Shown here piece by piece: positions 1 through 64,000 of a DNA stretch of 64,000 bases. A program made the position numbers and the translations under genes. Position 1 is the stretch's first letter; every line of letters begins with the position of its first letter. Source of the DNA: a virus; IMG/VR virus record IMGVR_UViG_3300009514_000007, positions 1 through 64,000 of that record; one strand, 5' to 3'. The notes under the pieces were generated by a model. That model was not told where the DNA came from and ran no database searches. It saw only the letters and a list, made by a program, of their open reading frames with translations.

Positions 1-1
1 G

Positions 2-178
2 GACGGCGGCCCGTTCTACGGCGGGATTCGTCGGACCTACGACACCTCGTCTCTCGTCCTTTCGTTCAATACCGGGCACCTTGCCGGGTACACGGACGCG
101 GGGTTTGAGTACGCGGGGGTCGGTGGTGTTCAGGGCGAGGCTGTCGCCGTCTACAATGACGACGGCACCTTGTTCTAA
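2..178 (+). CDS. C-terminal fragment of unknown structural protein, paralogue of the next gene
   Basis: The reading frame is open from the window edge to a TAA, giving the last 58 residues of a longer protein. They align with the C-terminus of the following gene: both contain TYDT.SL.LS.NTGHL, then a GVGG turn, and both end in YNDDGTLF. The final codons are nearly identical at DNA level, so this is a tandem duplication. Function is not recognised. The position just before connector-type genes suggests a head decoration or other virion-surface protein, which is only an inference. The start lies outside the window. Confidence 0.75.
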   Translation, partial: DGGPFYGGIRRTYDTSSLVLSFNTGHLAGYTDAGFEYAGVGGVQGEAVAVYNDDGTLF

Positions 179-190
179 CAGGAGCGCGCC

Positions 191-1237
191 ATGCCCTTCA
201 TCACCCTCAAACGTGACGACGTTCCGACTGGCACTCTCCAGGTGCTTGATCTCAAGCCCAATGAGAGCCAGCGGAACTTGATCTACGAAACGCCGGGTCA
301 AACCAAATACGTCAACCCACACCAGAACGAGACTCCCGTGCTCGTGACGGTTGGACCTGACGAGGTGGTTCAGGACGAGGTGAGAGGGCTTTCGGCGCTC
401 ATGCTCATGTGTTGTTCGGACGGGGTGCTCGTCTCTGCGACGGGCACCCTGACCGTGGCGGGGCCGCTCATTGGCCCACCCGGCCTTCCGTACATCGACG
501 TGGCTGGATTTCCCCTTTCGGCAATCCTCGGACCACGAGCACCCGGCAGCCTTGATTTCGATGTTTCGTCGGGTGTCCCTGCGACGATTGCAGCGGACAT
601 TATCGCGGCTATTTCGGACGTGGCCGGGCCGTGGTTTGGCCTTGGGCTCGCTACCGCAGCGCCAGGAGCACCAGGCGACGTGGTGATCACAGCGGGGCCG
701 GCATCACCTGGCTCGACGGGCAACACGGTCACCTTTGGCCCCGTCATTCCTGACCCGGCCTTTCTGTTTGCACCCCCCACGGGATTCCTGGCTGGAGGGT
801 CCGATGGTGCGCCTTTGACCGCTGCCACTGCCGTAACTAAGGCACAGGACGTGTTGGACGACATCGTGCGGTACGGCGACCTGACGGCTCCTGCGCTGGA
901 TGCCGACCTGGCTTCGGTCAACGCAGCCCTGGCTCCTTCGGTGCTTTCCGCAGCGAGCCACCAATTCATGCTGCGAATCTTGGCGGGCGAGGAATTCGTT
1001 GTCCCTGCCGGGAACATCCAGTCCACAGGCGGGGCGTTGGCCCCTGACCCGCCCATCACGGACGCCAATTTCACGGCCGGTACGAACCGGACTACCTACG
1101 ACACCGACAGTCTGTTGCTCTCTGCGAATACCGGGCATCTGTCGATCCTTCTCCGTAACTCATTTGAGGTTGGCGGTGTCGGAGGTACCAACGGAGAAGC
1201 CATTATCGTGTACAACGACGACGGCACCTTGTTTTAG
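191..1237 (+). CDS. Unknown structural protein with a module shared with the tail sheath
   Basis: This 348-aa protein starts 12 nt after the previous stop with AGGAG upstream. The N-terminal ~80 residues are beta-rich. Around residues 80-190 is a beta module carrying the string FDVSSGVPATIA, which recurs almost exactly in the tail sheath at about residue 878 (FDVSSGVAATIA). After a linker and a helical stretch (~205-260), the C-terminal ~60 residues match the preceding truncated gene and end in YNDDGTLF. No enzymatic motif is visible. The shared module and the location suggest a virion-surface or decoration protein. Family unknown to me. Confidence 0.75.
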   Translation: MPFITLKRDDVPTGTLQVLDLKPNESQRNLIYETPGQTKYVNPHQNETPVLVTVGPDEVVQDEVRGLSALMLMCCSDGVLVSATGTLTVAGPLIGPPGLPYIDVAGFPLSAILGPRAPGSLDFDVSSGVPATIAADIIAAISDVAGPWFGLGLATAAPGAPGDVVITAGPASPGSTGNTVTFGPVIPDPAFLFAPPTGFLAGGSDGAPLTAATAVTKAQDVLDDIVRYGDLTAPALDADLASVNAALAPSVLSAASHQFMLRILAGEEFVVPAGNIQSTGGALAPDPPITDANFTAGTNRTTYDTDSLLLSANTGHLSILLRNSFEVGGVGGTNGEAIIVYNDDGTLF

Positions 1238-1292
1238 CGCGTAGCGCTTTCCTTCCGGCTTCGGTCGGAATGGCTCAAACGAAAGATGGACA

Positions 1293-1559
1293 ATGCAACA
1301 ACCCAAGCAGTACCGAACGGCAGACCTCTACTATGCCGCGTATCTCCGAGTCGCAGGATGCAGCATGATCGAAGCGACAGTGGTGAAAGAAGGCGGCCAA
1401 AAGCGGGTGTTCTTTTACTTTGAGCCCTCCGAGGGTCTCAAGGATCTGAAACGCGACTATTTCAACCGCAAGGGGAAGGTCGCGGCGCTCCAGTACGCTG
1501 ACGAGGTACGAAGCATGAAAAACCTAACCCACGAGGCACTGGCTGACGATGCTGCTTGA
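1293..1559 (+). CDS. Small DUF5659-like protein
   Basis: This 88-aa protein shows the pattern YRTADLYYAAYL near the N-terminus, then a beta hairpin ending in VFFYFE, and a C-terminal helix with ALQYADEVRSMKNL. I associate this layout (Y.t.DL..AayL, FfFE, a..y.da.r.lk.l) with DUF5659 proteins common in phage structural regions. The biochemical role of that family is unknown. The gene overlaps the next one by 11 nt, so translation is probably coupled. The 55 nt before it hold only a weak hairpin (about 1251-1268). Confidence 0.7.
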   Translation: MQQPKQYRTADLYYAAYLRVAGCSMIEATVVKEGGQKRVFFYFEPSEGLKDLKRDYFNRKGKVAALQYADEVRSMKNLTHEALADDAA

Positions 1560-2289
1560 CGGTTTGTTCGCGGATCCAGAAGGGCCGAGCAAGATCGCGT
1601 TCACTCCGATCTCGACCGAGGCTCGTCGTGCTTTTCAGCGCGAGATCCTGCCGCAAATCGGGAAGATCAAATCCGTCGAAGACCTGTCCAAGATCGTTAT
1701 CGAGATCACGGCAGCCATCCGCGAGGCGAGCACGGCGAAGGACACGCTCTACACTCGTCTGGTCAGGCACAAAGCCATCGATCAGGTGGACGACTCGTTC
1801 TTTGCCAACATCCTGACGGTCCTCCAACAGTGGTCGTCGGACACGCTCGACAAGCTGCGTGAGGCCCCGGAGCAGGCAGCCGCCCCCAAGACCGAGAACC
1901 GAGTACCAAAGGTCGAGCCCGAGGGGGCTCCCCCGCCTCCAGCGCCCGCTCAACAGCCGGTCGTTCAGCAAGCGGTGCCGGTCCAGACGCCGCAGATGGA
2001 CCCCGTGCAGGCGCTTCGGGAGGATCTCGCGGAACAGCTTGGTGCGAATCAAAACATGACCCCGTGGGATCTGGTGCGTTCTCTCCAGACCGTGTTCCAA
2101 AAACATGGTGTTTGGCGCGCCTATGCGTCGGCTCGCAGTAAAACAGCGGTCACGATCGGCTTCGGGACGTTTGGTGTCGAGGATGTGGTGCTCAGGCAAC
2201 GGCCAGGTCAAGGATGGGGAACTGCCCTCGGGCTGGACAGCAAAACTGCGGCACGGGAAATCATGGTACGCATGGCGAGGGCAGGGTGA
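1549..2289 (+). CDS. Unknown protein with Pro/Gln-rich linker
   Basis: This 246-aa protein begins inside the end of the preceding gene. Residues 1-105 are predicted helical (several Glu/Lys/Ile-rich amphipathic stretches). Residues ~108-150 form a Pro/Ala/Gln linker. Residues ~155-245 are a compact C-terminal domain rich in Phe/Gly/Val. The two-domain-plus-linker architecture fits a scaffolding or adaptor role in virion assembly, but no specific family is recognised. The next gene starts four bases after its stop. Confidence 0.65.
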   Translation: MLLDGLFADPEGPSKIAFTPISTEARRAFQREILPQIGKIKSVEDLSKIVIEITAAIREASTAKDTLYTRLVRHKAIDQVDDSFFANILTVLQQWSSDTLDKLREAPEQAAAPKTENRVPKVEPEGAPPPPAPAQQPVVQQAVPVQTPQMDPVQALREDLAEQLGANQNMTPWDLVRSLQTVFQKHGVWRAYASARSKTAVTIGFGTFGVEDVVLRQRPGQGWGTALGLDSKTAAREIMVRMARAG

Positions 2290-2292
2290 TCC

Positions 2293-3222
2293 GTGGCTGT
2301 TGCGTTTTCGCCAGGGCAAGACATCGGCCGAGGCGACCTCGACATCTTTACGAAGAACGCCGTTGGCAACCCTGCTAACGCCGCGACGATCAGCTACGCG
2401 ATCTTCTTTGTGGACACGTCGGGTGGCCTACCCGGCACCGAGGTACTGATCGGTCCCGCCGTGCGCGTGCCAGTCAATCCGACCGTAGGGGAATACTACG
2501 CAGCCCTGACAGTCCCTCCCGGTGCGACGCCGGGGGACTACCGGATCCGGTGGACATTCACCGAGCTACCTGGCTACCCCGAGCAGCAAGTGGTGCAGGA
2601 GTTTGCCGTCGTGGATCCGGCAACCGCATCGCCTGGAGGCGGTGGTGGAGGGCCTGGAGGAACGCCTTTCACGTCGGCCCAACAGGACATGATTAGCCGC
2701 TTGCGGATCCTGTTGCGTGACAACAACCCTGACCGCAACTACCGCTTTCGGCCGCCCGAGCAAGAGGGCGTGATCAAGCAGTTCAATCAGGTGTTCGGCT
2801 TCATCTGGGAGGACCATGAGCTACTGGAGTACCTGGAGAGGTCGCTCGATTGGTGGAATATGTTTCCGCCTTCGACCCCTGGCGTGAACACCATCGACAA
2901 GCTCGTGGCGCAGAAGCCCGAGTGGCGCACGGTGATCATGTGGGGCGCCATCGCGCACGCCATGTTCGCTCTGTCCGCGAATTGGGTGGCTGACGAATTC
3001 GACTACTCGATCGGCGGGATCAGCCTGAGCATCGAGAAATCGAGCAAATACGAGAGTTTGAAACAGAACGCCGAGTCGATGTACGATAAGGCGACGGAAG
3101 CAAAGACACAGACGGTGCGTGTGATCCGAGGGCTTGCGCAACCCCGCTTCGGTATCGGCATCCGTTCCGCTTTCGGTCCTCACGTTGGGCGAGGGGTGCT
3201 CTCACCTAGGAATTTCATCTAA
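2293..3222 (+). CDS. Putative head-tail connector/neck protein with N-terminal Ig-like domain
   Basis: Starts at GTG directly after the previous gene. Residues 1-110 read as an Ig-like beta domain (GEYYAALTVPPGATPGDYRIRW then a final EFAVVD strand). A Gly-rich linker (~115-125) leads to a helical domain of ~180 residues. The C-terminal half contains IGGISLSIEKSSKYESL, a pattern I associate with phage neck or head-completion proteins. It overlaps the following gene by one base (TAATG). The connector assignment is an inference from this motif and from the position upstream of neck and sheath genes. Confidence 0.6.
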   Translation: MAVAFSPGQDIGRGDLDIFTKNAVGNPANAATISYAIFFVDTSGGLPGTEVLIGPAVRVPVNPTVGEYYAALTVPPGATPGDYRIRWTFTELPGYPEQQVVQEFAVVDPATASPGGGGGGPGGTPFTSAQQDMISRLRILLRDNNPDRNYRFRPPEQEGVIKQFNQVFGFIWEDHELLEYLERSLDWWNMFPPSTPGVNTIDKLVAQKPEWRTVIMWGAIAHAMFALSANWVADEFDYSIGGISLSIEKSSKYESLKQNAESMYDKATEAKTQTVRVIRGLAQPRFGIGIRSAFGPHVGRGVLSPRNFI

Positions 3223-3443
3223 TGGTAGACATCACCAAGCTCGCTCGCCGAGTCGCTGAACGCCATGCGGAGAAAACCGCACGCCGTTGGCCTCGTCCTA
3301 CTGACCGCAAACCCTCTACGCGCCAACTGGAGGCGTGGGTGTACGACTCGGTGGTGGACGCAACCGATGGGTGTCAGGTTGAGCCTGATGGCGTCTGCCC
3401 CCACGGACACCCCTCGTGGCTCCTGTACCTCGGGATGATCTGA
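3222..3443 (+). CDS. Small Cys/His protein (CPHGHPSWLL type)
   Basis: This 73-aa protein has a basic N-terminal helix followed by a compact C-terminal motif with Cys51, Cys59, His61 and His63 (DGC...DGVCPHGHPSWLL), suggesting a metal-binding knuckle. Similar small proteins ending in PHGHPSWLL.LG.I occur in phage genomes, without known function. The ATG shares its A with the preceding TAA, and the stop TGA overlaps the next ATG, so it is embedded in a coupled series. Confidence 0.7.
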   Translation: MVDITKLARRVAERHAEKTARRWPRPTDRKPSTRQLEAWVYDSVVDATDGCQVEPDGVCPHGHPSWLLYLGMI

Positions 3444-4195
3444 TGGAATTGGTAGCCGACAAGTGGGTCAAGGCGGCATCCGAGCGGGTAGCCGATCGCT
3501 ACGTGTTGGCAGCGGACATGCGGCGTATCCTGTCGCAGCTTTACCGGCCGGTGCAGCCCTACGTGAAGCGGTGGGACCAGTTCCTTCTCAACCTTGCCAC
3601 CGCGTACCGCGAGGATCTTGAGTGGGTGATTCCGGCGTTCGGCGACGAGTGGGACTCCAAACTCACGAACATCGGGTCGGGCTGGTACGAATGGCAGGGT
3701 CCGCAAATTGGTGGTTACGGCTATCGAGGCAATCGAGGGTACGATCCCCCTGAGTACGCGGAGCAGTCGGTCGAGGTTCCGTCAGGCGGCACGCTCACCT
3801 TGACCGGGTTTCAGTCTCTCCGTCGCTGGCCGCATGACATGGCCCGGATCTGGCGGAGCGAGATCAAGGACCCCAAAGGGTTCAGGGACGCGCTGTACCA
3901 CATGCTTGAGAACCAGGCGTCGGTGAAGCTCCTGGCGAAGCTCACGGCCAACGCGATTCAGGGAGCGTTTCGCACGGGTTGGGCTGACGACTGGATCGTA
4001 GACCTCGTGAGCGAGGAAGACTGGAGCGACGCTTTCGACATGGGATGGTCGGGGAGCGTGAGCCTTAAAGAAACAGGGCGCCCCGTGGTGCGTGTGACAC
4101 CACAGGGCGACGGGTTCAAGATGGTCGTCACGGTGGACGTTGAGGTTGACGTAGAGGACGTGGAGCCGCCCGAACCTGATGTCGAGCCCTGGTAG
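3443..4195 (+). CDS. Unknown virion-associated protein
   Basis: A longer reading frame exists from GTG 3416, but ATG 3443 overlaps the previous TGA (TGATG) and gives the N-terminus MELVADKWVKAASERVADRY, which resembles the basic helical start of many phage structural proteins. That ATG is preferred. The 250-aa product has a helical first third, a middle Gly/Tyr-rich stretch (GGYGYRGNRGYDPPEY, ~95-110), a further helical part, and an acidic C-terminal tail of alternating Val/Asp/Glu ending in DVEPW. No family is recognised. It is the last plus-strand gene before a convergent minus-strand gene only 3 nt away. Confidence 0.6.
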   Translation: MELVADKWVKAASERVADRYVLAADMRRILSQLYRPVQPYVKRWDQFLLNLATAYREDLEWVIPAFGDEWDSKLTNIGSGWYEWQGPQIGGYGYRGNRGYDPPEYAEQSVEVPSGGTLTLTGFQSLRRWPHDMARIWRSEIKDPKGFRDALYHMLENQASVKLLAKLTANAIQGAFRTGWADDWIVDLVSEEDWSDAFDMGWSGSVSLKETGRPVVRVTPQGDGFKMVVTVDVEVDVEDVEPPEPDVEPW

Positions 4196-4198
4196 GGC

Positions 4199-4768
4199 TT
4201 AGTGCCAGCGAGCCAAGCTGCGTCGCTTGCCGTCGAACAGGCCCTTGACGTAGTAGCCGGTGCGGCCCTGCTCCAAGTGAGCGCGGCAAATGTCGGCGCC
4301 GGTTGCCGACACGCGAACGTAGTCGAAGCCTTCCCATTTGGCCGCATCCGTTTCCGCGACGCGGGACCACTTGTCGCTGCTCAGCTTTGCGTTCGGATCC
4401 TCGACTCGGCGGTAGTGCCAGGTGTTTCCGCCGTTGGTGATTCCGTGACGCCGAAGGTAGCGGACGTAGAACGTAAGCTCTCCGTTCGCGGGGTTCATGG
4501 CGACGCCTCGGTGGTAGGTCTGACCTCCGGTGACGTGGGTGGGAACCTCGGTCCAGGTCACGGCGGCGAACACCGTGTAGCTCTGGTCAGCCTTGGGGGC
4601 ACTCGGGAGTTTTTCCGTCTGGCGCTCGATCACCTGCTCCAATTCCTCCGCGCGCGACAGCCCCTCTTTCGGGTACATCGGGGGGGTGTCGGGGGTGCAA
4701 GCGGCAAGCTCGGCTTGGAATTTCTCGATGCGGGTGGAAATCTGCTCGTAGGTGTCTTGAACGTACAT
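4199..4768 (-). CDS. Minus-strand orphan gene, unknown function
   Basis: This is the first of three genes opposite to the structural operon. The frame extends upstream to 4822, but ATG 4768 has GGAGG (4776-4780 on the plus strand as CCTCC) at 7-nt spacing, so a 189-aa product is chosen. It begins with a coiled-coil-like helix (MYVQDTYEQISTRIEKF), has a charged helix around residues 35-60, and continues as a mixed alpha/beta domain ending in KRRSLARW. No recognised motifs. The isolated antisense position, clean ribosome site and proximity to a promoter-like element (4839-4848) suggest an independently expressed accessory (moron-like) gene. Confidence 0.65.
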   Translation of the reverse strand: MYVQDTYEQISTRIEKFQAELAACTPDTPPMYPKEGLSRAEELEQVIERQTEKLPSAPKADQSYTVFAAVTWTEVPTHVTGGQTYHRGVAMNPANGELTFYVRYLRRHGITNGGNTWHYRRVEDPNAKLSSDKWSRVAETDAAKWEGFDYVRVSATGADICRAHLEQGRTGYYVKGLFDGKRRSLARWH

Positions 4769-4815
4769 TTTGTGTCCTCCGAACCACTTAACGACGCAAT
4801 TTCCGCGCCAGAAAC

Positions 4816-4848
4816 CGCGCAAGAGGCGCGATTAGTCCGCCTATAGGC
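4816..4848 (+). promoter_or_regulatory. Candidate phage promoter element (hairpin + AGTCCGCCTATAGG)
   Basis: A GC-rich hairpin (arms 4816-4820 and 4826-4830) is followed three bases later by AGTCCGCCTATAGG (about 4834-4847), whose centre GCCTATAGGC is a perfect 10-bp palindrome. The same arrangement precedes the FmdB-like and tube genes. There is no convincing -35 hexamer. It lies 14 nt upstream of the spanin-like pair and 71 nt upstream of the minus-strand start at 4768, so it could serve either or both strands. Confidence 0.45.
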
Positions 4849-4861
4849 TCCCATTCACAGG

Positions 4862-5149
4862 ATGCCCGGCGACAGCACAAGCAAAGGAAACACGAAAACG
4901 ATCGATCTGGCGCTCAAGCTGCTCTCGACGCTTGTGATCCCACTGATCGTGTGGGGCGTGCGCTTGGAGGTCAAAACCGCCATCCAAGACGAGCGGATCG
5001 CTGAATTGGAGGACGACGTTCAGAAGAATTCGGGCATCTCCACGGCGGTTCAAGAGAATTCCCTGACCCTGGTCAAGCTGGAGGCCAAGATCGATTCCGT
5101 AGGAGACAAGATCGATGACATCAAGAAGCTACTGGCTGGTACTCGGTAG
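4862..5149 (+). CDS. Small membrane-anchored coiled-coil protein, i-spanin-like candidate
   Basis: This 95-aa protein has a short polar N-terminus, one transmembrane segment at about residues 16-33 (LALKLLSTLVIPLIVWGV), then an uninterrupted coiled-coil-like helix to the end (residues ~37-92). A type II membrane protein with a periplasmic coiled coil is the architecture of inner-membrane spanins such as lambda Rz. The next gene, a lipoprotein, starts inside its 3' end in another frame, as with Rz/Rz1. It is shorter than Rz and no holin or endolysin lies nearby, so a holin-like or other membrane role remains possible. The start has only a weak AGG directly before ATG. Confidence 0.5.
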   Translation: MPGDSTSKGNTKTIDLALKLLSTLVIPLIVWGVRLEVKTAIQDERIAELEDDVQKNSGISTAVQENSLTLVKLEAKIDSVGDKIDDIKKLLAGTR

Positions 5150-5708
5150 CCTTTTGATCGTCGGTTGCCCCGCAGCGCAGGACGGAGCCCCGGTTCAGGC
5201 GACCCGCGAGATCGAAATCCCCGACACGGGGGATGCCAAACCCGAGGATGTGAAGGGCGATCCCGATCCGATTCCCGAACCGGAATCCGATCCAACCGAG
5301 CCGGAATCCGATTCGGGCGGTGATCCGGGCGGGGCGCTGGCACACATGCCCGACCCTGACCCTCTCGTACCGGATGCTCGGTGGGAACCCAAAACCAAAA
5401 AGAAGCCGAAGGGTGCGGTGTGCCGACCCGACTACGACCTTTTCGACGGCAAGTGCTTCCCCGCTGAGAAGGCCAAGAAGCTCCAAGAGAAACGAGACGA
5501 GAAGCATCTCAAGGAGCTACAGGACGCCAAGACCCCTGTCCAACAAGAGCAGGTGCAGCAAAAGGTCTTGGACGATCAGGTGCAGCAGTTGGATCAGTAC
5601 GAGGACGACCTGGACGAGATTTTGGACGACCTCGCCAAGAAAAAGAAAAAGGGTGAGGGTCCGTTCAACAAAAAGGGCGGCGGCCTTGACGATCCGTTCG
5701 ATGGGTAG
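5115..5708 (+). CDS. Outer-membrane lipoprotein, o-spanin-like candidate
   Basis: This 197-aa protein starts within the previous gene (35-nt overlap, different frame) with AGGAG at 9-nt spacing. The N-terminus MTSRSYWLVLGSLLIVGC is a typical lipoprotein signal with lipobox IVGC and acylation at Cys18. The mature part is Pro/Asp/Glu-rich (~25-80), contains a short CRPDYDLFDGKC loop (~98-110), then Lys/Glu/Gln-rich helices, ending in a Lys-rich linker and an acidic tail. Proline richness, lipidation and nesting with an inner-membrane coiled-coil gene fit an Rz1-type partner, but it is much longer than Rz1 (~60 aa). A surface or moron lipoprotein is an alternative. Confidence 0.5.
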   Translation: MTSRSYWLVLGSLLIVGCPAAQDGAPVQATREIEIPDTGDAKPEDVKGDPDPIPEPESDPTEPESDSGGDPGGALAHMPDPDPLVPDARWEPKTKKKPKGAVCRPDYDLFDGKCFPAEKAKKLQEKRDEKHLKELQDAKTPVQQEQVQQKVLDDQVQQLDQYEDDLDEILDDLAKKKKKGEGPFNKKGGGLDDPFDG

Positions 5709-5718
5709 AGTGGGCACC

Positions 5719-6195
5719 ATGACCGATACTCCCAACACCGAAACCGAAACTCCCAAGGACGCCGAGACTGAGGCGGTCACGACCGACGCCGAGACTGTCG
5801 AGGTCGATCCGAACCTGCTCGGGCAGATGGCTCCCGAGGAAGCCAAAAATCTCTACTCCTGGCAGGCCGAGGTTCAACAGCTTCTCAAGGCCGTGGGCGA
5901 AAAAGAGGTTCAGATCAGCCGCATCGAGGCCATGCGCGACGCCAAGGTTGGTGAGAAAAAGGCGATGATCGCCCGCATGGAAACCTTGGAAACGAACGCA
6001 CAGCGGTTGCTTGCGGACGTGCGCAAGCGATTCAACATCACCGACGACATCAATTGGCGGACCCTTCCCGATGGCCGTATCGAGAAGATCGATCCAGACT
6101 TGATCAAGGCCGCACAGGCTGCCCAAGCCCAAGCCCAAGCCCAAGCCCAAGCTCAGGCTCAGGCGCAAGCACAAGGAGCGGCGGAAACGCAGTAG
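5719..6195 (+). CDS. Helical protein with C-terminal Ala-Gln repeat
   Basis: The frame is open from 5320, but the upstream part is out-of-frame reading of the lipoprotein gene. ATG 5719 gives a 158-aa product. Residues 1-35 are Thr/Glu/Asp-rich and likely disordered, ~40-115 form amphipathic helices, and the C-terminus is an Ala-Gln dipeptide run (~133-152) encoded by five perfect gcccaa hexamers and degenerate copies. No family is recognised. The next gene starts 3 nt after the stop. Confidence 0.7.
   Translation: MTDTPNTETETPKDAETEAVTTDAETVEVDPNLLGQMAPEEAKNLYSWQAEVQQLLKAVGEKEVQISRIEAMRDAKVGEKKAMIARMETLETNAQRLLADVRKRFNITDDINWRTLPDGRIEKIDPDLIKAAQAAQAQAQAQAQAQAQAQAQGAAETQ
6121..6174 (+). repeat. 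Hexanucleotide microsatellite encoding (Ala-Gln)n
   Basis: Five perfect tandem gcccaa units (6121-6150) are followed by two gctcag units, then gcgcaa and gcacaa. Six-base units keep the frame, so copy-number change would alter only the length of the Ala-Gln tail. Confidence 0.85.
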
Positions 6196-6198
6196 GTC

Positions 6199-7650
6199 AT
6201 GGTTGATCTCGGATGGGCACCGTCAGTAGGAGACAATCCATACCCGCCAGCCAATGTGCAGGTGGTGAGTCCCCTATACAGTGGTGCCCTCGACATCCGT
6301 TGGGATGACCCGAGGATCAACCCCTGCAACTCAGGCTTCGACATCGTTGGGGTCAACATCTATCGCTCCGATACGACGGAGCGCGGACCCTACCATCGGA
6401 TCAACCGCTTTCCCGTTGGGGGCGGCTTCTACCGCGACCAGACCGACAACGCTTTCGTTGAGCGAGAGGTCGTTCACTGGACGCAGGACTGGATCGCGCG
6501 CGGAGAGTCTGCCAACGGGAATCGTTGGACCTTCCGAACTAAGCGGTGCCCGATCGTCAAGAAGGCGGGCCAGGCCATCACGGCGAACAGCCCGGCCGAC
6601 GTGCAGGTGACGATCAACGGTGTGCTCGTTCCGGCCCATGCGGTGTTCGGCACGACCGGCGAGGTCACGTTGATCAATACCGAGACGTTTGACATCGCCC
6701 GGCAGATCAAGCGGCCTCCCGTTTTGCCTGACGAGAACGCGACGGTCACGGTCACGTATTTCTACAACCGCAACCTCGTGGAGCAGAGGCTCGACCAAAA
6801 GCTCTGGTATCGGGTCACGTCGGTTGCTACTTGCCTGGACGAGAACGGCAACCCGCTTACCTCGTCCGGTTACATCGAGACTCCGCTTCGGTTCGCGCAA
6901 CCGATCACGAACCATCAGATCGAGACAATGGATTGGATCTGGCGGGAGGCAATCAGGCGGAACAATTGGATGCTGGAGCAGGGGGGCGAGCGGGTCAAAG
7001 TATTCATCCGCAAGACCAGTGGTACTCCTTGCTTCTGTGGCATTGACCCGCGCTCCATCGAGATCGGACATCAACCTCGCAACAAGTGCGAGCAGTGTTT
7101 CGGTGTCGGCTTCATCGGAGGGTACGAAGGCCCCTACGACCTGATCATTTCGCCCGACGAGGGCGCGGATCGTCGGGTGCGGCAGACTCCCGAGGGCCGG
7201 ACGTTGGAGCATCAGTGGGACGTGTGGACGGGGCCGAGTCCTGCGCTGACGCAGCGTGATTTCATCGTGCGCCAAACGAACGAGCGGTACTCGGTCGGGG
7301 CGGTGCGTAAGCCGAGTGCGCGCGGCAATATCATGCAGCAGCAGTTCCAGATCAAATACCTTGAGGAAAACGACATCCGTTACGAGGTACCGCTGGACGA
7401 CCCCGCAGGCTTGACGTGGCCGGAGTGTCGCGTCCTTCCACCGACGCTCACGGGAGGCGCGTGGCGCCCTGTGGAAGCGTTTGGCCCCCATCCCGAGGGC
7501 GTTCACGAGACGACCCCCCACACCACCGAAAAAGAGAACATCCCTGACGAACGCGAGATTCGCGGCCGTACCGCTGTTTGGGAGAATACGACATACGGCT
7601 TGCTACCTTGGGCGGTATGGCTGGCCGATGGAATTTTTGGGCTCATGTAG
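6199..7650 (+). CDS. Neck/connector-type structural protein with zinc-knuckle
   Basis: This 483-aa protein opens with an Fn3-like domain (NVQVVSPLYSGALDIRW; VNIYRSD; ~15-80). A second beta module at ~130-200 reads VQVTINGV...VTVTYFYN and matches modules in the tail sheath. A helix with WIWREAIRRNNWMLEQGGE (~238-256) precedes a metal-knuckle-like motif with Cys278, Cys280, Cys297 and Cys300 (CFC...CEQC) and a conserved-looking WTGPSPALTQRDFIVRQ segment (~340-356). I recall this Cys motif followed by GGYEGPYD in neck-region proteins of other large myoviruses. Its position between connector and tail-completion genes agrees. Confidence 0.6.
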   Translation: MVDLGWAPSVGDNPYPPANVQVVSPLYSGALDIRWDDPRINPCNSGFDIVGVNIYRSDTTERGPYHRINRFPVGGGFYRDQTDNAFVEREVVHWTQDWIARGESANGNRWTFRTKRCPIVKKAGQAITANSPADVQVTINGVLVPAHAVFGTTGEVTLINTETFDIARQIKRPPVLPDENATVTVTYFYNRNLVEQRLDQKLWYRVTSVATCLDENGNPLTSSGYIETPLRFAQPITNHQIETMDWIWREAIRRNNWMLEQGGERVKVFIRKTSGTPCFCGIDPRSIEIGHQPRNKCEQCFGVGFIGGYEGPYDLIISPDEGADRRVRQTPEGRTLEHQWDVWTGPSPALTQRDFIVRQTNERYSVGAVRKPSARGNIMQQQFQIKYLEENDIRYEVPLDDPAGLTWPECRVLPPTLTGGAWRPVEAFGPHPEGVHETTPHTTEKENIPDEREIRGRTAVWENTTYGLLPWAVWLADGIFGLM

Positions 7651-7722
7651 GCCACAATGTCCAAGCGGCACCTACCGCCGGATTTACCGTAACTGGTGCC
7701 CGGACGAAGAATTGGCCGTCTG

Positions 7723-8313
7723 ATGTACAAGGTAACTCCAGTTCGCACTGCATACGGCAAGCCCTGGTCTCAGTTGATTGGGGAGATGTCGGTCAACAAG
7801 GATTTCTTGAAAGAGGTCGGCGATATTCTCGTCAAAGCCGTCGTCAAAGAGGCGCGTGCCGACCTCGCCAAGCAGGGCAATCGTCCTACTGCGCGTGGGA
7901 AGGCCGAGGGTATCCCGAACGACGAGAAATTCTTTCAGTCGTTCTCGCATCGGATCACAGGTCGTAGTTCGATCGAGATCGTTTCGACCTGGCCGTGGAT
8001 CGAGCAGGTCATTCAGGGCCGTAGCCCCTACCGGATGCACTGGCTGCGGCAGACCAAAGGGGTGGTAAATGCGCCGCTGTTCTCTGAGCCCGGCAGTCGA
8101 GGTCGCCGTGCTATGCGAAAGGGGAAAGCGGGTTCGCCGGGTAAGGTGCTTATGAGAACCACTCCGGGGAAATTCAAGCGGGGCTGGTTGCACCCCGGTT
8201 TCGCCAAACACAATTTCGTTGACCGTGCCTTCCGCAAAGCCAAGACCGATATTGACGACGCCCTGCTCAAGCGGCTCGATAAGGCGTTGTCGAAATCCGA
8301 CAACATCCGATGA
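7723..8313 (+). CDS. HK97 gp10-like tail-completion/neck candidate
   Basis: ATG 7723 overlaps an upstream TGA and is preferred over GTG 7696, giving 196 aa. The protein is basic and shows FFQSFSHRI near one third, then a Trp/Pro/Tyr segment, and close to the C-terminus GWLHPGFAKHNFVDRAF, which resembles the HPG....F..r.. motif of HK97 gp10-type tail-completion proteins. The rest is helix-rich. Its place between the neck protein and the sheath fits. Confidence is limited because the family is very divergent. It ends in an ATGA overlap with the next gene. Confidence 0.45.
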   Translation: MYKVTPVRTAYGKPWSQLIGEMSVNKDFLKEVGDILVKAVVKEARADLAKQGNRPTARGKAEGIPNDEKFFQSFSHRITGRSSIEIVSTWPWIEQVIQGRSPYRMHWLRQTKGVVNAPLFSEPGSRGRRAMRKGKAGSPGKVLMRTTPGKFKRGWLHPGFAKHNFVDRAFRKAKTDIDDALLKRLDKALSKSDNIR

Positions 8314-9011
8314 AAGAGGCACACGTAATATGCAAGATCACGCAGATCCGATTGCCGGACCTTGGCCTCACCTTGTCCAGCGGCGACGAGATCTGGTTGT
8401 CCGAGCGGGACGCCAGGCGGTCCACGGATCTGCAACATGCTCGTCGGGTGGGAGCCGTCGAATTGCTCTGGCAGGAGAGATGCCGCGTGAGTAGGCCGCC
8501 TGCCCCACCCCACTTTCGCAAGCTCCGTCCCGGCCAGCGTAAACAGGTCGAGGTATCGGTGCCGGAGACAGCGCCTAGCCCTGCGCCCGCTGCTCCGGCT
8601 GTGAGTGCTGACGAGATTGCCAAGAGCGTGAGGGCTACTGTGGCCGCCGAGGTCGCCCGCCAGATGGGCAACTTGGAGGGTCAGATGGACGACATGAAGG
8701 CGGACATCGTGGCTCAGGTGACGGCGGCGATGGCAGGGCAAAAGGGCACGGACCCTGAGCAGTTGGCCGCCATTCTCAAGAGCACCCTGGAGGCGGTGCT
8801 GCCGACTCTCCCGGCTGCCGCTCCCCAAACAGGCCCCGCTGTGGCCCGACGCGACGATCCCCTCTATATCCCGACCGTCGATGTCAGCAAGAAAACCAAG
8901 GGCAAGGTCGAGGTGCAACAGACGACCACCGCAGGTGGTGGCCTAGACGATGCAGCGGCGGCCTTGAAAGCATTGAAACGGAAACGGAAAAAGGACCAAA
9001 CCAATGACTGA
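8310..9011 (+). CDS. Small beta domain plus Ala/Pro-rich helical tail, unknown
   Basis: This 233-aa protein overlaps the previous stop (ATGA). Residues ~8-55 follow the pattern I.LPDLGLTLSSGDEIWLS...RRSTDLQHARRVGAVELL, which I recall from small phage proteins encoded near sheath genes. A Pro-rich stretch (~60-100) then leads to amphipathic helices (~100-150), an Ala/Pro linker, and a Lys-rich C-terminus (KALKRKRKKD). It overlaps the actin-like gene by 8 nt, so the two are probably translated together. Function unknown. Confidence 0.65.
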   Translation: MKEAHVICKITQIRLPDLGLTLSSGDEIWLSERDARRSTDLQHARRVGAVELLWQERCRVSRPPAPPHFRKLRPGQRKQVEVSVPETAPSPAPAAPAVSADEIAKSVRATVAAEVARQMGNLEGQMDDMKADIVAQVTAAMAGQKGTDPEQLAAILKSTLEAVLPTLPAAAPQTGPAVARRDDPLYIPTVDVSKKTKGKVEVQQTTTAGGGLDDAAAALKALKRKRKKDQTND

Positions 9012-10023
9012 AATGCACCCCGGAGTAGGATTGGATTGCGGCACGATGAATTTCGTTTCCGCACGGCTGACGGACGAGGGAATTCGTACTCGTCGGATGC
9101 GAGATGCGTTTCTCGACCTCCCGCTGGAGAGCAAGAAGATGCTCAAACTCGGTGGGGTCAACTACGTCGAGATGGGCGAGGGCGACGACAAGGTACTCGT
9201 CGTCGTTGGTGACGCCGCGATGGAGTACGCCAATCTGTTCGGCAAGGACGTTCGGCGACCGCTCCAAGCGGGGCTGATCTCTGCTGGTGAGATCGACGCG
9301 ATCGACGTGCTCGGTGTTTTGGTCAAGCACGTCCTCGGTGACCCGACCGTGCCCGACGAGTATTGCTACTTTTCGGTTCCGGCGGCTCCGGTGGACGACC
9401 CGTCCAAGAACGTGATCTACCACCGTGGCGTGTTGGAGCGGATCATCGGAGCGTGTGGGTACACGCCCGTGGCCTCCAACGAGGCCCTGGCGATCATCTA
9501 TGCCGAGACAGCCAAGGACGGGTTCTCGGGCATCGGTATCTCGATGGGCTCGGGCATGAGCAACGTCGCGCTCGCCATCGGCACGATCGAGGGGCTGTCG
9601 TTTTCGGTGGGTCGCGGCGGCGACTGGATCGATCAAGGCGCTGCGTCGTCCCTGGACTCCACGGCGGCGAAGATGTGCGCGCTCAAGGAGAAGGGCATCG
9701 ATCTGATGAATCCGACGAGCCGCGAACAAGAGGCTTTGGCGGTCTATTACAAGCATCACATTGAGTACGTGCTCGACCTGTTCATCGCTGAATTCGTCAA
9801 GATCAAGGACAAGTTCGCCATCCCCAAGGCCATCCCTATCGTCGTCGGCGGAGGTACCAGTCTCCCCGATGGCTTCATGCCGTTTTTCCGTCAGGTGTTC
9901 GACGCCAAGAAGCGCAAGTTTCCGATCGAGATTTCGGAGGTCCGTCACGCTTCTGCCCCGCTCAATGCGGTGGCGCATGGCTTGCTGATTCAAGCGGGGC
10001 AAGAGTACGAGGACGATGAATGA
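9004..10023 (+). CDS. Actin/Hsp70-fold ATPase (MreB/ParM-like)
   Basis: This 339-aa protein carries the five sugar-kinase/Hsp70/actin motifs in order: phosphate-1 GLDCGTMN (9-16) with the expected Asp11; connect-1 NEALAIIYAE (159-168); phosphate-2 GIGISMGSGMSNVAL (176-190); an adenosine motif IPIVVGGGTSLPDGF (277-291); and a connect-2-like SAPLNAVAHGLLI (317-329). GRGGDWID (203-210) resembles the segment after phosphate-2 in MreB and DnaK. Length suits a filament-forming bacterial actin and is too short for a full Hsp70. It is coupled by overlap to genes on both sides within the virion operon, with no recognisable ParR partner. A filament for positioning or maturation, or a chaperone-like ATPase, are both possible. 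Confidence 0.85.
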   Translation: MTEMHPGVGLDCGTMNFVSARLTDEGIRTRRMRDAFLDLPLESKKMLKLGGVNYVEMGEGDDKVLVVVGDAAMEYANLFGKDVRRPLQAGLISAGEIDAIDVLGVLVKHVLGDPTVPDEYCYFSVPAAPVDDPSKNVIYHRGVLERIIGACGYTPVASNEALAIIYAETAKDGFSGIGISMGSGMSNVALAIGTIEGLSFSVGRGGDWIDQGAASSLDSTAAKMCALKEKGIDLMNPTSREQEALAVYYKHHIEYVLDLFIAEFVKIKDKFAIPKAIPIVVGGGTSLPDGFMPFFRQVFDAKKRKFPIEISEVRHASAPLNAVAHGLLIQAGQEYEDDE

Positions 10024-10312
10024 CGAGTTCGATACAAGGAAAGCGAAGATCGTAGATCGCTTGACCGAGGCTATACGTGACCTTTCCGAGCTTTACGCCA
10101 ACCACCCTGAGCAGGTTGCTCAGTGTGTGGACGAGCCTACGGCGACCATCACCGTGTTCTCGCGGAAAGGTGGTGAGACAGCCGAGATCGTCAATGCTTT
10201 TCCGGTGTCCAGCCAGCACACGTCTTGGGATGCAGACCGAGACGCGTACATTTGGGGGCCGGTCGTTTACTGCGTCTTTGGGGTATCCCGAGGCGAATTA
10301 CCTATCCACTAG
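10016..10312 (+). CDS. Small protein coupled to the actin-like gene
   Basis: This 98-aa protein overlaps the 3' end of the actin-like gene by 8 nt, implying translational coupling and possibly a joint function. Residues 1-38 form an amphipathic helix (KAKIVDRLTEAIRDLSELY) and the remainder looks like a small beta domain (TATITVFSR, AYIWGPVVYCVFGVS). It lacks a ribbon-helix-helix pattern, so it is not an evident ParR-type adaptor. No family is recognised. Confidence 0.65.
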   Translation: MNDEFDTRKAKIVDRLTEAIRDLSELYANHPEQVAQCVDEPTATITVFSRKGGETAEIVNAFPVSSQHTSWDADRDAYIWGPVVYCVFGVSRGELPIH

Positions 10313-10356
10313 CAACAGGCCAAACAGGCCACAACCACAACCACAAGGACAAGAAC

Positions 10357-10734
10357 ATGACACGCAAGCAAGTTGCGGACACAAAACAGGATGGGGTCAC
10401 GCCCATCGCCTTCATCGTTGGCACTGTCTCTGAGTACCTTCACAGGACCGGAAGCAAGGACTGCCCATGCAGTCACACTTTCCCTGGATGCGCCGTGTGC
10501 AGGCCGCATCACGCGGGTTTCCAGATTCAGGCGGCGATGGCGGACGAGCGGGTTGCCCGAGTGATGGCTCATGCCCGTCACGAGAGTGTGCGCTCGATCT
10601 TCATGCGCAACGACACCCTGCCTACGGGCAAGGCGCTCGACACCGCCTTTTGGTCGCTGGCCCTGCAAGGGGTTAGTGAGCCGGTGCTCGGCCAGCTTCG
10701 GGCGGCCAGCGAGGCACAGCGGGAGGTCGCCTGA
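10357..10734 (+). CDS. Small Cys/His-rich, probably metal-binding protein
   Basis: The frame extends to 10225, but ATG 10357 has AAGGA upstream and begins where the preceding gene has ended, giving 125 aa. Residues 36-52 hold Cys36, Cys38, His40, Cys45, Cys48, His51 and His52 (CPCSH....CAVCRPHH), a likely zinc site. The C-terminal ~70 residues are helical. No family is recognised. The stop overlaps the next ATG (TGATG). The 44-nt spacer before it contains a direct repeat of aacaggcc and two acaacc units. Confidence 0.65.
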   Translation: MTRKQVADTKQDGVTPIAFIVGTVSEYLHRTGSKDCPCSHTFPGCAVCRPHHAGFQIQAAMADERVARVMAHARHESVRSIFMRNDTLPTGKALDTAFWSLALQGVSEPVLGQLRAASEAQREVA

Positions 10735-11021
10735 TGGCTGGCAAGACTCTCACTCAACTCATGCGCGCGAAGGTGATCGAAACGGAGCACACGGCCCCAC
10801 GGATCACTGGCGAATTCAATGTCGCCGTCCCCGTCCCCGGCGGGTTTCGGATCGAGCGTAGATCGAATATGGACGATAGCTGGATCGAGGACTACGACCC
10901 TGAGCGATGGGGCGTAATTGGACCTGCGGGCATCATCCATGTCCCCGATCTTGGCCTGCGCCGGGAGGCCGCCGCTAGGGTGGCTATGCGCTATCGTAGT
11001 CGAAGGGCTGCGATCACGTAG
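10734..11021 (+). CDS. Small protein of unknown function
   Basis: This 95-aa protein starts by TGATG overlap. After a helical N-terminus, residues ~27-60 look beta-rich (FNVAVPVPGGFRIERRS) and residues ~73-90 form a basic helix. Its TAG stop is in the same frame as the next gene with no other stop between them, so rare readthrough would yield a 10734-12314 fusion. Nothing else in the window suggests TAG reassignment. Confidence 0.6.
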   Translation: MAGKTLTQLMRAKVIETEHTAPRITGEFNVAVPVPGGFRIERRSNMDDSWIEDYDPERWGVIGPAGIIHVPDLGLRREAAARVAMRYRSRRAAIT

Positions 11022-11023
11022 CC

Positions 11024-11039
11024 GGAGGGTACGGCCATC
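11024..11039 (+). promoter_or_regulatory. Ribosome binding site pointing to an AUC start
   Basis: GGAGG at 11024-11028 is followed 8 nt later by ATC at 11037. No ATG, GTG, TTG or CTG occurs in this frame between the upstream stop (11019-11021) and TTG 11079, and that TTG has no purine-rich site before it. Confidence 0.55.
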
Positions 11040-12314
11040 TACTTTCAACTCACAGATTCGGTACAACGTCGCTTCATCTTGGAGCTACGTCGGTTCTGGT
11101 CGTACCACCCGAAATTTCGGGACATCGTTGATCACATCCAGGGCAAGTATTCGTGGAAGGAACGCCCACAGCGGGGCATCGTGCTCAAGAACAGTAGCGG
11201 CAACCAGTTCCAACTGGCGGCCGACAACTTTCAGGGCACGGTGTTCTCGCACATCCACCAAGCACGGGTGGAGAACTACCCTGGAGTGGCCTTGGAGTGG
11301 GTTCGGGAGGACGGTCGCGCGATCCAGCGCAACAACGGCATCTTCCCGAGCGCTCCGGGCATTTACTACATCGAGATCACCCACGTCGCCGAGAATTGCT
11401 CGTACTTTGAATTCTACATCGACCCCCTACTCGACGTGGTAGGGGAGTCGGTGACGATGGTGAGCGAGACGGTTGGGGTGCTCCAGTCGGGTAAATTCCT
11501 CGACGGCACGCTCCGCCTGTTCCAGATGCCTGGCAATGTCCCGCTCTTTGAGGGGATCAACTACACGGCCGACACGGACACGGGCGAGATAACGCTCCTG
11601 ATCCCGCTCCCCGAGGGTGGGTTCCTGTCTGCCGAGTATCGCTGGCCCGCTTCGACCAACGCTGAATCGGCCGCTGTGCGTCCCCTGGACGCCGCTGGTA
11701 ACGCTCAGCCGTGGACGGGGATGCCTAACCGGGGGCTGATCGAACCGCTCCCTGGAGTCGTGCTCGCGTTTGGGACACGCATCGAGGAAGGCGATCGGAT
11801 GGCGGTCGTCGTGGGGCACAACCGGGCTCCGACCGCGCAGGAGTATGGGGGCCGGTGGAACCTTTCGATCGATTTCGACGTGATGGCCCGAGATCCGTAT
11901 GACCAACGCGAGATTTTGGATCGCACCATGCTCTATCTCTGGGCCGTGCTTCGTTCTCGCCTGAGCACGGAGGGTATTGAGATCGAGGCGGTGAACGGTG
12001 GGGGCGAAACCGAGGAAATTTACGACGAGAACGGCGACGACTATTTCTACAACGCCAGCTTCTCGGTTCAGATCCAAACGGACTGGTCGATCCATGTTCC
12101 GATCGCGGCCACCATCCAGCGCGTCCAGCCGGTGTCGTTGAGCGTTGAGCAGCAAGCGGCCTCCATGACGCCCGAGGAAATCGCCATGCTGGAGAGCAAT
12201 TTCCAAATGCTCGATGGCATGGGGCTCAAGCTGGTGGACGACCCGTTCTTTGGAGGCCGTCCCGGCAGGAATCCAATTCTGCCCCGATCCTCCACGTTTG
12301 AGGTCATTCGGTAG
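11037..12314 (+). CDS. Conserved neck/tail structural protein, probable AUC start
   Basis: With initiation at ATC 11037 the product is 425 aa. The conventional alternative, TTG 11079, gives 411 aa but lacks a ribosome site and drops a plausible helix (FQLTDSVQRRFILELRRFW). Residues ~20-140 include HPKFRDIVDHIQGKYSWKER and GVALEWVREDGRAI, patterns I recall from structural proteins next to the sheath in large myoviruses. The middle contains beta-rich sections, and the C-terminal ~120 residues include an acidic segment and a helix before FEVIR. It may be a tail-terminator or sheath-adjacent neck component, inferred mainly from its place immediately before the zinc ribbon and sheath. Confidence 0.6.
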   Translation: MYFQLTDSVQRRFILELRRFWSYHPKFRDIVDHIQGKYSWKERPQRGIVLKNSSGNQFQLAADNFQGTVFSHIHQARVENYPGVALEWVREDGRAIQRNNGIFPSAPGIYYIEITHVAENCSYFEFYIDPLLDVVGESVTMVSETVGVLQSGKFLDGTLRLFQMPGNVPLFEGINYTADTDTGEITLLIPLPEGGFLSAEYRWPASTNAESAAVRPLDAAGNAQPWTGMPNRGLIEPLPGVVLAFGTRIEEGDRMAVVVGHNRAPTAQEYGGRWNLSIDFDVMARDPYDQREILDRTMLYLWAVLRSRLSTEGIEIEAVNGGGETEEIYDENGDDYFYNASFSVQIQTDWSIHVPIAATIQRVQPVSLSVEQQAASMTPEEIAMLESNFQMLDGMGLKLVDDPFFGGRPGRNPILPRSSTFEVIR

Positions 12315-12338
12315 GTACGCCCTCGATCAGATCTGCCT

Positions 12339-12400
12339 CACAAAGCGCTGTAGGGCTGTGGAGCGGCTCCCGCTAGTCCCCCTATAAATCCCGCTTTGTG
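12339..12400 (+). promoter_or_regulatory. Candidate promoter element inside a 9-bp inverted repeat
   Basis: The hairpin AGCGG-CTC-CCGCT (12362-12374) is immediately followed by AGTCCCCCTATAAAT (12375-12389), the same layout as at 4816-4848. The whole is bracketed by perfect inverted repeats CACAAAGCG (12339-12347) and CGCTTTGTG (12392-12400). In a read-through transcript these would form a long stem-loop covering GTG 12398 but leaving GGAGG 12403-12407 just outside. Confidence 0.45.
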
Positions 12401-12402
12401 AC

Positions 12403-12418
12403 GGAGGACTGTCCGATC
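12403..12418 (+). promoter_or_regulatory. Ribosome binding site pointing to a second AUC start
   Basis: GGAGG at 12403-12407 is 8 nt before ATC 12416, which is exactly where the FmdB-family consensus methionine of M-P-I-Y-E-Y should be. GTG 12398 in the same frame has no purine-rich stretch upstream. Confidence 0.6.
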
Positions 12419-12919
12419 CCGATCTACGAGTACCAGTGCGCCGCGTGTGGCCTGAGATTTGAGAAGATGCTGAGCGCTACCAAAGCTGCGGCTGACCAGC
12501 CGTGCTCGCGGTGTGAAGCCGTCTCCCCTCGCTACCTCTCGGCCCCCTCGTTTGCTTTTGGTGGACGGTCGGATGGCGCCCGCCCGCAGAACACGGGGGC
12601 GACGAGCGTGGACCTGGATTGGGATCGTGCCGTGGGGCGTGACGCCGAGGTTCAGTGGGAAGCGGTGTCCGCGCGGCTCGCTCGCAAGCGACAGATCATG
12701 GCCGAGACAGGAGCGACGGGATTCGATCTCACCGCGACTCCCTCGACCGAAGCCGAAGGCCCCTCGGACTACCGAGTGATGCGGCCGGAGGAACGACGCG
12801 CTGCGGAGACAGCGCGAAGCCTTCACCACGGAGCGGTCAACAAGATCAAGGCGTTCATCGCCGACCGCAAGCAACAAGATTCCCGGCCGCGTGCGGCTGG
12901 TGAAAGGCCCCGCTCGTGA
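12416..12919 (+). CDS. FmdB-type zinc-ribbon protein, probable AUC start
   Basis: The N-terminus reads (I)PIYEYQCAACG, matching the FmdB zinc-ribbon signature MPIYEY.C..CG with the initiator encoded by ATC. Zinc ligands are Cys8, Cys11, Cys30 and Cys33. The 167-aa protein continues with NTGATSVDLDWDRAVGRDAE (~55-75) and helical segments, a C-terminal region I recall from phage zinc-ribbon proteins encoded beside sheath genes. The role is unknown; a structural or assembly factor is likely given the location. From GTG 12398 it would be 173 aa with six extra residues. Confidence 0.7.
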   Translation: MPIYEYQCAACGLRFEKMLSATKAAADQPCSRCEAVSPRYLSAPSFAFGGRSDGARPQNTGATSVDLDWDRAVGRDAEVQWEAVSARLARKRQIMAETGATGFDLTATPSTEAEGPSDYRVMRPEERRAAETARSLHHGAVNKIKAFIADRKQQDSRPRAAGERPRS

Positions 12920-13166
12920 GAGTGGCGTCCAACCTGAGCGGCATCGCCGCCAAATGTAAATCGACCAACAAATAGACGTACCGGGCACTCGCCCACTTTG
13001 CGCTGACTACCTCCCTTCGGGGATGGACACGACCCGACAGATCAACAGTAGCGACGGAACCCAACTGAAACGCACCGGCCCCAATGCAAGGGCCTAACTG
13101 GAACGCTACTCGCGGCAAATTTGCCGCCACAGGGATCGTTTGTCCCTAAATCGAACGAGGTGAGTG
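12920..13166. other. 247-nt leader upstream of the sheath gene
   Basis: No credible gene is seen on either strand. The region holds a short UUCG-loop hairpin (13012-13023), a palindrome at 13112-13127 and the sheath ribosome site GAGG at 13157-13160. Its length is unusual for this compact operon and suggests regulation of sheath expression. Confidence 0.5.
13112..13127. promoter_or_regulatory. Perfect 16-bp palindrome upstream of sheath gene
   Basis: gcggcaaatttgccgc is its own reverse complement, 40 nt before the sheath start. There is no T-run after it, so an operator or RNA hairpin is more likely than a terminator. Confidence 0.6.
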
Positions 13167-16100
13167 ATGGCCTTTCCCGGCTCGGTATACGCGCCCCCAA
13201 GTGTTTACACGCAAACGCTTTTCAACAACCCGGTTCAAGCCGCTGTCACGGGGGTTCGCATCCCCGTGTATCTCGGCACCGGCAACGAGATCCTGACCCA
13301 AGAGGACTTGCAAGTAGTTCGTGGGTCGAGTGCGTCCGTTGACCAACAGGTTCCCAAGGAAGATCTCGACGGCCGCGCGGTCGCCGACATCCTGGCTTCG
13401 GGCCAGGTGATCCTCGGCAACTTTGACGGTTCGCGTCGGCTCGTTCAGGTTCGCAATTTCCCGATCGTGACGGGCGACGGCAGCGGGACAACCGCCGTCA
13501 ACGCGGCGAACATTCGGGTGACGATCAATGGTCGTCCCGATGTGGTTCTGACCGTCCGTGGCGACGAGGGAATTCTGGAGCTTTCGACGGCGCCGACCCC
13601 GGAGGACGAGGTTCGGGTCACGTACTTTTTCAACCGCACGGACACTCAGGCGACCGACAATGTGTCGGCCCAAGTGACCCCGAGCGCGGCGATCATCCGG
13701 GGGCTCAACGGCGAGCCCGTGGGTGGGTACGAGGTACTCCCCGGCAACAACACCCTGATCGTCAACGTGGACGGTGAGGATGTTGTCGTGGATTTCGGCA
13801 CCGGGTTCAAATCCGCTGCGACCCTCGTCTCCCTGATCAATGGTGCAGGTGCGGCGACCTCACTCACCGCCACGACCTACGGCACCAACTTTGGGGAGAT
13901 CGCGGTCGCTCTGACCGCTGGCGAGGATTTGGAGATCGGGGCAGGCTCGGCCAATACCCTGCTCGGCTTCACCACTGGAGACTCCACAAGCCGTCAAAGG
14001 GTGTTCTACACCTACAACGGCCCCATCGTTGAGGGCGACAATGGCGGTATCACCACGACCGACCCCTCCAAGGTCACGGTCACGGTGGACGGTCAAGAGG
14101 TCGTTCCCTCGGCGGTCAACGGCCAGACTCGTGGCGTGACCCTGCCCTTCGCGCCGCCCTCTGGCTCGACGGTCGAGATCACCTACTTTTGGAACACCTG
14201 GCAGGACACGTTCGACTACCTGGCGCACATCAATGTCACGGACATTCAGCGCGTCGGAATCGTGCCCGGCAACAGCGATTTCATCGAGCAGGCGGACTAC
14301 GTTCTCAAGAACGACCTGATCGTGTGGGGCACCGCTGCTCTGATCGAGAGCGGGGTCAACACCCAAGGCACCGCCCTTTTCAACGAATCGCAGGTCACTG
14401 CAAACCTCGTGGACGTTCAGAGTTTCCTGAGCGTGGCGACCCCGGTGACGGACACCACCGTCAACCCGCCGCTCACGAGCACGACTCGGTTCCAGCTTCC
14501 GCTCCAGCCCACGACGGGCAACGGGCGCAACACTCCGCTTGGATCGGATCTGTTCCAGACGGTGAGCAACGGTCGAATCGACCTGCCCACGAACCGCCCG
14601 GATCTCGTCCAGGCGTATTGGGGCTGGTCCGTGCAGGACGCTCTGGAGCGCGGCCAGGTCACGGTTTTGCGTGTCGAAGGCACCGAGATCACGCTCGCAG
14701 AGGCCGTCCCGGTCGGTGCGACGGTCTACGCGACCTTCTACTACAACACCCTCGTTGACGAGGAATACACCCTTGAGGTTGACGTGCCCGGCCCCGCTGG
14801 CATCGGCACGTATTTCGTCAAGGACAAGAATGGTCGTGACCTGTTCACCCCGCGTTTTGGCGCGAAGGGTGCCCTGCTCACGGGCATCACGGTCCAGTTC
14901 CCGAGCGGGTCGGAGCTTACGCCCGACGTTCGCTTTGAGAGCGGATCCCAGGGGCCGGTCGAGGAAACCGTCACGGTTACCTTCGCCAACAAGGACGCCA
15001 CGCTTGCCAAGTACAGCGTGCCTGGCTCGGGTCCGTATTTCACGATCACGGACGCCTCGGACCATGCTCGGTTCACCATCGACAGCACCGCGCTCACGGG
15101 TGGCGGCGCTGGCATCGACCTGAGCCGCGTCGATGGCATCGAGGGCCTTGGCTTCTCGGCTCACCTGCTCGGTGAGGAAATCGCCTACACGGCTGCTTCG
15201 GGTCTTACGACCTACGATGTCGAGTCTGGCGTGAATGACGAGCTTGCGCTCACCCTGGACGGTGTGACGATCACCGTTTCGGTTCCGCCTGGAACCGGCG
15301 TGGATGCTAGCCGCTACGTTGACGCGATCAATGAGCAGGCCAAGAGCACGGACAACCCGACCGTTTACACGGCGGCGACCCGCTTCACGGGCGCAACCGA
15401 GATCACGGCCGGCGAGTACGACAAGTTCACGTTCCACTACAACGGCGACGTGGCTGGCCTCTCGGGTCCGCTGGCGATCACCATTCCACCCGGCACCTAC
15501 AACAGCCCGGCGACCCTCGCTACGGCGATTCAGGGTGTCGTGACTGCCGCCATCGGTGGTCTGGGCGCTCCCTTTGCCGGGTTGGCCCTCACGGTGGGTG
15601 CGAATGCGAACGGCCAACTGACCTTCGCTCTCGATGCCGCCACGGGTGACAAGGGAACGGCGTGGACCGACACCATTACGGTGACGGGCGCTCCGCTCCC
15701 CGTTCCGGGCGACACGGTGGACATCACCGACCCGCTCGGCAACGTCGAGACGTTCACCGCGACGGCCACTGCGACCGTGATCGGATCCGGGGCACGCAAC
15801 TTTGACGTGTCCTCGGGTGTTGCGGCGACGATCGCTACCGAGCTTGACTCGGCGATCAATGACCCGACCAACGGCATCGCGGACACCCTTACGTCCGTCC
15901 CGGTCGGTGCGACGTGTGTTCTCACGGCGGTCGATGTGGGCGTGGTGAGTAACCTGATCAGCATCGCCTTCACGGGCACCATCGGTGCCTTCACCCTCGT
16001 CGGCGCCGTCCCCGGTACCGCAGCGGGTGGTGGCTACCTGGAATTCCTCGATGGCCCCTCGGCCGCAGAGGATTTCTCGGTGCTCGCAGGCATCTCCACT

Positions 16101-18488
16101 GACGCTGCCGTGGGCGGGAACCAGACCAAGGTTCTCAACTGCGACATCGTTCGTCGGTTCACGGTGGCGGGTACCTCGGGCGCCCTGATCTACGACCGTA
16201 TCCTGGTCCGCAACCGTATCGTGCCGGGCTCTGGTTCGGTGAGCCCCGTCCCGCAGGTTGGGCAGACCCAACTCAAGGTCGAAGGCAACAGCGGCATCGA
16301 GGAAAGCGGCCTGTTGCCGAACAGCGAGGGCCAGGCTGGAATGCGCGCGACCGTGCAGCCCGCCACCCTGCTTGGGCGGGTTGGCTTTGCAGCCGGGCAG
16401 ATCGCATCGGGCACCTTTGGTGACGAGCGCGACGGTCAACCGACCGTCCAACTCTTTGCCGAGGGCGGCACGAGTCCGCAGAACAACGTGTTCAAGATCA
16501 ACATCGACGGCACTCCCGTTGAGATCGTGTTCACGGACGCTCTGGGCGTGGCGATTCCCGTTGCGGGTTCCGCCGATGTTCCGCTCGGGCCTCTCGGTTC
16601 ACCGGACACCATCCTCACGCAGCTTGACACTGCGCTGGCTGCTGCTGGCGTGACGGGTGCGGTTCGTCAAGAGGGCGCGGGGATCCGATTCACCAGTCAG
16701 GTGACGGACACGACCTCCGCTGTCACGATTGACGACGGAAACGCCAACGACACGCTCGGTTTCGTGGCGGGTACCAGCGACGACCGCGACCCGGTGGACC
16801 CCGAGGTTATGGCCTCGGCTCTGATGTCTCACCACAGTGCTTCGCCTGCGGTCGAGTACCTGTCTTGGGACAGCCCGTCTACGACGCACTTTGCGGGGCT
16901 CGCCCTCGCGGGTGTGATCCGCGACCAGGCCAACGCCGAATTCCTCTACATTCAGTCGCAAGCCGCGACCGTAGGTGGGCTTGGCGTCTCCAGCAACATC
17001 GCACTCACTCAGCCCGCATCGCCGAATGGTTCGTGGCTGCTTCCGGGTACGAACCTGCTCGCCGAGGTTGGCGACGGGGCCTCGGGCGAGGAAGGCGTTT
17101 CGGGCTTTTTCGTCACGTCTTCGGATTCGACGCGAGGCTCGGGATCGGCCAACACGTCCGTTCTCAACAGCGGGACCGGCCAAGACGGCTGCGTGGATCA
17201 GACGTACCGGGACACCGTTACGGGCCTCACCTTCACGGTGTTGGAGCGCGAGGGAGGCGGCACGTACCCGACCGGGGCAACGGCGACCTTCACCTTTGAG
17301 GTACGTCGCAAGGTCACGACCGACAGCAACCTGCCGGTCAACGTCCTTCCCGGTGTCGAGCTTCTGGTCACGAACACCAGCGGCATCGGCGTGGGTGACA
17401 CGGCCATCGTGACCACCGTGGAGCGCGGCGGAAACGAGCCCGCGATCGGCGACCTGTACTACGTCACCTACGACTACACGAAGGACAATTTCGCTACGGC
17501 TCTGTTCACTCGGTTGGCGACGATCGAGGCAAACTACGGTCGGGTCGCGCAGGAGAACCTTGTCTCCCTGGCGTCCTTCTTGGGGATCATCAATGGTGCC
17601 GTCATCGTGGGTATCAAGCAGGTGCCCAAGCAGCCTGGGTCGAATCAAGCGACGGTGCAGGACTACCGTGACGCGATCATTGACCTGCGCGGGCCGCTTC
17701 CGGGTGGACTCTCGCTCGATCAGATCACCCCGTTGCGGGGAGATAGCGCGGACCTGTACTCGTTCCTGAGAGTGGAGAACGACATCCAGTCGTCCATTCG
17801 CTACCGTCAGGAGCGGACCTCGATCATCGGGGCGGGATCGGGCACGCAGATCAGCGAGGCGGGCGACCTGGCGGAAGCCCTGTCGGCAACTCGTATGCGG
17901 CTTGTCTACCCGGACATCGCTACCATGACCCTCACCGATGCGATCGGAAACGACGAGGAAATCCTGGTAGACGGCACGTTCCTGGCCTCCGCGCTCGCAG
18001 GGAACCGAGTGAGCCCGAACATCGACGTGGCGACGCCGTGGACCGGCGCCCGCCTGGTCGGGTTCAATCAGCTTGCTCGCACCCTCGATGCGGTGGAGCA
18101 GAACCAGCTTGCCGTTCGCGGTGTGACGGTTCTGGAGGATCGCGCTCCGAGCATCCGGGTCCGTCAGGGGCTCTCCACGGACATCAGCAACGTCCTGACC
18201 AAGACCCCGACCGTGATCACCATCGCGGACGAGGTACAGCGCCAGGCTCGCGTGACGCTGGATCGATTCATCGGCGTCAAGTTCCTGCCGACGATCCTCC
18301 AGCAGATCGAAGGTCGCATGACCTTCATGTTCAAGGGGCTGTCCTCGGCGGAGATCATCACCACGTTCACCGGCATCCGAGCCACGACCACGGCGGACCC
18401 CACGGTTGTCGAGGTCGAGGCGTTCTACCAGCCGGTGTTCCCGCTGCTCTACATCGTCGTGACGTTCAACTTGCGCTCGACCCTGTAG
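13167..18488 (+). CDS. Tail sheath protein, exceptionally long and modular
   Basis: ATG 13167 has GAGG at 6-nt spacing; GTG 13164 is just upstream. The N-terminus (FPGSVYAPPSVYTQTLF, IPVYLGTGNEI, QVVRGSS) and the C-terminal core at ~1430-1773 fit contractile tail sheaths, including GVTVLEDRAPSIRVRQGLS, RFIGVKFLPTILQQIEGRM and an ending DPTVVEVEAFYQPVFPLLYI. Usual sheaths have roughly 350-800 residues; this has 1773. The extra ~1000 residues are beta modules: VTYFFN/ITYFWN/ATFYYN-type at ~113-156, 302-341 and 499-528; NxLxVxVDG...LGF-type at ~193-270 and ~1105-1201; and FDVSSG-type near 878. The insertions probably decorate the tail surface. A strong terminator follows directly. Confidence 0.93.
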   Translation: MAFPGSVYAPPSVYTQTLFNNPVQAAVTGVRIPVYLGTGNEILTQEDLQVVRGSSASVDQQVPKEDLDGRAVADILASGQVILGNFDGSRRLVQVRNFPIVTGDGSGTTAVNAANIRVTINGRPDVVLTVRGDEGILELSTAPTPEDEVRVTYFFNRTDTQATDNVSAQVTPSAAIIRGLNGEPVGGYEVLPGNNTLIVNVDGEDVVVDFGTGFKSAATLVSLINGAGAATSLTATTYGTNFGEIAVALTAGEDLEIGAGSANTLLGFTTGDSTSRQRVFYTYNGPIVEGDNGGITTTDPSKVTVTVDGQEVVPSAVNGQTRGVTLPFAPPSGSTVEITYFWNTWQDTFDYLAHINVTDIQRVGIVPGNSDFIEQADYVLKNDLIVWGTAALIESGVNTQGTALFNESQVTANLVDVQSFLSVATPVTDTTVNPPLTSTTRFQLPLQPTTGNGRNTPLGSDLFQTVSNGRIDLPTNRPDLVQAYWGWSVQDALERGQVTVLRVEGTEITLAEAVPVGATVYATFYYNTLVDEEYTLEVDVPGPAGIGTYFVKDKNGRDLFTPRFGAKGALLTGITVQFPSGSELTPDVRFESGSQGPVEETVTVTFANKDATLAKYSVPGSGPYFTITDASDHARFTIDSTALTGGGAGIDLSRVDGIEGLGFSAHLLGEEIAYTAASGLTTYDVESGVNDELALTLDGVTITVSVPPGTGVDASRYVDAINEQAKSTDNPTVYTAATRFTGATEITAGEYDKFTFHYNGDVAGLSGPLAITIPPGTYNSPATLATAIQGVVTAAIGGLGAPFAGLALTVGANANGQLTFALDAATGDKGTAWTDTITVTGAPLPVPGDTVDITDPLGNVETFTATATATVIGSGARNFDVSSGVAATIATELDSAINDPTNGIADTLTSVPVGATCVLTAVDVGVVSNLISIAFTGTIGAFTLVGAVPGTAAGGGYLEFLDGPSAAEDFSVLAGISTDAAVGGNQTKVLNCDIVRRFTVAGTSGALIYDRILVRNRIVPGSGSVSPVPQVGQTQLKVEGNSGIEESGLLPNSEGQAGMRATVQPATLLGRVGFAAGQIASGTFGDERDGQPTVQLFAEGGTSPQNNVFKINIDGTPVEIVFTDALGVAIPVAGSADVPLGPLGSPDTILTQLDTALAAAGVTGAVRQEGAGIRFTSQVTDTTSAVTIDDGNANDTLGFVAGTSDDRDPVDPEVMASALMSHHSASPAVEYLSWDSPSTTHFAGLALAGVIRDQANAEFLYIQSQAATVGGLGVSSNIALTQPASPNGSWLLPGTNLLAEVGDGASGEEGVSGFFVTSSDSTRGSGSANTSVLNSGTGQDGCVDQTYRDTVTGLTFTVLEREGGGTYPTGATATFTFEVRRKVTTDSNLPVNVLPGVELLVTNTSGIGVGDTAIVTTVERGGNEPAIGDLYYVTYDYTKDNFATALFTRLATIEANYGRVAQENLVSLASFLGIINGAVIVGIKQVPKQPGSNQATVQDYRDAIIDLRGPLPGGLSLDQITPLRGDSADLYSFLRVENDIQSSIRYRQERTSIIGAGSGTQISEAGDLAEALSATRMRLVYPDIATMTLTDAIGNDEEILVDGTFLASALAGNRVSPNIDVATPWTGARLVGFNQLARTLDAVEQNQLAVRGVTVLEDRAPSIRVRQGLSTDISNVLTKTPTVITIADEVQRQARVTLDRFIGVKFLPTILQQIEGRMTFMFKGLSSAEIITTFTGIRATTTADPTVVEVEAFYQPVFPLLYIVVTFNLRSTL

Positions 18489-18502
18489 GTGAATCGGATC
18501 AG

Positions 18503-18536
18503 AAAAGCCCCTTCGCATCACTGCGAAGGGGCTTTT
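18503..18536. terminator. Intrinsic terminator after the tail sheath gene
   Basis: A perfect 14-bp stem (18503-18516 with 18523-18536, AAAAGCCCCTTCGC) with a 6-nt loop ATCACT ends in TTTT. A-rich and T-rich ends on opposite sides mean it can also terminate the converging minus-strand lipoprotein gene. Confidence 0.92.
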
Positions 18537-18554
18537 GCGTGGGCGCGGATCCGA

Positions 18555-18944
18555 TTACTCGGGCTCGCAGGACCACCATGCCTCGTAGCCGGGGTCGGGA
18601 GTGCCGTCCTCGATCTCGGCTTCATACATGACGCATCTCTCATTTTCGTCGCAGATTTCGCCGCCGCAGGCTTCTTTGCAGATCTGTTCCGTAGGGTGGC
18701 ACCATGTACCTTTCTCGCAAGCATCGCTTTGCGGGTCGCAACTTGCCCCCAAGCCGAGGTCACAAGGGTCGGTTTGTGGGTCGCAGCTTGTAGGAGCAGC
18801 CGTGGCGTCAGGAGCAGCCGTGGCGTCAGGAGCAGCCGTGGCGTCAGGAGCAGCCGTGGCGTCAGGAGCAGCCGTGGCGTCAGGAGCAGCCGCACAAGCA
18901 GCCGTACAAGCGGTGAGAATCAGGGTGAGTGCGAATCGAAGCAT
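18555..18944 (-). CDS. Cysteine-rich lipoprotein with APDATA repeats (moron-like)
   Basis: ATG 18944 is chosen because GGAGG (CCTCC at 18950-18954 on plus) lies 5 nt upstream and it starts a lipoprotein signal, MLRFALTLILTAC, with lipobox LTAC and acylation at Cys13. The 129-aa product then has about five APDATA repeats (~20-50) as a surface spacer, and a C-terminal domain (~54-126) with about ten Cys, including tandem CDPQTDPC and CDPQSDAC. Such Cys-rich lipoproteins are common in Myxococcota-type bacteria, suggesting host origin. It lies antisense between sheath and tube, behind the shared terminator. A receptor-masking or superinfection-exclusion role is possible but unproven. Confidence 0.8.
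   Translation of the reverse strand: MLRFALTLILTACTAACAAAPDATAAPDATAAPDATAAPDATAAPDATAAPTSCDPQTDPCDLGLGASCDPQSDACEKGTWCHPTEQICKEACGGEICDENERCVMYEAEIEDGTPDPGYEAWWSCEPE
18792..18892. repeat. 18-bp tandem repeat (VNTR) in the lipoprotein gene
   Basis: Five perfect copies of aggagcagccgtggcgtc (18792-18881) plus a partial sixth. In the minus frame each unit encodes APDATA. Perfect nucleotide identity between units points to recent expansion, and copy-number change would stay in frame. Confidence 0.92.
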
Positions 18945-18990
18945 TTTGGCCTCCACACACAGTACGACGATCGCGCGATTTCCGAAACCC

Positions 18991-19170
18991 CTACCAGAGC
19001 AGCGCCTCGCCGAGCGGCCCGAAATTGGCACTAAAACGACCGAAGGGGCCTGAGACGCCCGGAGGTAGCTCCAGAGCGACGTGGGCTCCTGGCGGGACGT
19101 TGGTGGGCCAGTCGTCCATGAAAGGCCCCCACAGGAGCTTCCCTTGCGTTTCGATGGTGGTGACGTGCAT
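18991..19170 (-). CDS. 59-aa protein upstream of the lipoprotein gene
   Basis: On the minus strand, ATG 19170 has GGAGG (CCTCC at 19179-19183 on plus) at 8-nt spacing and opens a 59-codon frame ending at TAG 18991, 46 nt before the lipoprotein start. The product begins MHVTTIETQGKLLWGPF and is rich in Pro, Gly and aromatic residues. No signal peptide or known motif is seen. The ribosome site, coding-like composition and orientation argue for a real small gene in a two-gene minus-strand operon. It may be an accessory partner of the lipoprotein. Confidence 0.55.
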   Translation of the reverse strand: MHVTTIETQGKLLWGPFMDDWPTNVPPGAHVALELPPGVSGPFGRFSANFGPLGEALLW

Positions 19171-19215
19171 CGGCTGAGCCTCCGTTGTGCGCCACGTCGC
19201 CCTGAATCGACACCG

Positions 19216-19251
19216 CGCGGAATCCGCGTTTGGCCGGTAGGCCGCCTATAG
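19216..19251 (+). promoter_or_regulatory. Candidate promoter element upstream of tube gene
   Basis: A CGCGG-AAT-CCGCG hairpin (19216-19228) and a GGCC-GGTA-GGCC hairpin (19233-19244) precede GCCTATAG (19244-19251). The tube start is 55 nt downstream, and the minus-strand start at 19170 is about 75 nt away on the other side. It fits the family at 4816 and 12362. It would restart transcription after the sheath terminator. Confidence 0.45.
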
Positions 19252-19305
19252 CCACGCCTTCTACGAGACGGTCCTCGATCTGGACCGCGTTCGCAGGAGA
19301 AGCCC

Positions 19306-20103
19306 ATGCCAAACCAGGATCTCGTTCAAGGCGGCGCTGCCGGACTCCAAGGGTCCAGCTACGTCTACGACTACGGCACTAGCCCCAACACCAGAACGGC
19401 GGTGAGCCAAAAGGTTCGGATCTTGGCTCCGGCTTACGGCACCACGAGCCAGCTTCTCCAGATGGGCGTGCTGTCGAATTTCGCTCCTACTGAGTCTCGT
19501 GCGGTTGAGCCGTTGCGCGGCATCGGTTTCGGTGATCAGATCGCCGAGCTTGTTCCGTCCGTGACGGAGCCCATGACGGCCGATTTTGAGCGGGCGCTCA
19601 TGTACTTGTCGAACCTGTGGCAAGCCACGGGTTACGCGGGTGGCATCGACGGTCCTGTTCGTTCGCTTCGCCATCACCGTTGGCCCTTCGACGTGGAGGA
19701 ACAGGTGGTGTTCTCGACCCTCGCCGATATGGATCTCGGTGTGGAGAACGAGGGCTTCCAAGGACAGGGCTTCCAAGGCGGCGCGACTCAGATCACCTAC
19801 CCTGACCAGCTTGACGGCCAGACAGGTCCGACCCCCAACGGGGATTTCCCGCAGGGCGGCCAGCAGGGCCACACGGCGATCATCACGCTCTACGAGGCGT
19901 GCTGGTTCACGTCATGGGCCAAGACCGTCAACCGAGACGCCGGGATGATCATGGAAACCGGCAACTGCTCGATCAGCGACGTTCACGATTTCTCGTCGGA
20001 GTACGGCGAATTTCTCGCCACCGGCAACGACCCGAGTGTGGGCCAGCTTGGCTCGGTTCGCTTCGGCGATCCGCAGCAAGGCGGAACCCAATTCATCCCC
20101 TAG
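19306..20103 (+). CDS. Tail tube protein
   Basis: This 265-aa protein follows the sheath, as tube genes usually do, and has AGGAG upstream of its ATG. RGIGFGDQIAELVPSVTEPM (~72-91) followed by a helix (FERALMYLSNLW) and later beta strands (GHTAIITLYEACWFTSWAKT) match the general form of gp19-type tube subunits: long beta strands, one helix, and a central loop, here Gly/Gln-rich (~150-185). The C-terminus is Gln/Gly-rich. The tube forms the inner channel that the sheath contracts around. Confidence 0.8.
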   Translation: MPNQDLVQGGAAGLQGSSYVYDYGTSPNTRTAVSQKVRILAPAYGTTSQLLQMGVLSNFAPTESRAVEPLRGIGFGDQIAELVPSVTEPMTADFERALMYLSNLWQATGYAGGIDGPVRSLRHHRWPFDVEEQVVFSTLADMDLGVENEGFQGQGFQGGATQITYPDQLDGQTGPTPNGDFPQGGQQGHTAIITLYEACWFTSWAKTVNRDAGMIMETGNCSISDVHDFSSEYGEFLATGNDPSVGQLGSVRFGDPQQGGTQFIP

Positions 20104-20335
20104 TGGGTGACATCGGTACTGTGGCTTAGACCTATCGGGCGAGGCTCGCCTCGCCCACCTCACACCTTCAACGGTGGTGTAAAGACAAACCCAAGAAATA
20201 CAGATCGACAGATCATTTGTGCTGCCCCTCCGCCTTCGGGTTGGTTAAATAGAGATGGACCTGGAAACGAACACATGAAGATCTGCTTGTGCTGTCTACG
20301 CACCACCGCTGCACCCGAAAAACGGAGACAGCGGA
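20104..20335. other. 232-nt intergenic region with hairpin
   Basis: No supported gene is seen. A perfect hairpin GGGCGAGG-CTCG-CCTCGCCC occupies 20137-20156 without a T-run; it may attenuate read-through from the highly expressed tube gene or stabilise its mRNA. A 30-codon frame from 20275 lacks a ribosome site. Confidence 0.5.
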
Positions 20336-21754
20336 ATGCCCATCAATCTTCAAAACCTCCAGGCTAGTCTCGCCCAAGTTGGTGAGATCGCGTATGACGA
20401 AATCACGTTCGACGCGGGCGATCATCGAATCACCCTGCGCCCCGTTAAATCGTGGGAAGAACAAGAGGTCGATCACTACGCTCGCATTGCATGGGAGGGT
20501 AAGCAAAATGACGACGCTGCTGCGTTCGGGGAATTCCTCGATCGCACGCGAGTTGGCATCCTCTCCCATGCCCTGATCGAGTTCAACGGTCTTGACCTGC
20601 GAGGGGTCGAGTACATCGAAACAGGCGAGCAGACCGAAGCGGGCAAGCCTGTTGAGCTACAAAAGTACAAGGCTCTGCGCGACTCCATCTATGAGTGGCC
20701 GCGCCAGGTCTTGCACCGTGCCTACCTCAAGTACGCCGAAATGATGGCGAGGGTTGAGGTCAAGGCGCAGGCCGCGATTGAGATCGAAACGCGCGAGCTT
20801 GACGTGGAGATTGAGCGGCTGGAGGAACGGCTTGGCACTCTCCGCGCGCTGAAAGACGATGCTGAGGAAAGGGCTGAGAACCCCGAGCCGGGAGCGCATC
20901 GCCGAGAAGCTATCGCCAACGCAGGCGATGCGCAGCAAGAGCAGGTGGATGCTTTGCGACGCAAGGCCGAGGATCAGGATTTCCAACGACAGGTGGCCGA
21001 GGCCGAAGCAGCGGCAGCGTCGCAACAACCACCGCAACCCGAGCCCCGTGCCGAAGCCCCTAGACGCCCCCCTGAGAGGGGTTCGTACCCTCCGATGCAG
21101 GACGCCGGGGGTGTGCGTGAAGCCCCTCGTGAGAGGCGTCCCGGTGCGAGACAGCCCATCACCCCACAGCGAGGGACAGCACCGAGCCGCCCCGTACCGC
21201 CGCAAGCTCAGCCTGAGCCCGAGCCGCCTGCCCAACCTGAGCAGCAAGTCGAAACGGATGGGCGAGGGATTCCGCTTCCCCACGAGGGCGATTCGTTCTT
21301 TGACGAGTCGGACCCCGCAGCGGCGATGCGGGCAGAGGAAGCTCGGCTTCGGGCATTTCGGGAGCAACGCCAGGGTCGCCGTCCTGAGCAAGAACCCCAA
21401 GTACCGGCACAGGGCGTGATCGATCCTCCGATCGCGCGGGGCGAGCCTCCGCACGCGCAGGCAAGACGACTGGCCCTCAACGTCGAGAATGCCACCTTGG
21501 ACCTCAAGGGCGATCCGATCCATACGGGTAGGGTTGACCCTCGCACGGGGGAGGAAATCGCAGCCGTCCGCCTTCCGACTGACGTGGTGTCCGAGGATGC
21601 CCGAGGTGTCCCGGCGTCGGTGAAAAAGCAAGAGGTTCGTCAAAGCCTGAACCAGCGCGGGACAGGCACCGCGAATCCGAAATTCGTTGCTCCTGGCGGG
21701 GAGCAACCGCAAGCGGGCAAACAACCTCCGAAGGTGTGGCGTGACGATCGGTGA
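20336..21754 (+). CDS. Tail assembly chaperone-like protein, long form
   Basis: It sits between tube and tape measure, where assembly chaperones are encoded. GGAG precedes ATG by 8 nt. The first ~140 residues resemble chaperone N-domains (ITFDAGDHRITLRPVKSWEE, then helices ending YLKYAEMMARVE). A coiled-coil region (~150-225) and a long Pro/Arg/Gln-rich disordered region (~225-345) follow, with a small C-terminal segment. At 472 aa it is far longer than lambda gpG (~140). Its stop overlaps the next GTG (GTGA), so the usual programmed frameshift is not needed. The assignment is by position and N-domain. Confidence 0.55.
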   Translation: MPINLQNLQASLAQVGEIAYDEITFDAGDHRITLRPVKSWEEQEVDHYARIAWEGKQNDDAAAFGEFLDRTRVGILSHALIEFNGLDLRGVEYIETGEQTEAGKPVELQKYKALRDSIYEWPRQVLHRAYLKYAEMMARVEVKAQAAIEIETRELDVEIERLEERLGTLRALKDDAEERAENPEPGAHRREAIANAGDAQQEQVDALRRKAEDQDFQRQVAEAEAAAASQQPPQPEPRAEAPRRPPERGSYPPMQDAGGVREAPRERRPGARQPITPQRGTAPSRPVPPQAQPEPEPPAQPEQQVETDGRGIPLPHEGDSFFDESDPAAAMRAEEARLRAFREQRQGRRPEQEPQVPAQGVIDPPIARGEPPHAQARRLALNVENATLDLKGDPIHTGRVDPRTGEEIAAVRLPTDVVSEDARGVPASVKKQEVRQSLNQRGTGTANPKFVAPGGEQPQAGKQPPKVWRDDR

Positions 21755-22965
21755 CGGGTCTTGCACGCCAGCAAGAGCCTTCACGTAAGGTTCTGGAACG
21801 AACGACACCGGAGCAGCGTTCATCGCTGTACGACGATGTTCGGGAGCTATTGACGCCAGGTTTCTTGTCGGAGTCTGTGTCGATCAATGGCACTCGTTTG
21901 GCGGTGCGATCGTTGTCGGCTGCGGATTTCTACCTGCTCAAGCATCGAGCAGGTAGCCTCGATTTTACCAAGGCCGAGGTCCAACATTGGTACTTGGCGA
22001 CTGCGGTGTGGATGGTGGGGGGTCAGCCTATTTTGGAAGACCCGCAAGCGACGCCTGAGATCTACGAAGTGGTTAAAGACTTGCCTGTCGGTGTGCTCAA
22101 CGAATTGGTTTACGTGACGGGACGGCTCCAAAAACGAATGGAGAAGGCAATCGGGCGCGTGCGGGCTTTCAATTTTGAGTCCGAGTCTCGGTTCCTGTGG
22201 GCGGCTTTTGGAGACAACCCTCACGGAAAATCGGGGGTTCCGGGGGCAGGGCGGTTGGGACTCAACCCGCTTCACCGAATGTGGATCGGGTTCAACAGGG
22301 CCGAGGATGAACGGGAGCAGTTTCAGGTCGAGTGGATGCAGACCAAGCTGATTGCGGCCACGCAGTCGCCCAAAGGCGTGAAAAAGCTGAATCAGTCTGA
22401 TCAGGCTGCGCAGGAAAGGGAGAAGCAACGGCGTCAGGCGATTATGGATGCTGCCTTCTACGAGTCGCAGGGTCACACTGTCGATCTGAAAGAGGTCACG
22501 AAGGGCGGCCAATTTGGCGGGATCAAGCTCGCGGTCACACCAGAGGAATTGGAGGATGAATTCCGTCGTTGGAAGGCCGGGATCAAGGACGACCATGACC
22601 GGGTGGTGGACTACTACAAGGCCAAGGTTGCACAACGGGTCGAAGCGGAGAGAGCAGAACAGCGTGCGCGGATTGAGGCAGCCCAAAGGGCGGCCGAGGC
22701 CGAGGGGTTCGCTGAACCTTCTCTACGTCCGCTAGCAATGGATGCAGAGGAAATCCGAGCCAGGTTCCGTACAGGAGGCACGTCGAAGGTTTACTACGGC
22801 ACGAAAGCGAATTCGCTCTACGAGCGCTACATCGCTAACGAGCCAGAAGCCGGGGCGATCGTCATGCGTGGCGGGCAGCCTGTCTCGGTGCCTGAATCCG
22901 AAGCGGCTCCGCTCAACGATCAGGTTCGCCAACGGATGCTACGGCAGAGGGGAGGTAAGGGCTGA
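21751..22965 (+). CDS. Second tail assembly chaperone-like protein
   Basis: Starts at GTG by GTGA overlap. Residues ~35-150 read SVSINGTRLAVRSLSAADFYLLKHRAG, then helices and FNFESESRFLWAAFG, resembling the helical chaperone or gp26-type fold seen before tape-measure genes. A linker, a long charged helix (~265-310) and a C-terminal segment (SKVYYGTKANSLYERYI) follow. It likely acts with the previous protein to keep the tape measure soluble during tail assembly. The stop overlaps the tape-measure ATG. Confidence 0.55.
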   Translation: MTGLARQQEPSRKVLERTTPEQRSSLYDDVRELLTPGFLSESVSINGTRLAVRSLSAADFYLLKHRAGSLDFTKAEVQHWYLATAVWMVGGQPILEDPQATPEIYEVVKDLPVGVLNELVYVTGRLQKRMEKAIGRVRAFNFESESRFLWAAFGDNPHGKSGVPGAGRLGLNPLHRMWIGFNRAEDEREQFQVEWMQTKLIAATQSPKGVKKLNQSDQAAQEREKQRRQAIMDAAFYESQGHTVDLKEVTKGGQFGGIKLAVTPEELEDEFRRWKAGIKDDHDRVVDYYKAKVAQRVEAERAEQRARIEAAQRAAEAEGFAEPSLRPLAMDAEEIRARFRTGGTSKVYYGTKANSLYERYIANEPEAGAIVMRGGQPVSVPESEAAPLNDQVRQRMLRQRGGKG

Positions 22966-25900
22966 TGGTTGACGAGGGGATTATTGCCAGACGGCTACGG
23001 ATCGAAGCGGATCAGGCGTCGCTCAAGACGCTTGGTGACAAGACCTCCAACGCGCTCATTTCGGGGTTCCGCAAAGCTCAAAAAGAGCAGATGAAGCTCA
23101 TTGAGGCGGCGTACCGGGCGCCCATCTCGCCTCGTGTTTTCAGTGAGTACGCTAAGAAGGCTAAGAAGCTCGCAGCCGAGCTACAAGAGCTTCAGTGGAA
23201 GGGCTACGGGGAGGCCCTGACGAAAGCCGAAGCCAAGGCACTCAAGGCAAGAGAGAAGGCCCTGCTTCGGCAATTCAAGACCGAGAGCGATCGGGTTGAA
23301 AAGCTGTCCCGCCGCCGCATGGAAGCGGCCCGAGCGGTCGAGGATTTTAAGAAAAAGGAGCTTGACGAGCAGATCGAAGCCTACGGGGCTGGCCTGGCCG
23401 GTGCGATCACAGGAGCCCTTGGATCGGTCAGGTCGGGGGACCTCAAGGGGGTCGGGGACATCGTAAAGGGTGCGGGCGGTGCGATGCGGACGAGGGGGCG
23501 TGCAGCACAGGCGGCGGGGGCAGCGGATACGGCGACCAAGATGCAGAAGGCGATGGGCTCGCTCGGTGGGGTTATGGCTGGACTTGGCGCGGCTGTTGCC
23601 ACGATCGGCGCCGTCGTGGGTGCGATTGGTCTGCTCGTGAAGGTGCTCCTCGATGCCGAGGCGGCGGTGAAGGATGTCAACAAATCGATCATTCAGATGG
23701 GCGGGGCGACGAACTTGGGCGCTACTGGAGTAGCGGACCTGGCAGCTAAACTCAGGCCGATCAACGAATTTTTCTCGGAACGGCCATTCAGCGTGGAATG
23801 GTACACCACGCCTGAGATGCTGGAGGGGATTGCCAAGGGGTTCTCCGAGGCTGGATTCACAATGCGGAAAATGAGTGACGAGATTAAGGTCGGCACTCAG
23901 CACATGGACGGGCTGCGCGGCGCCACGGTGCTTGCGTTGACCTACGCTAACCTGTTTGGAAAAGAAGCCTCGGCTGTCGCTCAGGATATGGGCAAGATTG
24001 CCTTTGAGCAGGGTTCGACGCTTAACCGTATTGCGGAAGGGTTCTCCGCCGTTCACGAGATGGCTCGGGTCTCTGGCTTTGAGGTCAAGCGTTTCTACTC
24101 GGCCGTGTTGGAATCCACGACGGGCATGGGCATGTACAACCGTCGTATCGAGGAAGCTGCCGCGCTTCTGTCCACCCTGAGCAATATCCTTGGGGAGACT
24201 GTAGGTGGAGAATTTCTCAAGAGCATACAGGCAGGTTTCAAAGACATGAGCCTGGAGGAACGGCTCAAGCAGATTTTGGTGCAGGGTAAGGGTAACGTCT
24301 CGGAGATGTATGAAAGCGCGATGCGAACGGCTTTGGAGGGGGTGAGAGGCGATTTTGCTGATATGGTGACGCCGCTCGGGCAGGCTTTTGACATCACATC
24401 GCTTGACGATTTGGCAGATAAGCTCGGGAAAATGGATCCGCTGAAATTTAACAAGGCCCTTGCAGATGCGCTCCGCCTTGGCCTTACCGGAGAGCAAGCA
24501 AATCGGATACGTCAGCTTCGTGGTCTTGCGAGGGGTGAAACCGGCGATGTTGGGACCCAAGCGATTGAGATGGGTAAGCTCGGTCCCGTTTACAAGATTG
24601 TAGGTGCAATCGAAGCTGCTCAGCAGATAACCGGGAAGAAATCCATTGCCGATTTTAGCGTTGAGGAATTCATGGCGGCAGCAAAGGTCGGCGGGGTAAC
24701 TGAGCAGCAGATGATAGACGAGGTTAGGGCGCTTGCGGGTAATGCCGAGGGTACTTGGAGCATCCTAAAAGACATCGCTTCTGGCAAGCGTAAGGCGACT
24801 CCAGAGGAATTGGATTACTACAAGACTCAGTACGGGGCGGTCATTGAGAACGGAAAGGTGATCAACGAGGCTTCCAAAAAGGAGATGGATGAATTCACCG
24901 ATTTGCTGATGTCCAGCCAGGAGATGCAAGAACTCATGGCTAAGAACGAGGAACAGGTTAGCGAGGACATCGAGCTAGCCCGCGAAATTGCCCACAACAC
25001 CGAGTCGGTCACGAACGTCCTCAAAACGACCGTGCAGGATTGGCTCAAGCAGATTTACTGGAAGGCGACAGAGATCTACGAATACCTGCCCAACCTAGTC
25101 CCCGAGTACATCAAGAAACTGATGGAAGACTCACCGATGGGTATGACCGAGGCGCAGGCAAAATCTGAGGCCATGAAAACGCTCTCGTCAGAAATCGACG
25201 CGCTCTCGGGCGCCGAGGAACGTGTGCGGGAGAAGCTGGCCTCAGAGGAATTGGGCGCGGAGGAACGTAAGGCCCTCCAAGGATTTTTGAAATCCCTATC
25301 TGAGCAAAAGCAAGCACGCGAGCTAGCCCACAAGGACATCCGTTTTGCTCGACAGGGGTCTTTGGGGGGGGATCCGAACGCGATTCTACGTTCACGCCTG
25401 GAGGGGTACAAGGGGGGTGCTCTTGAGACGATTGACCCCCGAACGCTGACGACCGCTCCTGGTACGGATCAGCAAGGCATGGTTTCGTGGAAGGGCGCTG
25501 AGTCTATCCTCCTTCAACGTATGACTAAAGCCTTCGGGGAAGCCGGAATGGAGGGCGAGGAAGGCAAAAAACGTAAATGGGCGGCCAGGCGCATGGCACA
25601 ACAGGCTGCCGCGAGCACGGGACAGATCAAGTTGAATGAATATGGTGTCCCGGTCGGGGGAGGTAAGGAATACGACCCGGAAGCCGGAATGGAAAAAGCC
25701 TTGGCTAAGGCTCTCAATACGGAGCTTCTGGCCTATTTTGAACAGGAAAAGGTCGCCTTCTCCCTGACTGACGATGGTCTTAGGAAACAAGAGGAGGCCG
25801 TTCTCAAAGCCGTTACGGATCCGCGCTCCAAAGAAGCTCAGGTGGCTGCTCTCAAAGATGAGCGGGTGCAGCAGGCAAATTTGCATACGCTGCGGGTAAT

Positions 25901-26246
25901 TGAGCAGGAGAAAGAGCTACGCGGTATGGACCTTGGGGCATTGGAAACGCTCGCCAAGGAAAAGGGCCTGTACGAGCAGGCATTTGGAGGGGAACCGCAC
26001 GACGGCATGGACGACGAGACAAGGCGTGCCCTTCTTGTGGGCACCCTTGCGGAGAATCTGGGCAAGGCGGTAAACGATTTCATTCTCACGAAAGACGGGC
26101 AGCTTCTACAGACGAACCCCCTGGACACCGTTGTTGGGTTCAAGGGCGGGGGCATGGGAGCGCGCAACACCACGATCAACATCCATGGGGGTGACACTCA
26201 AAAGATCTACTCAGTCGTTAGGCGAGCGATGGAGGGGGCTAGGTGA
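22965..26246 (+). CDS. Tape measure protein
   Basis: This 1093-aa protein is in the canonical place after tube and chaperones. The first ~150 residues are charged coiled coil; residues ~185-230 are Gly/Ala-rich and hydrophobic (a membrane-spanning candidate, GGVMAGLGAAVATIGAVVGA); long helices dominate the rest, and the C-terminus has TTINIHGGDTQKIYSVVRRA, a typical tape-measure ending. No lysin domain is obvious. At about 1.5 angstrom per residue this would give a tail near 160 nm (inference). Codon use in 24.2-25.1 kb looks more A/T-rich than its neighbours. Confidence 0.9.
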   Translation: MVDEGIIARRLRIEADQASLKTLGDKTSNALISGFRKAQKEQMKLIEAAYRAPISPRVFSEYAKKAKKLAAELQELQWKGYGEALTKAEAKALKAREKALLRQFKTESDRVEKLSRRRMEAARAVEDFKKKELDEQIEAYGAGLAGAITGALGSVRSGDLKGVGDIVKGAGGAMRTRGRAAQAAGAADTATKMQKAMGSLGGVMAGLGAAVATIGAVVGAIGLLVKVLLDAEAAVKDVNKSIIQMGGATNLGATGVADLAAKLRPINEFFSERPFSVEWYTTPEMLEGIAKGFSEAGFTMRKMSDEIKVGTQHMDGLRGATVLALTYANLFGKEASAVAQDMGKIAFEQGSTLNRIAEGFSAVHEMARVSGFEVKRFYSAVLESTTGMGMYNRRIEEAAALLSTLSNILGETVGGEFLKSIQAGFKDMSLEERLKQILVQGKGNVSEMYESAMRTALEGVRGDFADMVTPLGQAFDITSLDDLADKLGKMDPLKFNKALADALRLGLTGEQANRIRQLRGLARGETGDVGTQAIEMGKLGPVYKIVGAIEAAQQITGKKSIADFSVEEFMAAAKVGGVTEQQMIDEVRALAGNAEGTWSILKDIASGKRKATPEELDYYKTQYGAVIENGKVINEASKKEMDEFTDLLMSSQEMQELMAKNEEQVSEDIELAREIAHNTESVTNVLKTTVQDWLKQIYWKATEIYEYLPNLVPEYIKKLMEDSPMGMTEAQAKSEAMKTLSSEIDALSGAEERVREKLASEELGAEERKALQGFLKSLSEQKQARELAHKDIRFARQGSLGGDPNAILRSRLEGYKGGALETIDPRTLTTAPGTDQQGMVSWKGAESILLQRMTKAFGEAGMEGEEGKKRKWAARRMAQQAAASTGQIKLNEYGVPVGGGKEYDPEAGMEKALAKALNTELLAYFEQEKVAFSLTDDGLRKQEEAVLKAVTDPRSKEAQVAALKDERVQQANLHTLRVIEQEKELRGMDLGALETLAKEKGLYEQAFGGEPHDGMDDETRRALLVGTLAENLGKAVNDFILTKDGQLLQTNPLDTVVGFKGGGMGARNTTINIHGGDTQKIYSVVRRAMEGAR

Positions 26247-27028
26247 CGAACCCGCGTCCAGTCATCCCGACCTCGTTTGAGTCGTTCTCGGACGAGTTTT
26301 CGGGCGAGGGGAAGCGGCCGGTCGTGTTCGACATTCTCGGACCTGATCGGGTCACGAGTCTCCTGCCCCCGGAGCTAAAGCTCGTGCTTCATGTCAACCC
26401 GAGAACGATGCGATCGAACTACCAGAAGCTCATTACGCGTATCCAGACGCGGGGCGGTTGGGTCGAGCAGCATTGGGGCGATGCCCTGGAGGAATTGTCG
26501 TTTGAGTTGGCGACGGGAGGGTTCGTGCGTCTGTACTCGGGCCTGTCGAACAAGACGGGAGCCACCGGGTCCGAGGGCAAGCTCAGCGGGTCGATCGATA
26601 GCCGCTCCAACCCGCTTGGCACAGGCAAGCAAGGGCGACGGGAAACGCTTGCCTATGATCGCTACCTCGATTTCCTGGCCTTGTGGCTGAACAACGGGTC
26701 CATCTATGACGCCAAGGGCGAGATTGTCCAACAGGGCTACATCAAAATCACCTTCGATGGCGGTGTTCACTACGGGTGGTTTGACACTGATTTCACGATC
26801 ACGGAGTCGGCGCAGAAACCCTTTCAGTTTGACGTGACTGCCCGCTTCATTATCGACTTTGAGGAAATGTCCTTCCGTTCGACCATCCTCAACCCTCGGT
26901 CGGATGCGATCCAGCCGGGCACGGGAGCCCCGATCGCCGATCAACCGATTTTCGGCGAAGCCACGGGGGGCTCACGCAACATTCTCTTTGGAGATGTCTC
27001 CGAGGGTACGGGAGGTTTCTTTTCCTGA
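26243..27028 (+). CDS. Tail-end/baseplate initiator-type protein, paralogue 1
   Basis: Starts at GTG by GTGA overlap with the tape measure. The 261-aa protein contains HVNPRTM...RGGWVEQHWGD (~50-77), NNGSIYDAKG (~152-161), GYIKITFDGG and DTDFTITESAQKPFQFDVTARFIIDFE (in parts, ~165-215). Each landmark has a counterpart in the next gene in the same order. A protein directly after the tape measure that bridges tube and hub is expected to be a gp53/gp48/gp54-like or distal-tail protein. The exact homologue cannot be fixed by reading. Confidence 0.6.
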   Translation: MTNPRPVIPTSFESFSDEFSGEGKRPVVFDILGPDRVTSLLPPELKLVLHVNPRTMRSNYQKLITRIQTRGGWVEQHWGDALEELSFELATGGFVRLYSGLSNKTGATGSEGKLSGSIDSRSNPLGTGKQGRRETLAYDRYLDFLALWLNNGSIYDAKGEIVQQGYIKITFDGGVHYGWFDTDFTITESAQKPFQFDVTARFIIDFEEMSFRSTILNPRSDAIQPGTGAPIADQPIFGEATGGSRNILFGDVSEGTGGFFS

Positions 27029-28209
27029 TGGCACGCGGCACGCCACCTCCCGCGCTCTTGTACCAGGGACTCGCAACGGGTCCAGGGTTCGATCGTCAGT
27101 ACCAGATCCAAGGTGGGGTGCCCATCGACGGATCGAAGGCAATTCTCCGCGACCCTAGGTTCGGGAGCCCTTTCACGTTCCGAGTTATCCCCCCGCCCCT
27201 GCTCATTGAGGCGTTGGCGGGCGGCCAGACCGAGAAGATCAATATCATCGGCTCCGCGCTCAAGGTCAACGACACCTTTGAGCAGTTTCAGCAGAAGCTC
27301 GATGCGTTCCGGGCCTCGTCGTGGGTTACGCAAAACCTGGACGACCTCGTGCGCCTGGAGAGCTTTGTGTCGTCCAACGGGGTCTTGTACGACGCTAGGT
27401 CGGGGCGGACCTCCCTGGCGAACGTGCCCGCCATCTCGGATCTGAAACAAGCAGCCAGCGTGATCGCGCAGGTAAACCGGATGCTGGCAACGCCGCCGTT
27501 GACCCTGCTGGTGAACCCGCAGAGCCTCACGATTACCCGTACCAAGAAGCAGCAGTACGGTGATCGGAACCGCAAGGGGTACGTGTTCCAGACGTGGGGT
27601 CACGAGCAGATCAGGCTCAATGTCGCGGGCAAGACCGGGGCCTTCATCGCAGGCACGCGATTTTCTGACACGGACTCCCCCAACAATTTCCTTGGGCTCG
27701 GGGCCGCGAGTCGCGGGCGGGTTTCCACGACCTCGGTTGCTTCGGGTGTCCAGTACGCGACCAAGCGAGACTCGGCGGCGTACCAGAACCTTATGTCGCT
27801 GCTCACGCTGTACCGGAACAACGGCTACATCTACGACCTTGTGACGCGCACCGAGGCCCATCAGTGGATCGGGATGATCGCCATCGACTACGACCAGAAC
27901 ACGTACCTCGGCAACTTTGAGAATTTCACCTGGACGGAAAGCGAGGACACGATGCTCGGTGGGGTCGAATTCAGTTTCGATTTCACCGTGTCGTTCCAGT
28001 ACGACAGTGCGCAGCGGGAATTCGTCGTCCTGCCGATCAAGAGCCCGACCCCGAGCCCGAGTGACCCACTGTGGACACGGACGAGCAGGCGTCAGCAATC
28101 TTTCGGCTCTGGGCGAGGACGTGGCTCGCTTTTGCCTCGACAATCGGAAGGGGGCCTTGGTCGCCCTACTAGCTCGGCTGCCAACGCCATTCTACGAGGG
28201 GGTCGCTGA
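27028..28209 (+). CDS. Tail-end/baseplate initiator-type protein, paralogue 2
   Basis: This 393-aa protein overlaps the previous stop. Residues ~155-330 parallel its neighbour: VNPQSLTITRTKK, RKGYVFQTWGHEQIRL, aYQNLMSLLTLYRNNGYIYD, IGMIAIDYDQNTYLGNF and FTWTESEDTMLGGVEFSFDFTVSF, in matching order. An extra N-terminal domain (~1-150) and a Ser/Arg/Gly-rich tail distinguish it. It is probably a tube-fold layer between the tube and the hub, inferred from duplication and location. The stop overlaps the hub ATG. Confidence 0.6.
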   Translation: MARGTPPPALLYQGLATGPGFDRQYQIQGGVPIDGSKAILRDPRFGSPFTFRVIPPPLLIEALAGGQTEKINIIGSALKVNDTFEQFQQKLDAFRASSWVTQNLDDLVRLESFVSSNGVLYDARSGRTSLANVPAISDLKQAASVIAQVNRMLATPPLTLLVNPQSLTITRTKKQQYGDRNRKGYVFQTWGHEQIRLNVAGKTGAFIAGTRFSDTDSPNNFLGLGAASRGRVSTTSVASGVQYATKRDSAAYQNLMSLLTLYRNNGYIYDLVTRTEAHQWIGMIAIDYDQNTYLGNFENFTWTESEDTMLGGVEFSFDFTVSFQYDSAQREFVVLPIKSPTPSPSDPLWTRTSRRQQSFGSGRGRGSLLPRQSEGGLGRPTSSAANAILRGGR

Positions 28210-31200
28210 TGCCAAACCTCTCCGATCGCCCTTACGTTGGGACGTGGAGCACCAACAACCGGCCTGTCGTCAAGCACACGCCGGACATGCTGATCTTCGT
28301 CAACGGAGATACGGCGATCCCTGGCTGCTCCAAGTGCAACGGACGGATTGAGCTACAGCAATTCGTCAAGGCCGTGTCGATTGAGGCAGGGGTTACTCCT
28401 GGCTCGCATTCGGGGCAGGCCCAACTCACGATTCCACGAAATTACGGGGAGCAGCTTTTCCGTGAGGGGCGAGGTCTGCTTACGCCGTCCTTGGAGGTCC
28501 ACATCTACATGCGTGGGTATTTCCCGACGCAAGGGCAGTTTGCCCACATCCCCGAGAACGAGATCCAATTCGGAGAGAATTCGATCAACCTCGACAAGTT
28601 CGTGACCTACCCCTACTACCACGTCTTTCATGGGGTCGTCACGAACGTCAACTACGAGTACAGCGACGGGTTTTACTCGGCGAGCATGAGCTTCGCCTCG
28701 CTCCTGCATTTCTGGCAGTATCACAACATGGTGATGAACGGGCAGTACCTCGGTGCCCGTGTCAAGAATTCTTCCGTGAACCCGTCGCTCAAGGGCAACT
28801 GGTTTAACAACATGAGCCCGTTTGCGATCATCTATTCGCTGTATCGGGATCTGGTCGGTGCGGCAGCACTGCAAGGGCATACTCTTCGGAGCAAAACGAA
28901 TTTCGATGCTGTTTCCGCAGTGGCCGGAGAAGGCAAGCAGCTTTACTCCCTGATGCTCCAGTATTGGGAGGAACGGTTCAAGACCACGATTCAAAGCCTG
29001 CGCATGTACGGCGTCCAGGGAAGGCTGTTCAATGCCGTTGAGCAGGCATTCCTCGCGCGGAGAAACAAAGGGAGCATCGATCGGTCGCTAGTTAAGCAAG
29101 ACAACTTCATGGCCTCGGGCACAATGTATAACGTGCGGGATTTTAGTGCCGCACAGCGCACGCTTGCCAAAGAGCTTGGGTTTGAGAGATTCGGGGATGA
29201 TTTTGTTTACGGTCGCTTGGGTCCAAGGGGGGATTCGGCTCAGTTCGATGTCCTTGGGATTACTGCGTTCACGCAATCCATGGATGACATCGCTAGCTTC
29301 GACGTTATGGAGTCCACTTATCAGACCAAACTGGATGTAGCCCAGACCACTGCCAACGCGATCAACTACGAATTCTATCAGGACGTGGACGGCGATCTCG
29401 TGTTCAAGCCGCCCATGTACAACCTCGATACGCGGGGCAACCGGGTCTACCGCATCGAGGACATCGACATTATCTCGTGGTCTTCGCAGGAAAAGGAGCC
29501 CGAAGCTACTTACTGTACGATCACGGCGGGCCATCTCAATAACCTCACCGCCACAGGCACGGAGGGTTGGGTTGGCAACCGTGGGACATACTATGACTAC
29601 CGTTTGGTTGCCAAGTTCGGCTGGAGGCCCGCAACAGAGGAGGTTACTTATCTCAATAGCGCTAAGCAGCTTTTCTACCTGGCCCAAGCCCGCCTCGATC
29701 TCCTGAACATCGACATCAATTCGGCGACGGTGACGATCCCGTTGCGGCCGGAGATCCGGCCCGGCTTCCCCGTCTACATCACGTTCCTTGACACCTTCTA
29801 CTACGTCACGGCGCTCAGTCACTCGTTCGGGTTCGGGGCTCAATGCACAACGACGCTTACGCTCACAGCGAGGCGGTCCAAGTTTCACGCGCCGGGTTTC
29901 ATCGGCCCGCTCCGAGAAGGCGAGAATGCCATCGGTCGTATTGCGCTCGACCGGCCTGACCTGCCTGAGCGCCCGCTGGAGATCTACGACAACGGCCTGC
30001 CACGCCTCCAAGGGTTCCCCAATGTGGTGATGGCCCTGGACCCGAACAAGCTCAACCCCAAATTCTTCATCCTCGGTTCGGGCTTGGAGGATCTGACCAC
30101 CGTAGACGACGTGAAGCTCCTGTTCAATATCATTCGTGAGCAGGTCAAGACGACAGGAGAAGGGGGAGGCATCTTTGCCTTGGCCCATGGCGGGGACGAG
30201 AACGCCGTACCCACCGAGCACACCGAGTATCGTCTCCAGCAAAGCGACAATCCCGAGGACGACATCACGTTTTCGTTGTCGGACCTGATCCGTGATTTCA
30301 AATCGCTCGACCAGGCGCGACGTGAGATCAATCGGCTGGAAAAGACGATCGCTCGGAAGGCTTCGGATGGGAGGTCGTCCCGTGGGACCAAGAAATCGAA
30401 GATCGAAGCTGAGCTTGCCTCTGCAACGCAGCAATTGGAGGATGCGGCCGAGAAGGTTGAGCTTACGCGCGACCCGGACAAGAACAAACTTGCGCAATTG
30501 ATCAACGCTCTCCAGCGCACCGACCCGATACGGCGACTTGGCCTTGGGTCGGGGGTAAAGGATGGCCCCACGACGGCCTCTTATCTTGAGATGTTGGGAG
30601 ACCTGAAATCCAACTTGGAGATCAAAGGTGCGGCAGGCTACTACCGTTATTTCTCGTGCTCTCACCCTGACCCTTCGCAGCAAGGGCAGGCTATCTTGGA
30701 ATTCAACGACGGTACGGGTTCGGATTTGTTTGAGGAACAGGTTATCACGACTGATCCAGGAGAAACCCTCGCTGCCCCTGACCCGGATGTTCCACGGACA
30801 TCTCTAGCGGTCAAAACCTTTGGAGTAAACGGGGATATTACGGATGAAGAGTTCCGTAGGCAGGATAACAGGAGACAGGGAGGCTTTGCTAAGCAAAAAG
30901 CAAAGCACCTTGCCTTGGCTAATCAGATGGAGCAGATCACGGGTGTTGAGGGGCTTGCGACATATCTTCATGCGCAGGCGCGTGGGGAGAGCCGCTTCCA
31001 ACAATACGCGCGGCTAAGTGGACTTACTCGCCCCAACAGTGCTGTGGCTGTGAACGAGACACTGAGGTCTACGGAGCAGATGCTCGCTCAGGAAATCCCA
31101 AGAGGACAACAGACGGGATCAGATGTTCAATACAAATTGAAGGCTAAAAACGCAAAGAAATTCCAAGAGGATTTTGGACGCCAACCTCGACCGGGTGAGG

Positions 31201-33977
31201 GGGTAGCCAGACGGAGCCGCCATGCTGGAAACCCCCACCTGTTTGATGGTCAGGGTAACGTGCTTCCTGATGCCCATCTGCGGTGGGGGCATGGGTCTGG
31301 AGGGTACTATGGACTTATGCCCTCGGCTGGCATGGGTGCTTTTCGTAAGCCCTTGGGTAGTAAGTATGCCAACCTCCCTCCCGAGGCTATCTATGACCCG
31401 ATTGTCAGTCAGGTAATGAACTACAACTATCTTGCAACTACTTGCAAGCAGTGGAGTGGGAGGGCGCGTGATGGGGCTCCTGGTCCGCCAGGGGATCGTG
31501 ACCGTTACAAGCGCGACCCTCCGGGGAAAATGACATGGGGTGAGCTACGACGTGCGGGGGGGTCTTTTGCGCAAGTTGGCAAAGGTGAATTTGGAACACT
31601 CCCTTCCGATGGGCGCTTTCTCAATAAGCTCCAGCAAAACGGTATGACCCGTGAACAAGCCTTGGCTTTCGCCAACACGGAGGTTCCTTGCGACAAGTTG
31701 CTTGATCCGTCATTGGGGCGAATCGGTAAGTACGATGCCCTGCTTGACAAGCTCAAAGGGGCGAGAGAGTTGGAGGTTTCTCCGAAAGAGGTCAAGCCGC
31801 AGCCCAAGCCTCCGACCAAGGTGGAGCCGAGCAAGCCCACGATCCGTAAGATCGAGCAGAAGCTCCCTAACCCGCAGTCTGTGTTGGGCTTCATCGACGG
31901 ACCTTTGGAGCGTCCTGATGGTGTAACCCGCTCGCCCGAAGCCGCGCTTGGGAAGATCATTTGTGAGAACGGCTTTCGTATTCTTCGGGCGGGGAGGGGC
32001 GGCACTGCTGTTGTGCCCACGTCTGAAATTCAGAAATTTTCGCTGGTGCAATTTGAGGGTGTGAAGCGAGTCGATGTCCTTGGATTCTCCAAGGACAAAG
32101 GCAACTACTCACCTGCGGACCTCAAGAAATTCTTGACCAAGTACCTGAGCCAACGGTTCAGGGTGGCAGCCGATCAGGCGATGGCACAAGAGGACCCTAC
32201 TCTTGTCACGCCAAAAATTATGTTGGAGGAAACGTACAACACGATCCGGGATGTGCTGCTTACCGGCAAGGGTTCGACTGCGGACTCTTTGTTTGCGGAC
32301 ATCGAAGGCTTCGATTTTGATCCCGGCTCCAGGGCCTACCCGGTTTATTTCCGACGCCTCCAAGGGGCGAAAATCGGTTCCGATGATCGTTTTCAGGTCG
32401 AGGCCATTAAGGTCATTGAGCTTCCGACGTTTGACCAGGCGGTTGCGGATGTCCAGGTCACGCAACAGTTGGAAAGTGCCGCAGAGGATACCCTAGATCT
32501 TGTTGAGGATGCGGGGGTTGATGCGGTGCAAGCGTTTAGCGACGCGGGAGATAACCCGCAGCAAGGGTTGGATGCCTTCTTGGCTGCTGACCTTCAATTC
32601 GTCCCAGACGTAGTTGGCGATGTGGAGCTAAGTAGCGGTCGTATTGTGGTTAACCCGGATGCGCCCGCGACCCCTGATTTGAGTGCCTTGACAGCCCCCG
32701 TTGCCACGTTGCCTCTGACGGTGCTCAAGGCATCGAAGCGGTATGCCTCCCGCAAAGGCAAGCTTGACAAGACGGTTACTAAGATCGTGGAGGACTACAC
32801 GAAAACGATCGTGACTTTCGTAGCTCGGGCCTACACCGAAGCACGCGAGAGCGCCGGGTATCGCAAGGGTAAGCTCCCCGGAGGGTTTACCGATCGGATG
32901 CGCCCGGTCCAAGATGCGTTCAATCAGATCGCGTTTGATATTACGCAGGTTCCGTTCCAGATCGAAAAGGGCCAATTTGTCTACAAGGCTTCTAAGACCG
33001 CCAAGAAGCGAAACCCGATCTTTACTCCGGTTTACCCCGTTTCAGATGGTGGGGGGTACGAGCACATCGGAGCTTTCCGGTATGGTCGAGGGCTGGATGT
33101 GGAAAAGGGAGGTACGTTTGCGCAAATCAGTACGGGGGATCCTCTTAACGGGCTCACTGCTGAATCTGCCGAAGCGTACTTGAACGCAAAAACGGCGGTG
33201 ATCGCCATCGCAAAAGGCGGGAATACAGCGGCGAAGGCCGCTTTGCGGGCACAGATGCAGGCGGCAACGGAAGCCTTGCGGCAACAGGTGGCAAGTGCTG
33301 ACGACGAGATCCAAAAGATCGACCAGGCTGCGGAGCAAGGGGCAGACGTTAAGGCCGTCCGAGATGCCCGAATAGCCCGCTACTCGCAATTGAAAGTAAT
33401 TTTGTCGAGGCTTGCAGAGTCTAACCCCGAAGCTGTCAATGAAATTGCTGCGCTCAACGGCATTGACCCTAACGTGCTGGTTGTGGACAACCCTAACCCG
33501 GATCAAGCAGGACAGTTTGTGACTCTGTTTGCGAATACGCCAGCGACCGGAACAACGGAAGCCCCGATGAAAACGACGGTATCAAATGCCGCGTACAACT
33601 TGGCGGACTTGGCGGCCCACATCACTGACGAGGTAAACGTCACTTGCCGGTGTCGCGGCAGTGAGGCTTCGGTTCTGCTTTCGGCTTACGGGCGCAACGA
33701 TTTCATCGCGCTTGACGGGATCGACCCCAATGAGCAACCAGCGACTGCTTTTGTCTCTGAGGGCATCCTCAACGGCTTGCAGGATTACCAGTTCCAACGC
33801 CAGGCGCTTCGGGGTCAGGTTTTGGACACGGAAGGGTCGGACCTGTTTGAGAAATTCCGCCAACTCAAGGACATCCGCAACAACATTCGGAACGCCGGGT
33901 CGCAGCTTCGGGAGCTTGGAAGCGAATTCAAGCGCACGGCTGCGTCCATCGGTGACATCAAACTTGGGGGTGGGTGA
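28209..33977 (+). CDS. Giant baseplate hub protein with lytic transglycosylase-like domain
   Basis: This 1922-aa protein has an N-terminal hub region (~1-560, gpD/gp27-like): FINGDTAIPGC..C (Cys40/Cys43), a TYPYYHVFHGVV segment, and IRPGFPVYITFLDTFYYVTALSHSF near 520-545. A coiled coil follows at ~690-770. Residues ~900-1150 resemble an SLT fold: HAQARGESRF with candidate catalytic Glu927, and GGYYGLMPSAG at ~1031-1041, but ~100 residues separate them, more than in typical transglycosylases. Pro/Lys linkers follow. Near ~1600 is FTPVYPVSDGGGYEHIGAF, a segment I recall from hub proteins; long helices end the protein. It probably centres the baseplate and digests peptidoglycan during injection. 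Confidence 0.75.
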   Translation: MPNLSDRPYVGTWSTNNRPVVKHTPDMLIFVNGDTAIPGCSKCNGRIELQQFVKAVSIEAGVTPGSHSGQAQLTIPRNYGEQLFREGRGLLTPSLEVHIYMRGYFPTQGQFAHIPENEIQFGENSINLDKFVTYPYYHVFHGVVTNVNYEYSDGFYSASMSFASLLHFWQYHNMVMNGQYLGARVKNSSVNPSLKGNWFNNMSPFAIIYSLYRDLVGAAALQGHTLRSKTNFDAVSAVAGEGKQLYSLMLQYWEERFKTTIQSLRMYGVQGRLFNAVEQAFLARRNKGSIDRSLVKQDNFMASGTMYNVRDFSAAQRTLAKELGFERFGDDFVYGRLGPRGDSAQFDVLGITAFTQSMDDIASFDVMESTYQTKLDVAQTTANAINYEFYQDVDGDLVFKPPMYNLDTRGNRVYRIEDIDIISWSSQEKEPEATYCTITAGHLNNLTATGTEGWVGNRGTYYDYRLVAKFGWRPATEEVTYLNSAKQLFYLAQARLDLLNIDINSATVTIPLRPEIRPGFPVYITFLDTFYYVTALSHSFGFGAQCTTTLTLTARRSKFHAPGFIGPLREGENAIGRIALDRPDLPERPLEIYDNGLPRLQGFPNVVMALDPNKLNPKFFILGSGLEDLTTVDDVKLLFNIIREQVKTTGEGGGIFALAHGGDENAVPTEHTEYRLQQSDNPEDDITFSLSDLIRDFKSLDQARREINRLEKTIARKASDGRSSRGTKKSKIEAELASATQQLEDAAEKVELTRDPDKNKLAQLINALQRTDPIRRLGLGSGVKDGPTTASYLEMLGDLKSNLEIKGAAGYYRYFSCSHPDPSQQGQAILEFNDGTGSDLFEEQVITTDPGETLAAPDPDVPRTSLAVKTFGVNGDITDEEFRRQDNRRQGGFAKQKAKHLALANQMEQITGVEGLATYLHAQARGESRFQQYARLSGLTRPNSAVAVNETLRSTEQMLAQEIPRGQQTGSDVQYKLKAKNAKKFQEDFGRQPRPGEGVARRSRHAGNPHLFDGQGNVLPDAHLRWGHGSGGYYGLMPSAGMGAFRKPLGSKYANLPPEAIYDPIVSQVMNYNYLATTCKQWSGRARDGAPGPPGDRDRYKRDPPGKMTWGELRRAGGSFAQVGKGEFGTLPSDGRFLNKLQQNGMTREQALAFANTEVPCDKLLDPSLGRIGKYDALLDKLKGARELEVSPKEVKPQPKPPTKVEPSKPTIRKIEQKLPNPQSVLGFIDGPLERPDGVTRSPEAALGKIICENGFRILRAGRGGTAVVPTSEIQKFSLVQFEGVKRVDVLGFSKDKGNYSPADLKKFLTKYLSQRFRVAADQAMAQEDPTLVTPKIMLEETYNTIRDVLLTGKGSTADSLFADIEGFDFDPGSRAYPVYFRRLQGAKIGSDDRFQVEAIKVIELPTFDQAVADVQVTQQLESAAEDTLDLVEDAGVDAVQAFSDAGDNPQQGLDAFLAADLQFVPDVVGDVELSSGRIVVNPDAPATPDLSALTAPVATLPLTVLKASKRYASRKGKLDKTVTKIVEDYTKTIVTFVARAYTEARESAGYRKGKLPGGFTDRMRPVQDAFNQIAFDITQVPFQIEKGQFVYKASKTAKKRNPIFTPVYPVSDGGGYEHIGAFRYGRGLDVEKGGTFAQISTGDPLNGLTAESAEAYLNAKTAVIAIAKGGNTAAKAALRAQMQAATEALRQQVASADDEIQKIDQAAEQGADVKAVRDARIARYSQLKVILSRLAESNPEAVNEIAALNGIDPNVLVVDNPNPDQAGQFVTLFANTPATGTTEAPMKTTVSNAAYNLADLAAHITDEVNVTCRCRGSEASVLLSAYGRNDFIALDGIDPNEQPATAFVSEGILNGLQDYQFQRQALRGQVLDTEGSDLFEKFRQLKDIRNNIRNAGSQLRELGSEFKRTAASIGDIKLGGG

Positions 33978-36412
33978 TGCCTACTAAGAATCCATTTGAG
34001 GGGATGGACAACCTCACTGACGGCCAGATTTGGCGGGATCAGCACGCCAAGCGCACGACGGATGCGAATAATCCGACCAAAGCGGGGGCGCAGTACGCCT
34101 TGGGTGTCGCTCGTGTGACGCAGGTGGACTACAACCTGCACACGGTCACGCTGATGGTCCTCACGGGTGACGAGGACTACATGATGCGGGCTCCGATCCC
34201 CATCACGTACCCTGGAGGCGGCCCTCGGCATTTCCTTGGGGCCATGCCCACCTGCGGATCGCACTGTGTCGTCGGCTATTTCCCGACGCTCCCGAGCCGC
34301 AAGCCCGTGGTGCTCGCTTGGAACATCGGGAACCCCTGGCTCGGTCAGGATTGGGTGCCCACGCAGTCCCACCTCCCGACCGAATTCGATATGAGCCCTC
34401 GGCGTCGAGCCGAGCTTGAGGGCGTTGCCCATCGTGAGCGGCACAAGCTCCGGCACATGCTGCCGGGCAACATCGTGGCCTCGTCCGCCCAAGGTGCGGA
34501 CCTGCACTTGGACGAAAGCGCGACGCTCATGGATCGTCGTGGGGACGAGATCCGCTTGCGCGATCAGGACTCCGCGATGGTGTTCAAATCGCTCCAGCAG
34601 TTCCATGCGACGGGCGGGACACGCCAGTACATCGGCATGGTACAGCGGGACGCGACATTCCTGCTCACGTCGATGGTGGCCGATGGGCTTTCGTGGGACA
34701 GCCTCAACCAGCGTGCGGGCGGGGTGCCTTTGGGGCCGGACCAGTTTGGAGAATCCGCGCAGCGACCCAATGGAGTCCTGACCCCTCACCAAGCGTTGTT
34801 CCGATCGGACCCGACTGTTCCCTTCCCCAATTCGGGCCTGATTTTGGAGGATAGCCTTGACCCTTATTCGTTCCTCAAGCGAGGGCTATTCATCGGGGAC
34901 GACGGGTTCGTACTCGACCCCGGCCTCACGACCTCGGAGGCCGAGTACAACGGCAAGCCAATCTTCCGTGTTTCGATCGATCCGAACCCAAGCTCGCCGG
35001 AGAACCTGCCGACCAATGCAGCGGTAGCGAGCGGGGTCGAATCCGAAACCCTTGTAGAGCACCGCATCGAGATCAACCATACGTGGGACGGCACGATGCC
35101 CGTCACCGAACAGACGGACGGTTTCGATGCGGATCGTCTGCCTGACGGTGGGGGAGAGACAGGTGACGTGCTCGGCGGAGGCGACAAGCCCTTCATCGAG
35201 TGGGTGCTCGGCAGTGTCGTGGGCAACGACCCCTTCTCGGAGACTGGCCGCCCTCTGTATGCCAAGCCGATCGTCCCGCAAATCACGGCCGAGGACGGAT
35301 CTGTTTCTCCGGTTCTCAGATCCGGCGTAGCCGAGGATATGAATACCCACGCGGCGACGATGTTCCGCCTGGAGCCTCCGCTGCGTTCCAATTTCCAGCC
35401 CTCGTGGCACTCTTTCACGAAAGATGGTCGGTTCAAATCGTTCGTATCTGGCCCCTCGGACCAGAACAGCATCGAGGTAGCGACCTCGGGAGGCATTCTG
35501 GTCAAAGCGGGAGGCGCGATCGACCTTCGCACGGGATCCCCGCTCAAGATCACGGCCCCCTCTGGCGACGACCAGGAGAATTTCGGCTTTTGCTTCGATT
35601 CCCCCACGGGGGCTATCTGCCTCACAGCGGGCGCAGCGACCACGAGGGGCAGCTTCACGGCTCGGACCAACCCAGACGCCCTGGATGAACTACAGCTACC
35701 AGGGCTGCTCCTAGAGGCTCCTACGACGAGCGCGTGGCTGACGGCTGGACGCACGGTGATGATCGCGGCTGGCGATCAGATCCAATTGGCGAACAGCAAC
35801 GAGGTCAAGATTACGCCTCGGAACAACCTCTCGATGGTGTCGGACAAGTTGTCGGTGCAGTGCTCGGTGATCGATAAGACGGTCACGAGTAAGGAAACGA
35901 CGCTCTACTCCGGCCCCAAGAATTTCCTGCCGACGAATCTCCCGCTCCGCCAGACCACATTCGCGGGAACGCCGCTGACGGGTCACGTTGGCGGGGACAC
36001 CGATGTCTACAAGATGCTGCTCGGTAACCGGGTCGAAACGATCGTGCTCGGCGGTCACACGACGCGCGTGGTCGTCGGCAACATGGAGTACAGCACTGGA
36101 ATTGGCACGCACACGACGCGAGCCGGGACGAACCAAACGATCATTGACCCCGCCGCTGGCATGACGACCACGGTGCCCACGGGTAGCATCACCATGACGG
36201 CGAATCTCGCCGCAACCTTCCGGGGCACGGCCTCGGTAACTGTTAGCTCGACAGGGCCAGCGACGGTTAGTGGTAAGCCTGTAACCCTCGCAGCCACCGG
36301 CAAGGTGGGTCTGATTATGTCGAGTGTCGATCTCGATCCGCTTACCAACCTTCCCTACTCAACTTTCGGATCCGGTTCTCCGGGTCATTTCCTCGGACCT
36401 CCGCTTCCGTAA
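33977..36412 (+). CDS. Baseplate central spike protein (gpV/gp5-like)
   Basis: ATG 33977 overlaps the hub stop (TGATG); GTG 33974 is also in frame. The 811-aa protein has an N-terminal OB-fold-like region (YALGVARVTQVDYNLHTVTL, PITYPGGGPRH, HCVVGYFPTLPSRKPVVLAW; ~40-120). The later part (~500-780) has short beta repeats typical of a triple-stranded helix (VETIVLGGHTTRVVVGNME, GSITMTANLAATFRGTASV). It follows the hub, as spikes do. It should form the membrane-piercing needle. No PAAR tip is obvious. Confidence 0.75.
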   Translation: MPTKNPFEGMDNLTDGQIWRDQHAKRTTDANNPTKAGAQYALGVARVTQVDYNLHTVTLMVLTGDEDYMMRAPIPITYPGGGPRHFLGAMPTCGSHCVVGYFPTLPSRKPVVLAWNIGNPWLGQDWVPTQSHLPTEFDMSPRRRAELEGVAHRERHKLRHMLPGNIVASSAQGADLHLDESATLMDRRGDEIRLRDQDSAMVFKSLQQFHATGGTRQYIGMVQRDATFLLTSMVADGLSWDSLNQRAGGVPLGPDQFGESAQRPNGVLTPHQALFRSDPTVPFPNSGLILEDSLDPYSFLKRGLFIGDDGFVLDPGLTTSEAEYNGKPIFRVSIDPNPSSPENLPTNAAVASGVESETLVEHRIEINHTWDGTMPVTEQTDGFDADRLPDGGGETGDVLGGGDKPFIEWVLGSVVGNDPFSETGRPLYAKPIVPQITAEDGSVSPVLRSGVAEDMNTHAATMFRLEPPLRSNFQPSWHSFTKDGRFKSFVSGPSDQNSIEVATSGGILVKAGGAIDLRTGSPLKITAPSGDDQENFGFCFDSPTGAICLTAGAATTRGSFTARTNPDALDELQLPGLLLEAPTTSAWLTAGRTVMIAAGDQIQLANSNEVKITPRNNLSMVSDKLSVQCSVIDKTVTSKETTLYSGPKNFLPTNLPLRQTTFAGTPLTGHVGGDTDVYKMLLGNRVETIVLGGHTTRVVVGNMEYSTGIGTHTTRAGTNQTIIDPAAGMTTTVPTGSITMTANLAATFRGTASVTVSSTGPATVSGKPVTLAATGKVGLIMSSVDLDPLTNLPYSTFGSGSPGHFLGPPLP

Positions 36413-37005
36413 TGGCTGTCACCCAACCAGCAATCCTCGCCTCACTGATGGCGGTAAGTCAGGCCACCATGCCGGGCTCGCAGACGTTTCCTCGGATCGC
36501 GCAAGCGGTTTCGACTGCGATCGTCAAGTGGCTTCCCACTGTGACGGTGAACGGCGTCACAGCCGGGACGGCGGGCGCCGGAACGGTCCAGGGGAAGATG
36601 ATCTTCGTTCCGGCCGGGCAGATTCAAGGTGGCTTGGCCTCCGCTGGCTTTGTAGGGCCGACCGCGCCCATGCTGGCGACGACGATCCAGAATGGGATCA
36701 ACGCTTCGGTAGGTACCGCGACTCAATACGCGGGCACCTCGGCGGGGGTGTCGGCGGGAACGGACGTGAGCAAGGTGTCTCGTTCCTCACCGGGAGCCAT
36801 CGCGGCACCGGGCACTCTTGCGTTCCATCTCTACATCAGTCTCACGGGCCTGCTCGTGACGGGCTTGAAAACTGCCCAACTGGCTCAAGGAATCGCCAAC
36901 GGAATTGCCCTCTACGTGGCGACCGGCACTGGCGTCGGTGGTGTGGTCCCTGTAACCCCGGCCCCTGCTTCGGCAGCGGGCACCAGCATTTCGGTGATGT
37001 TCTGA
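36412..37005 (+). CDS. Small Gly/Ala-rich baseplate-associated protein
   Basis: This 197-aa protein starts in a TAATG overlap with the spike gene. It is low in charge and rich in Ala, Gly, Thr and Val, with GTVQGKMIFVPAGQIQGGLASAGF (in two parts, ~57-80) and FHLYISLTGLLVTGLKTAQL (~139-158) as moderately hydrophobic segments. Position between spike and the giant protein suggests a baseplate role or association with the spike. No family is recognised. Confidence 0.55.
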   Translation: MAVTQPAILASLMAVSQATMPGSQTFPRIAQAVSTAIVKWLPTVTVNGVTAGTAGAGTVQGKMIFVPAGQIQGGLASAGFVGPTAPMLATTIQNGINASVGTATQYAGTSAGVSAGTDVSKVSRSSPGAIAAPGTLAFHLYISLTGLLVTGLKTAQLAQGIANGIALYVATGTGVGGVVPVTPAPASAAGTSISVMF

Positions 37006-37006
37006 A

Positions 37007-40000
37007 ATGGGTTTTGATCTCTCAGGATTTGTCCTTCGGGCGCCTCGGACAGCGACAGCCAATGCGCTGACTACGGACGAGGCTGTTGGCGGGGTTTCGC
37101 GTGATTTCAAGCCCGTGCCCGAGGGCTACTATTTCACGGGTGCCGAGGCCCCTGACCTCGTAGACGTGGCGGCTGAGCAGTACAGGGCTGCCACGCTCCG
37201 TCGCACGCTGGACGGGTCCACGGAATACCTCTTGTGGGCGGCCAATACGTCGAACGTGTGGGTCCGCGAGGGGCTTGCTAAGGACATCAGCAACCCGGAG
37301 TCGGTTGAGGCGGCGGGATCGAAGGCATCGGTTGTACTTGGTGGCTCGGAGAGCGTGTTTGACGACAACGACGGCGAGCCTGTGCTCCGCGAGGATGGCT
37401 CGCTGCGGTTCTCGGTGCGGGAGCCTTCGGGGCAATCGGTCGCTTCGGTGTCGAGCGTCACGATCCGTCGTGGAGACTCGGACGAGGAAATCTCTTTCAC
37501 CTCGGGCGATGTGAATTTCAACGCGGTGTCGGGCGTCGTCACCTTGGACAACCCGGCGAAGATCGGACAGCCGATCCTCGGAGCGGGCACCCTGGCGGGC
37601 GGCATTTCCAAACTCCGGGGAGACTCGATCCGAGAGATCACGGTCACACTCGCGGCTACCCGGTTCTGGTGGTCTAAGAACGACCGTTACGAGACTCGGT
37701 TCCAATGGAACGGCGGGAGTGAGCGGTGGGAGCCCCTGAAAGGCACGGCTCCCCGCAACCTTGGCCGACTCTTGCCGGACGGCGAGTACATCTTGTCGCC
37801 TAACCCCAACGTCGCCATCGGGGAATTCTTGCCCGGCAATAGTGCCGACCCCGACGATTACTCGATGATCCGATTGGGTGTCCGTCCCGACGCCTCGTCG
37901 GTACCAGTCGCCGAGCCCGTTGCCGCTTCGGGCTTCGGAGGGCTCAAGGTTGTCACGGATGGGGAGGTCGAAGCCGAGGATGGGTTCGATTTCGCCAACC
38001 TCGCCCCCGATGCTGCGGGGGTTGTGGCGGCGACGACGGGGCAGATTCAGTGGAACCCGGCCTTCTTGGACGAGTATGCTGGTCAGGTCATTTGGTACAG
38101 CTACCGCAGCTTCTTGACCGACAATACGGTAGAGCCTCTTGGCTCGCTTGAGGGCACCGATGTAGAGCCTCTGTTCCTTGCACCCATCCCCGCAGCAACG
38201 GACTACCCCTTCATCCGTATCGGCAACCGGAACCCGCTGGAGGCGATTCTGGTGGACACCGATGCGTTGCTGTTCATTCGCACGATCGAGGAAGGCCAGG
38301 TCGGCATTTCGCTTTCGACGGGCCGGATGAAATTCAGCGACACCGACATCGCCAAGGCCGACCCCGAGGACCCGACGTTTGACCCGGCGTTTCTTGGGAG
38401 CGTGGTGTTCTACGACGGACTCTCGCTTACGCAGGTGCCGTTGGAGATGCGGGCGCCAATTCGTCTCGTAAACAGCAACGGGAACCCGGCTGACGTAAGC
38501 TCGGACAAAGACCAGAATCTCTATGTGCCTGATGCGGCGCCTTTGCCCGCGCCGGGTATTTCGGGAGTCCAATTCATTCCCGACAAGACGGGGGGTATCC
38601 CCGATCCTGCCATTGCTCCGAGCATCCGGGCGAATGGATCCAACCTCGTGCGGGAGGTCCGAGGGGATTGGGACCTGATCTTGTTCTCAGACGACGGCCG
38701 GGTGTTCCGTAATGTCACCGTCGTAGCTGATCCTGACGACGAGATTCCCCGTTTCGCGTTCCAGATCGACAAGGGTAGGGCCTACCTCGATCTGAACGAG
38801 GGTGCGGGCGGGTCTAAGGTGACGATCGGTAGGGACGACCGGAAACGGTTTACCGGCCAAAAGCTCTGGTTCCGCCAGACCTCAGTACAGCCTGCCATGT
38901 ACGCCAAACAGGCTCGCATGTTCTCGCGGGTGCGTGACTCGTTTGACCTCGTAGGCGACGAGGTGTTCAAGTTTGGGGTCAACGGCGACACCTTCTTGTG
39001 GCGTGCGGCCGACGACAACGGCGGCATCTCGACCTCAGACGGAGGGTCGTTCACCCCCGCCGAGATCGTTACCAGCCTTTCGGCTGTTGCCCCGGCAGGC
39101 GCCATCGCTCTCCGCAGCGGCCGGGTTGTGCTCCAAAGCCCGGACGTGATCAACGGCCTGCACCAAGGCTCGATTGAGATCGGATTTGGGGAGGATGACA
39201 CGGTGGATCTCTCGGGTCCGTCAGCCCTTGGGTTCCTGCCAGGTTGGCGTGTGGCGGTGAGCTTCCCCGGTGAGACCACGGACACGCATTGGATGCCTGA
39301 TAATGGCTCGCATCTTGGGGTGTTCCGCAGCCCGCTCAACCTCGATGGGACCAAGGACATCGCGGACATCCAGCATCGGGGTTCAATTGACGATGTAGCG
39401 TTGACCGAGAACATCCCGGTCAATCCGGTCGTACTGCTCGACAAGACGCCCATCGAGGACGAGCCGGGGTACGACGATGGGGTGTTTTTTCGGCTGGAGG
39501 CCGGGCTTTCGCAAAAGAACCTGGAGCACTACGACGACGTGCTGCACCAGTTCGGCGAGGGCAAGTTCACCTGGATTTCGCGTGACACTACCTTTTCGAT
39601 CATCGAGCAGGCGGTCATGGACCTGGCGCTTGACCAGCAGCAGGCCGTGCCCAACTCGTTCCGCCTTCCGAGCAACGGTCTTTTCGTCTCGGAAACAGGT
39701 GGGCCGATGGTTGAGCAGACGCTCAACACCGATTTCCTTCTCCCATTCGGCGGTGCTCCCGGCACTGCCCGGCTGATTGAAACGATCGGCAAGCGGGTGG
39801 CGATCGGGGCACGGGGCTTTTTCTCGTCTGGGTCCTCCACGTTCACCGACGACTCGCCTGACGTGGATTTCGTGGTGCTCGGGGTGACCAAAGGCCATCA
39901 GCTAAAGATCACGACGGGCGAGGGCGTGGGCACGTACATCGTGACCGCTGACGCGACGGACCCAAAGAAGCTGGAGGTTGAGCCGCCTTTCGCTGTCACG

Positions 40001-43000
40001 GATAGCACGGTGTCGTGGGAGCTTTTCTTTGGGGTGGACAAGGATACGAATGACCTTGCCATCGTTGCCTCTGAGATTTTCACCGAGTTCAACCACTTGC
40101 AGGACGAGCCGTTCAAGATCAGGGTGCTGTCCACCCTTGGGGACCTCCCTGCAACGGCAGCCGATCAAGCAGCTAACCGATTTGAGGCTGTGCTTGGCGA
40201 CGCCCTTGCGAACGGGCGTCCGATCAACATCCGGTTCGGCCTCCCCAACGCGAGCCCCACGGCTACGCTCGTCCGCCTCACGCAGAGTTTCCTTGGGACC
40301 ATCGTCAATTCGGCGCTGGAGGTTCCAAATCCCGCCTCAGAGCGGTTCGCCAATGAAGCATTCTCGATCAAGCTCGGGACCAAGACCTATACGTTCGCAG
40401 ACGGCAATCTGGTCAAGGTGCCAGGCGTGCTCACGCTTGGCCTTGCAGGTGACGTGATCGAGGTCCAAGACGGTTCGGGTCTGCTCAACTTTGGCGCGGA
40501 GGTATTCGCTCAATTCCCCGGTACGGAGGTCTACTACGTCGAGGAGTTCAATGACCCCGATACCAGCCCCACGGAGCTTCCCGAAGGTACTGCCGAGTAC
40601 CGCATCTCGGACGGGGCGCTGAATTTTAGTGCTGCTGACATGGCGCAGTACGGGGGCATGGCGGTTTATCTCGTAGAGCAGATGATCACGGAAGCGGGGT
40701 TGGACGTGTCGCTCAACCCGATCGGGGGCAGCTTCTTGTTCACCAAGCCGCTCCGCGAACAGCAAGTGGTTGAGGTCGAGTATTTCCAGGCTGAGCAAGG
40801 CACGGGGGATCTCGTGCTCGTCCCGCCCGACGACGATGTGCTCGTACTCCAGGGCCAAGGCGCGCCTGCCGGAGTCCCGGTCAAGGTGATCGAATTCTTG
40901 CCTTTGTTCACCCGCCTGGAGGACGCGACTAAGCCAGTTATCCCACCAGACAGCATCGTGCCCGCGAGCTTCCCGAGAACGTGGCTGTTCAACCCGACTG
41001 AGCGCACCGTGCGGAGCGACATCGAGCCGCAGGTGTTCGTCAACAACAACTTGTGCAACGCGGGTGGGTCGGCCTCTCCGATCTGCACGTTTGACTACGA
41101 GAACGGGAAGATTCTGTTTGAGGAATCGCAACCGGACGACGCGGTGGTGCAGATCACCTATGCCGTGCAAGAGTCCTTTGGTGGAGAGGCGTCTTACACT
41201 GTCTCGACACCCCCGGTGTACCGGCCACCGTTTTTCATCGAGGACGAGACAGACAAATTCACCTTGGAGGGCGACCGTACCGGGGACGTGTTTGCAGGCA
41301 AGCTCCTACGTGTTGGCCCATCGCCGTTCTACATCGTGGACTCGACCTTCGACGGTGAGAATACGGAGGTCGAATTCTTCCCCAAAACCGAAACAGAGGC
41401 CGGTAGCCGAGCCCCTGGCAACGACACCCTCACGCTCCTGTCGGATCGGGCCATTGCCAAGCAGTACAACGCCGATGCGGGGGATGGGTTCTGGCGCACG
41501 CTCGACATCGCTTACGAGCCGATCAACCGAGGCTTCCAAGCCGTCACGTTCTTGGGGAACCTCACCGCCCTGGCGATTGCGGGCACGCTGCTGGAGATCG
41601 GGGGCTACCCCTTCATCGTCGCAGGCAACTCGCTTTCGGAGGATGGGACCAAGACGGTCGTGGACCTTACGACCCCATCTCCCACGGGGTTCTTTGCTGC
41701 GCAGGACGAGGCGCGTCTGTCCGTGCGCCCCGTGTACCCGCCTAGCCCCACGATGTTCTTGGGGGTAGGGGCCATTCTGCCCGAGGACGAGGTTGAGGCC
41801 GTTCTGTTTGGAGAGACTGATGAATCTGGCGATCTTCTTCCTGGCCGCACGCTCCGACTCACGCTCGACTACGCCCTCGATTTCGACACGGGTACGATCG
41901 AATTTCTCTCGCCGACGCAGGCGCCTCTCCGCTCTGGTCAAACGCTCTACCTTCGCCGCACGCAGGTCGGTGTCCTGGCTCCGATCATCGCCGACGAGGT
42001 AGTGATCAACCCGCGCTTCTTGGCGCGTTACGCCCATGCCATCGCCCCGTCGAACGACAACGGCATCCTTGGGGAGACACTGCGGGCGAGCTACACGTTT
42101 GCAGCCCCCGACGCATTCTTCTACCGCTCCGTGCCGCTCGTGGACTACATGGCCGAGATCGCGGGTGAGATTTCGTCGGACATCGCCGCCCAACTGCCGA
42201 GCAACGGAGCCACCCCCGCCATCGCCCCCGCGATCAAAAACTACACGCAGGGTGGCCTTGGGCTCAAGGCACAACTTGAGGATCTGCGCGACCAGGATCG
42301 TGCCGCCCGTGTGTTCATCGAGTTCTACAACGGGACCGTGCTCGCCTTTGAGCAGGTCTTGGAGACGATCTCGGGTGACATAATCGGGGACCGTGATGGC
42401 AAGTTCAAATTCTTCATCGGCCGGGACAAGGACATCCCGCCACCCGGCTACGAGGATGCCATTACGGGGCGGCTCAACACGCGCAACATCTTCTCGGAGT
42501 TGTTCTTTGCGTACAACCGCAACCTGATTTTTCTGACCCGAGACGCGCTGGTCGAGCCCGACACGGCGACCCTCGACGGTGATCGGATCGTCGGGAAATT
42601 CATCGATCCTGATTTCCTGTCTGACCTGTCAGATCAGCAACGCGAGTTTGTCCAGAACGACATTGACGATCTCGTGCTCGTCAAGCGAACGCGAAAGCGT
42701 CTGCGCCTCAATCCCTTCCGCCTGGAGGCGTTTGGACGCTATCGCACCTTGGGCGAGCCTTCTCGGTTCTCTCGTCTGTTCCCGCAGCGTTCCCAAGCCT
42801 TCATGCTGACGGACCCCGGCATCGAGGCGGACCTGGAATCAGACCCGATAGACCCCGGTGTTTACGCCTTCCGCAAGAAGATCAGTCGCCTTTCGTTCAA
42901 GGGGGGCATCCAGCTTCCCAAACGAGCGAGTACGTTCCGCAAGACCATCGCGGACATCTCTAACCCGGTGCTCGGCACGATGGAGGGTATCTCTCGTGTC

Positions 43001-46000
43001 GCGCTCCGCGAGCGCCTGCCTCGTGCCCGCGTGTTCGCCTACTCGGAGACAGGGTTCCCCGACCTGGATGCCGATCTGGTCGCGGCGGGCTTCGACTCGT
43101 TCACGGCAAGTCCTCGACCGGCTGTGATCGCCACGGTCCTGCCTCTACACCAGTTCCCGATCCGCGACGATGGTCTTCCCGACCTTGAGCAGTTGATCGC
43201 TAACGGTGGAGGACTGCCGGATCTTTCGACCGGCGACCCGGATCTGTTCACGCCTGAATTCATCACGACGGACCCCGACAATGGGCGGTACCCGATGGTC
43301 GCGTTTGGGCGCCCAACCGGCCAGATCATCGACGTGGCCGTCACCGATACGCTCAACGTCGGATTCCTGACCTTTTCCTCCAAGGTGTTCCGCAAGGTCT
43401 TTGTCAACGAGGTCATGCTTGGGTGCGTCATTACGTTCGGCAAGGACGACGCCACCCGGATTGAGTCGGCCAGCGAGATCATCGAGGTTGGCGAGGAACC
43501 TGACGAGGGCGAACCCCTGACCTTGGAGCGCGGGGACACGGTGTTTGTCACCCCGCCTGATGTGGACCTGGAGGCGGACGACCCTCCCGACAACGAGGAC
43601 ACGGCGGTCGCTGCCACCGGGATCCCCGGCTATCGGATCGGCTTCGACGTGAAGGTGGACACGAACGATGGTGAGCTTGTCGAGAACACCTGGCCTTCGT
43701 TTACTGACCCGAGCATCTTCGGGCTCAAGGAGATCTTCGGACAGAAGCCTCCTAAGCCCCTCGATCATCTTGAGGCCATCGTGTCGTTCCGAAACACGCT
43801 GGTCGAGCCCGCACCCATCCCCGCTTTGACGGGTGGGCCTTTGAACGACTCGGGCGACTACACGCTCCCCTATCTGGTAGCAGGGAACACGGAGATCGAT
43901 CGGTTGGGCGAGGTTACCAAGGCGTTCGACGCCCTGCTCGCCCTCGATACTCCGGTCCCATCGGCCGTCTACCCGGACGAGATCTTGGGCAACGACGGGC
44001 TAATCCTCGCCGACCTCGATGTCACAACTCCACCCGGCGCTCTTTTGACGGCACAGGATGCCACTCCTGTTGCCACGAACGCCGGAGTGTATGTCGAGCA
44101 TTCGGGTATTGGGGACGTGGGGCAGTTTGATTTCCTGTTGGTCGAGCGCGGCCAGCCTGGCTTGCTTGCCGACGCGACAGGCATCTTGTCTGTCGGGGCT
44201 GTCGAGGGGGATGCGAGCGGAAGCGTCATTGAGCCTCCGCGATTTGTGTCCCCATCGAGCGTAGGTACGCGGATCCGCTACACGTTTAACAATGTGATCT
44301 CGTTCGTCAACCAACTGCCGAGCGCCAACCCGCCCGGCATGGTGATCTCGCGTTTCGGCACGGACACCATCTTTGACTGCACGTCTATCTCCCCTGCGTT
44401 CCTGGTATTCAACGACGGCTCGCCTCCACCAAGCCCGACTGGCGGCTTGAACGACATTATCGACGCCGCTGCCATTGGCCTTGCCTATCCCGGTAGCACG
44501 AACGTCATACGCATTCACCTGTGGACGGCGGACGACGGGGTAACTCCGCCTACGTTCTTGCAGACGGTCGAGATCGACATCAATGCTGGTGCGCCGGTCG
44601 AGGTCACGGGCAACGCTGGCACTGTGTCTCCGGCTGGTATCTCGGCATCAGAGATCGAATTCGATCAGCAGGTGCTCACCATTGACTCGCCCGCTTTCGT
44701 GAGCATTGGCGGAGCCCCCGGAGACATTCCCGAGGACCCGACGAACCTTGGCTTCTCGGTGCCGCTGTGGTTCACGATCGACGTTGACGTGTCTGATGTG
44801 GGAGCAGGCTCGGGAACGGGGTACATCGACACTGACCGGCTCTCGTTTGTGGAGAGCTACGACCTTCGCTCGGTGCGTAGTCGGGACGAGCCGGATGTAG
44901 ACACCAGGAATGTCAGTGGTGATTTGGAGGTGTTCACCATTTCAGGGCCGGGGTCTAGCGACATCACCGTGAACGGAGCGACCGAGGTTAACGGCGGCTT
45001 GGCCTTTACCTGGAAAGACCGCTCGGCTGTGTTCCCGTTCACGGGAGGCGAGTTTGATTTCACGGGCGAAGGTCGGATCAAGGTCATGGCCTTTGAGGGG
45101 CACGGCAACGTGGCTCTCGCCTCGACGCAACCCGTCGTGTTCTCGGCGATCCCATCCTCCCCGCAAGATGAAATCGGGGTGATCACGGCGGGTGAAGGCT
45201 CGTGTGAAGGTGGCCTGACTGATTTCGACAACCGGATTGCAGTGGACGATACGGACATCGACCCCGGCGTTGCGGGTTCGGGCGCTGTCTTGGGGAGGAT
45301 CCAGCCTGGTGACATCGCTGTGATCACGGCTTCCAATCTTCCTGCGCTTGTAGGAACGAGCAAGGCTGGCACGTACCTTGTCAAGCACGCCGTTGCCCCT
45401 GACTCGGGGGCTAATTACGGCTCGTACACAATCCTGAGTAAGACACTCCCGCTCAACTCGACGGCAGGGGCTATTCAATTCCGCTTCCCCACGCTCGTTT
45501 CTCTGGATACCTTTGCGGGGAAACTGGTTCTTGACACCACTTTGCTGTCGGATGGCACGCCTGCATGGCGCCTACCCATCGCAGCGGACACCCGCATCTG
45601 GTTTATCCCCGACCCCACGGACATCCGAACGGTTGTGAGCGTCGAGTACACGGCTCACAACGCTTTGACCGGGGAGTTCACCATCGACCTCGGTACGATC
45701 GAGGATATTTCGGGTGGTCTCGCTAGCTTCCCTGACTCTATCGTTCCTGGCATCACCGTCTCGGGTTTCGCTCGTGCGGAGATTCGGTTCGACCGCGCCG
45801 GGCTCGGGCTGCCTCGTAACCTCGTCGGGTACCGCAACGACCCCGCCGCTCCAGCCTTCCCCGATGCCGCGTTTGGGTTTGGCAAGGTCACGATCGGAAA
45901 CCCGACCTCTCAAGATGTGGCTGGCGTGGATACTCCCCTCCAGCCTGGCATTGGCCCCTCTGTGCTCACTCGCGCGGCTTCGCTTGTGAATGAAGCTGCG

Positions 46001-48067
46001 GCTCCTACAGACACTCCAGCAATCCCTGAGATCTTGATCGCCGAGGGCACGCCGATCGCCAACACGTCCTTTGATTCGGACCCTGATGCGTTGGTTTATG
46101 AGAGTGTTGCTGCGGTCTTTATCTTCGCTCTTGACGCTACCGAGTGGACGAAAGTACACGGAGAAATCCCCTTCCCCGGCGGAGCTTCTGGGCCGGGGGT
46201 GCGTTGTCTCTACCCGAGCGACACCGTTGAGGTAGAGTTTCGGGCACAGGCAGGAGTGTTCCTTGAGCCCTCGGTGCCCCGTCCCGTGCTCGACCTGGCG
46301 AGTGGCGGCCCCAAGGTGGTCGATGCCGGAAACTCGTTGGTCGCGTCTCAAATCGGGATGCGAGATGGCGGCTTTTTTGGCGTCTCTTTGGCCCCCAACG
46401 GGACTGAGAAGGTGCGGTTTGAGGTTCGGCGTATCCGTCGTTTTCACAAGGCGATGGACAACATCGGCGATCTGTTGGCCCCGTTGAGGTACGCCTACGA
46501 GATTCGCACTGGCGTTGTGGACTCGTTTGGCCCGCAGAACCTTCCGCCACAGAACCAGCCGTGGCCTTACGTGATTGAGGCGGCTGGCGGCACGCAGCTT
46601 GGCCCGTTTGACGACGATGACGTGAACGTGAATCCCGGTGATTTCTTCCGTCTGCTCGATGCGAACGGGAAGCTGATTGACGAGGTAGAGATCGGGGCCG
46701 TGGTCGATGGGGATCGGCTGGCGTTGAAAGCTCCGGGGATCTTGGCAGTCACACCTGCCAACGCGGCGGGGCTCTCGTTTGAGATCTACTTGCGGAAGCC
46801 TCCCGTTCCACACGCACAGTCGAACGAGCAGCTTCTTGACCTGCTCACAGACGAGGTACTGGTCGAGCGTTCGGCTGACTACGCCGCACAGACGGGCGGG
46901 TGGGCTCCGATCCAGGCTACACCCTTGGACCCGCGCAAGCTCAAGGACACCGACAACGCGATCAACTTTGCGGCAGCCGGGGTACAAGAGGGAGACATCG
47001 TGATCATCGACCCGGCTGGCGAGGTCCGTGGGCCGACTGGACTACCGGCGACCGGGCAAGAGCGAGGCATTCGTCCGTTCGGGGACCGCTCTGTCCCCAA
47101 CCGGATCCTTGCGCAGCCGGGGCAAGAGGTTCCTTTCATCGCCGGGGCTCCCTCCGAGCTTGACGACAACCGTGGATGGTATCGCGTCACTGAGGCTGAC
47201 TCGGTGTCCGTCACGGTGAACGGCGAGAACACATTTGCCGGGCCTGGCGCAAGCCCGGTCACGTTCGGAGACGAGGCTGAGTACGCTGTCCTCCCAACGA
47301 TCAGCAACTCGACGGCTCCGTTCGCTGATCCGGGAGGTGGGCCGGGGGTCGAGGGTCAAAATGACCTCCGACCGACCGGGTTCGCAGGAGAATACGGATC
47401 TGCGGGAGACTCGTACCAAGGCAACCTGTTCTCCATCGCCCCCTTCGGTTATCGGATCATCCGCCCTTCGGCGCTGTTCTCGGACGAGGCGGTGGATCTG
47501 ATCTGCTTCATGCGAGAGCGAACCTTGAGCTTCATCGAGGAATTCGACGTATTGCTCCAGGGACGCAAGCACGGGAGCTATTTCGTGTTTCAGCGCGACC
47601 AGCACATCGCGGATCTCGGGAATCCTCTTATCCCCGATGAAGGGTTGGGGGTTATGAGCAACGCGCTGATCAGAGGGGTAGCCGGGGAGACGCAGATCTC
47701 GCCGTTTGCGAACACCAGCGATTCGCTGGCTGTGCTTGATCGGCGCTTTTGGGTCAACGATTTCCGACTCGACGGTGAGACGCCCTCGTTCCAGGCGGGT
47801 GTGCCGACCTACGCGACGTTGGAGAACAACAGTGGCAACCCGGCCGCGTCGGAGGGGGACGGCCGCCCCGTCCTGCCTGATCTCATCACGGGCGTACTCG
47901 ACAACAATGACCAATTCCGTCCGCTACGTCTGTCGTGGATCGATTACCGGGTCAATCGTGAGGATGGCAAGGCGCCCGAGATCGAGAGGACTGCCGCCCG
48001 ACTGCCAAAGGAGCGAAGCAAACAACGACGAGCCTTGCGTCAGAGCAAGGCGCTGGAGGACACCTGA
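37007..48067 (+). CDS. Giant 3686-residue beta-rich baseplate/tail protein
   Basis: One uninterrupted 11-kb frame, the largest in the window, lies between spike and gp25-like genes, where wedge or peripheral baseplate proteins are encoded. It is built of repeated beta modules with a recurring pattern G.[IL].[FW]....(acidic loop)..G..[VL][YW]: GQIQWNPAFL (~344), GRMKFSDTDI (~438), AYLDLNEG (~590), GLLNFGAEVF (~1157), GALNFSAADM (~1203), GKILFEESQP (~1366) and GTIEFLSPTQ (~1628). Helical stretches occur around 1690-1740 and near the C-terminus. There is no enzymatic motif or signal peptide. The role is unknown; a baseplate scaffold or elongated surface fibre is plausible. TGATG couples it to the next gene. 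Confidence 0.8.
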   Translation: MGFDLSGFVLRAPRTATANALTTDEAVGGVSRDFKPVPEGYYFTGAEAPDLVDVAAEQYRAATLRRTLDGSTEYLLWAANTSNVWVREGLAKDISNPESVEAAGSKASVVLGGSESVFDDNDGEPVLREDGSLRFSVREPSGQSVASVSSVTIRRGDSDEEISFTSGDVNFNAVSGVVTLDNPAKIGQPILGAGTLAGGISKLRGDSIREITVTLAATRFWWSKNDRYETRFQWNGGSERWEPLKGTAPRNLGRLLPDGEYILSPNPNVAIGEFLPGNSADPDDYSMIRLGVRPDASSVPVAEPVAASGFGGLKVVTDGEVEAEDGFDFANLAPDAAGVVAATTGQIQWNPAFLDEYAGQVIWYSYRSFLTDNTVEPLGSLEGTDVEPLFLAPIPAATDYPFIRIGNRNPLEAILVDTDALLFIRTIEEGQVGISLSTGRMKFSDTDIAKADPEDPTFDPAFLGSVVFYDGLSLTQVPLEMRAPIRLVNSNGNPADVSSDKDQNLYVPDAAPLPAPGISGVQFIPDKTGGIPDPAIAPSIRANGSNLVREVRGDWDLILFSDDGRVFRNVTVVADPDDEIPRFAFQIDKGRAYLDLNEGAGGSKVTIGRDDRKRFTGQKLWFRQTSVQPAMYAKQARMFSRVRDSFDLVGDEVFKFGVNGDTFLWRAADDNGGISTSDGGSFTPAEIVTSLSAVAPAGAIALRSGRVVLQSPDVINGLHQGSIEIGFGEDDTVDLSGPSALGFLPGWRVAVSFPGETTDTHWMPDNGSHLGVFRSPLNLDGTKDIADIQHRGSIDDVALTENIPVNPVVLLDKTPIEDEPGYDDGVFFRLEAGLSQKNLEHYDDVLHQFGEGKFTWISRDTTFSIIEQAVMDLALDQQQAVPNSFRLPSNGLFVSETGGPMVEQTLNTDFLLPFGGAPGTARLIETIGKRVAIGARGFFSSGSSTFTDDSPDVDFVVLGVTKGHQLKITTGEGVGTYIVTADATDPKKLEVEPPFAVTDSTVSWELFFGVDKDTNDLAIVASEIFTEFNHLQDEPFKIRVLSTLGDLPATAADQAANRFEAVLGDALANGRPINIRFGLPNASPTATLVRLTQSFLGTIVNSALEVPNPASERFANEAFSIKLGTKTYTFADGNLVKVPGVLTLGLAGDVIEVQDGSGLLNFGAEVFAQFPGTEVYYVEEFNDPDTSPTELPEGTAEYRISDGALNFSAADMAQYGGMAVYLVEQMITEAGLDVSLNPIGGSFLFTKPLREQQVVEVEYFQAEQGTGDLVLVPPDDDVLVLQGQGAPAGVPVKVIEFLPLFTRLEDATKPVIPPDSIVPASFPRTWLFNPTERTVRSDIEPQVFVNNNLCNAGGSASPICTFDYENGKILFEESQPDDAVVQITYAVQESFGGEASYTVSTPPVYRPPFFIEDETDKFTLEGDRTGDVFAGKLLRVGPSPFYIVDSTFDGENTEVEFFPKTETEAGSRAPGNDTLTLLSDRAIAKQYNADAGDGFWRTLDIAYEPINRGFQAVTFLGNLTALAIAGTLLEIGGYPFIVAGNSLSEDGTKTVVDLTTPSPTGFFAAQDEARLSVRPVYPPSPTMFLGVGAILPEDEVEAVLFGETDESGDLLPGRTLRLTLDYALDFDTGTIEFLSPTQAPLRSGQTLYLRRTQVGVLAPIIADEVVINPRFLARYAHAIAPSNDNGILGETLRASYTFAAPDAFFYRSVPLVDYMAEIAGEISSDIAAQLPSNGATPAIAPAIKNYTQGGLGLKAQLEDLRDQDRAARVFIEFYNGTVLAFEQVLETISGDIIGDRDGKFKFFIGRDKDIPPPGYEDAITGRLNTRNIFSELFFAYNRNLIFLTRDALVEPDTATLDGDRIVGKFIDPDFLSDLSDQQREFVQNDIDDLVLVKRTRKRLRLNPFRLEAFGRYRTLGEPSRFSRLFPQRSQAFMLTDPGIEADLESDPIDPGVYAFRKKISRLSFKGGIQLPKRASTFRKTIADISNPVLGTMEGISRVALRERLPRARVFAYSETGFPDLDADLVAAGFDSFTASPRPAVIATVLPLHQFPIRDDGLPDLEQLIANGGGLPDLSTGDPDLFTPEFITTDPDNGRYPMVAFGRPTGQIIDVAVTDTLNVGFLTFSSKVFRKVFVNEVMLGCVITFGKDDATRIESASEIIEVGEEPDEGEPLTLERGDTVFVTPPDVDLEADDPPDNEDTAVAATGIPGYRIGFDVKVDTNDGELVENTWPSFTDPSIFGLKEIFGQKPPKPLDHLEAIVSFRNTLVEPAPIPALTGGPLNDSGDYTLPYLVAGNTEIDRLGEVTKAFDALLALDTPVPSAVYPDEILGNDGLILADLDVTTPPGALLTAQDATPVATNAGVYVEHSGIGDVGQFDFLLVERGQPGLLADATGILSVGAVEGDASGSVIEPPRFVSPSSVGTRIRYTFNNVISFVNQLPSANPPGMVISRFGTDTIFDCTSISPAFLVFNDGSPPPSPTGGLNDIIDAAAIGLAYPGSTNVIRIHLWTADDGVTPPTFLQTVEIDINAGAPVEVTGNAGTVSPAGISASEIEFDQQVLTIDSPAFVSIGGAPGDIPEDPTNLGFSVPLWFTIDVDVSDVGAGSGTGYIDTDRLSFVESYDLRSVRSRDEPDVDTRNVSGDLEVFTISGPGSSDITVNGATEVNGGLAFTWKDRSAVFPFTGGEFDFTGEGRIKVMAFEGHGNVALASTQPVVFSAIPSSPQDEIGVITAGEGSCEGGLTDFDNRIAVDDTDIDPGVAGSGAVLGRIQPGDIAVITASNLPALVGTSKAGTYLVKHAVAPDSGANYGSYTILSKTLPLNSTAGAIQFRFPTLVSLDTFAGKLVLDTTLLSDGTPAWRLPIAADTRIWFIPDPTDIRTVVSVEYTAHNALTGEFTIDLGTIEDISGGLASFPDSIVPGITVSGFARAEIRFDRAGLGLPRNLVGYRNDPAAPAFPDAAFGFGKVTIGNPTSQDVAGVDTPLQPGIGPSVLTRAASLVNEAAAPTDTPAIPEILIAEGTPIANTSFDSDPDALVYESVAAVFIFALDATEWTKVHGEIPFPGGASGPGVRCLYPSDTVEVEFRAQAGVFLEPSVPRPVLDLASGGPKVVDAGNSLVASQIGMRDGGFFGVSLAPNGTEKVRFEVRRIRRFHKAMDNIGDLLAPLRYAYEIRTGVVDSFGPQNLPPQNQPWPYVIEAAGGTQLGPFDDDDVNVNPGDFFRLLDANGKLIDEVEIGAVVDGDRLALKAPGILAVTPANAAGLSFEIYLRKPPVPHAQSNEQLLDLLTDEVLVERSADYAAQTGGWAPIQATPLDPRKLKDTDNAINFAAAGVQEGDIVIIDPAGEVRGPTGLPATGQERGIRPFGDRSVPNRILAQPGQEVPFIAGAPSELDDNRGWYRVTEADSVSVTVNGENTFAGPGASPVTFGDEAEYAVLPTISNSTAPFADPGGGPGVEGQNDLRPTGFAGEYGSAGDSYQGNLFSIAPFGYRIIRPSALFSDEAVDLICFMRERTLSFIEEFDVLLQGRKHGSYFVFQRDQHIADLGNPLIPDEGLGVMSNALIRGVAGETQISPFANTSDSLAVLDRRFWVNDFRLDGETPSFQAGVPTYATLENNSGNPAASEGDGRPVLPDLITGVLDNNDQFRPLRLSWIDYRVNREDGKAPEIERTAARLPKERSKQRRALRQSKALEDT

Positions 48068-48330
48068 TGTCTACTGACTGGCCCGACGATCTTACGCCGG
48101 AGGAAATTCGGCAGCGTCTCAAGGAGATGGGGATCCCCGTCGATCAATGGGAAGGTGACGCCGAGTCCGACAAGGACGCGAAGGCGTTTACCTTGCCGAC
48201 CTTTGAACGCCTCGCCAGGAGTGCTGAGGTTTTGAAAGGGATGCTGGAGAAGCGGATCGAGGAAGACAAAGCCACCATCGCAACCCTCAAGGAAAAGGAA
48301 TCCCGCTTGCTGCACGGCGGAGGAAGGTAG
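48067..48330 (+). CDS. Small acidic helical protein
   Basis: This 87-aa protein starts by TGATG overlap with the giant gene. It has DDLTPEEIRQRLKEMGIPV near the N-terminus, and a C-terminal coiled-coil helix (~50-80). No family is recognised. Its size and coupling suggest an assembly partner of one of the large neighbours. The next gene's ribosome site GGAGGAAGG overlaps its last codons. Confidence 0.65.
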   Translation: MSTDWPDDLTPEEIRQRLKEMGIPVDQWEGDAESDKDAKAFTLPTFERLARSAEVLKGMLEKRIEEDKATIATLKEKESRLLHGGGR

Positions 48331-48333
48331 CCA

Positions 48334-51045
48334 GTGCCGAATCCCGAACAAGGTGGAGGGGAACAAGGGATCGTAGGGACGTGGCAAACCGTCAACCTTG
48401 CGATTCCAGATTTCCTTGCGCAGATCCGCGAGGCGGTCAACGCCTTCTTTTCTGCGATCATCCAGCTACTCAACATTCTCCTGGCGATCCTGGAGGTCTT
48501 GAAAACGCTGGCGTTCGGGTTCCTCGATCCGATTATCGCACTGATCGAGGCACTGCTTGCTCAGATCGAAGCGTTCTTGCGTGACCTTCGGAACGCGGGC
48601 CTCTACATCCACGGCGATTTCTACATCCTTGAGGGGCCGGAGTTCAAAGACCTGCTCGGAGGCTACAACGCCTACGAGACGCGGATGATCACTCGGTTCG
48701 TTGACCGCCGTGACCCGAATCGCCCAGACATCTCCAGCCGCTCGGCGTGCCTCGCTGTGTTCTTGTATGTGTCGGTGGACCTCACGGCGTTCCATCGCCT
48801 GCTTCGCCTGCTTCGCGGCATCCTTGGGTTGTTCAACCGCAACGTGCCTCTGCCCCCCTCGGTGGGTCAGGTGACGAACCTGAACGCGAGCTTTGGGTTG
48901 GAGGGGGCATCGATCTTCTCGTTCAAGAAATCGTTTTTCCCCGACGCACGCCTCAAGACGAACGAGGGTCTGAATCAGGGGAACATCAACACGGTCAACT
49001 TGACCTGGAACATGGCCCCGACGCCGGGCAACTTTGTGACCCTGTTCCCGCAGCTTCCACCGCGTGGTTTCCTGGTCGAAATCTCCACGATCTTTGAGCC
49101 GCTAAAACTCACCTACGAGAAGCCCCCCAAGGGAGCCGACCAAGCGGTTGAGTCTGACCCTTCGCTCTCGCCCCCCAAGCGCGAGGCTGGACCGATCACA
49201 GATCGTGATGGCAACCAGATTCTCCTGACGGGTGGTGCGGACTGGCTGGATTTCAACCCTGCTCTCAAGTTCAACTCCATCGCGGGCTTTGGTCCTTCGC
49301 TTACCCCCAAGGTCTACGGGATCAAGGCACTCACCGATGCGGTGCCTGTGCCCTTGGAAGACCTCAAGCAAGGCAACAAGCACTACCTGCAAAAGACTTT
49401 CTTTGTCCCGACCGCGCAAAGCCTGTTTTTCCCCGGCAAGGGATACGGCGTCACTCTTAAATTTGACGAGATGCCGTTCGCGGCCGAGTGGGAATTCAAG
49501 TCGGGCTTGTTGGGGGGTAGCGTCACGGCAAAGCGCATCGCTGACGACGAGCAGCCGCAGCGTTATTACGTGCGCGTGCGTGCGGTTTCCAAGGCCATCT
49601 CCGACGTAGGTGATTTCCGTTGGCTGCTCGACAACCAAGATTTTGAGCGGGGTTCTCCAGTGATGGCTCGTCTTCCCGGTCAAGGGAACAATGCGATCAC
49701 TCCCGAGGACGTGGGGCCAGCCTCGTCTCCTTTTGAGCTTGTGTGGCCGAGTGTCAACACGGAGGACTACCTGCGGTGTGTCGCCGAGGCCCTGTGCCTG
49801 ATGGTCCTGGCGCGTGCTGACCTCTCGGTCAAGGTGGGATCGGATGCGGTGCCCGAGGACGGTAGCTCGGCGGGCGAGATGATTCTCGATTACCCTCCGC
49901 GTGCCGGGCAACTTGAGGACGGGCATCAGATATACACCGGATGGCCCGCGTTTGAGGGGTCGGCCCGACTGCGAACACAGCTTGAGGACGCTGCCCAGAT
50001 CCACATGGTCCGAGTGATCGGGCGGAACCGACGCGTCAGCAAATACTACTCCGGGGACCAAAGCGAACGCCTGACCAAATGGAGACAGGGCCTCTACCAC
50101 CGCTGCGTCAATTGGACGAGTCAGCTTTTCCGACAAAACCGGCCCACGGCTACGTTGGAGAAGCTGGTCGTAGACCGTTGCCAAGGGTTGCTCAACTTTG
50201 ACCTTGGCGCGTTCGGCTACGAAGAAGAGGGGGACAACCCAGACCGTCCGTTGAATCTCGATGCCGACATGGTTGGCGGCGGGTTGTTGGCACTGCTTCT
50301 CGACACTCGTGAGTACGCGGGTATTGCCCCGAACCGGCTTTCCACGGGGGCGCCAAATATCCGCGCCCAAGTGCAGACTCGTGATCTTGGATTTCTGCAA
50401 CGTGGTCCTCACTTTTTCAGCACGGCCCACGAGGGAACGCTCACCTTTGACGGCAAGGTGTTTTCGCAAGGTAAAGGCTCTCGTGACAGCGATGTGCCGG
50501 TGGTCTACCAGCGGAATTCTCGCGTGCTGATCAAGGCCGATTTCCTGCGCAATCTCGTCAACGACGACATCTATGAGCAGGCCGCGTTTGCACTCCGCAT
50601 CGCCACGGGTCCGCTTGCTCGTCCACAGGAAAAGGGCTGGATCGCCATCCGTCTGTTTCCGCAGGGCATCCCTGACATCGACCGCTTCTTGGAGGAATTG
50701 CTGGCGCTGCTCAAGTCGATCGCAGCCGCACTCCAATCGATCGCAGACCTGATTCGACGTTTCATTGAATTCCTGCAAGCTCGGATCATCGAGCTACAGG
50801 CGCTTCTCAACCGTATCAATGCCACCATCCAAAACCTCTTGACCCTGTTTGGAGGTCTTCCGGCTGTTGCCGGGCTCGTCACGGTCGCCAATGGCACCGA
50901 TGGGGTTCTGGCATCGTTTGTCAGCGCGCAGAACAAACCCTTTGACTCCCCGGCCGCCTACGGGGGCGGGGTCGTTCTGTTTGCTGGTGGCATACCTTCC
51001 ATCGCCTTGGACATTTTCAAGGCGCTGGTTCAAGGAGACGACTGA
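48334..51045 (+). CDS. Baseplate-region protein with hydrophobic helices at both ends
   Basis: Starts at GTG with GGAGGAAGG upstream; 903 aa. Residues ~20-85 are a long Leu/Ile/Ala-rich stretch (AFFSAIIQLLNILLAILEVL, FLDPIIALIEALLAQIEAFL). The middle is a mixed soluble domain. Residues ~785-850 are a second run of amphipathic Leu-rich helices (LLALLKSIAAALQSIADLI, RIIELQALLNRINATI), followed by a Gly-rich end. I recall similar N-terminal segments in structural proteins of other large myoviruses, without defined function. It may embed in, or bundle at, the baseplate and contact host membrane. It is coupled to the next gene by TGATG. Confidence 0.6.
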   Translation: MPNPEQGGGEQGIVGTWQTVNLAIPDFLAQIREAVNAFFSAIIQLLNILLAILEVLKTLAFGFLDPIIALIEALLAQIEAFLRDLRNAGLYIHGDFYILEGPEFKDLLGGYNAYETRMITRFVDRRDPNRPDISSRSACLAVFLYVSVDLTAFHRLLRLLRGILGLFNRNVPLPPSVGQVTNLNASFGLEGASIFSFKKSFFPDARLKTNEGLNQGNINTVNLTWNMAPTPGNFVTLFPQLPPRGFLVEISTIFEPLKLTYEKPPKGADQAVESDPSLSPPKREAGPITDRDGNQILLTGGADWLDFNPALKFNSIAGFGPSLTPKVYGIKALTDAVPVPLEDLKQGNKHYLQKTFFVPTAQSLFFPGKGYGVTLKFDEMPFAAEWEFKSGLLGGSVTAKRIADDEQPQRYYVRVRAVSKAISDVGDFRWLLDNQDFERGSPVMARLPGQGNNAITPEDVGPASSPFELVWPSVNTEDYLRCVAEALCLMVLARADLSVKVGSDAVPEDGSSAGEMILDYPPRAGQLEDGHQIYTGWPAFEGSARLRTQLEDAAQIHMVRVIGRNRRVSKYYSGDQSERLTKWRQGLYHRCVNWTSQLFRQNRPTATLEKLVVDRCQGLLNFDLGAFGYEEEGDNPDRPLNLDADMVGGGLLALLLDTREYAGIAPNRLSTGAPNIRAQVQTRDLGFLQRGPHFFSTAHEGTLTFDGKVFSQGKGSRDSDVPVVYQRNSRVLIKADFLRNLVNDDIYEQAAFALRIATGPLARPQEKGWIAIRLFPQGIPDIDRFLEELLALLKSIAAALQSIADLIRRFIEFLQARIIELQALLNRINATIQNLLTLFGGLPAVAGLVTVANGTDGVLASFVSAQNKPFDSPAAYGGGVVLFAGGIPSIALDIFKALVQGDD

Positions 51046-51959
51046 TGTTTGGGTTTCTGTGCGCGTTCCGACAGACGCAGTGGCGCAACTTTCGTGCCTT
51101 CATCTTGAATGAGCGCCGGGCCGTGGATGCTCGCTTGGCGATGATTGACGCAGAGCTTACCCGCATCGGGAAGATCCAGGCGATCTATGAAACCCGAGCC
51201 GAAGCAGTCGCCAACTCCACGGGTCAGACGGAGGTCGCGTCGGCCGTGAACGAGCGCCGCGTGGGCCTACTTGTCACGGAAGGGTCGAGCCTACACAAGC
51301 TGCTCCAGGCGTATATCGCTCAAGGGGGTAGCCCATGGGAGATTTCGCTGTTTCTCCAGCCTGACTCTGTGGAATTCGTGCGTGAGGTAGACCCGGAGGA
51401 AGACCCCGACGACAACCCCGACATCGAGATCAACGACCGTGAGGTAGAGGGGGTGGACAACCAACAGCCCCACTTTGGTGTGGTCGCAACGAAACCCGGA
51501 AGCCGAGGCTCGGGTGGCGGTGACGAGGGAGGGTGGCTGACGTGGGGTCGTTTCAGTTGGGCACGGGCTGGACGAATGGTGGACATCTCCGAAGCCGGGT
51601 CCGACATCGCGTTTCAGGTTGACCATGCGCGACGGTGGGCGAACCAGTCGATCGCGGCACTCAACCACTTGGAGTCCAAGGTGATCAAGTTGATGGACCT
51701 GCGCGAGCAACTGATCACGGAACGCGACGAGCTATTGACTCAATCCGTGGGGGGCTCGGTGGACAGTCTCCCGGTGCCGGACGACAGCCGGTTTCACGCG
51801 GGCCTTCACGTTACTGCGATTGTCGAATACTTTGATCGGATCTTTTACGGGGAGGACGCCAACGGCAATCGGTCCTTCGCTATCTCCAACATTCAGGCTC
51901 TCGCCGAATTCGATGTCCTGTGGCCGGATCAGCCAGAGGACGACATCTATCACACGTAA
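51045..51959 (+). CDS. Unknown baseplate-region protein
   Basis: This 304-aa protein starts by TGATG overlap. A charged helical N-terminus (~1-100) includes a coiled-coil-like segment. An acidic region (~110-140, many Asp/Glu/Pro) and a Gly-rich linker follow. A second helical segment (~180-235) ends before a beta-like C-terminus. No family is recognised; the position before gp25-like suggests a wedge accessory. Confidence 0.6.
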   Translation: MFGFLCAFRQTQWRNFRAFILNERRAVDARLAMIDAELTRIGKIQAIYETRAEAVANSTGQTEVASAVNERRVGLLVTEGSSLHKLLQAYIAQGGSPWEISLFLQPDSVEFVREVDPEEDPDDNPDIEINDREVEGVDNQQPHFGVVATKPGSRGSGGGDEGGWLTWGRFSWARAGRMVDISEAGSDIAFQVDHARRWANQSIAALNHLESKVIKLMDLREQLITERDELLTQSVGGSVDSLPVPDDSRFHAGLHVTAIVEYFDRIFYGEDANGNRSFAISNIQALAEFDVLWPDQPEDDIYHT

Positions 51960-51963
51960 TTCT

Positions 51964-51972
51964 GCCTATACC
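51964..51972 (+). promoter_or_regulatory. Weak copy of the CCTATA element
   Basis: TGCCTATAC lies in the 31-nt gap before GTG 51991. It lacks the AGTCC prefix and the hairpin, so it is the least convincing member of the family. Confidence 0.25.
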
Positions 51973-51990
51973 TAACCAGAGACAAGAACC

Positions 51991-53133
51991 GTGAGTCAGG
52001 ATTTTCAACTCGGCTTCGCTTGCCCGCATCTCACCATCGAGGAACGGGTGCAGCTAGGCTCTGATCGCCGCTCCTTGGAGACACGTCAGCCCGTGTCTTC
52101 CGAGGATTTCGTGCAGGTTATCGTCAATGACGACCTCACGGTACCCAAGGGTGGGCTGTTCTCGCCAGCGCGCGTGACGGGCTCGTTTGCGGGTCCATTC
52201 CATATCCGCGAAAACGAGAACACGCTCACGCTGATCAGCAGCACAGGGCGCATCGAGGAATATGCGCTCCCGGTCGGGCTCAGGGTCAAGGCAGCCCGTA
52301 TCGTGGAATTGCTCGATGCTGTGCGTCGCAATCAAGGGATCGGAATCGTTCCTGAGAACGTCAAGGGGTATCTCCGGTTCAGTGACATCGACCAACTTGG
52401 CGGGGCGAGTCGCATCGAGGTCCGTGGGCCAGCCGCCGTTCAGATCGGATTCGTGAATCAGATCGCTGCCAAGGGACATTCGATTTTCCCTGGTTGGGAG
52501 ATGGCTGAGCGCGCCGACATCGTGAACACGGTCAACATCAATCAGTTCGTCTCGATCAAGACCCGGTTTCCGAAATTCCGCGAGCCGATCAAGGGCGACC
52601 CCGTGTTCAAGGTTACTTACGCCACGGTGCAGTCGCGTTGTCGCAGGTGCCGGACGGCCGGCTTTGAGAACGATATGCGCTTCACCGAGCAGGGTGAGCC
52701 CGTACAGATCACGAACGAGAACCTGCTCAACCAGGCTCTACTCAAGATCATTATCACCGAGAAGGGCTCCAACGCCTTCCACAATTTCTACGGGACCGAT
52801 CTTCACGCTCGTATCGGCATGAAGGCAGCGGGCGCGGCAGTGACGACGATCAACGAGGACATCCTGCGTGCCATCGAGAATTTCAAGAAGCTCCAGGCCG
52901 TGCAGGGGCAGTTCCAGAACCTCACAGCCAGGGAGCGCCTGTTTACCGTGTTGTCGGTCAATGTGATTCCGAGCGAGGTAGACCCAACTGTGTTTCTCGT
53001 GGAGATCGTCGGGACCAATGCTTCTGGCAAGCAAGTGGAGGTTTCCACTGTGTTCTCCGCGCCTGGGTCAGCCGCGCTCGTTGGTACGAACGGGCTGTCG
53101 CTCGGGCTTGCCCCCGAACCGGAGGATAGCTAG
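51991..53133 (+). CDS. gp25-like baseplate wedge protein
   Basis: Starts at GTG; 380 aa. The C-terminal ~135 residues (from ~242) match the gp25/IraD-like wedge pattern: ENLLNQALLKIIITEKGSNAF, FYGTDLHARIG, a helix INEDILRAIENFKKLQ and terminal strands (LFTVLSVNVIPSE). The N-terminal ~200 residues form an extra beta domain (FVQVIVNDDLTVPKGGLF, GPFHIRENENTLTL), and CRRC at ~216-219 suggests a small metal site. gp25 initiates sheath polymerisation on the baseplate in T4. The J-like protein follows, as in many contractile systems. Confidence 0.75.
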   Translation: MSQDFQLGFACPHLTIEERVQLGSDRRSLETRQPVSSEDFVQVIVNDDLTVPKGGLFSPARVTGSFAGPFHIRENENTLTLISSTGRIEEYALPVGLRVKAARIVELLDAVRRNQGIGIVPENVKGYLRFSDIDQLGGASRIEVRGPAAVQIGFVNQIAAKGHSIFPGWEMAERADIVNTVNINQFVSIKTRFPKFREPIKGDPVFKVTYATVQSRCRRCRTAGFENDMRFTEQGEPVQITNENLLNQALLKIIITEKGSNAFHNFYGTDLHARIGMKAAGAAVTTINEDILRAIENFKKLQAVQGQFQNLTARERLFTVLSVNVIPSEVDPTVFLVEIVGTNASGKQVEVSTVFSAPGSAALVGTNGLSLGLAPEPEDS

Positions 53134-53135
53134 CC

Positions 53136-56100
53136 ATGACGACGACTCCCAAGATCATTGGCCCAGACGGCGTTAGTCGGGAAGATTCCGAATTCACGAC
53201 CACACTCCCTACGAGGTTTTTCAACGGCACCATTGACGAGAACACCGTCGATATGCAGATCAGTATCCGGGGCGCACCTTTTGTGTCCAACCCGGATCTG
53301 GTCGTCTTTGAGGACACGAGTTTCACGGTCCCCAACCCGTCTGTATTCCCCGATGGCCTTGACCTCGCCGCAGGGCTCAATGAGATCCTGATCCGTTCTG
53401 TGGGCACCTCGGGCTCCGTGTCGAATTCCGCACGAGTGGCCGTTCGACTCGTACAAGAGTCGGACCTTGGCAGCACGGGAGAGCCTCCGACCAACATCAC
53501 CGTTGAACGCCGGGACAACGCGATTGTGATCACGGCCGAGGCATTGGACGACTCCAATGTCACTGGCTACAACATCTATGCCTCGCGGTTCACGGGCGGT
53601 GGCGCGACGGGTTACGTGCGGATCAACGTCAACCCGATCACAGACACCTTCACGAAAGCGGAGACGACCGAGCTTCGGACCCTGGAGGTCGATGCGGACG
53701 TTGCCACAAACCCGGATGGTTCCCCGGCTGCCGACCCGTTGTTCGTTCAGCTACAGCAGACTCAGACCCGAGGCGGAGACCTGATCGAGCGCCTGGAGGA
53801 CGTGACGCTCACTGACGAGCTTGCGTCAGCCATCACAATCCAAGAGCAGGACAATCTGCTCCAGACCGATTTCACAGACGTAACAGAGGTACCGGAGACG
53901 ACGACTAAGCTCCGCACGACGGTTCGCGTGGACTCGGTACGTGAGCGCCAATTCATCAGCTTTGAGCATGACCGCCGAGCGGGGCCGACGAGCAAGCCCG
54001 CAACGGTTCCGGTCGGTGAATTCGCTGCGACTCCGATCACCGATAGCTTGTTTTACGTCGTTACGGCAGTCGTGTTCGACTCGGAGCTTCGGGTCGAGAA
54101 CGAGTCTCCGTTCTCGATCGAGGTTGCGGCCAACCCGGTCACAGTTCAGTTGAACCTTGGTAACTTTCCCACGGTCACTCGCTCGGACATTACGCAGCAG
54201 ACGATCACGGCGCTCTTGCGTACCAACCCGACCATCGCGGTCCAGCCCGGCGCCGTTGTCCGCGACATTTTTGTGGACCCCTTCGCCAGTGAGGCTGAGC
54301 GCGTCCGCTTCATCGTGGATTTCCTGCACCGCACGGAGTCGTTCGACACGTTGCTTCGCATCGACGGCATTGACGAGGACGGCAACCCTGTTGCGGTCCA
54401 AAACTCGGCGTACAAGCAGGCTCTCCAACGTGCCTTTGGGCTCCAGCGTCCCGAGGCGGTCCAGGCGGTGATCGACCAAGCCTTTGAGCAGGGGGCAGCC
54501 AAGGTTGGGCAGTCGCGCCTGCCGGGTATCCGCGCTCGCGGTCAGGTCACGTTTTTCACGAACACCCGCCCCACTCAGACCATCCCGATCCCGTTGGGGA
54601 CGACGGTGGCTGCGGGTTCGGTGACGTTCGTGACGACGGCGGACTCCGCGATCCCATTTGAGAATGCGGCTTCGTTCTTTGACCCGACTACGGGGCTGTT
54701 TTCGGTGGACGTGTTGATCCGCGCCGAGGCGGTCGGTGAGGCAAGCAACGTCGCGCGGGGTCAGATCCGCACGGTGCTTTCAGGGACCTCGGGTCTCCAG
54801 GTGATCAACTCCAGTGACACGTTTGGAGGCTTGAACCTGGAGACGAATTTCAAGCTCGCTGTCCGTGCCAAGAACGCCCTTGCGTCCGTGGACTCGGGGA
54901 CGGAGGCAGGCTACCGCCAAACCCTCGCCGCCATCCCTGGCGTGCAGGAGACAGTGATCGTCACTCCTGGCGACCAACTCATGCAGCGGGATTTCGACGC
55001 TGATTTCGACAAGCACGTCAAGGGCAAGGTGGACATCTACATCCGTGGGCGGAACCTCGCCACGGTGACGGACACCTTCGCGTTCACGTTTGAGACGAGC
55101 AACGACGCCCAATTCAAAATCAAGGGCAACCCATCGAACCTCGTCTTTGAGGCGCTGGACGCAAGGCTCACGCCTGACAACCCCCTTGCCGAGATGCTGG
55201 ATTTTGCCGAGATCGGTCTTGGCTTCCGCAACGCGACCTCGGGTCAGAACTTCGACCTCACGAACGTCCAGATCCTCGACTACAAGACCATTCAACTTGA
55301 CGATTCGCTCGCACAACCGGGTGCGGCCCTTGGCGATGTGTTGCTCGGGGATTTCCGCTTCTTGGTCACCAACGAATTCATCCTTCCGCGCCAGCCGGTC
55401 GCCGAGGTTATTGGGGTTACCGGGCAACTCACGGGAGCTTTGAGCGATGACCAATTTGCGCTGTACCGTCTCGACAACCCGCTGCTCGATGGGCGCTCGA
55501 CGGAAGCGCAGTCGTTCGTGCGGATTAACCCGTCGAGCGGGGTGCCGACCGGCAACCTCGTCGCGGTCCAGAACGAGTCCCACATCGTCATCGGCGAGTT
55601 CTACGAAACGCTGAACAACCTCGGGGTCAACCCCCTCACGATCCGGGTGTTCAATTCGGGCAAGACGATCGAATACCGGGGACCGAATCACCCCTCGGGC
55701 ATCTCCGATTTCACGATCATCCCTGGCGACTCCACGACGGCGACCTCCATTGTCCGTATCCCCTCGGGAGGCATTTCTTCGGGCCAGCGGCTTCTCGTGG
55801 ACTACCAGCACAACGAGAATTTCACCGTCGAGTACACGATCAACTTGGCTGTCAGCACGGCGCAGGGTGTGATCAACGGCCGCAAAGGCAAGCACATCAC
55901 GGGAGACATCCTCGTGAAAGAGGCCGTCCCGGTTCCCGTGGACCTGGCTGTCACGATCATTCGGCGCTCGGGCTTTGCGGTGAGCCAAGTGGACCGGGCG
56001 GTACGGACGAATCTCACTCAGTTTTTCAACAGCCTGCCGATGGGTACGCCTGTTCGCCAGTCGGACCTCGATGCGGTGATCGAACGCACCGATGGGGTTT

Positions 56101-56678
56101 CGTTCGTGGACCTTCCGTTTACCAAGATGGTGCGTGCTCCCGACTCCTGCGTGATTCGTGAAGCCTTGCGTACCAGCCAGACCGGAGACACCACACTCAT
56201 TGAGGGGACGGATCTCCAGCCCATCTCAACGACGACCGTGCTGGTGTGGCTCATTGAGGACGAGTTGAACAGCGCGACTGCACAGGCGGGAGGCCCTGAC
56301 AACGAATTCCGAGGCGTGACCAAGGACGACCGGGACATGGATCTCCAGCCGGTGCAGTTTGAGGCACTTGGGCTTGGCTCAGATCGCGCCTTCATTATCG
56401 GGGACGAGGGGCTGTCCATTCCGGGTTTCTCGGACAACGAGACGCTGCAAGCCGAGTTCCCCACGGCCAGCCTATCCGAGATCGAAGCACAGCGACGGAA
56501 GCTCACGTCGAACCGTGTGGCCGTCTCCCTTGCTGTAGGAGACAGCCCAACCGCCCACACCTTCACCGTGACCTACGTGGTGAGCGCGGTGAATACCGGG
56601 ACCAAGAACCTCGATGCCTTCGACATCGAATACTTTGAGGTTGGCGACCTCGATTTCACCCACTCCGAGGATAGCTAG
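53136..56678 (+). CDS. Baseplate J-like wedge protein (gp6/gpJ family)
   Basis: GGAGG lies 10 nt before ATG; 1180 aa. The N-terminal third has Ig/Fn3-like domains (TNITVERRDNAIVITAEALD; YNIYASRF). Around residues 470-600 the J-like core appears: IPLGTTVAAGSVTFVTT, EAVGEASNVARGQIRTVL, then GGLNLETNFKLAVRAKNALA, which are hallmarks of baseplate J. A C-terminal region with VDLAVTIIRRSGFAVSQVDR fits the usual ending. It cross-links baseplate wedges into the ring around the hub. Its stop TAG shares its G with the next GTG. Confidence 0.85.
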   Translation: MTTTPKIIGPDGVSREDSEFTTTLPTRFFNGTIDENTVDMQISIRGAPFVSNPDLVVFEDTSFTVPNPSVFPDGLDLAAGLNEILIRSVGTSGSVSNSARVAVRLVQESDLGSTGEPPTNITVERRDNAIVITAEALDDSNVTGYNIYASRFTGGGATGYVRINVNPITDTFTKAETTELRTLEVDADVATNPDGSPAADPLFVQLQQTQTRGGDLIERLEDVTLTDELASAITIQEQDNLLQTDFTDVTEVPETTTKLRTTVRVDSVRERQFISFEHDRRAGPTSKPATVPVGEFAATPITDSLFYVVTAVVFDSELRVENESPFSIEVAANPVTVQLNLGNFPTVTRSDITQQTITALLRTNPTIAVQPGAVVRDIFVDPFASEAERVRFIVDFLHRTESFDTLLRIDGIDEDGNPVAVQNSAYKQALQRAFGLQRPEAVQAVIDQAFEQGAAKVGQSRLPGIRARGQVTFFTNTRPTQTIPIPLGTTVAAGSVTFVTTADSAIPFENAASFFDPTTGLFSVDVLIRAEAVGEASNVARGQIRTVLSGTSGLQVINSSDTFGGLNLETNFKLAVRAKNALASVDSGTEAGYRQTLAAIPGVQETVIVTPGDQLMQRDFDADFDKHVKGKVDIYIRGRNLATVTDTFAFTFETSNDAQFKIKGNPSNLVFEALDARLTPDNPLAEMLDFAEIGLGFRNATSGQNFDLTNVQILDYKTIQLDDSLAQPGAALGDVLLGDFRFLVTNEFILPRQPVAEVIGVTGQLTGALSDDQFALYRLDNPLLDGRSTEAQSFVRINPSSGVPTGNLVAVQNESHIVIGEFYETLNNLGVNPLTIRVFNSGKTIEYRGPNHPSGISDFTIIPGDSTTATSIVRIPSGGISSGQRLLVDYQHNENFTVEYTINLAVSTAQGVINGRKGKHITGDILVKEAVPVPVDLAVTIIRRSGFAVSQVDRAVRTNLTQFFNSLPMGTPVRQSDLDAVIERTDGVSFVDLPFTKMVRAPDSCVIREALRTSQTGDTTLIEGTDLQPISTTTVLVWLIEDELNSATAQAGGPDNEFRGVTKDDRDMDLQPVQFEALGLGSDRAFIIGDEGLSIPGFSDNETLQAEFPTASLSEIEAQRRKLTSNRVAVSLAVGDSPTAHTFTVTYVVSAVNTGTKNLDAFDIEYFEVGDLDFTHSEDS

Positions 56679-58066
56679 TGGCGACGGACGATCCAGATCG
56701 GGAGCGCAGCCTACTCCCGTATACGGTCGGGCAGAACCCTGCTCCGGTCGAGGTTGTCGGCCAACAGAGCACGGATCAGGTCCGTGCCCTGACCGAACAG
56801 ATCTTGGGGACGTTCAGTCGTGTGCTCCCGTCCAACTACGTGAGCCAGATCTCCGGCCCGTTCTACAACACGCAATTCCAGGCGTTTGCGGAGGTGCTGG
56901 CCCGCATCCAGATCACAGCCGAGGAAGCCGCCCTGGATGGGCAGATCGATTTCACGCGCCCGGAGTTCCTGTGGCAGACGATCGGCACGCTGGTCTTTCC
57001 CGACATTAACGAGGATGGCATCCCCGACATCCCCGGAGATGTCTCGTACCGCTGTTTCTTGAAACGGATGATCAACCTCCTGCTCAGGGGCGCTCGCCTC
57101 GACGTGCAGAAAGAGGGTATCGAGCTACTGACGAGTGCGGTCGTCACCATCTTGGAGAAGGTCGCCTTCCAACGTGACCCGAACACGGCATGGGGCTTTG
57201 CCGAGCAGCACGAGTTTGAGGTCAACGTCTCGGACACCTCGACGTGGACGGACCCTGAAACGGGGGAGTTGATCGAAGGCGTCGTCGGGACCGGCTTCCC
57301 CGAGGATCCGTTCCGGCTCCAAAAGAACGTCGCCATCGTCCTGCGGGCGCTCAAGCCTGCACACACGCTCTACGACTACCGGCACCTGTTCTTGGAGTCC
57401 TTTGAGGACATTTTCACGGACGACGTGTCTTGGGAGATTTCGCCGTACTACTACGACGATTTTCGCCGATTCTGTGAGGGGGCTCAGTGCATCGCGGGCA
57501 CGGGCGACACGCTCAGTGACCGCACCCTGTTTACGGATCCGACTCTCGATTTCAGATCCATTTGCCCCGGAGCGTTGCTGGAGATCCTGAGTGGCCCGAA
57601 CACCCCGCCTTCACAGGGCGGAGTCGATGAATTCAATTTGGGCCGGTACTACGTCCGCGAGGTACTGCGGATGCCGATCGGCGCGGAAAGCACGCCGAGG
57701 GCTTACACGACCTCCCCCACTGGCCTGAGTGGGACGGCCACGATCGGGGACAACGGCCAGATCACGGACGAAGCTCAGGATTTCAGTCAGGTCGAGGAAG
57801 GCGAGATCCTGACCATCACCGAGGGCGGGAATGCCGGGAGCTACCGGATCGATACGCTTTTGGGGGTAAACGGCGGAGAACCGGGCTTTGTAGCCTCTGG
57901 CTCTCTGATCGAGTCGATTCGGGTGGCCCCGAGCATGTTGCGGCTCGCCCGGATCATGCCTGAGCAGGCCACCGGGCAGAGCTACACGGTGGGTGTGGAT
58001 CGTCTGGGAATTCGGAAACCCCAGATCGTCGTCGGAGAGGACGCTAGTGCCCAATTTTACCTGTGA
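56678..58066 (+). CDS. Baseplate protein in the gpI/gp7 position
   Basis: Starts at GTG sharing a base with the preceding TAG, with GAGG 6 nt upstream; 462 aa. Residues ~25-170 are helical (STDQVRALTEQILGTFSRVL; FAEVLARIQITAEEAAL; a helix near 130-155), and the C-terminal part is beta-rich with GTATIGDNGQITDEAQDFS (~345-363). Genes directly after baseplate J normally encode tail protein I or another wedge component, and the helical start agrees, but no specific signature allows a firm name. Confidence 0.6.
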   Translation: MATDDPDRERSLLPYTVGQNPAPVEVVGQQSTDQVRALTEQILGTFSRVLPSNYVSQISGPFYNTQFQAFAEVLARIQITAEEAALDGQIDFTRPEFLWQTIGTLVFPDINEDGIPDIPGDVSYRCFLKRMINLLLRGARLDVQKEGIELLTSAVVTILEKVAFQRDPNTAWGFAEQHEFEVNVSDTSTWTDPETGELIEGVVGTGFPEDPFRLQKNVAIVLRALKPAHTLYDYRHLFLESFEDIFTDDVSWEISPYYYDDFRRFCEGAQCIAGTGDTLSDRTLFTDPTLDFRSICPGALLEILSGPNTPPSQGGVDEFNLGRYYVREVLRMPIGAESTPRAYTTSPTGLSGTATIGDNGQITDEAQDFSQVEEGEILTITEGGNAGSYRIDTLLGVNGGEPGFVASGSLIESIRVAPSMLRLARIMPEQATGQSYTVGVDRLGIRKPQIVVGEDASAQFYL

Positions 58067-58082
58067 ATTCGGCTCGGTTGCG

Positions 58083-58092
58083 GGCCTATAGG
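58083..58092 (+). promoter_or_regulatory. CCTATAG element upstream of the fibre gene
   Basis: GGCCTATAGG (58083-58092) lies in the 58-nt gap before the fibre gene, which has AAGGAG 8 nt before ATG 58125. It shares the CCTATAG core but not the AGTCC prefix. Confidence 0.35.
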
Positions 58093-58124
58093 GCGAGCTA
58101 GGTAGGACCGTCCAAGGAGCATCA

Positions 58125-61100
58125 ATGGCCGCTAGCATTGAAAGCAAAGTCAACGCAGCCGCACCGCTGGTCGGCGTGAGCCGCGAAGATCTGCGGGCGG
58201 GCGACGTAATCACCCTGACGCATGTTGGAGCGCCAGCCACGACCTACGGGTGGTCGCTGCTGTTTACGCCTGACCAACCGGACGGTACCCCGTCCACCGC
58301 GACCCTTTCCTCGACGGTCGGGCCTGGTCCGATCACCTTCACGGTAGACAACGAGGGCGCGTATCTCGTCCAATTGATTGTCGATTTCGGCCTTGGGACC
58401 GAATCGAAGCAATCCGTTCGGCTGCGTTTTCAGACCGTATTTGCGGATCTGAAACTGGTCGCGGGCGGCGAGAAGCGAGACACCACCGAGGCCATCCCGG
58501 TCGATGCGAGCCCCGAAGGTTGGGCCGACGACCAAAACCAGAATCTCCAGACGTTGCTGGCTCTCGTCCAGCACGTCTCGTCCAGCGGTCGAATTCTCTA
58601 CATCGACGCGAACCGATCGAAAGACTCCAGCAACCCTCCGAACGACCCGACCATCGCGGAAGCGTTCGCGGACGGTTCCACCTATGCCGAGGCAGCGGCC
58701 CTCGCCAACAACCCGGTCTGGAACGAAGGCGTGCCGCCCTCGTCCACGAGTCCGGTGATCGTTGCTGCCCGGCCCGGCCTCTACATCGAGAACCTGACCC
58801 TTGAGCCCTACGTCCACCTGATCGCGTGGCCCTCGACGGGGGGCTTCGATGGTGACACGGCGCTTGGCAAGGTAGACAACTCGGTTCGATTCCGATGTGC
58901 CAACGGTGGCGGTGTTCCGGCCCTCACTCACACGGCTAGCGTTCCGCTCGTCGGTGATTTCGTGATGGCTGCGGGCGTGGTGTTTGAGAACATCGGCACG
59001 ACGACCAATGCGGCGATCCGAAAGACCGGCGTTGGCGATTTCCACGCCGTCAATTGTCGGGTCGTTCAAAACGGCAATGGGGCGGGACAGGGCGCAGCGC
59101 TCTCCCCCGAGAACGGGCGCACTTTCCTGCGGGAAACCACGCTCGTCCAAAACGCAACCTTCTCGGACGACCTCGCAGCTTTGTCTTTGGCCCCTGCGGG
59201 TCCGAATACTGCATCCGTCGTCATGGACGGAGGCAAGATCCACGGTACGTCGGCTGCGCGCCTGGACATCAATCAGGTCGGTGGTGCGGGCACCTTCGCC
59301 ACTTTCCGTGATGTCGAATTCCGCCAGGTCGGCATCGGCCCGAGCAGCTACGTCGTCCACACGTTTGCTCCGGTCACGTCTTTCGACCGCTGTAGCTTTA
59401 GCAATGAGAACGGCGGCGCCGATGCGATCGAGGGCAACCCTGGAGGCGTAGGTACGCCGGGTGCCATGACCATCGAGGTTCGTCGCAGCACTCTCGGGGC
59501 ACCGGGCGCCTACTTGGGCATCCTGTTTGACGACACCGGCCTCGGTGGGGCAGCGCTTTTGCGCACAGGTTCGTCGGAATTCTTGGAGCCCATCACGGAG
59601 CCCGGCGGGACGATTCCCCGTGAGGCCCTGACTCTTGGCACGACTCTGTTCTACGACAACACGGCATCTGGTATCACGGCCGAGAACGTCCAAGACGCCA
59701 TCGACCAGACGTTCGATGCTGCGGACTCGATTGCCAACCTGGACGACGCCTATGACGGCTTCGATTTCTCGACTACCCCTCCGACTCGCCTCGTTGGCGG
59801 CGGTCGGGTCATTCTCGCAGACGCCGATGCGGTCGAGGTTCACGGTTCTGGTGTCTCGACGGACCCCCCGGCCATTGACGACCTGAGTGGTGACGGTACC
59901 GTTCGGATCAATCAGGCGTTGGAGATCGGCGCGATCAATGCCCCCGAGGTTCTGATCGATTCCAACTTGTTCGGCAACGGGCCGTTTATGTCGATGGGCC
60001 AACTTGTTTGGTCCGACAGCCCACTCGGAGCCTCCGCGTATTTCGTCGCCAAGGCGACCGGGGACACGGGCGGAACCGACGAATACCGAAACTACAATCT
60101 CCGCATCCAGACGCAGAGCGGCTACGGGCACACGATGGCCGGGCCGATGCTCTCGGAAATGGGCGCCCTGATCCTCCAGGGTGGGTCGGCCTACGCAATC
60201 GGTGGGGTCAACTCCCCGGCTGGCGGTTCGGTCTACGTCATGGCGGGCAACGTCGATACGGCGGCTGCCGCCCCGGATGGCGACCCCGGCAACGTGTGGG
60301 TAGTCCCCGGTGTCTCGCAGGTCGGTGGTACTCCGACTGTTGGCTCGATGAAGCTGGTCGATCCCGACTCAGCGACCTCGGCAACGCTCGTTCCCGTCAG
60401 CAACTTTGTGGACTCCGGTGCTCCAGCGGGCACGATCACGTTCGCAACCGACACGGGCAAGGTCACTGTTACCTTCACAGGCGGAGAGGTCTTTGCCGGA
60501 CCTGGCGGCATTCAGGAGAAGCTGCAACTGGCTTCGGGCATGGTGGCGACCTGGCCGGGAGGCGCAACGCCGATCACCCTGACCACGACTGCCATTGGCC
60601 CGACCGCTGAGCTTCTGTACGTGGCAGACACGGGAGGCGTAAACGCTTTCCTCGGTGATTTCTCGATCACGGGTGGTGCTGTATTCACGCCGGGGACGTT
60701 CCCCGTCGTCGTGGATATGTGGGCCAATGGCTCGGGCGAGCTTGAGGTGGGGCCTGTTGGCGGTGGGTCCAACATGATCTACAACCCGACCACCGGGAAG
60801 CTTACCGTCCCCGGCCTGATTGACCCGACCGGCATGGCCTTCACCAACGAGGCCGAGGCTACGATTGCCGCCGCCGTTGGGACGCTCGGCACTGCGTTCG
60901 TGTCAGACGGCACTGGCCTTGCCCCGAACGCTGACCACCTGTATTTCCGACGTGGCAGTGATGGCGTGCTGTTCGACCTGCTTGCTGCGGGTGGAGGCGG
61001 CGCACCGCTTGGGTCGCGCTATGTCCTTTCGCCCGGCGCGGCAGATGGCTCGCTGACGGCTGAGCGAATCATCGCGGACACTGCCGACATCGCATGGACC

Positions 61101-61940
61101 GATGGTGGTGCGGGTGGCTCGTTGACTGCCGACCTGGCGGTTCAAGGAGCGGTCACGCCAGGCACTTACCTGCTCGCCGATGTCACGGTGAACAGCAAGG
61201 GAGTCATCACTGGCATCGCGGCGGGTACGTCGGGTGGGGCCTCGTCGGCAGCCTCCTACGTGATCGTCGGTGGGGGTACGGGCGATGGTACGCTCACCGA
61301 GGAACGCACCCTTGCAGGAGATGCGGGCACTGCAAACGTCTCCGTCACCGATCTCGGTGTCGGCAACCCGGTTCGCATTGACCTGATCAACACCGCAGTT
61401 ACGCCGGGTGTTTACGGCGGAGCCGGAGCGGCTACGACCTTCACGGTGGATGCGAACGGGCGTCTCACCGCAGCAGCAACGGAATCGGGGCCTTTCCCTG
61501 CGGTCCATACGATCTCGGAGCAAATGACTGTCCCGGTCGGGGTTGCGCCTCCGAACACGATCAACGAATTCCATGCTCTCGCGTTCCCGGCTGGCTTTAC
61601 GCCCGTTCCTGTTCCGGGTGGAGGTGGCCCGGCTGCGGCCTACGTCTACATCGACGTGGCGTTGGGTATGGCTCCTGGTACCGCTCTCTTGGAGATCTTC
61701 GCAGGGCCTCCGACTCCAGGTGTCCCTGCGGCCGGTACCTTGCCAGGACCACACCCCTCGTTCGTTTCGCTTGCGCCCCCCGTTGACATCGGGATTTTGG
61801 CTCCGGCGACGCATCTTGCAATCCCCATCGCTCTTGCCCCCATTCCGCCGGGTAGTTTCCTAGTGTTCAACACGGTCTACACGGCACCGGTGCCAACGGG
61901 TGATGGGCTGATCGTGTCCGTTTCCGGTATTGGCGCCTGA
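58125..61940 (+). CDS. Tail fibre/tailspike-type protein with beta-helix domain
   Basis: This 1271-aa protein begins with an N-terminal beta domain (PKD-like, ~10-110) for baseplate attachment. Residues ~150-480 show a right-handed beta-helix pattern (PVIVAARPGLYIENLTLEPY, VVFENIGTT, FHAVNCRVVQNG, ATFRDVEFRQVG, SFDRCSFSNENGG). A motif ENVQDAIDQTFD (~520) followed by DDAYDGF is typical of phage fibre proteins. Gly/Ala-rich strands and repeated ITGIAAGTS and TVDANGRLTAA-type fibre segments follow, then a compact C-terminal domain. It probably recognises host surface glycans; a depolymerase active site cannot be identified by eye. Confidence 0.75.
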   Translation: MAASIESKVNAAAPLVGVSREDLRAGDVITLTHVGAPATTYGWSLLFTPDQPDGTPSTATLSSTVGPGPITFTVDNEGAYLVQLIVDFGLGTESKQSVRLRFQTVFADLKLVAGGEKRDTTEAIPVDASPEGWADDQNQNLQTLLALVQHVSSSGRILYIDANRSKDSSNPPNDPTIAEAFADGSTYAEAAALANNPVWNEGVPPSSTSPVIVAARPGLYIENLTLEPYVHLIAWPSTGGFDGDTALGKVDNSVRFRCANGGGVPALTHTASVPLVGDFVMAAGVVFENIGTTTNAAIRKTGVGDFHAVNCRVVQNGNGAGQGAALSPENGRTFLRETTLVQNATFSDDLAALSLAPAGPNTASVVMDGGKIHGTSAARLDINQVGGAGTFATFRDVEFRQVGIGPSSYVVHTFAPVTSFDRCSFSNENGGADAIEGNPGGVGTPGAMTIEVRRSTLGAPGAYLGILFDDTGLGGAALLRTGSSEFLEPITEPGGTIPREALTLGTTLFYDNTASGITAENVQDAIDQTFDAADSIANLDDAYDGFDFSTTPPTRLVGGGRVILADADAVEVHGSGVSTDPPAIDDLSGDGTVRINQALEIGAINAPEVLIDSNLFGNGPFMSMGQLVWSDSPLGASAYFVAKATGDTGGTDEYRNYNLRIQTQSGYGHTMAGPMLSEMGALILQGGSAYAIGGVNSPAGGSVYVMAGNVDTAAAAPDGDPGNVWVVPGVSQVGGTPTVGSMKLVDPDSATSATLVPVSNFVDSGAPAGTITFATDTGKVTVTFTGGEVFAGPGGIQEKLQLASGMVATWPGGATPITLTTTAIGPTAELLYVADTGGVNAFLGDFSITGGAVFTPGTFPVVVDMWANGSGELEVGPVGGGSNMIYNPTTGKLTVPGLIDPTGMAFTNEAEATIAAAVGTLGTAFVSDGTGLAPNADHLYFRRGSDGVLFDLLAAGGGGAPLGSRYVLSPGAADGSLTAERIIADTADIAWTDGGAGGSLTADLAVQGAVTPGTYLLADVTVNSKGVITGIAAGTSGGASSAASYVIVGGGTGDGTLTEERTLAGDAGTANVSVTDLGVGNPVRIDLINTAVTPGVYGGAGAATTFTVDANGRLTAAATESGPFPAVHTISEQMTVPVGVAPPNTINEFHALAFPAGFTPVPVPGGGGPAAAYVYIDVALGMAPGTALLEIFAGPPTPGVPAAGTLPGPHPSFVSLAPPVDIGILAPATHLAIPIALAPIPPGSFLVFNTVYTAPVPTGDGLIVSVSGIGA

Positions 61941-61946
61941 TGATCC

Positions 61947-64000
61947 ATGACGAGCGGGTACGGCTTCGATCCCTTCGGCGAAGGTCCATACGGATCTGTA
62001 GGGGGCGTGCTTATTCCCCCGCCCCACCCACCGGGCGGCGGATACGGCACGATGCCCTATGGGACGGGGCCTTACGGCGGAGTTTCGTACCCGCATCCGA
62101 TTCCACCCGTCACTGACGGTTACGGCGGAATCCCCTACGGTCACGGATCCTATGGCTCGATCAGCCTAGAGGTCGGCGAGGTCACGGGTGCGACCTCGAT
62201 CTCTGGGTTCCAACTGGAGGTCTTGTTCTCGACCTCCATGATCATCGACGCGACGCTGCTCGACCCGGCGTCGTACACGGTGACGGACATCGCAGGCGCG
62301 GCTCCGACGACGGTACTGAGTGTTCAGGTTGGAGTCGAAGGCGACCTTGGGGCTACGTCGGTCATTCTCACGACCACAGGCACGACGCTTGGAGGCACTT
62401 ACGACATCACCGTGGTCGGCCCCAAGAACGTCGCAGGCACGCCCATCGAGGCAAGCCACCCGAACAACACAACGACCGTCCTGACCCGTGGTGAGCCGCC
62501 TGACTATGTGATCGACCCCTCGGCTGTTGTCGGGAACGAGATCACGATCACCTTCGACACGGATATGCTGCCCGAGGCCGGGTTCAGCCCTGGCATTGAG
62601 GACACGACCGCCTACAAGTTCATCCAACCGGCTGGTGTCGATCCGTATCCGGTGGAGATGACGGTGCTCGCAGTCGAGCACCCCTACATGGGGGATCTAT
62701 CGAAGGTCAACCTCACCGTCCAGGGCATGACCTCCGTTGCGTACCAGTCGGTGATCTCTCCGGCTGATGCGGTTCGGTGGGATGGGGACATTCTCCCCTC
62801 GGCGGCTGCGAGCTTTATCGGTACCGAGATCGGAACCGGAACCTCGTCGGTCAATACCACCGGACTCCTGCTCAGCAAGGGCCTCGGAGGCGGCTACGGG
62901 TGGGAATTCTCGGACACCACCGGCAAGGTACTACCGGGCTCGTCTTACCGAGCGGATGTCACGATCGACGTATCGGCGGCCGTGATCGCTCCGACTCTGT
63001 TCGACACGGTGTTCGCTACCTGGACGGTTTCGGATGGCGCAGTAGAGGCCACCATCACTCTGACTCGGGTTGCGGGCCTCGATTTCGTAGAGGTATCGAG
63101 TGGAGCGTTTTTCGTCACGGGCGCTCTCGCTTGGAGCAACGGCTTTGTTACGGTGTCGCTCGTCCGTAACCAAAAGGCCGACACCTACACGGTCGTCGTC
63201 AACGACAACCCATTCGTCGCGGCCCCTACCGCGAGCTTCACAGGTGCTCCAACCATCGCTCCGGGTGCGCGCTTCATTCTCGACCCCGGTGGTGTTTACG
63301 CGATCACCAACCTCCCGCTGAAATCGGTTCTGTTCACATCGAGCCAAACCGTGTTCTCGGGAGCCTGGAATTTCCTGCACGGCACGGGAAGCGTGTTCAC
63401 GGGAAGCCCACTGCTCACTCGTGACAACCTACTCACGAAAAAAGGACCGCTGGTCAAGGGGTGGGGCGATGCGACACCCGCAACGAAACAGGATGTAGAG
63501 GTACGGATCAACGGCGTCCCCGTCGAGGTCGATCGAGTCAATCCGTATCTCGGCAAGATTTTCCCCACGATCCCAATCCCGCTGATGCCTCCCGGCGCGA
63601 TTGAGGTCGAGGTTGACTACATTTGGTTCTGCTCGCCCCCGCTGGAGCTTGCAGGGCTCAACACGCCGGGCCTGGTCCTCAATAAGTACGACCTGCATCC
63701 CGGCAACAACATCGTTTTCTCGTCCGGCGTAGGGCTCCCTGGAGGCGGTTCGACTGAGGGCGAGCGATTCCCCTTTGGCGTTGTGCTCGGGCCTCGTGAG
63801 CCTCGCAAACCGCTGTTGATCTCGCACCGTTACATCGCCTACGAGAAGGAGTACACGGCCTCTCTCAATAGCCCGACCACGCTGCTCCTAAATCGGAGCA
63901 ACCATACGGTCGCGCTACCTGCCCAGAAGAAGGCGCCCGAGGGTGCCGTAGTCGCGTTCCTTGGTAACAAGGTGCCCACGGAGGCGGATCCGGTTTGGGT
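61947..64000 (+). CDS. Tail protein with Gly/Tyr-rich N-terminus, cut by window end
   Basis: The frame is open from ATG 61947 to the edge, giving at least 684 residues. The first ~70 residues contain repeated (P)YG.GPYG/YGGIPYGHGSYG motifs, followed by Ig-like beta domains (SLEVGEVTGATSISGFQLEV; VVGNEITITFDTDM). Near ~510-560, VEVRINGVPVEVDRVNPYLG and VEVDYIWFC resemble modules of the sheath and neck proteins, and GLNTPGLVLNKYDLHPG follows. It is probably a further distal tail or fibre-attachment protein. There is no clear ribosome site; coupling with the fibre gene six bases upstream is likely. Confidence 0.75.
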   Translation, partial: MTSGYGFDPFGEGPYGSVGGVLIPPPHPPGGGYGTMPYGTGPYGGVSYPHPIPPVTDGYGGIPYGHGSYGSISLEVGEVTGATSISGFQLEVLFSTSMIIDATLLDPASYTVTDIAGAAPTTVLSVQVGVEGDLGATSVILTTTGTTLGGTYDITVVGPKNVAGTPIEASHPNNTTTVLTRGEPPDYVIDPSAVVGNEITITFDTDMLPEAGFSPGIEDTTAYKFIQPAGVDPYPVEMTVLAVEHPYMGDLSKVNLTVQGMTSVAYQSVISPADAVRWDGDILPSAAASFIGTEIGTGTSSVNTTGLLLSKGLGGGYGWEFSDTTGKVLPGSSYRADVTIDVSAAVIAPTLFDTVFATWTVSDGAVEATITLTRVAGLDFVEVSSGAFFVTGALAWSNGFVTVSLVRNQKADTYTVVVNDNPFVAAPTASFTGAPTIAPGARFILDPGGVYAITNLPLKSVLFTSSQTVFSGAWNFLHGTGSVFTGSPLLTRDNLLTKKGPLVKGWGDATPATKQDVEVRINGVPVEVDRVNPYLGKIFPTIPIPLMPPGAIEVEVDYIWFCSPPLELAGLNTPGLVLNKYDLHPGNNIVFSSGVGLPGGGSTEGERFPFGVVLGPREPRKPLLISHRYIAYEKEYTASLNSPTTLLLNRSNHTVALPAQKKAPEGAVVAFLGNKVPTEADPVW

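Follow-up and report, generated by a model that had tools for sequence, protein, structure and literature searches.

Known phage actins come from a prophage replication system, and the jumbo phages are noted for spindles made of tubulin. The PhuZ tubulin of nucleus-forming jumbo phages is a cytoskeleton linked to virion positioning. The actin ParM is paired with ParR, an adaptor that has a C-terminal actin-binding tail, and the magnetosome actin MamK positions a large cargo, in its case an organelle. The Corynebacterium prophage CGP3 encodes the actin AlpC with the gene for its adaptor, AlpA, immediately upstream; AlpA binds alpS repeats and the alpAC genes are early (PMC4446434). Volactin of Haloferax volcanii (VolA, HVO_2015), a cellular protein with a role in disk shape, forms dynamic filaments whose tips hold them at the membrane (PMC10869688). 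Our search of the open-access literature turned up neither a volactin from a virus nor an actin linked to the genes with which huge phages build their virions. The main huge-phage survey names tubulin and makes no mention of actin (PMC7162821).

We analysed by computation a stretch of 64,000 nucleotides (the window) from IMG/VR record IMGVR_UViG_3300009514_000007, which has 115,952 bases. On its plus strand, an ORF of 339 aa (9004-10023) starts with ATG and runs through without interruption. Its sole Pfam-A match is Volactin (PF25216; E 1.6e-65, residues 8-331), scoring 222 bits where the cut-off is 35 and covering the full length of the profile (positions 3-321 of 321). By sequence, the protein is a member of the Volactin family, as is VolA, which matches PF25216 over its full length. 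Haloarchaeal members are 35-38% identical to the window protein. A PHROGs search with the 339-aa protein gave no significant match, and PDB searches by sequence alone yielded nothing useful with the profiles of the actin, the sheath, the neck-like protein, and the 411-aa protein. The AlphaFold2 model, built with 89 homologues, has a pLDDT of 95 and a pTM of 0.92. In a fold search of the PDB, the top solved structure was the MamK filament 5ljv (TM 0.70/0.73, 19% identity), followed by MreB, and the BeeR filament was present among the 50 best matches. The actin-superfamily fold claimed in the earlier note is thus borne out, and the best matches are polymerising actins. PilM, FtsA, and sugar kinases were all outside the 50 best. 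We rejected a PilM or FtsA identity on this ground, and an Hsp70/DnaK identity since the 339 aa comprise the ATPase fold alone, with no substrate-binding domain and no Pfam Hsp70 match. A PhuZ-type phage tubulin was rejected from the predicted fold, which is that of actin; the likeness to PhuZ is that a very large phage encodes a cytoskeleton. MamK is the closest solved fold but belongs to a different family, as does ParM, and the sole Volactin match likewise sets the protein apart from AlpC. Against close relatives, the actin gene has a dN/dS of 0.09-0.12, among the lowest of the genes around it.

A scan of viral contigs placed volactin relatives in at least 519 IMG/VR stretches, and the records that carry them include some of 485, 497, 533, 595, and 619 kb. 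The tree has three viral clades, A (that of the window), B (LR756511-like), and C. The haloarchaeal clade groups with bacterial sequences, and the tree, which has no root, does not resolve which way transfer went between phages and archaea. In clade A the actin lies within a virion module. In clade B volactin is near genes for PKD-domain, glycosyltransferase-like, and tail-associated lysin proteins, and in clade C it is two genes after a head maturation protease (phrog_94, E 5e-36). Terminase (PF03237) was found in lineage B records only. No tubulin-domain match was found in 13 volactin phage records with PF00091, a profile that may miss divergent PhuZ. One 297-kb contig (G004) carries two clade-A volactins on opposite strands (L111 and L146), either a duplication or a chimaeric assembly. 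Outside the viruses, bacterial volactin relatives (Patescibacteria, Chloroflexi, and others) are found in gas-vesicle clusters with GvpF/L (L032, L033, L036, L044, L045, L063), some of which also hold GvpA, GvpN, a CDC48-like AAA protein, and an ArsA-like ATPase. In Planctomycetota (L027-L030), the volactin domain makes up the C-terminal part of an ORF of 744-940 aa.

The genes of the region described here are on the plus strand, like the actin. Upstream are a conserved 483-aa gene, probably virion structural (6199-7650; weak phrog_2806 and phrog_1004 matches), a neck-like gene of 205 aa (7696-8313; weak phrog_5 Neck1 match), and a gene for a 233-aa protein. Downstream are a conserved 411-aa gene (11079-12314), a zinc-ribbon protein (12398-12919; PF09723, E 2.4e-9), and a tail sheath of 1774 aa (13164-18488; phrog_2839, E 8.1e-30, matched at 17418-18473). 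A baseplate protein is encoded farther along the virion region (51991-53133; phrog_975, E 3.8e-5). The sheath lies 3.1 kb downstream of the actin, and a PHROGs sheath match was found in 9/18 of its homologues (best E 2.9e-31). There is an 8-bp overlap at each end of the actin ORF, with the preceding stop and with the following ORF, and AAAGGA lies shortly before the actin start. The earlier note had placed the actin inside a virion operon, just upstream of the sheath and translationally coupled to neck and connector genes. The position and the overlaps at both ends hold; the neck/connector identity is weak, with phrog_5 matched in 3/22 family members (best E 0.0065). Two other features of the region were recorded. 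A perfect 18-base tandem repeat of 5.6 copies (18792-18892) lies within the ORF after the sheath, and a 3,686-aa ORF in the virion region (37007-48067) had no match in the loci compared.

This synteny near sheath genes recurs in other phages. A profile search of 87 clade-A loci, many of them on truncated contigs, gave a dominant order of 483-aa gene, neck-like gene, 233-aa gene, actin, 411-aa gene, and sheath. The 483-aa and neck-like genes were each found in 77 of the 87 loci, the 411-aa gene in 64, the zinc-ribbon gene in 58, and the sheath in 61. Dozens of contigs, the longest of 619 kb, repeat this order, and in the 485-kb phage LR745208 the module is largely collinear with the window. We also scanned for the module without using the actin. 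With the 411-aa gene as anchor, actin was present in 29/36 loci with full flanks, and with the 483-aa gene in 43/51; wherever found, it was on the same strand as the anchor. Seven records without actin at its place in the module, some of which are fragments, had no volactin match anywhere in the record. Because the anchor scans show phages that lack it, the actin is a usual yet dispensable member of the module and is not essential to this virion type.

The family active site (DxGT, NE, SxGxGMxN, and GG) is found in the window protein. Residue conservation was scored in 89 viral, bacterial, and archaeal family members. In the phosphate-1 motif GLDCGTMN (9028-9051, plus strand, as are all four motifs), D11, G13, and T14 are invariant. 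In connect-1, NE (9478-9483), E160, the likely catalytic-site acid, is invariant and N159 is present in 88/89. In the phosphate-2 motif SMGSGMSN (9541-9564), S180, G182, G184, and N187 are invariant, and in the adenosine motif VGGGTS (9844-9861) G283 and G284 are invariant while T285 is present in 74/89. No loss of core nucleotide-site residues was therefore seen across homologues. The claim that all nucleotide motifs are present and in order stands for these core positions but not for the phosphate-2 Asp of actin and MreB, which is replaced by Ser180 in 89/89 members, haloarchaeal volactin included. Because polymerising actins are recognised by this Asp, we file the protein under the Volactin family and infer filament formation from family and fold. 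ATP hydrolysis may be slow given the Ser, which volactin itself shares. The Ser would also fit an ATPase that does not polymerise, a neck or tail assembly chaperone or scaffold whose ATP-dependent cycle would bind the tail helix of the 233-aa protein. The stoichiometric-looking coupling with virion genes points the same way, and some actin-fold proteins, such as EutJ (rank 24 in our fold search), do not form filaments. We consider this unlikely. The family member volactin makes filaments in cells (PMC10869688), the best fold matches are filament formers, and the protein has no substrate-binding domain.

The earlier note saw no recognisable ParR-type adaptor, a view that the gene directly upstream of the actin now contradicts. 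This gene (8310-9011, plus strand) encodes the 233-aa protein, overlaps the actin start by the 8 bp given above, and immediately precedes the actin gene in 84/87 loci. In 27 loci, with the actin ORF extended to its longest form, the overlap of the two is exactly 4 bases. Alignment and model agree on an adaptor-like layout, with a confident N-terminal beta domain, a flexible linker that includes a long helix, and an end that is conserved. The N-terminal domain (residues 1-57, 8310-8480; pLDDT mostly 96-98) is kept in four phages without actin. The conserved end is made up of a PLYIP-like motif (residues 184-188, 8859-8873), in which P184, I187, and P188 are conserved, and a basic amphipathic helix, GLDDAAAALKALKRK (residues 211-225, 8940-8984). 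We propose this helix as the actin-binding element from the alignment, the model, its co-loss with actin, and the helix profile described below. The adaptor model had no significant match in a fold search of the PDB. No DNA-binding fold was recognised. The N-terminal domain has no known structural relative, and its cargo is therefore a guess. The coupling, the layout, and the co-loss suggest that the 233-aa protein is an adaptor that couples a filament to cargo. An actin fold with an adaptor that has a C-terminal tail is what the locus shares with ParM/ParR, the binding of actin by the window tail being our proposal.

The adaptor tail is lost wherever actin is lost. Among distinct loci where both states could be judged, the tail is present in 70/70 with actin and in 0/8 without. 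The 70 include one locus (L150) that was missed by the pattern and scored by eye. Two divergent long branches, L250 (clade C) and L369, were set aside from the count; both have volactin and no clear tail helix, and are possible counter-examples. L293 and L321, whose contigs end before the expected place of the actin, were excluded from the actin-minus set. In phages without actin, the adaptor gene is undetectable or its N-terminal domain is kept with a different, non-conserved end; the domain persists in this way in four lines. On the tree of the 411-aa protein, the tail and actin traits each change six times. Three phylogenetically independent pairs lie on well-supported branches, or six if every branch is counted, and all agree in direction. 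The co-loss is consistent, but alone it is not significant after tree correction, a test that is underpowered because such pairs are few.

The persistence of the N-terminal domain without actin also counts against the idea that the locus positions or segregates phage DNA. The actin would then be a ParM/AlpC-like motor, the 233-aa protein would bind phage DNA, and the virion genes would be mere neighbours. Two features would suit such a system, namely the basic tail of the adaptor and the placing of its gene before that of the actin, which alpAC shares (PMC4446434). Window positions 1-13200 hold no centromere-like repeats or iteron array, only short coding or low-complexity repeats, and for this reason we do not file the locus as a segregation system. 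It has nothing like the alpS repeats of the AlpAC system, is placed among virion genes, and differs from ParM/ParR in its order of adaptor then actin as well as in having no parC-like repeats. With the lack of a recognised DNA-binding fold in the adaptor and a position in the virion module that is conserved across many phages, we regard segregation as quite improbable.

A search with the adaptor helix led outside the viruses. The weight matrix (15 residues, consensus GLDDAAAALRALRKK) was trained on 78 phage tails only. In haloarchaeal volactin loci, it scored at least 8 bits in 50/52 DUF7139 proteins vs. 2/966 other ORFs, and at least 10 bits in 46/52 vs. 0/966. The match is to the C-terminal tail of DUF7139, and nearly all of the 52 genes are within about 200 bases upstream of volactin. 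Like the window actin, haloarchaeal volactin thus has a directly upstream partner gene with a matching C-terminal helix. The 52 proteins are one family and count as one evolutionary observation, not 52. DUF7139 is multi-copy in haloarchaea (191/195 genomes), and volactin is above cut-off in 117/195. Among the 30 best-scoring DUF7139 proteins of the genome survey, which have no volactin in the ~3.4 kb of sequence retrieved around each, the helix is absent (0/30; best score -1.8), and these paralogues end in a different, Cys-rich tail. The simplest reading of a shared scaffold that has the helix only beside volactin is that the helix is a volactin-binding element. Its recurrence suggests a shared way of attaching filaments to cargo. 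DUF7139 (L021:8869-9825 and 51 other loci) is a candidate membrane anchor of haloarchaeal volactin filaments. As a separate observation, many haloarchaeal genomes encode a second volactin within an open frame of ~650-1360 aa, a possible fused paralogue (e.g., G142:C2:40973-41923 and G161:C1:710374-711321).

Within the viruses, the helix profile found no helix in lineage B. In lineage C, the neighbouring coiled-coil gene has a similar stretch at its end, for which the helix profile is not clearly significant. A protein of 70-80 aa directly upstream of volactin in lineage B ends in a recurrent IPDF...KINFGK-like stretch of its own (L020:19759-19989). The resemblance to a haloarchaeal membrane protein could also be taken as a sign of host takeover, in which an actin cytoskeleton of the host, built of MreB or of a volactin of its own, would be capped, replaced, or disrupted by the phage protein. 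We find this very hard to credit. Haloarchaea are not known to be the hosts, the genes to which the actin is coupled are virion genes rather than early ones, and the helix sits on the actin's own partner.

We consider it somewhat probable that the locus encodes a filament system whose adaptor tethers an intermediate of virion assembly. The volactin-type actin would most likely form ATP-dependent dynamic filaments, presumably late in infection. The N-terminal domain of the adaptor would dock on a part of the assembling virion, on the neck or tail side. A virion cargo is what the module and the persistence of this domain in phages without actin point to. The PLYIP motif and amphipathic helix would bind the actin directly, probably at the filament end, in a tethering modelled on the cargo attachment of ParR-ParM and AlpA-AlpC. 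By growing, the filament would then move, space, or hold newly made tails or heads within an infected cell of very large size, giving the actin a putative role in positioning capsids or tails.

The protein belongs to a known family, and what is new is its virion setting and its adaptor. Neither the volactin family, nor the absence of the actin from some members of the lineage, nor a partner helix like that of a haloarchaeal membrane protein was foreseen by the earlier note. VolA differs in being a cellular gene with a membrane-protein partner, whereas the phage copy has a soluble one. The tail that goes with the actin is seen again on an archaeal membrane protein unrelated to the adaptor, and this association lends itself to a cheap binding test. 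We hold it evenly balanced whether one and the same short C-terminal helix, borne by unrelated partners from neighbouring genes, anchors the volactins of huge phages and haloarchaea to quite different cargo (virion parts and the cell membrane, respectively). If so, the motif that binds volactin would be a portable one, and the phages would devote an actin cytoskeleton to assembling and positioning their virions.
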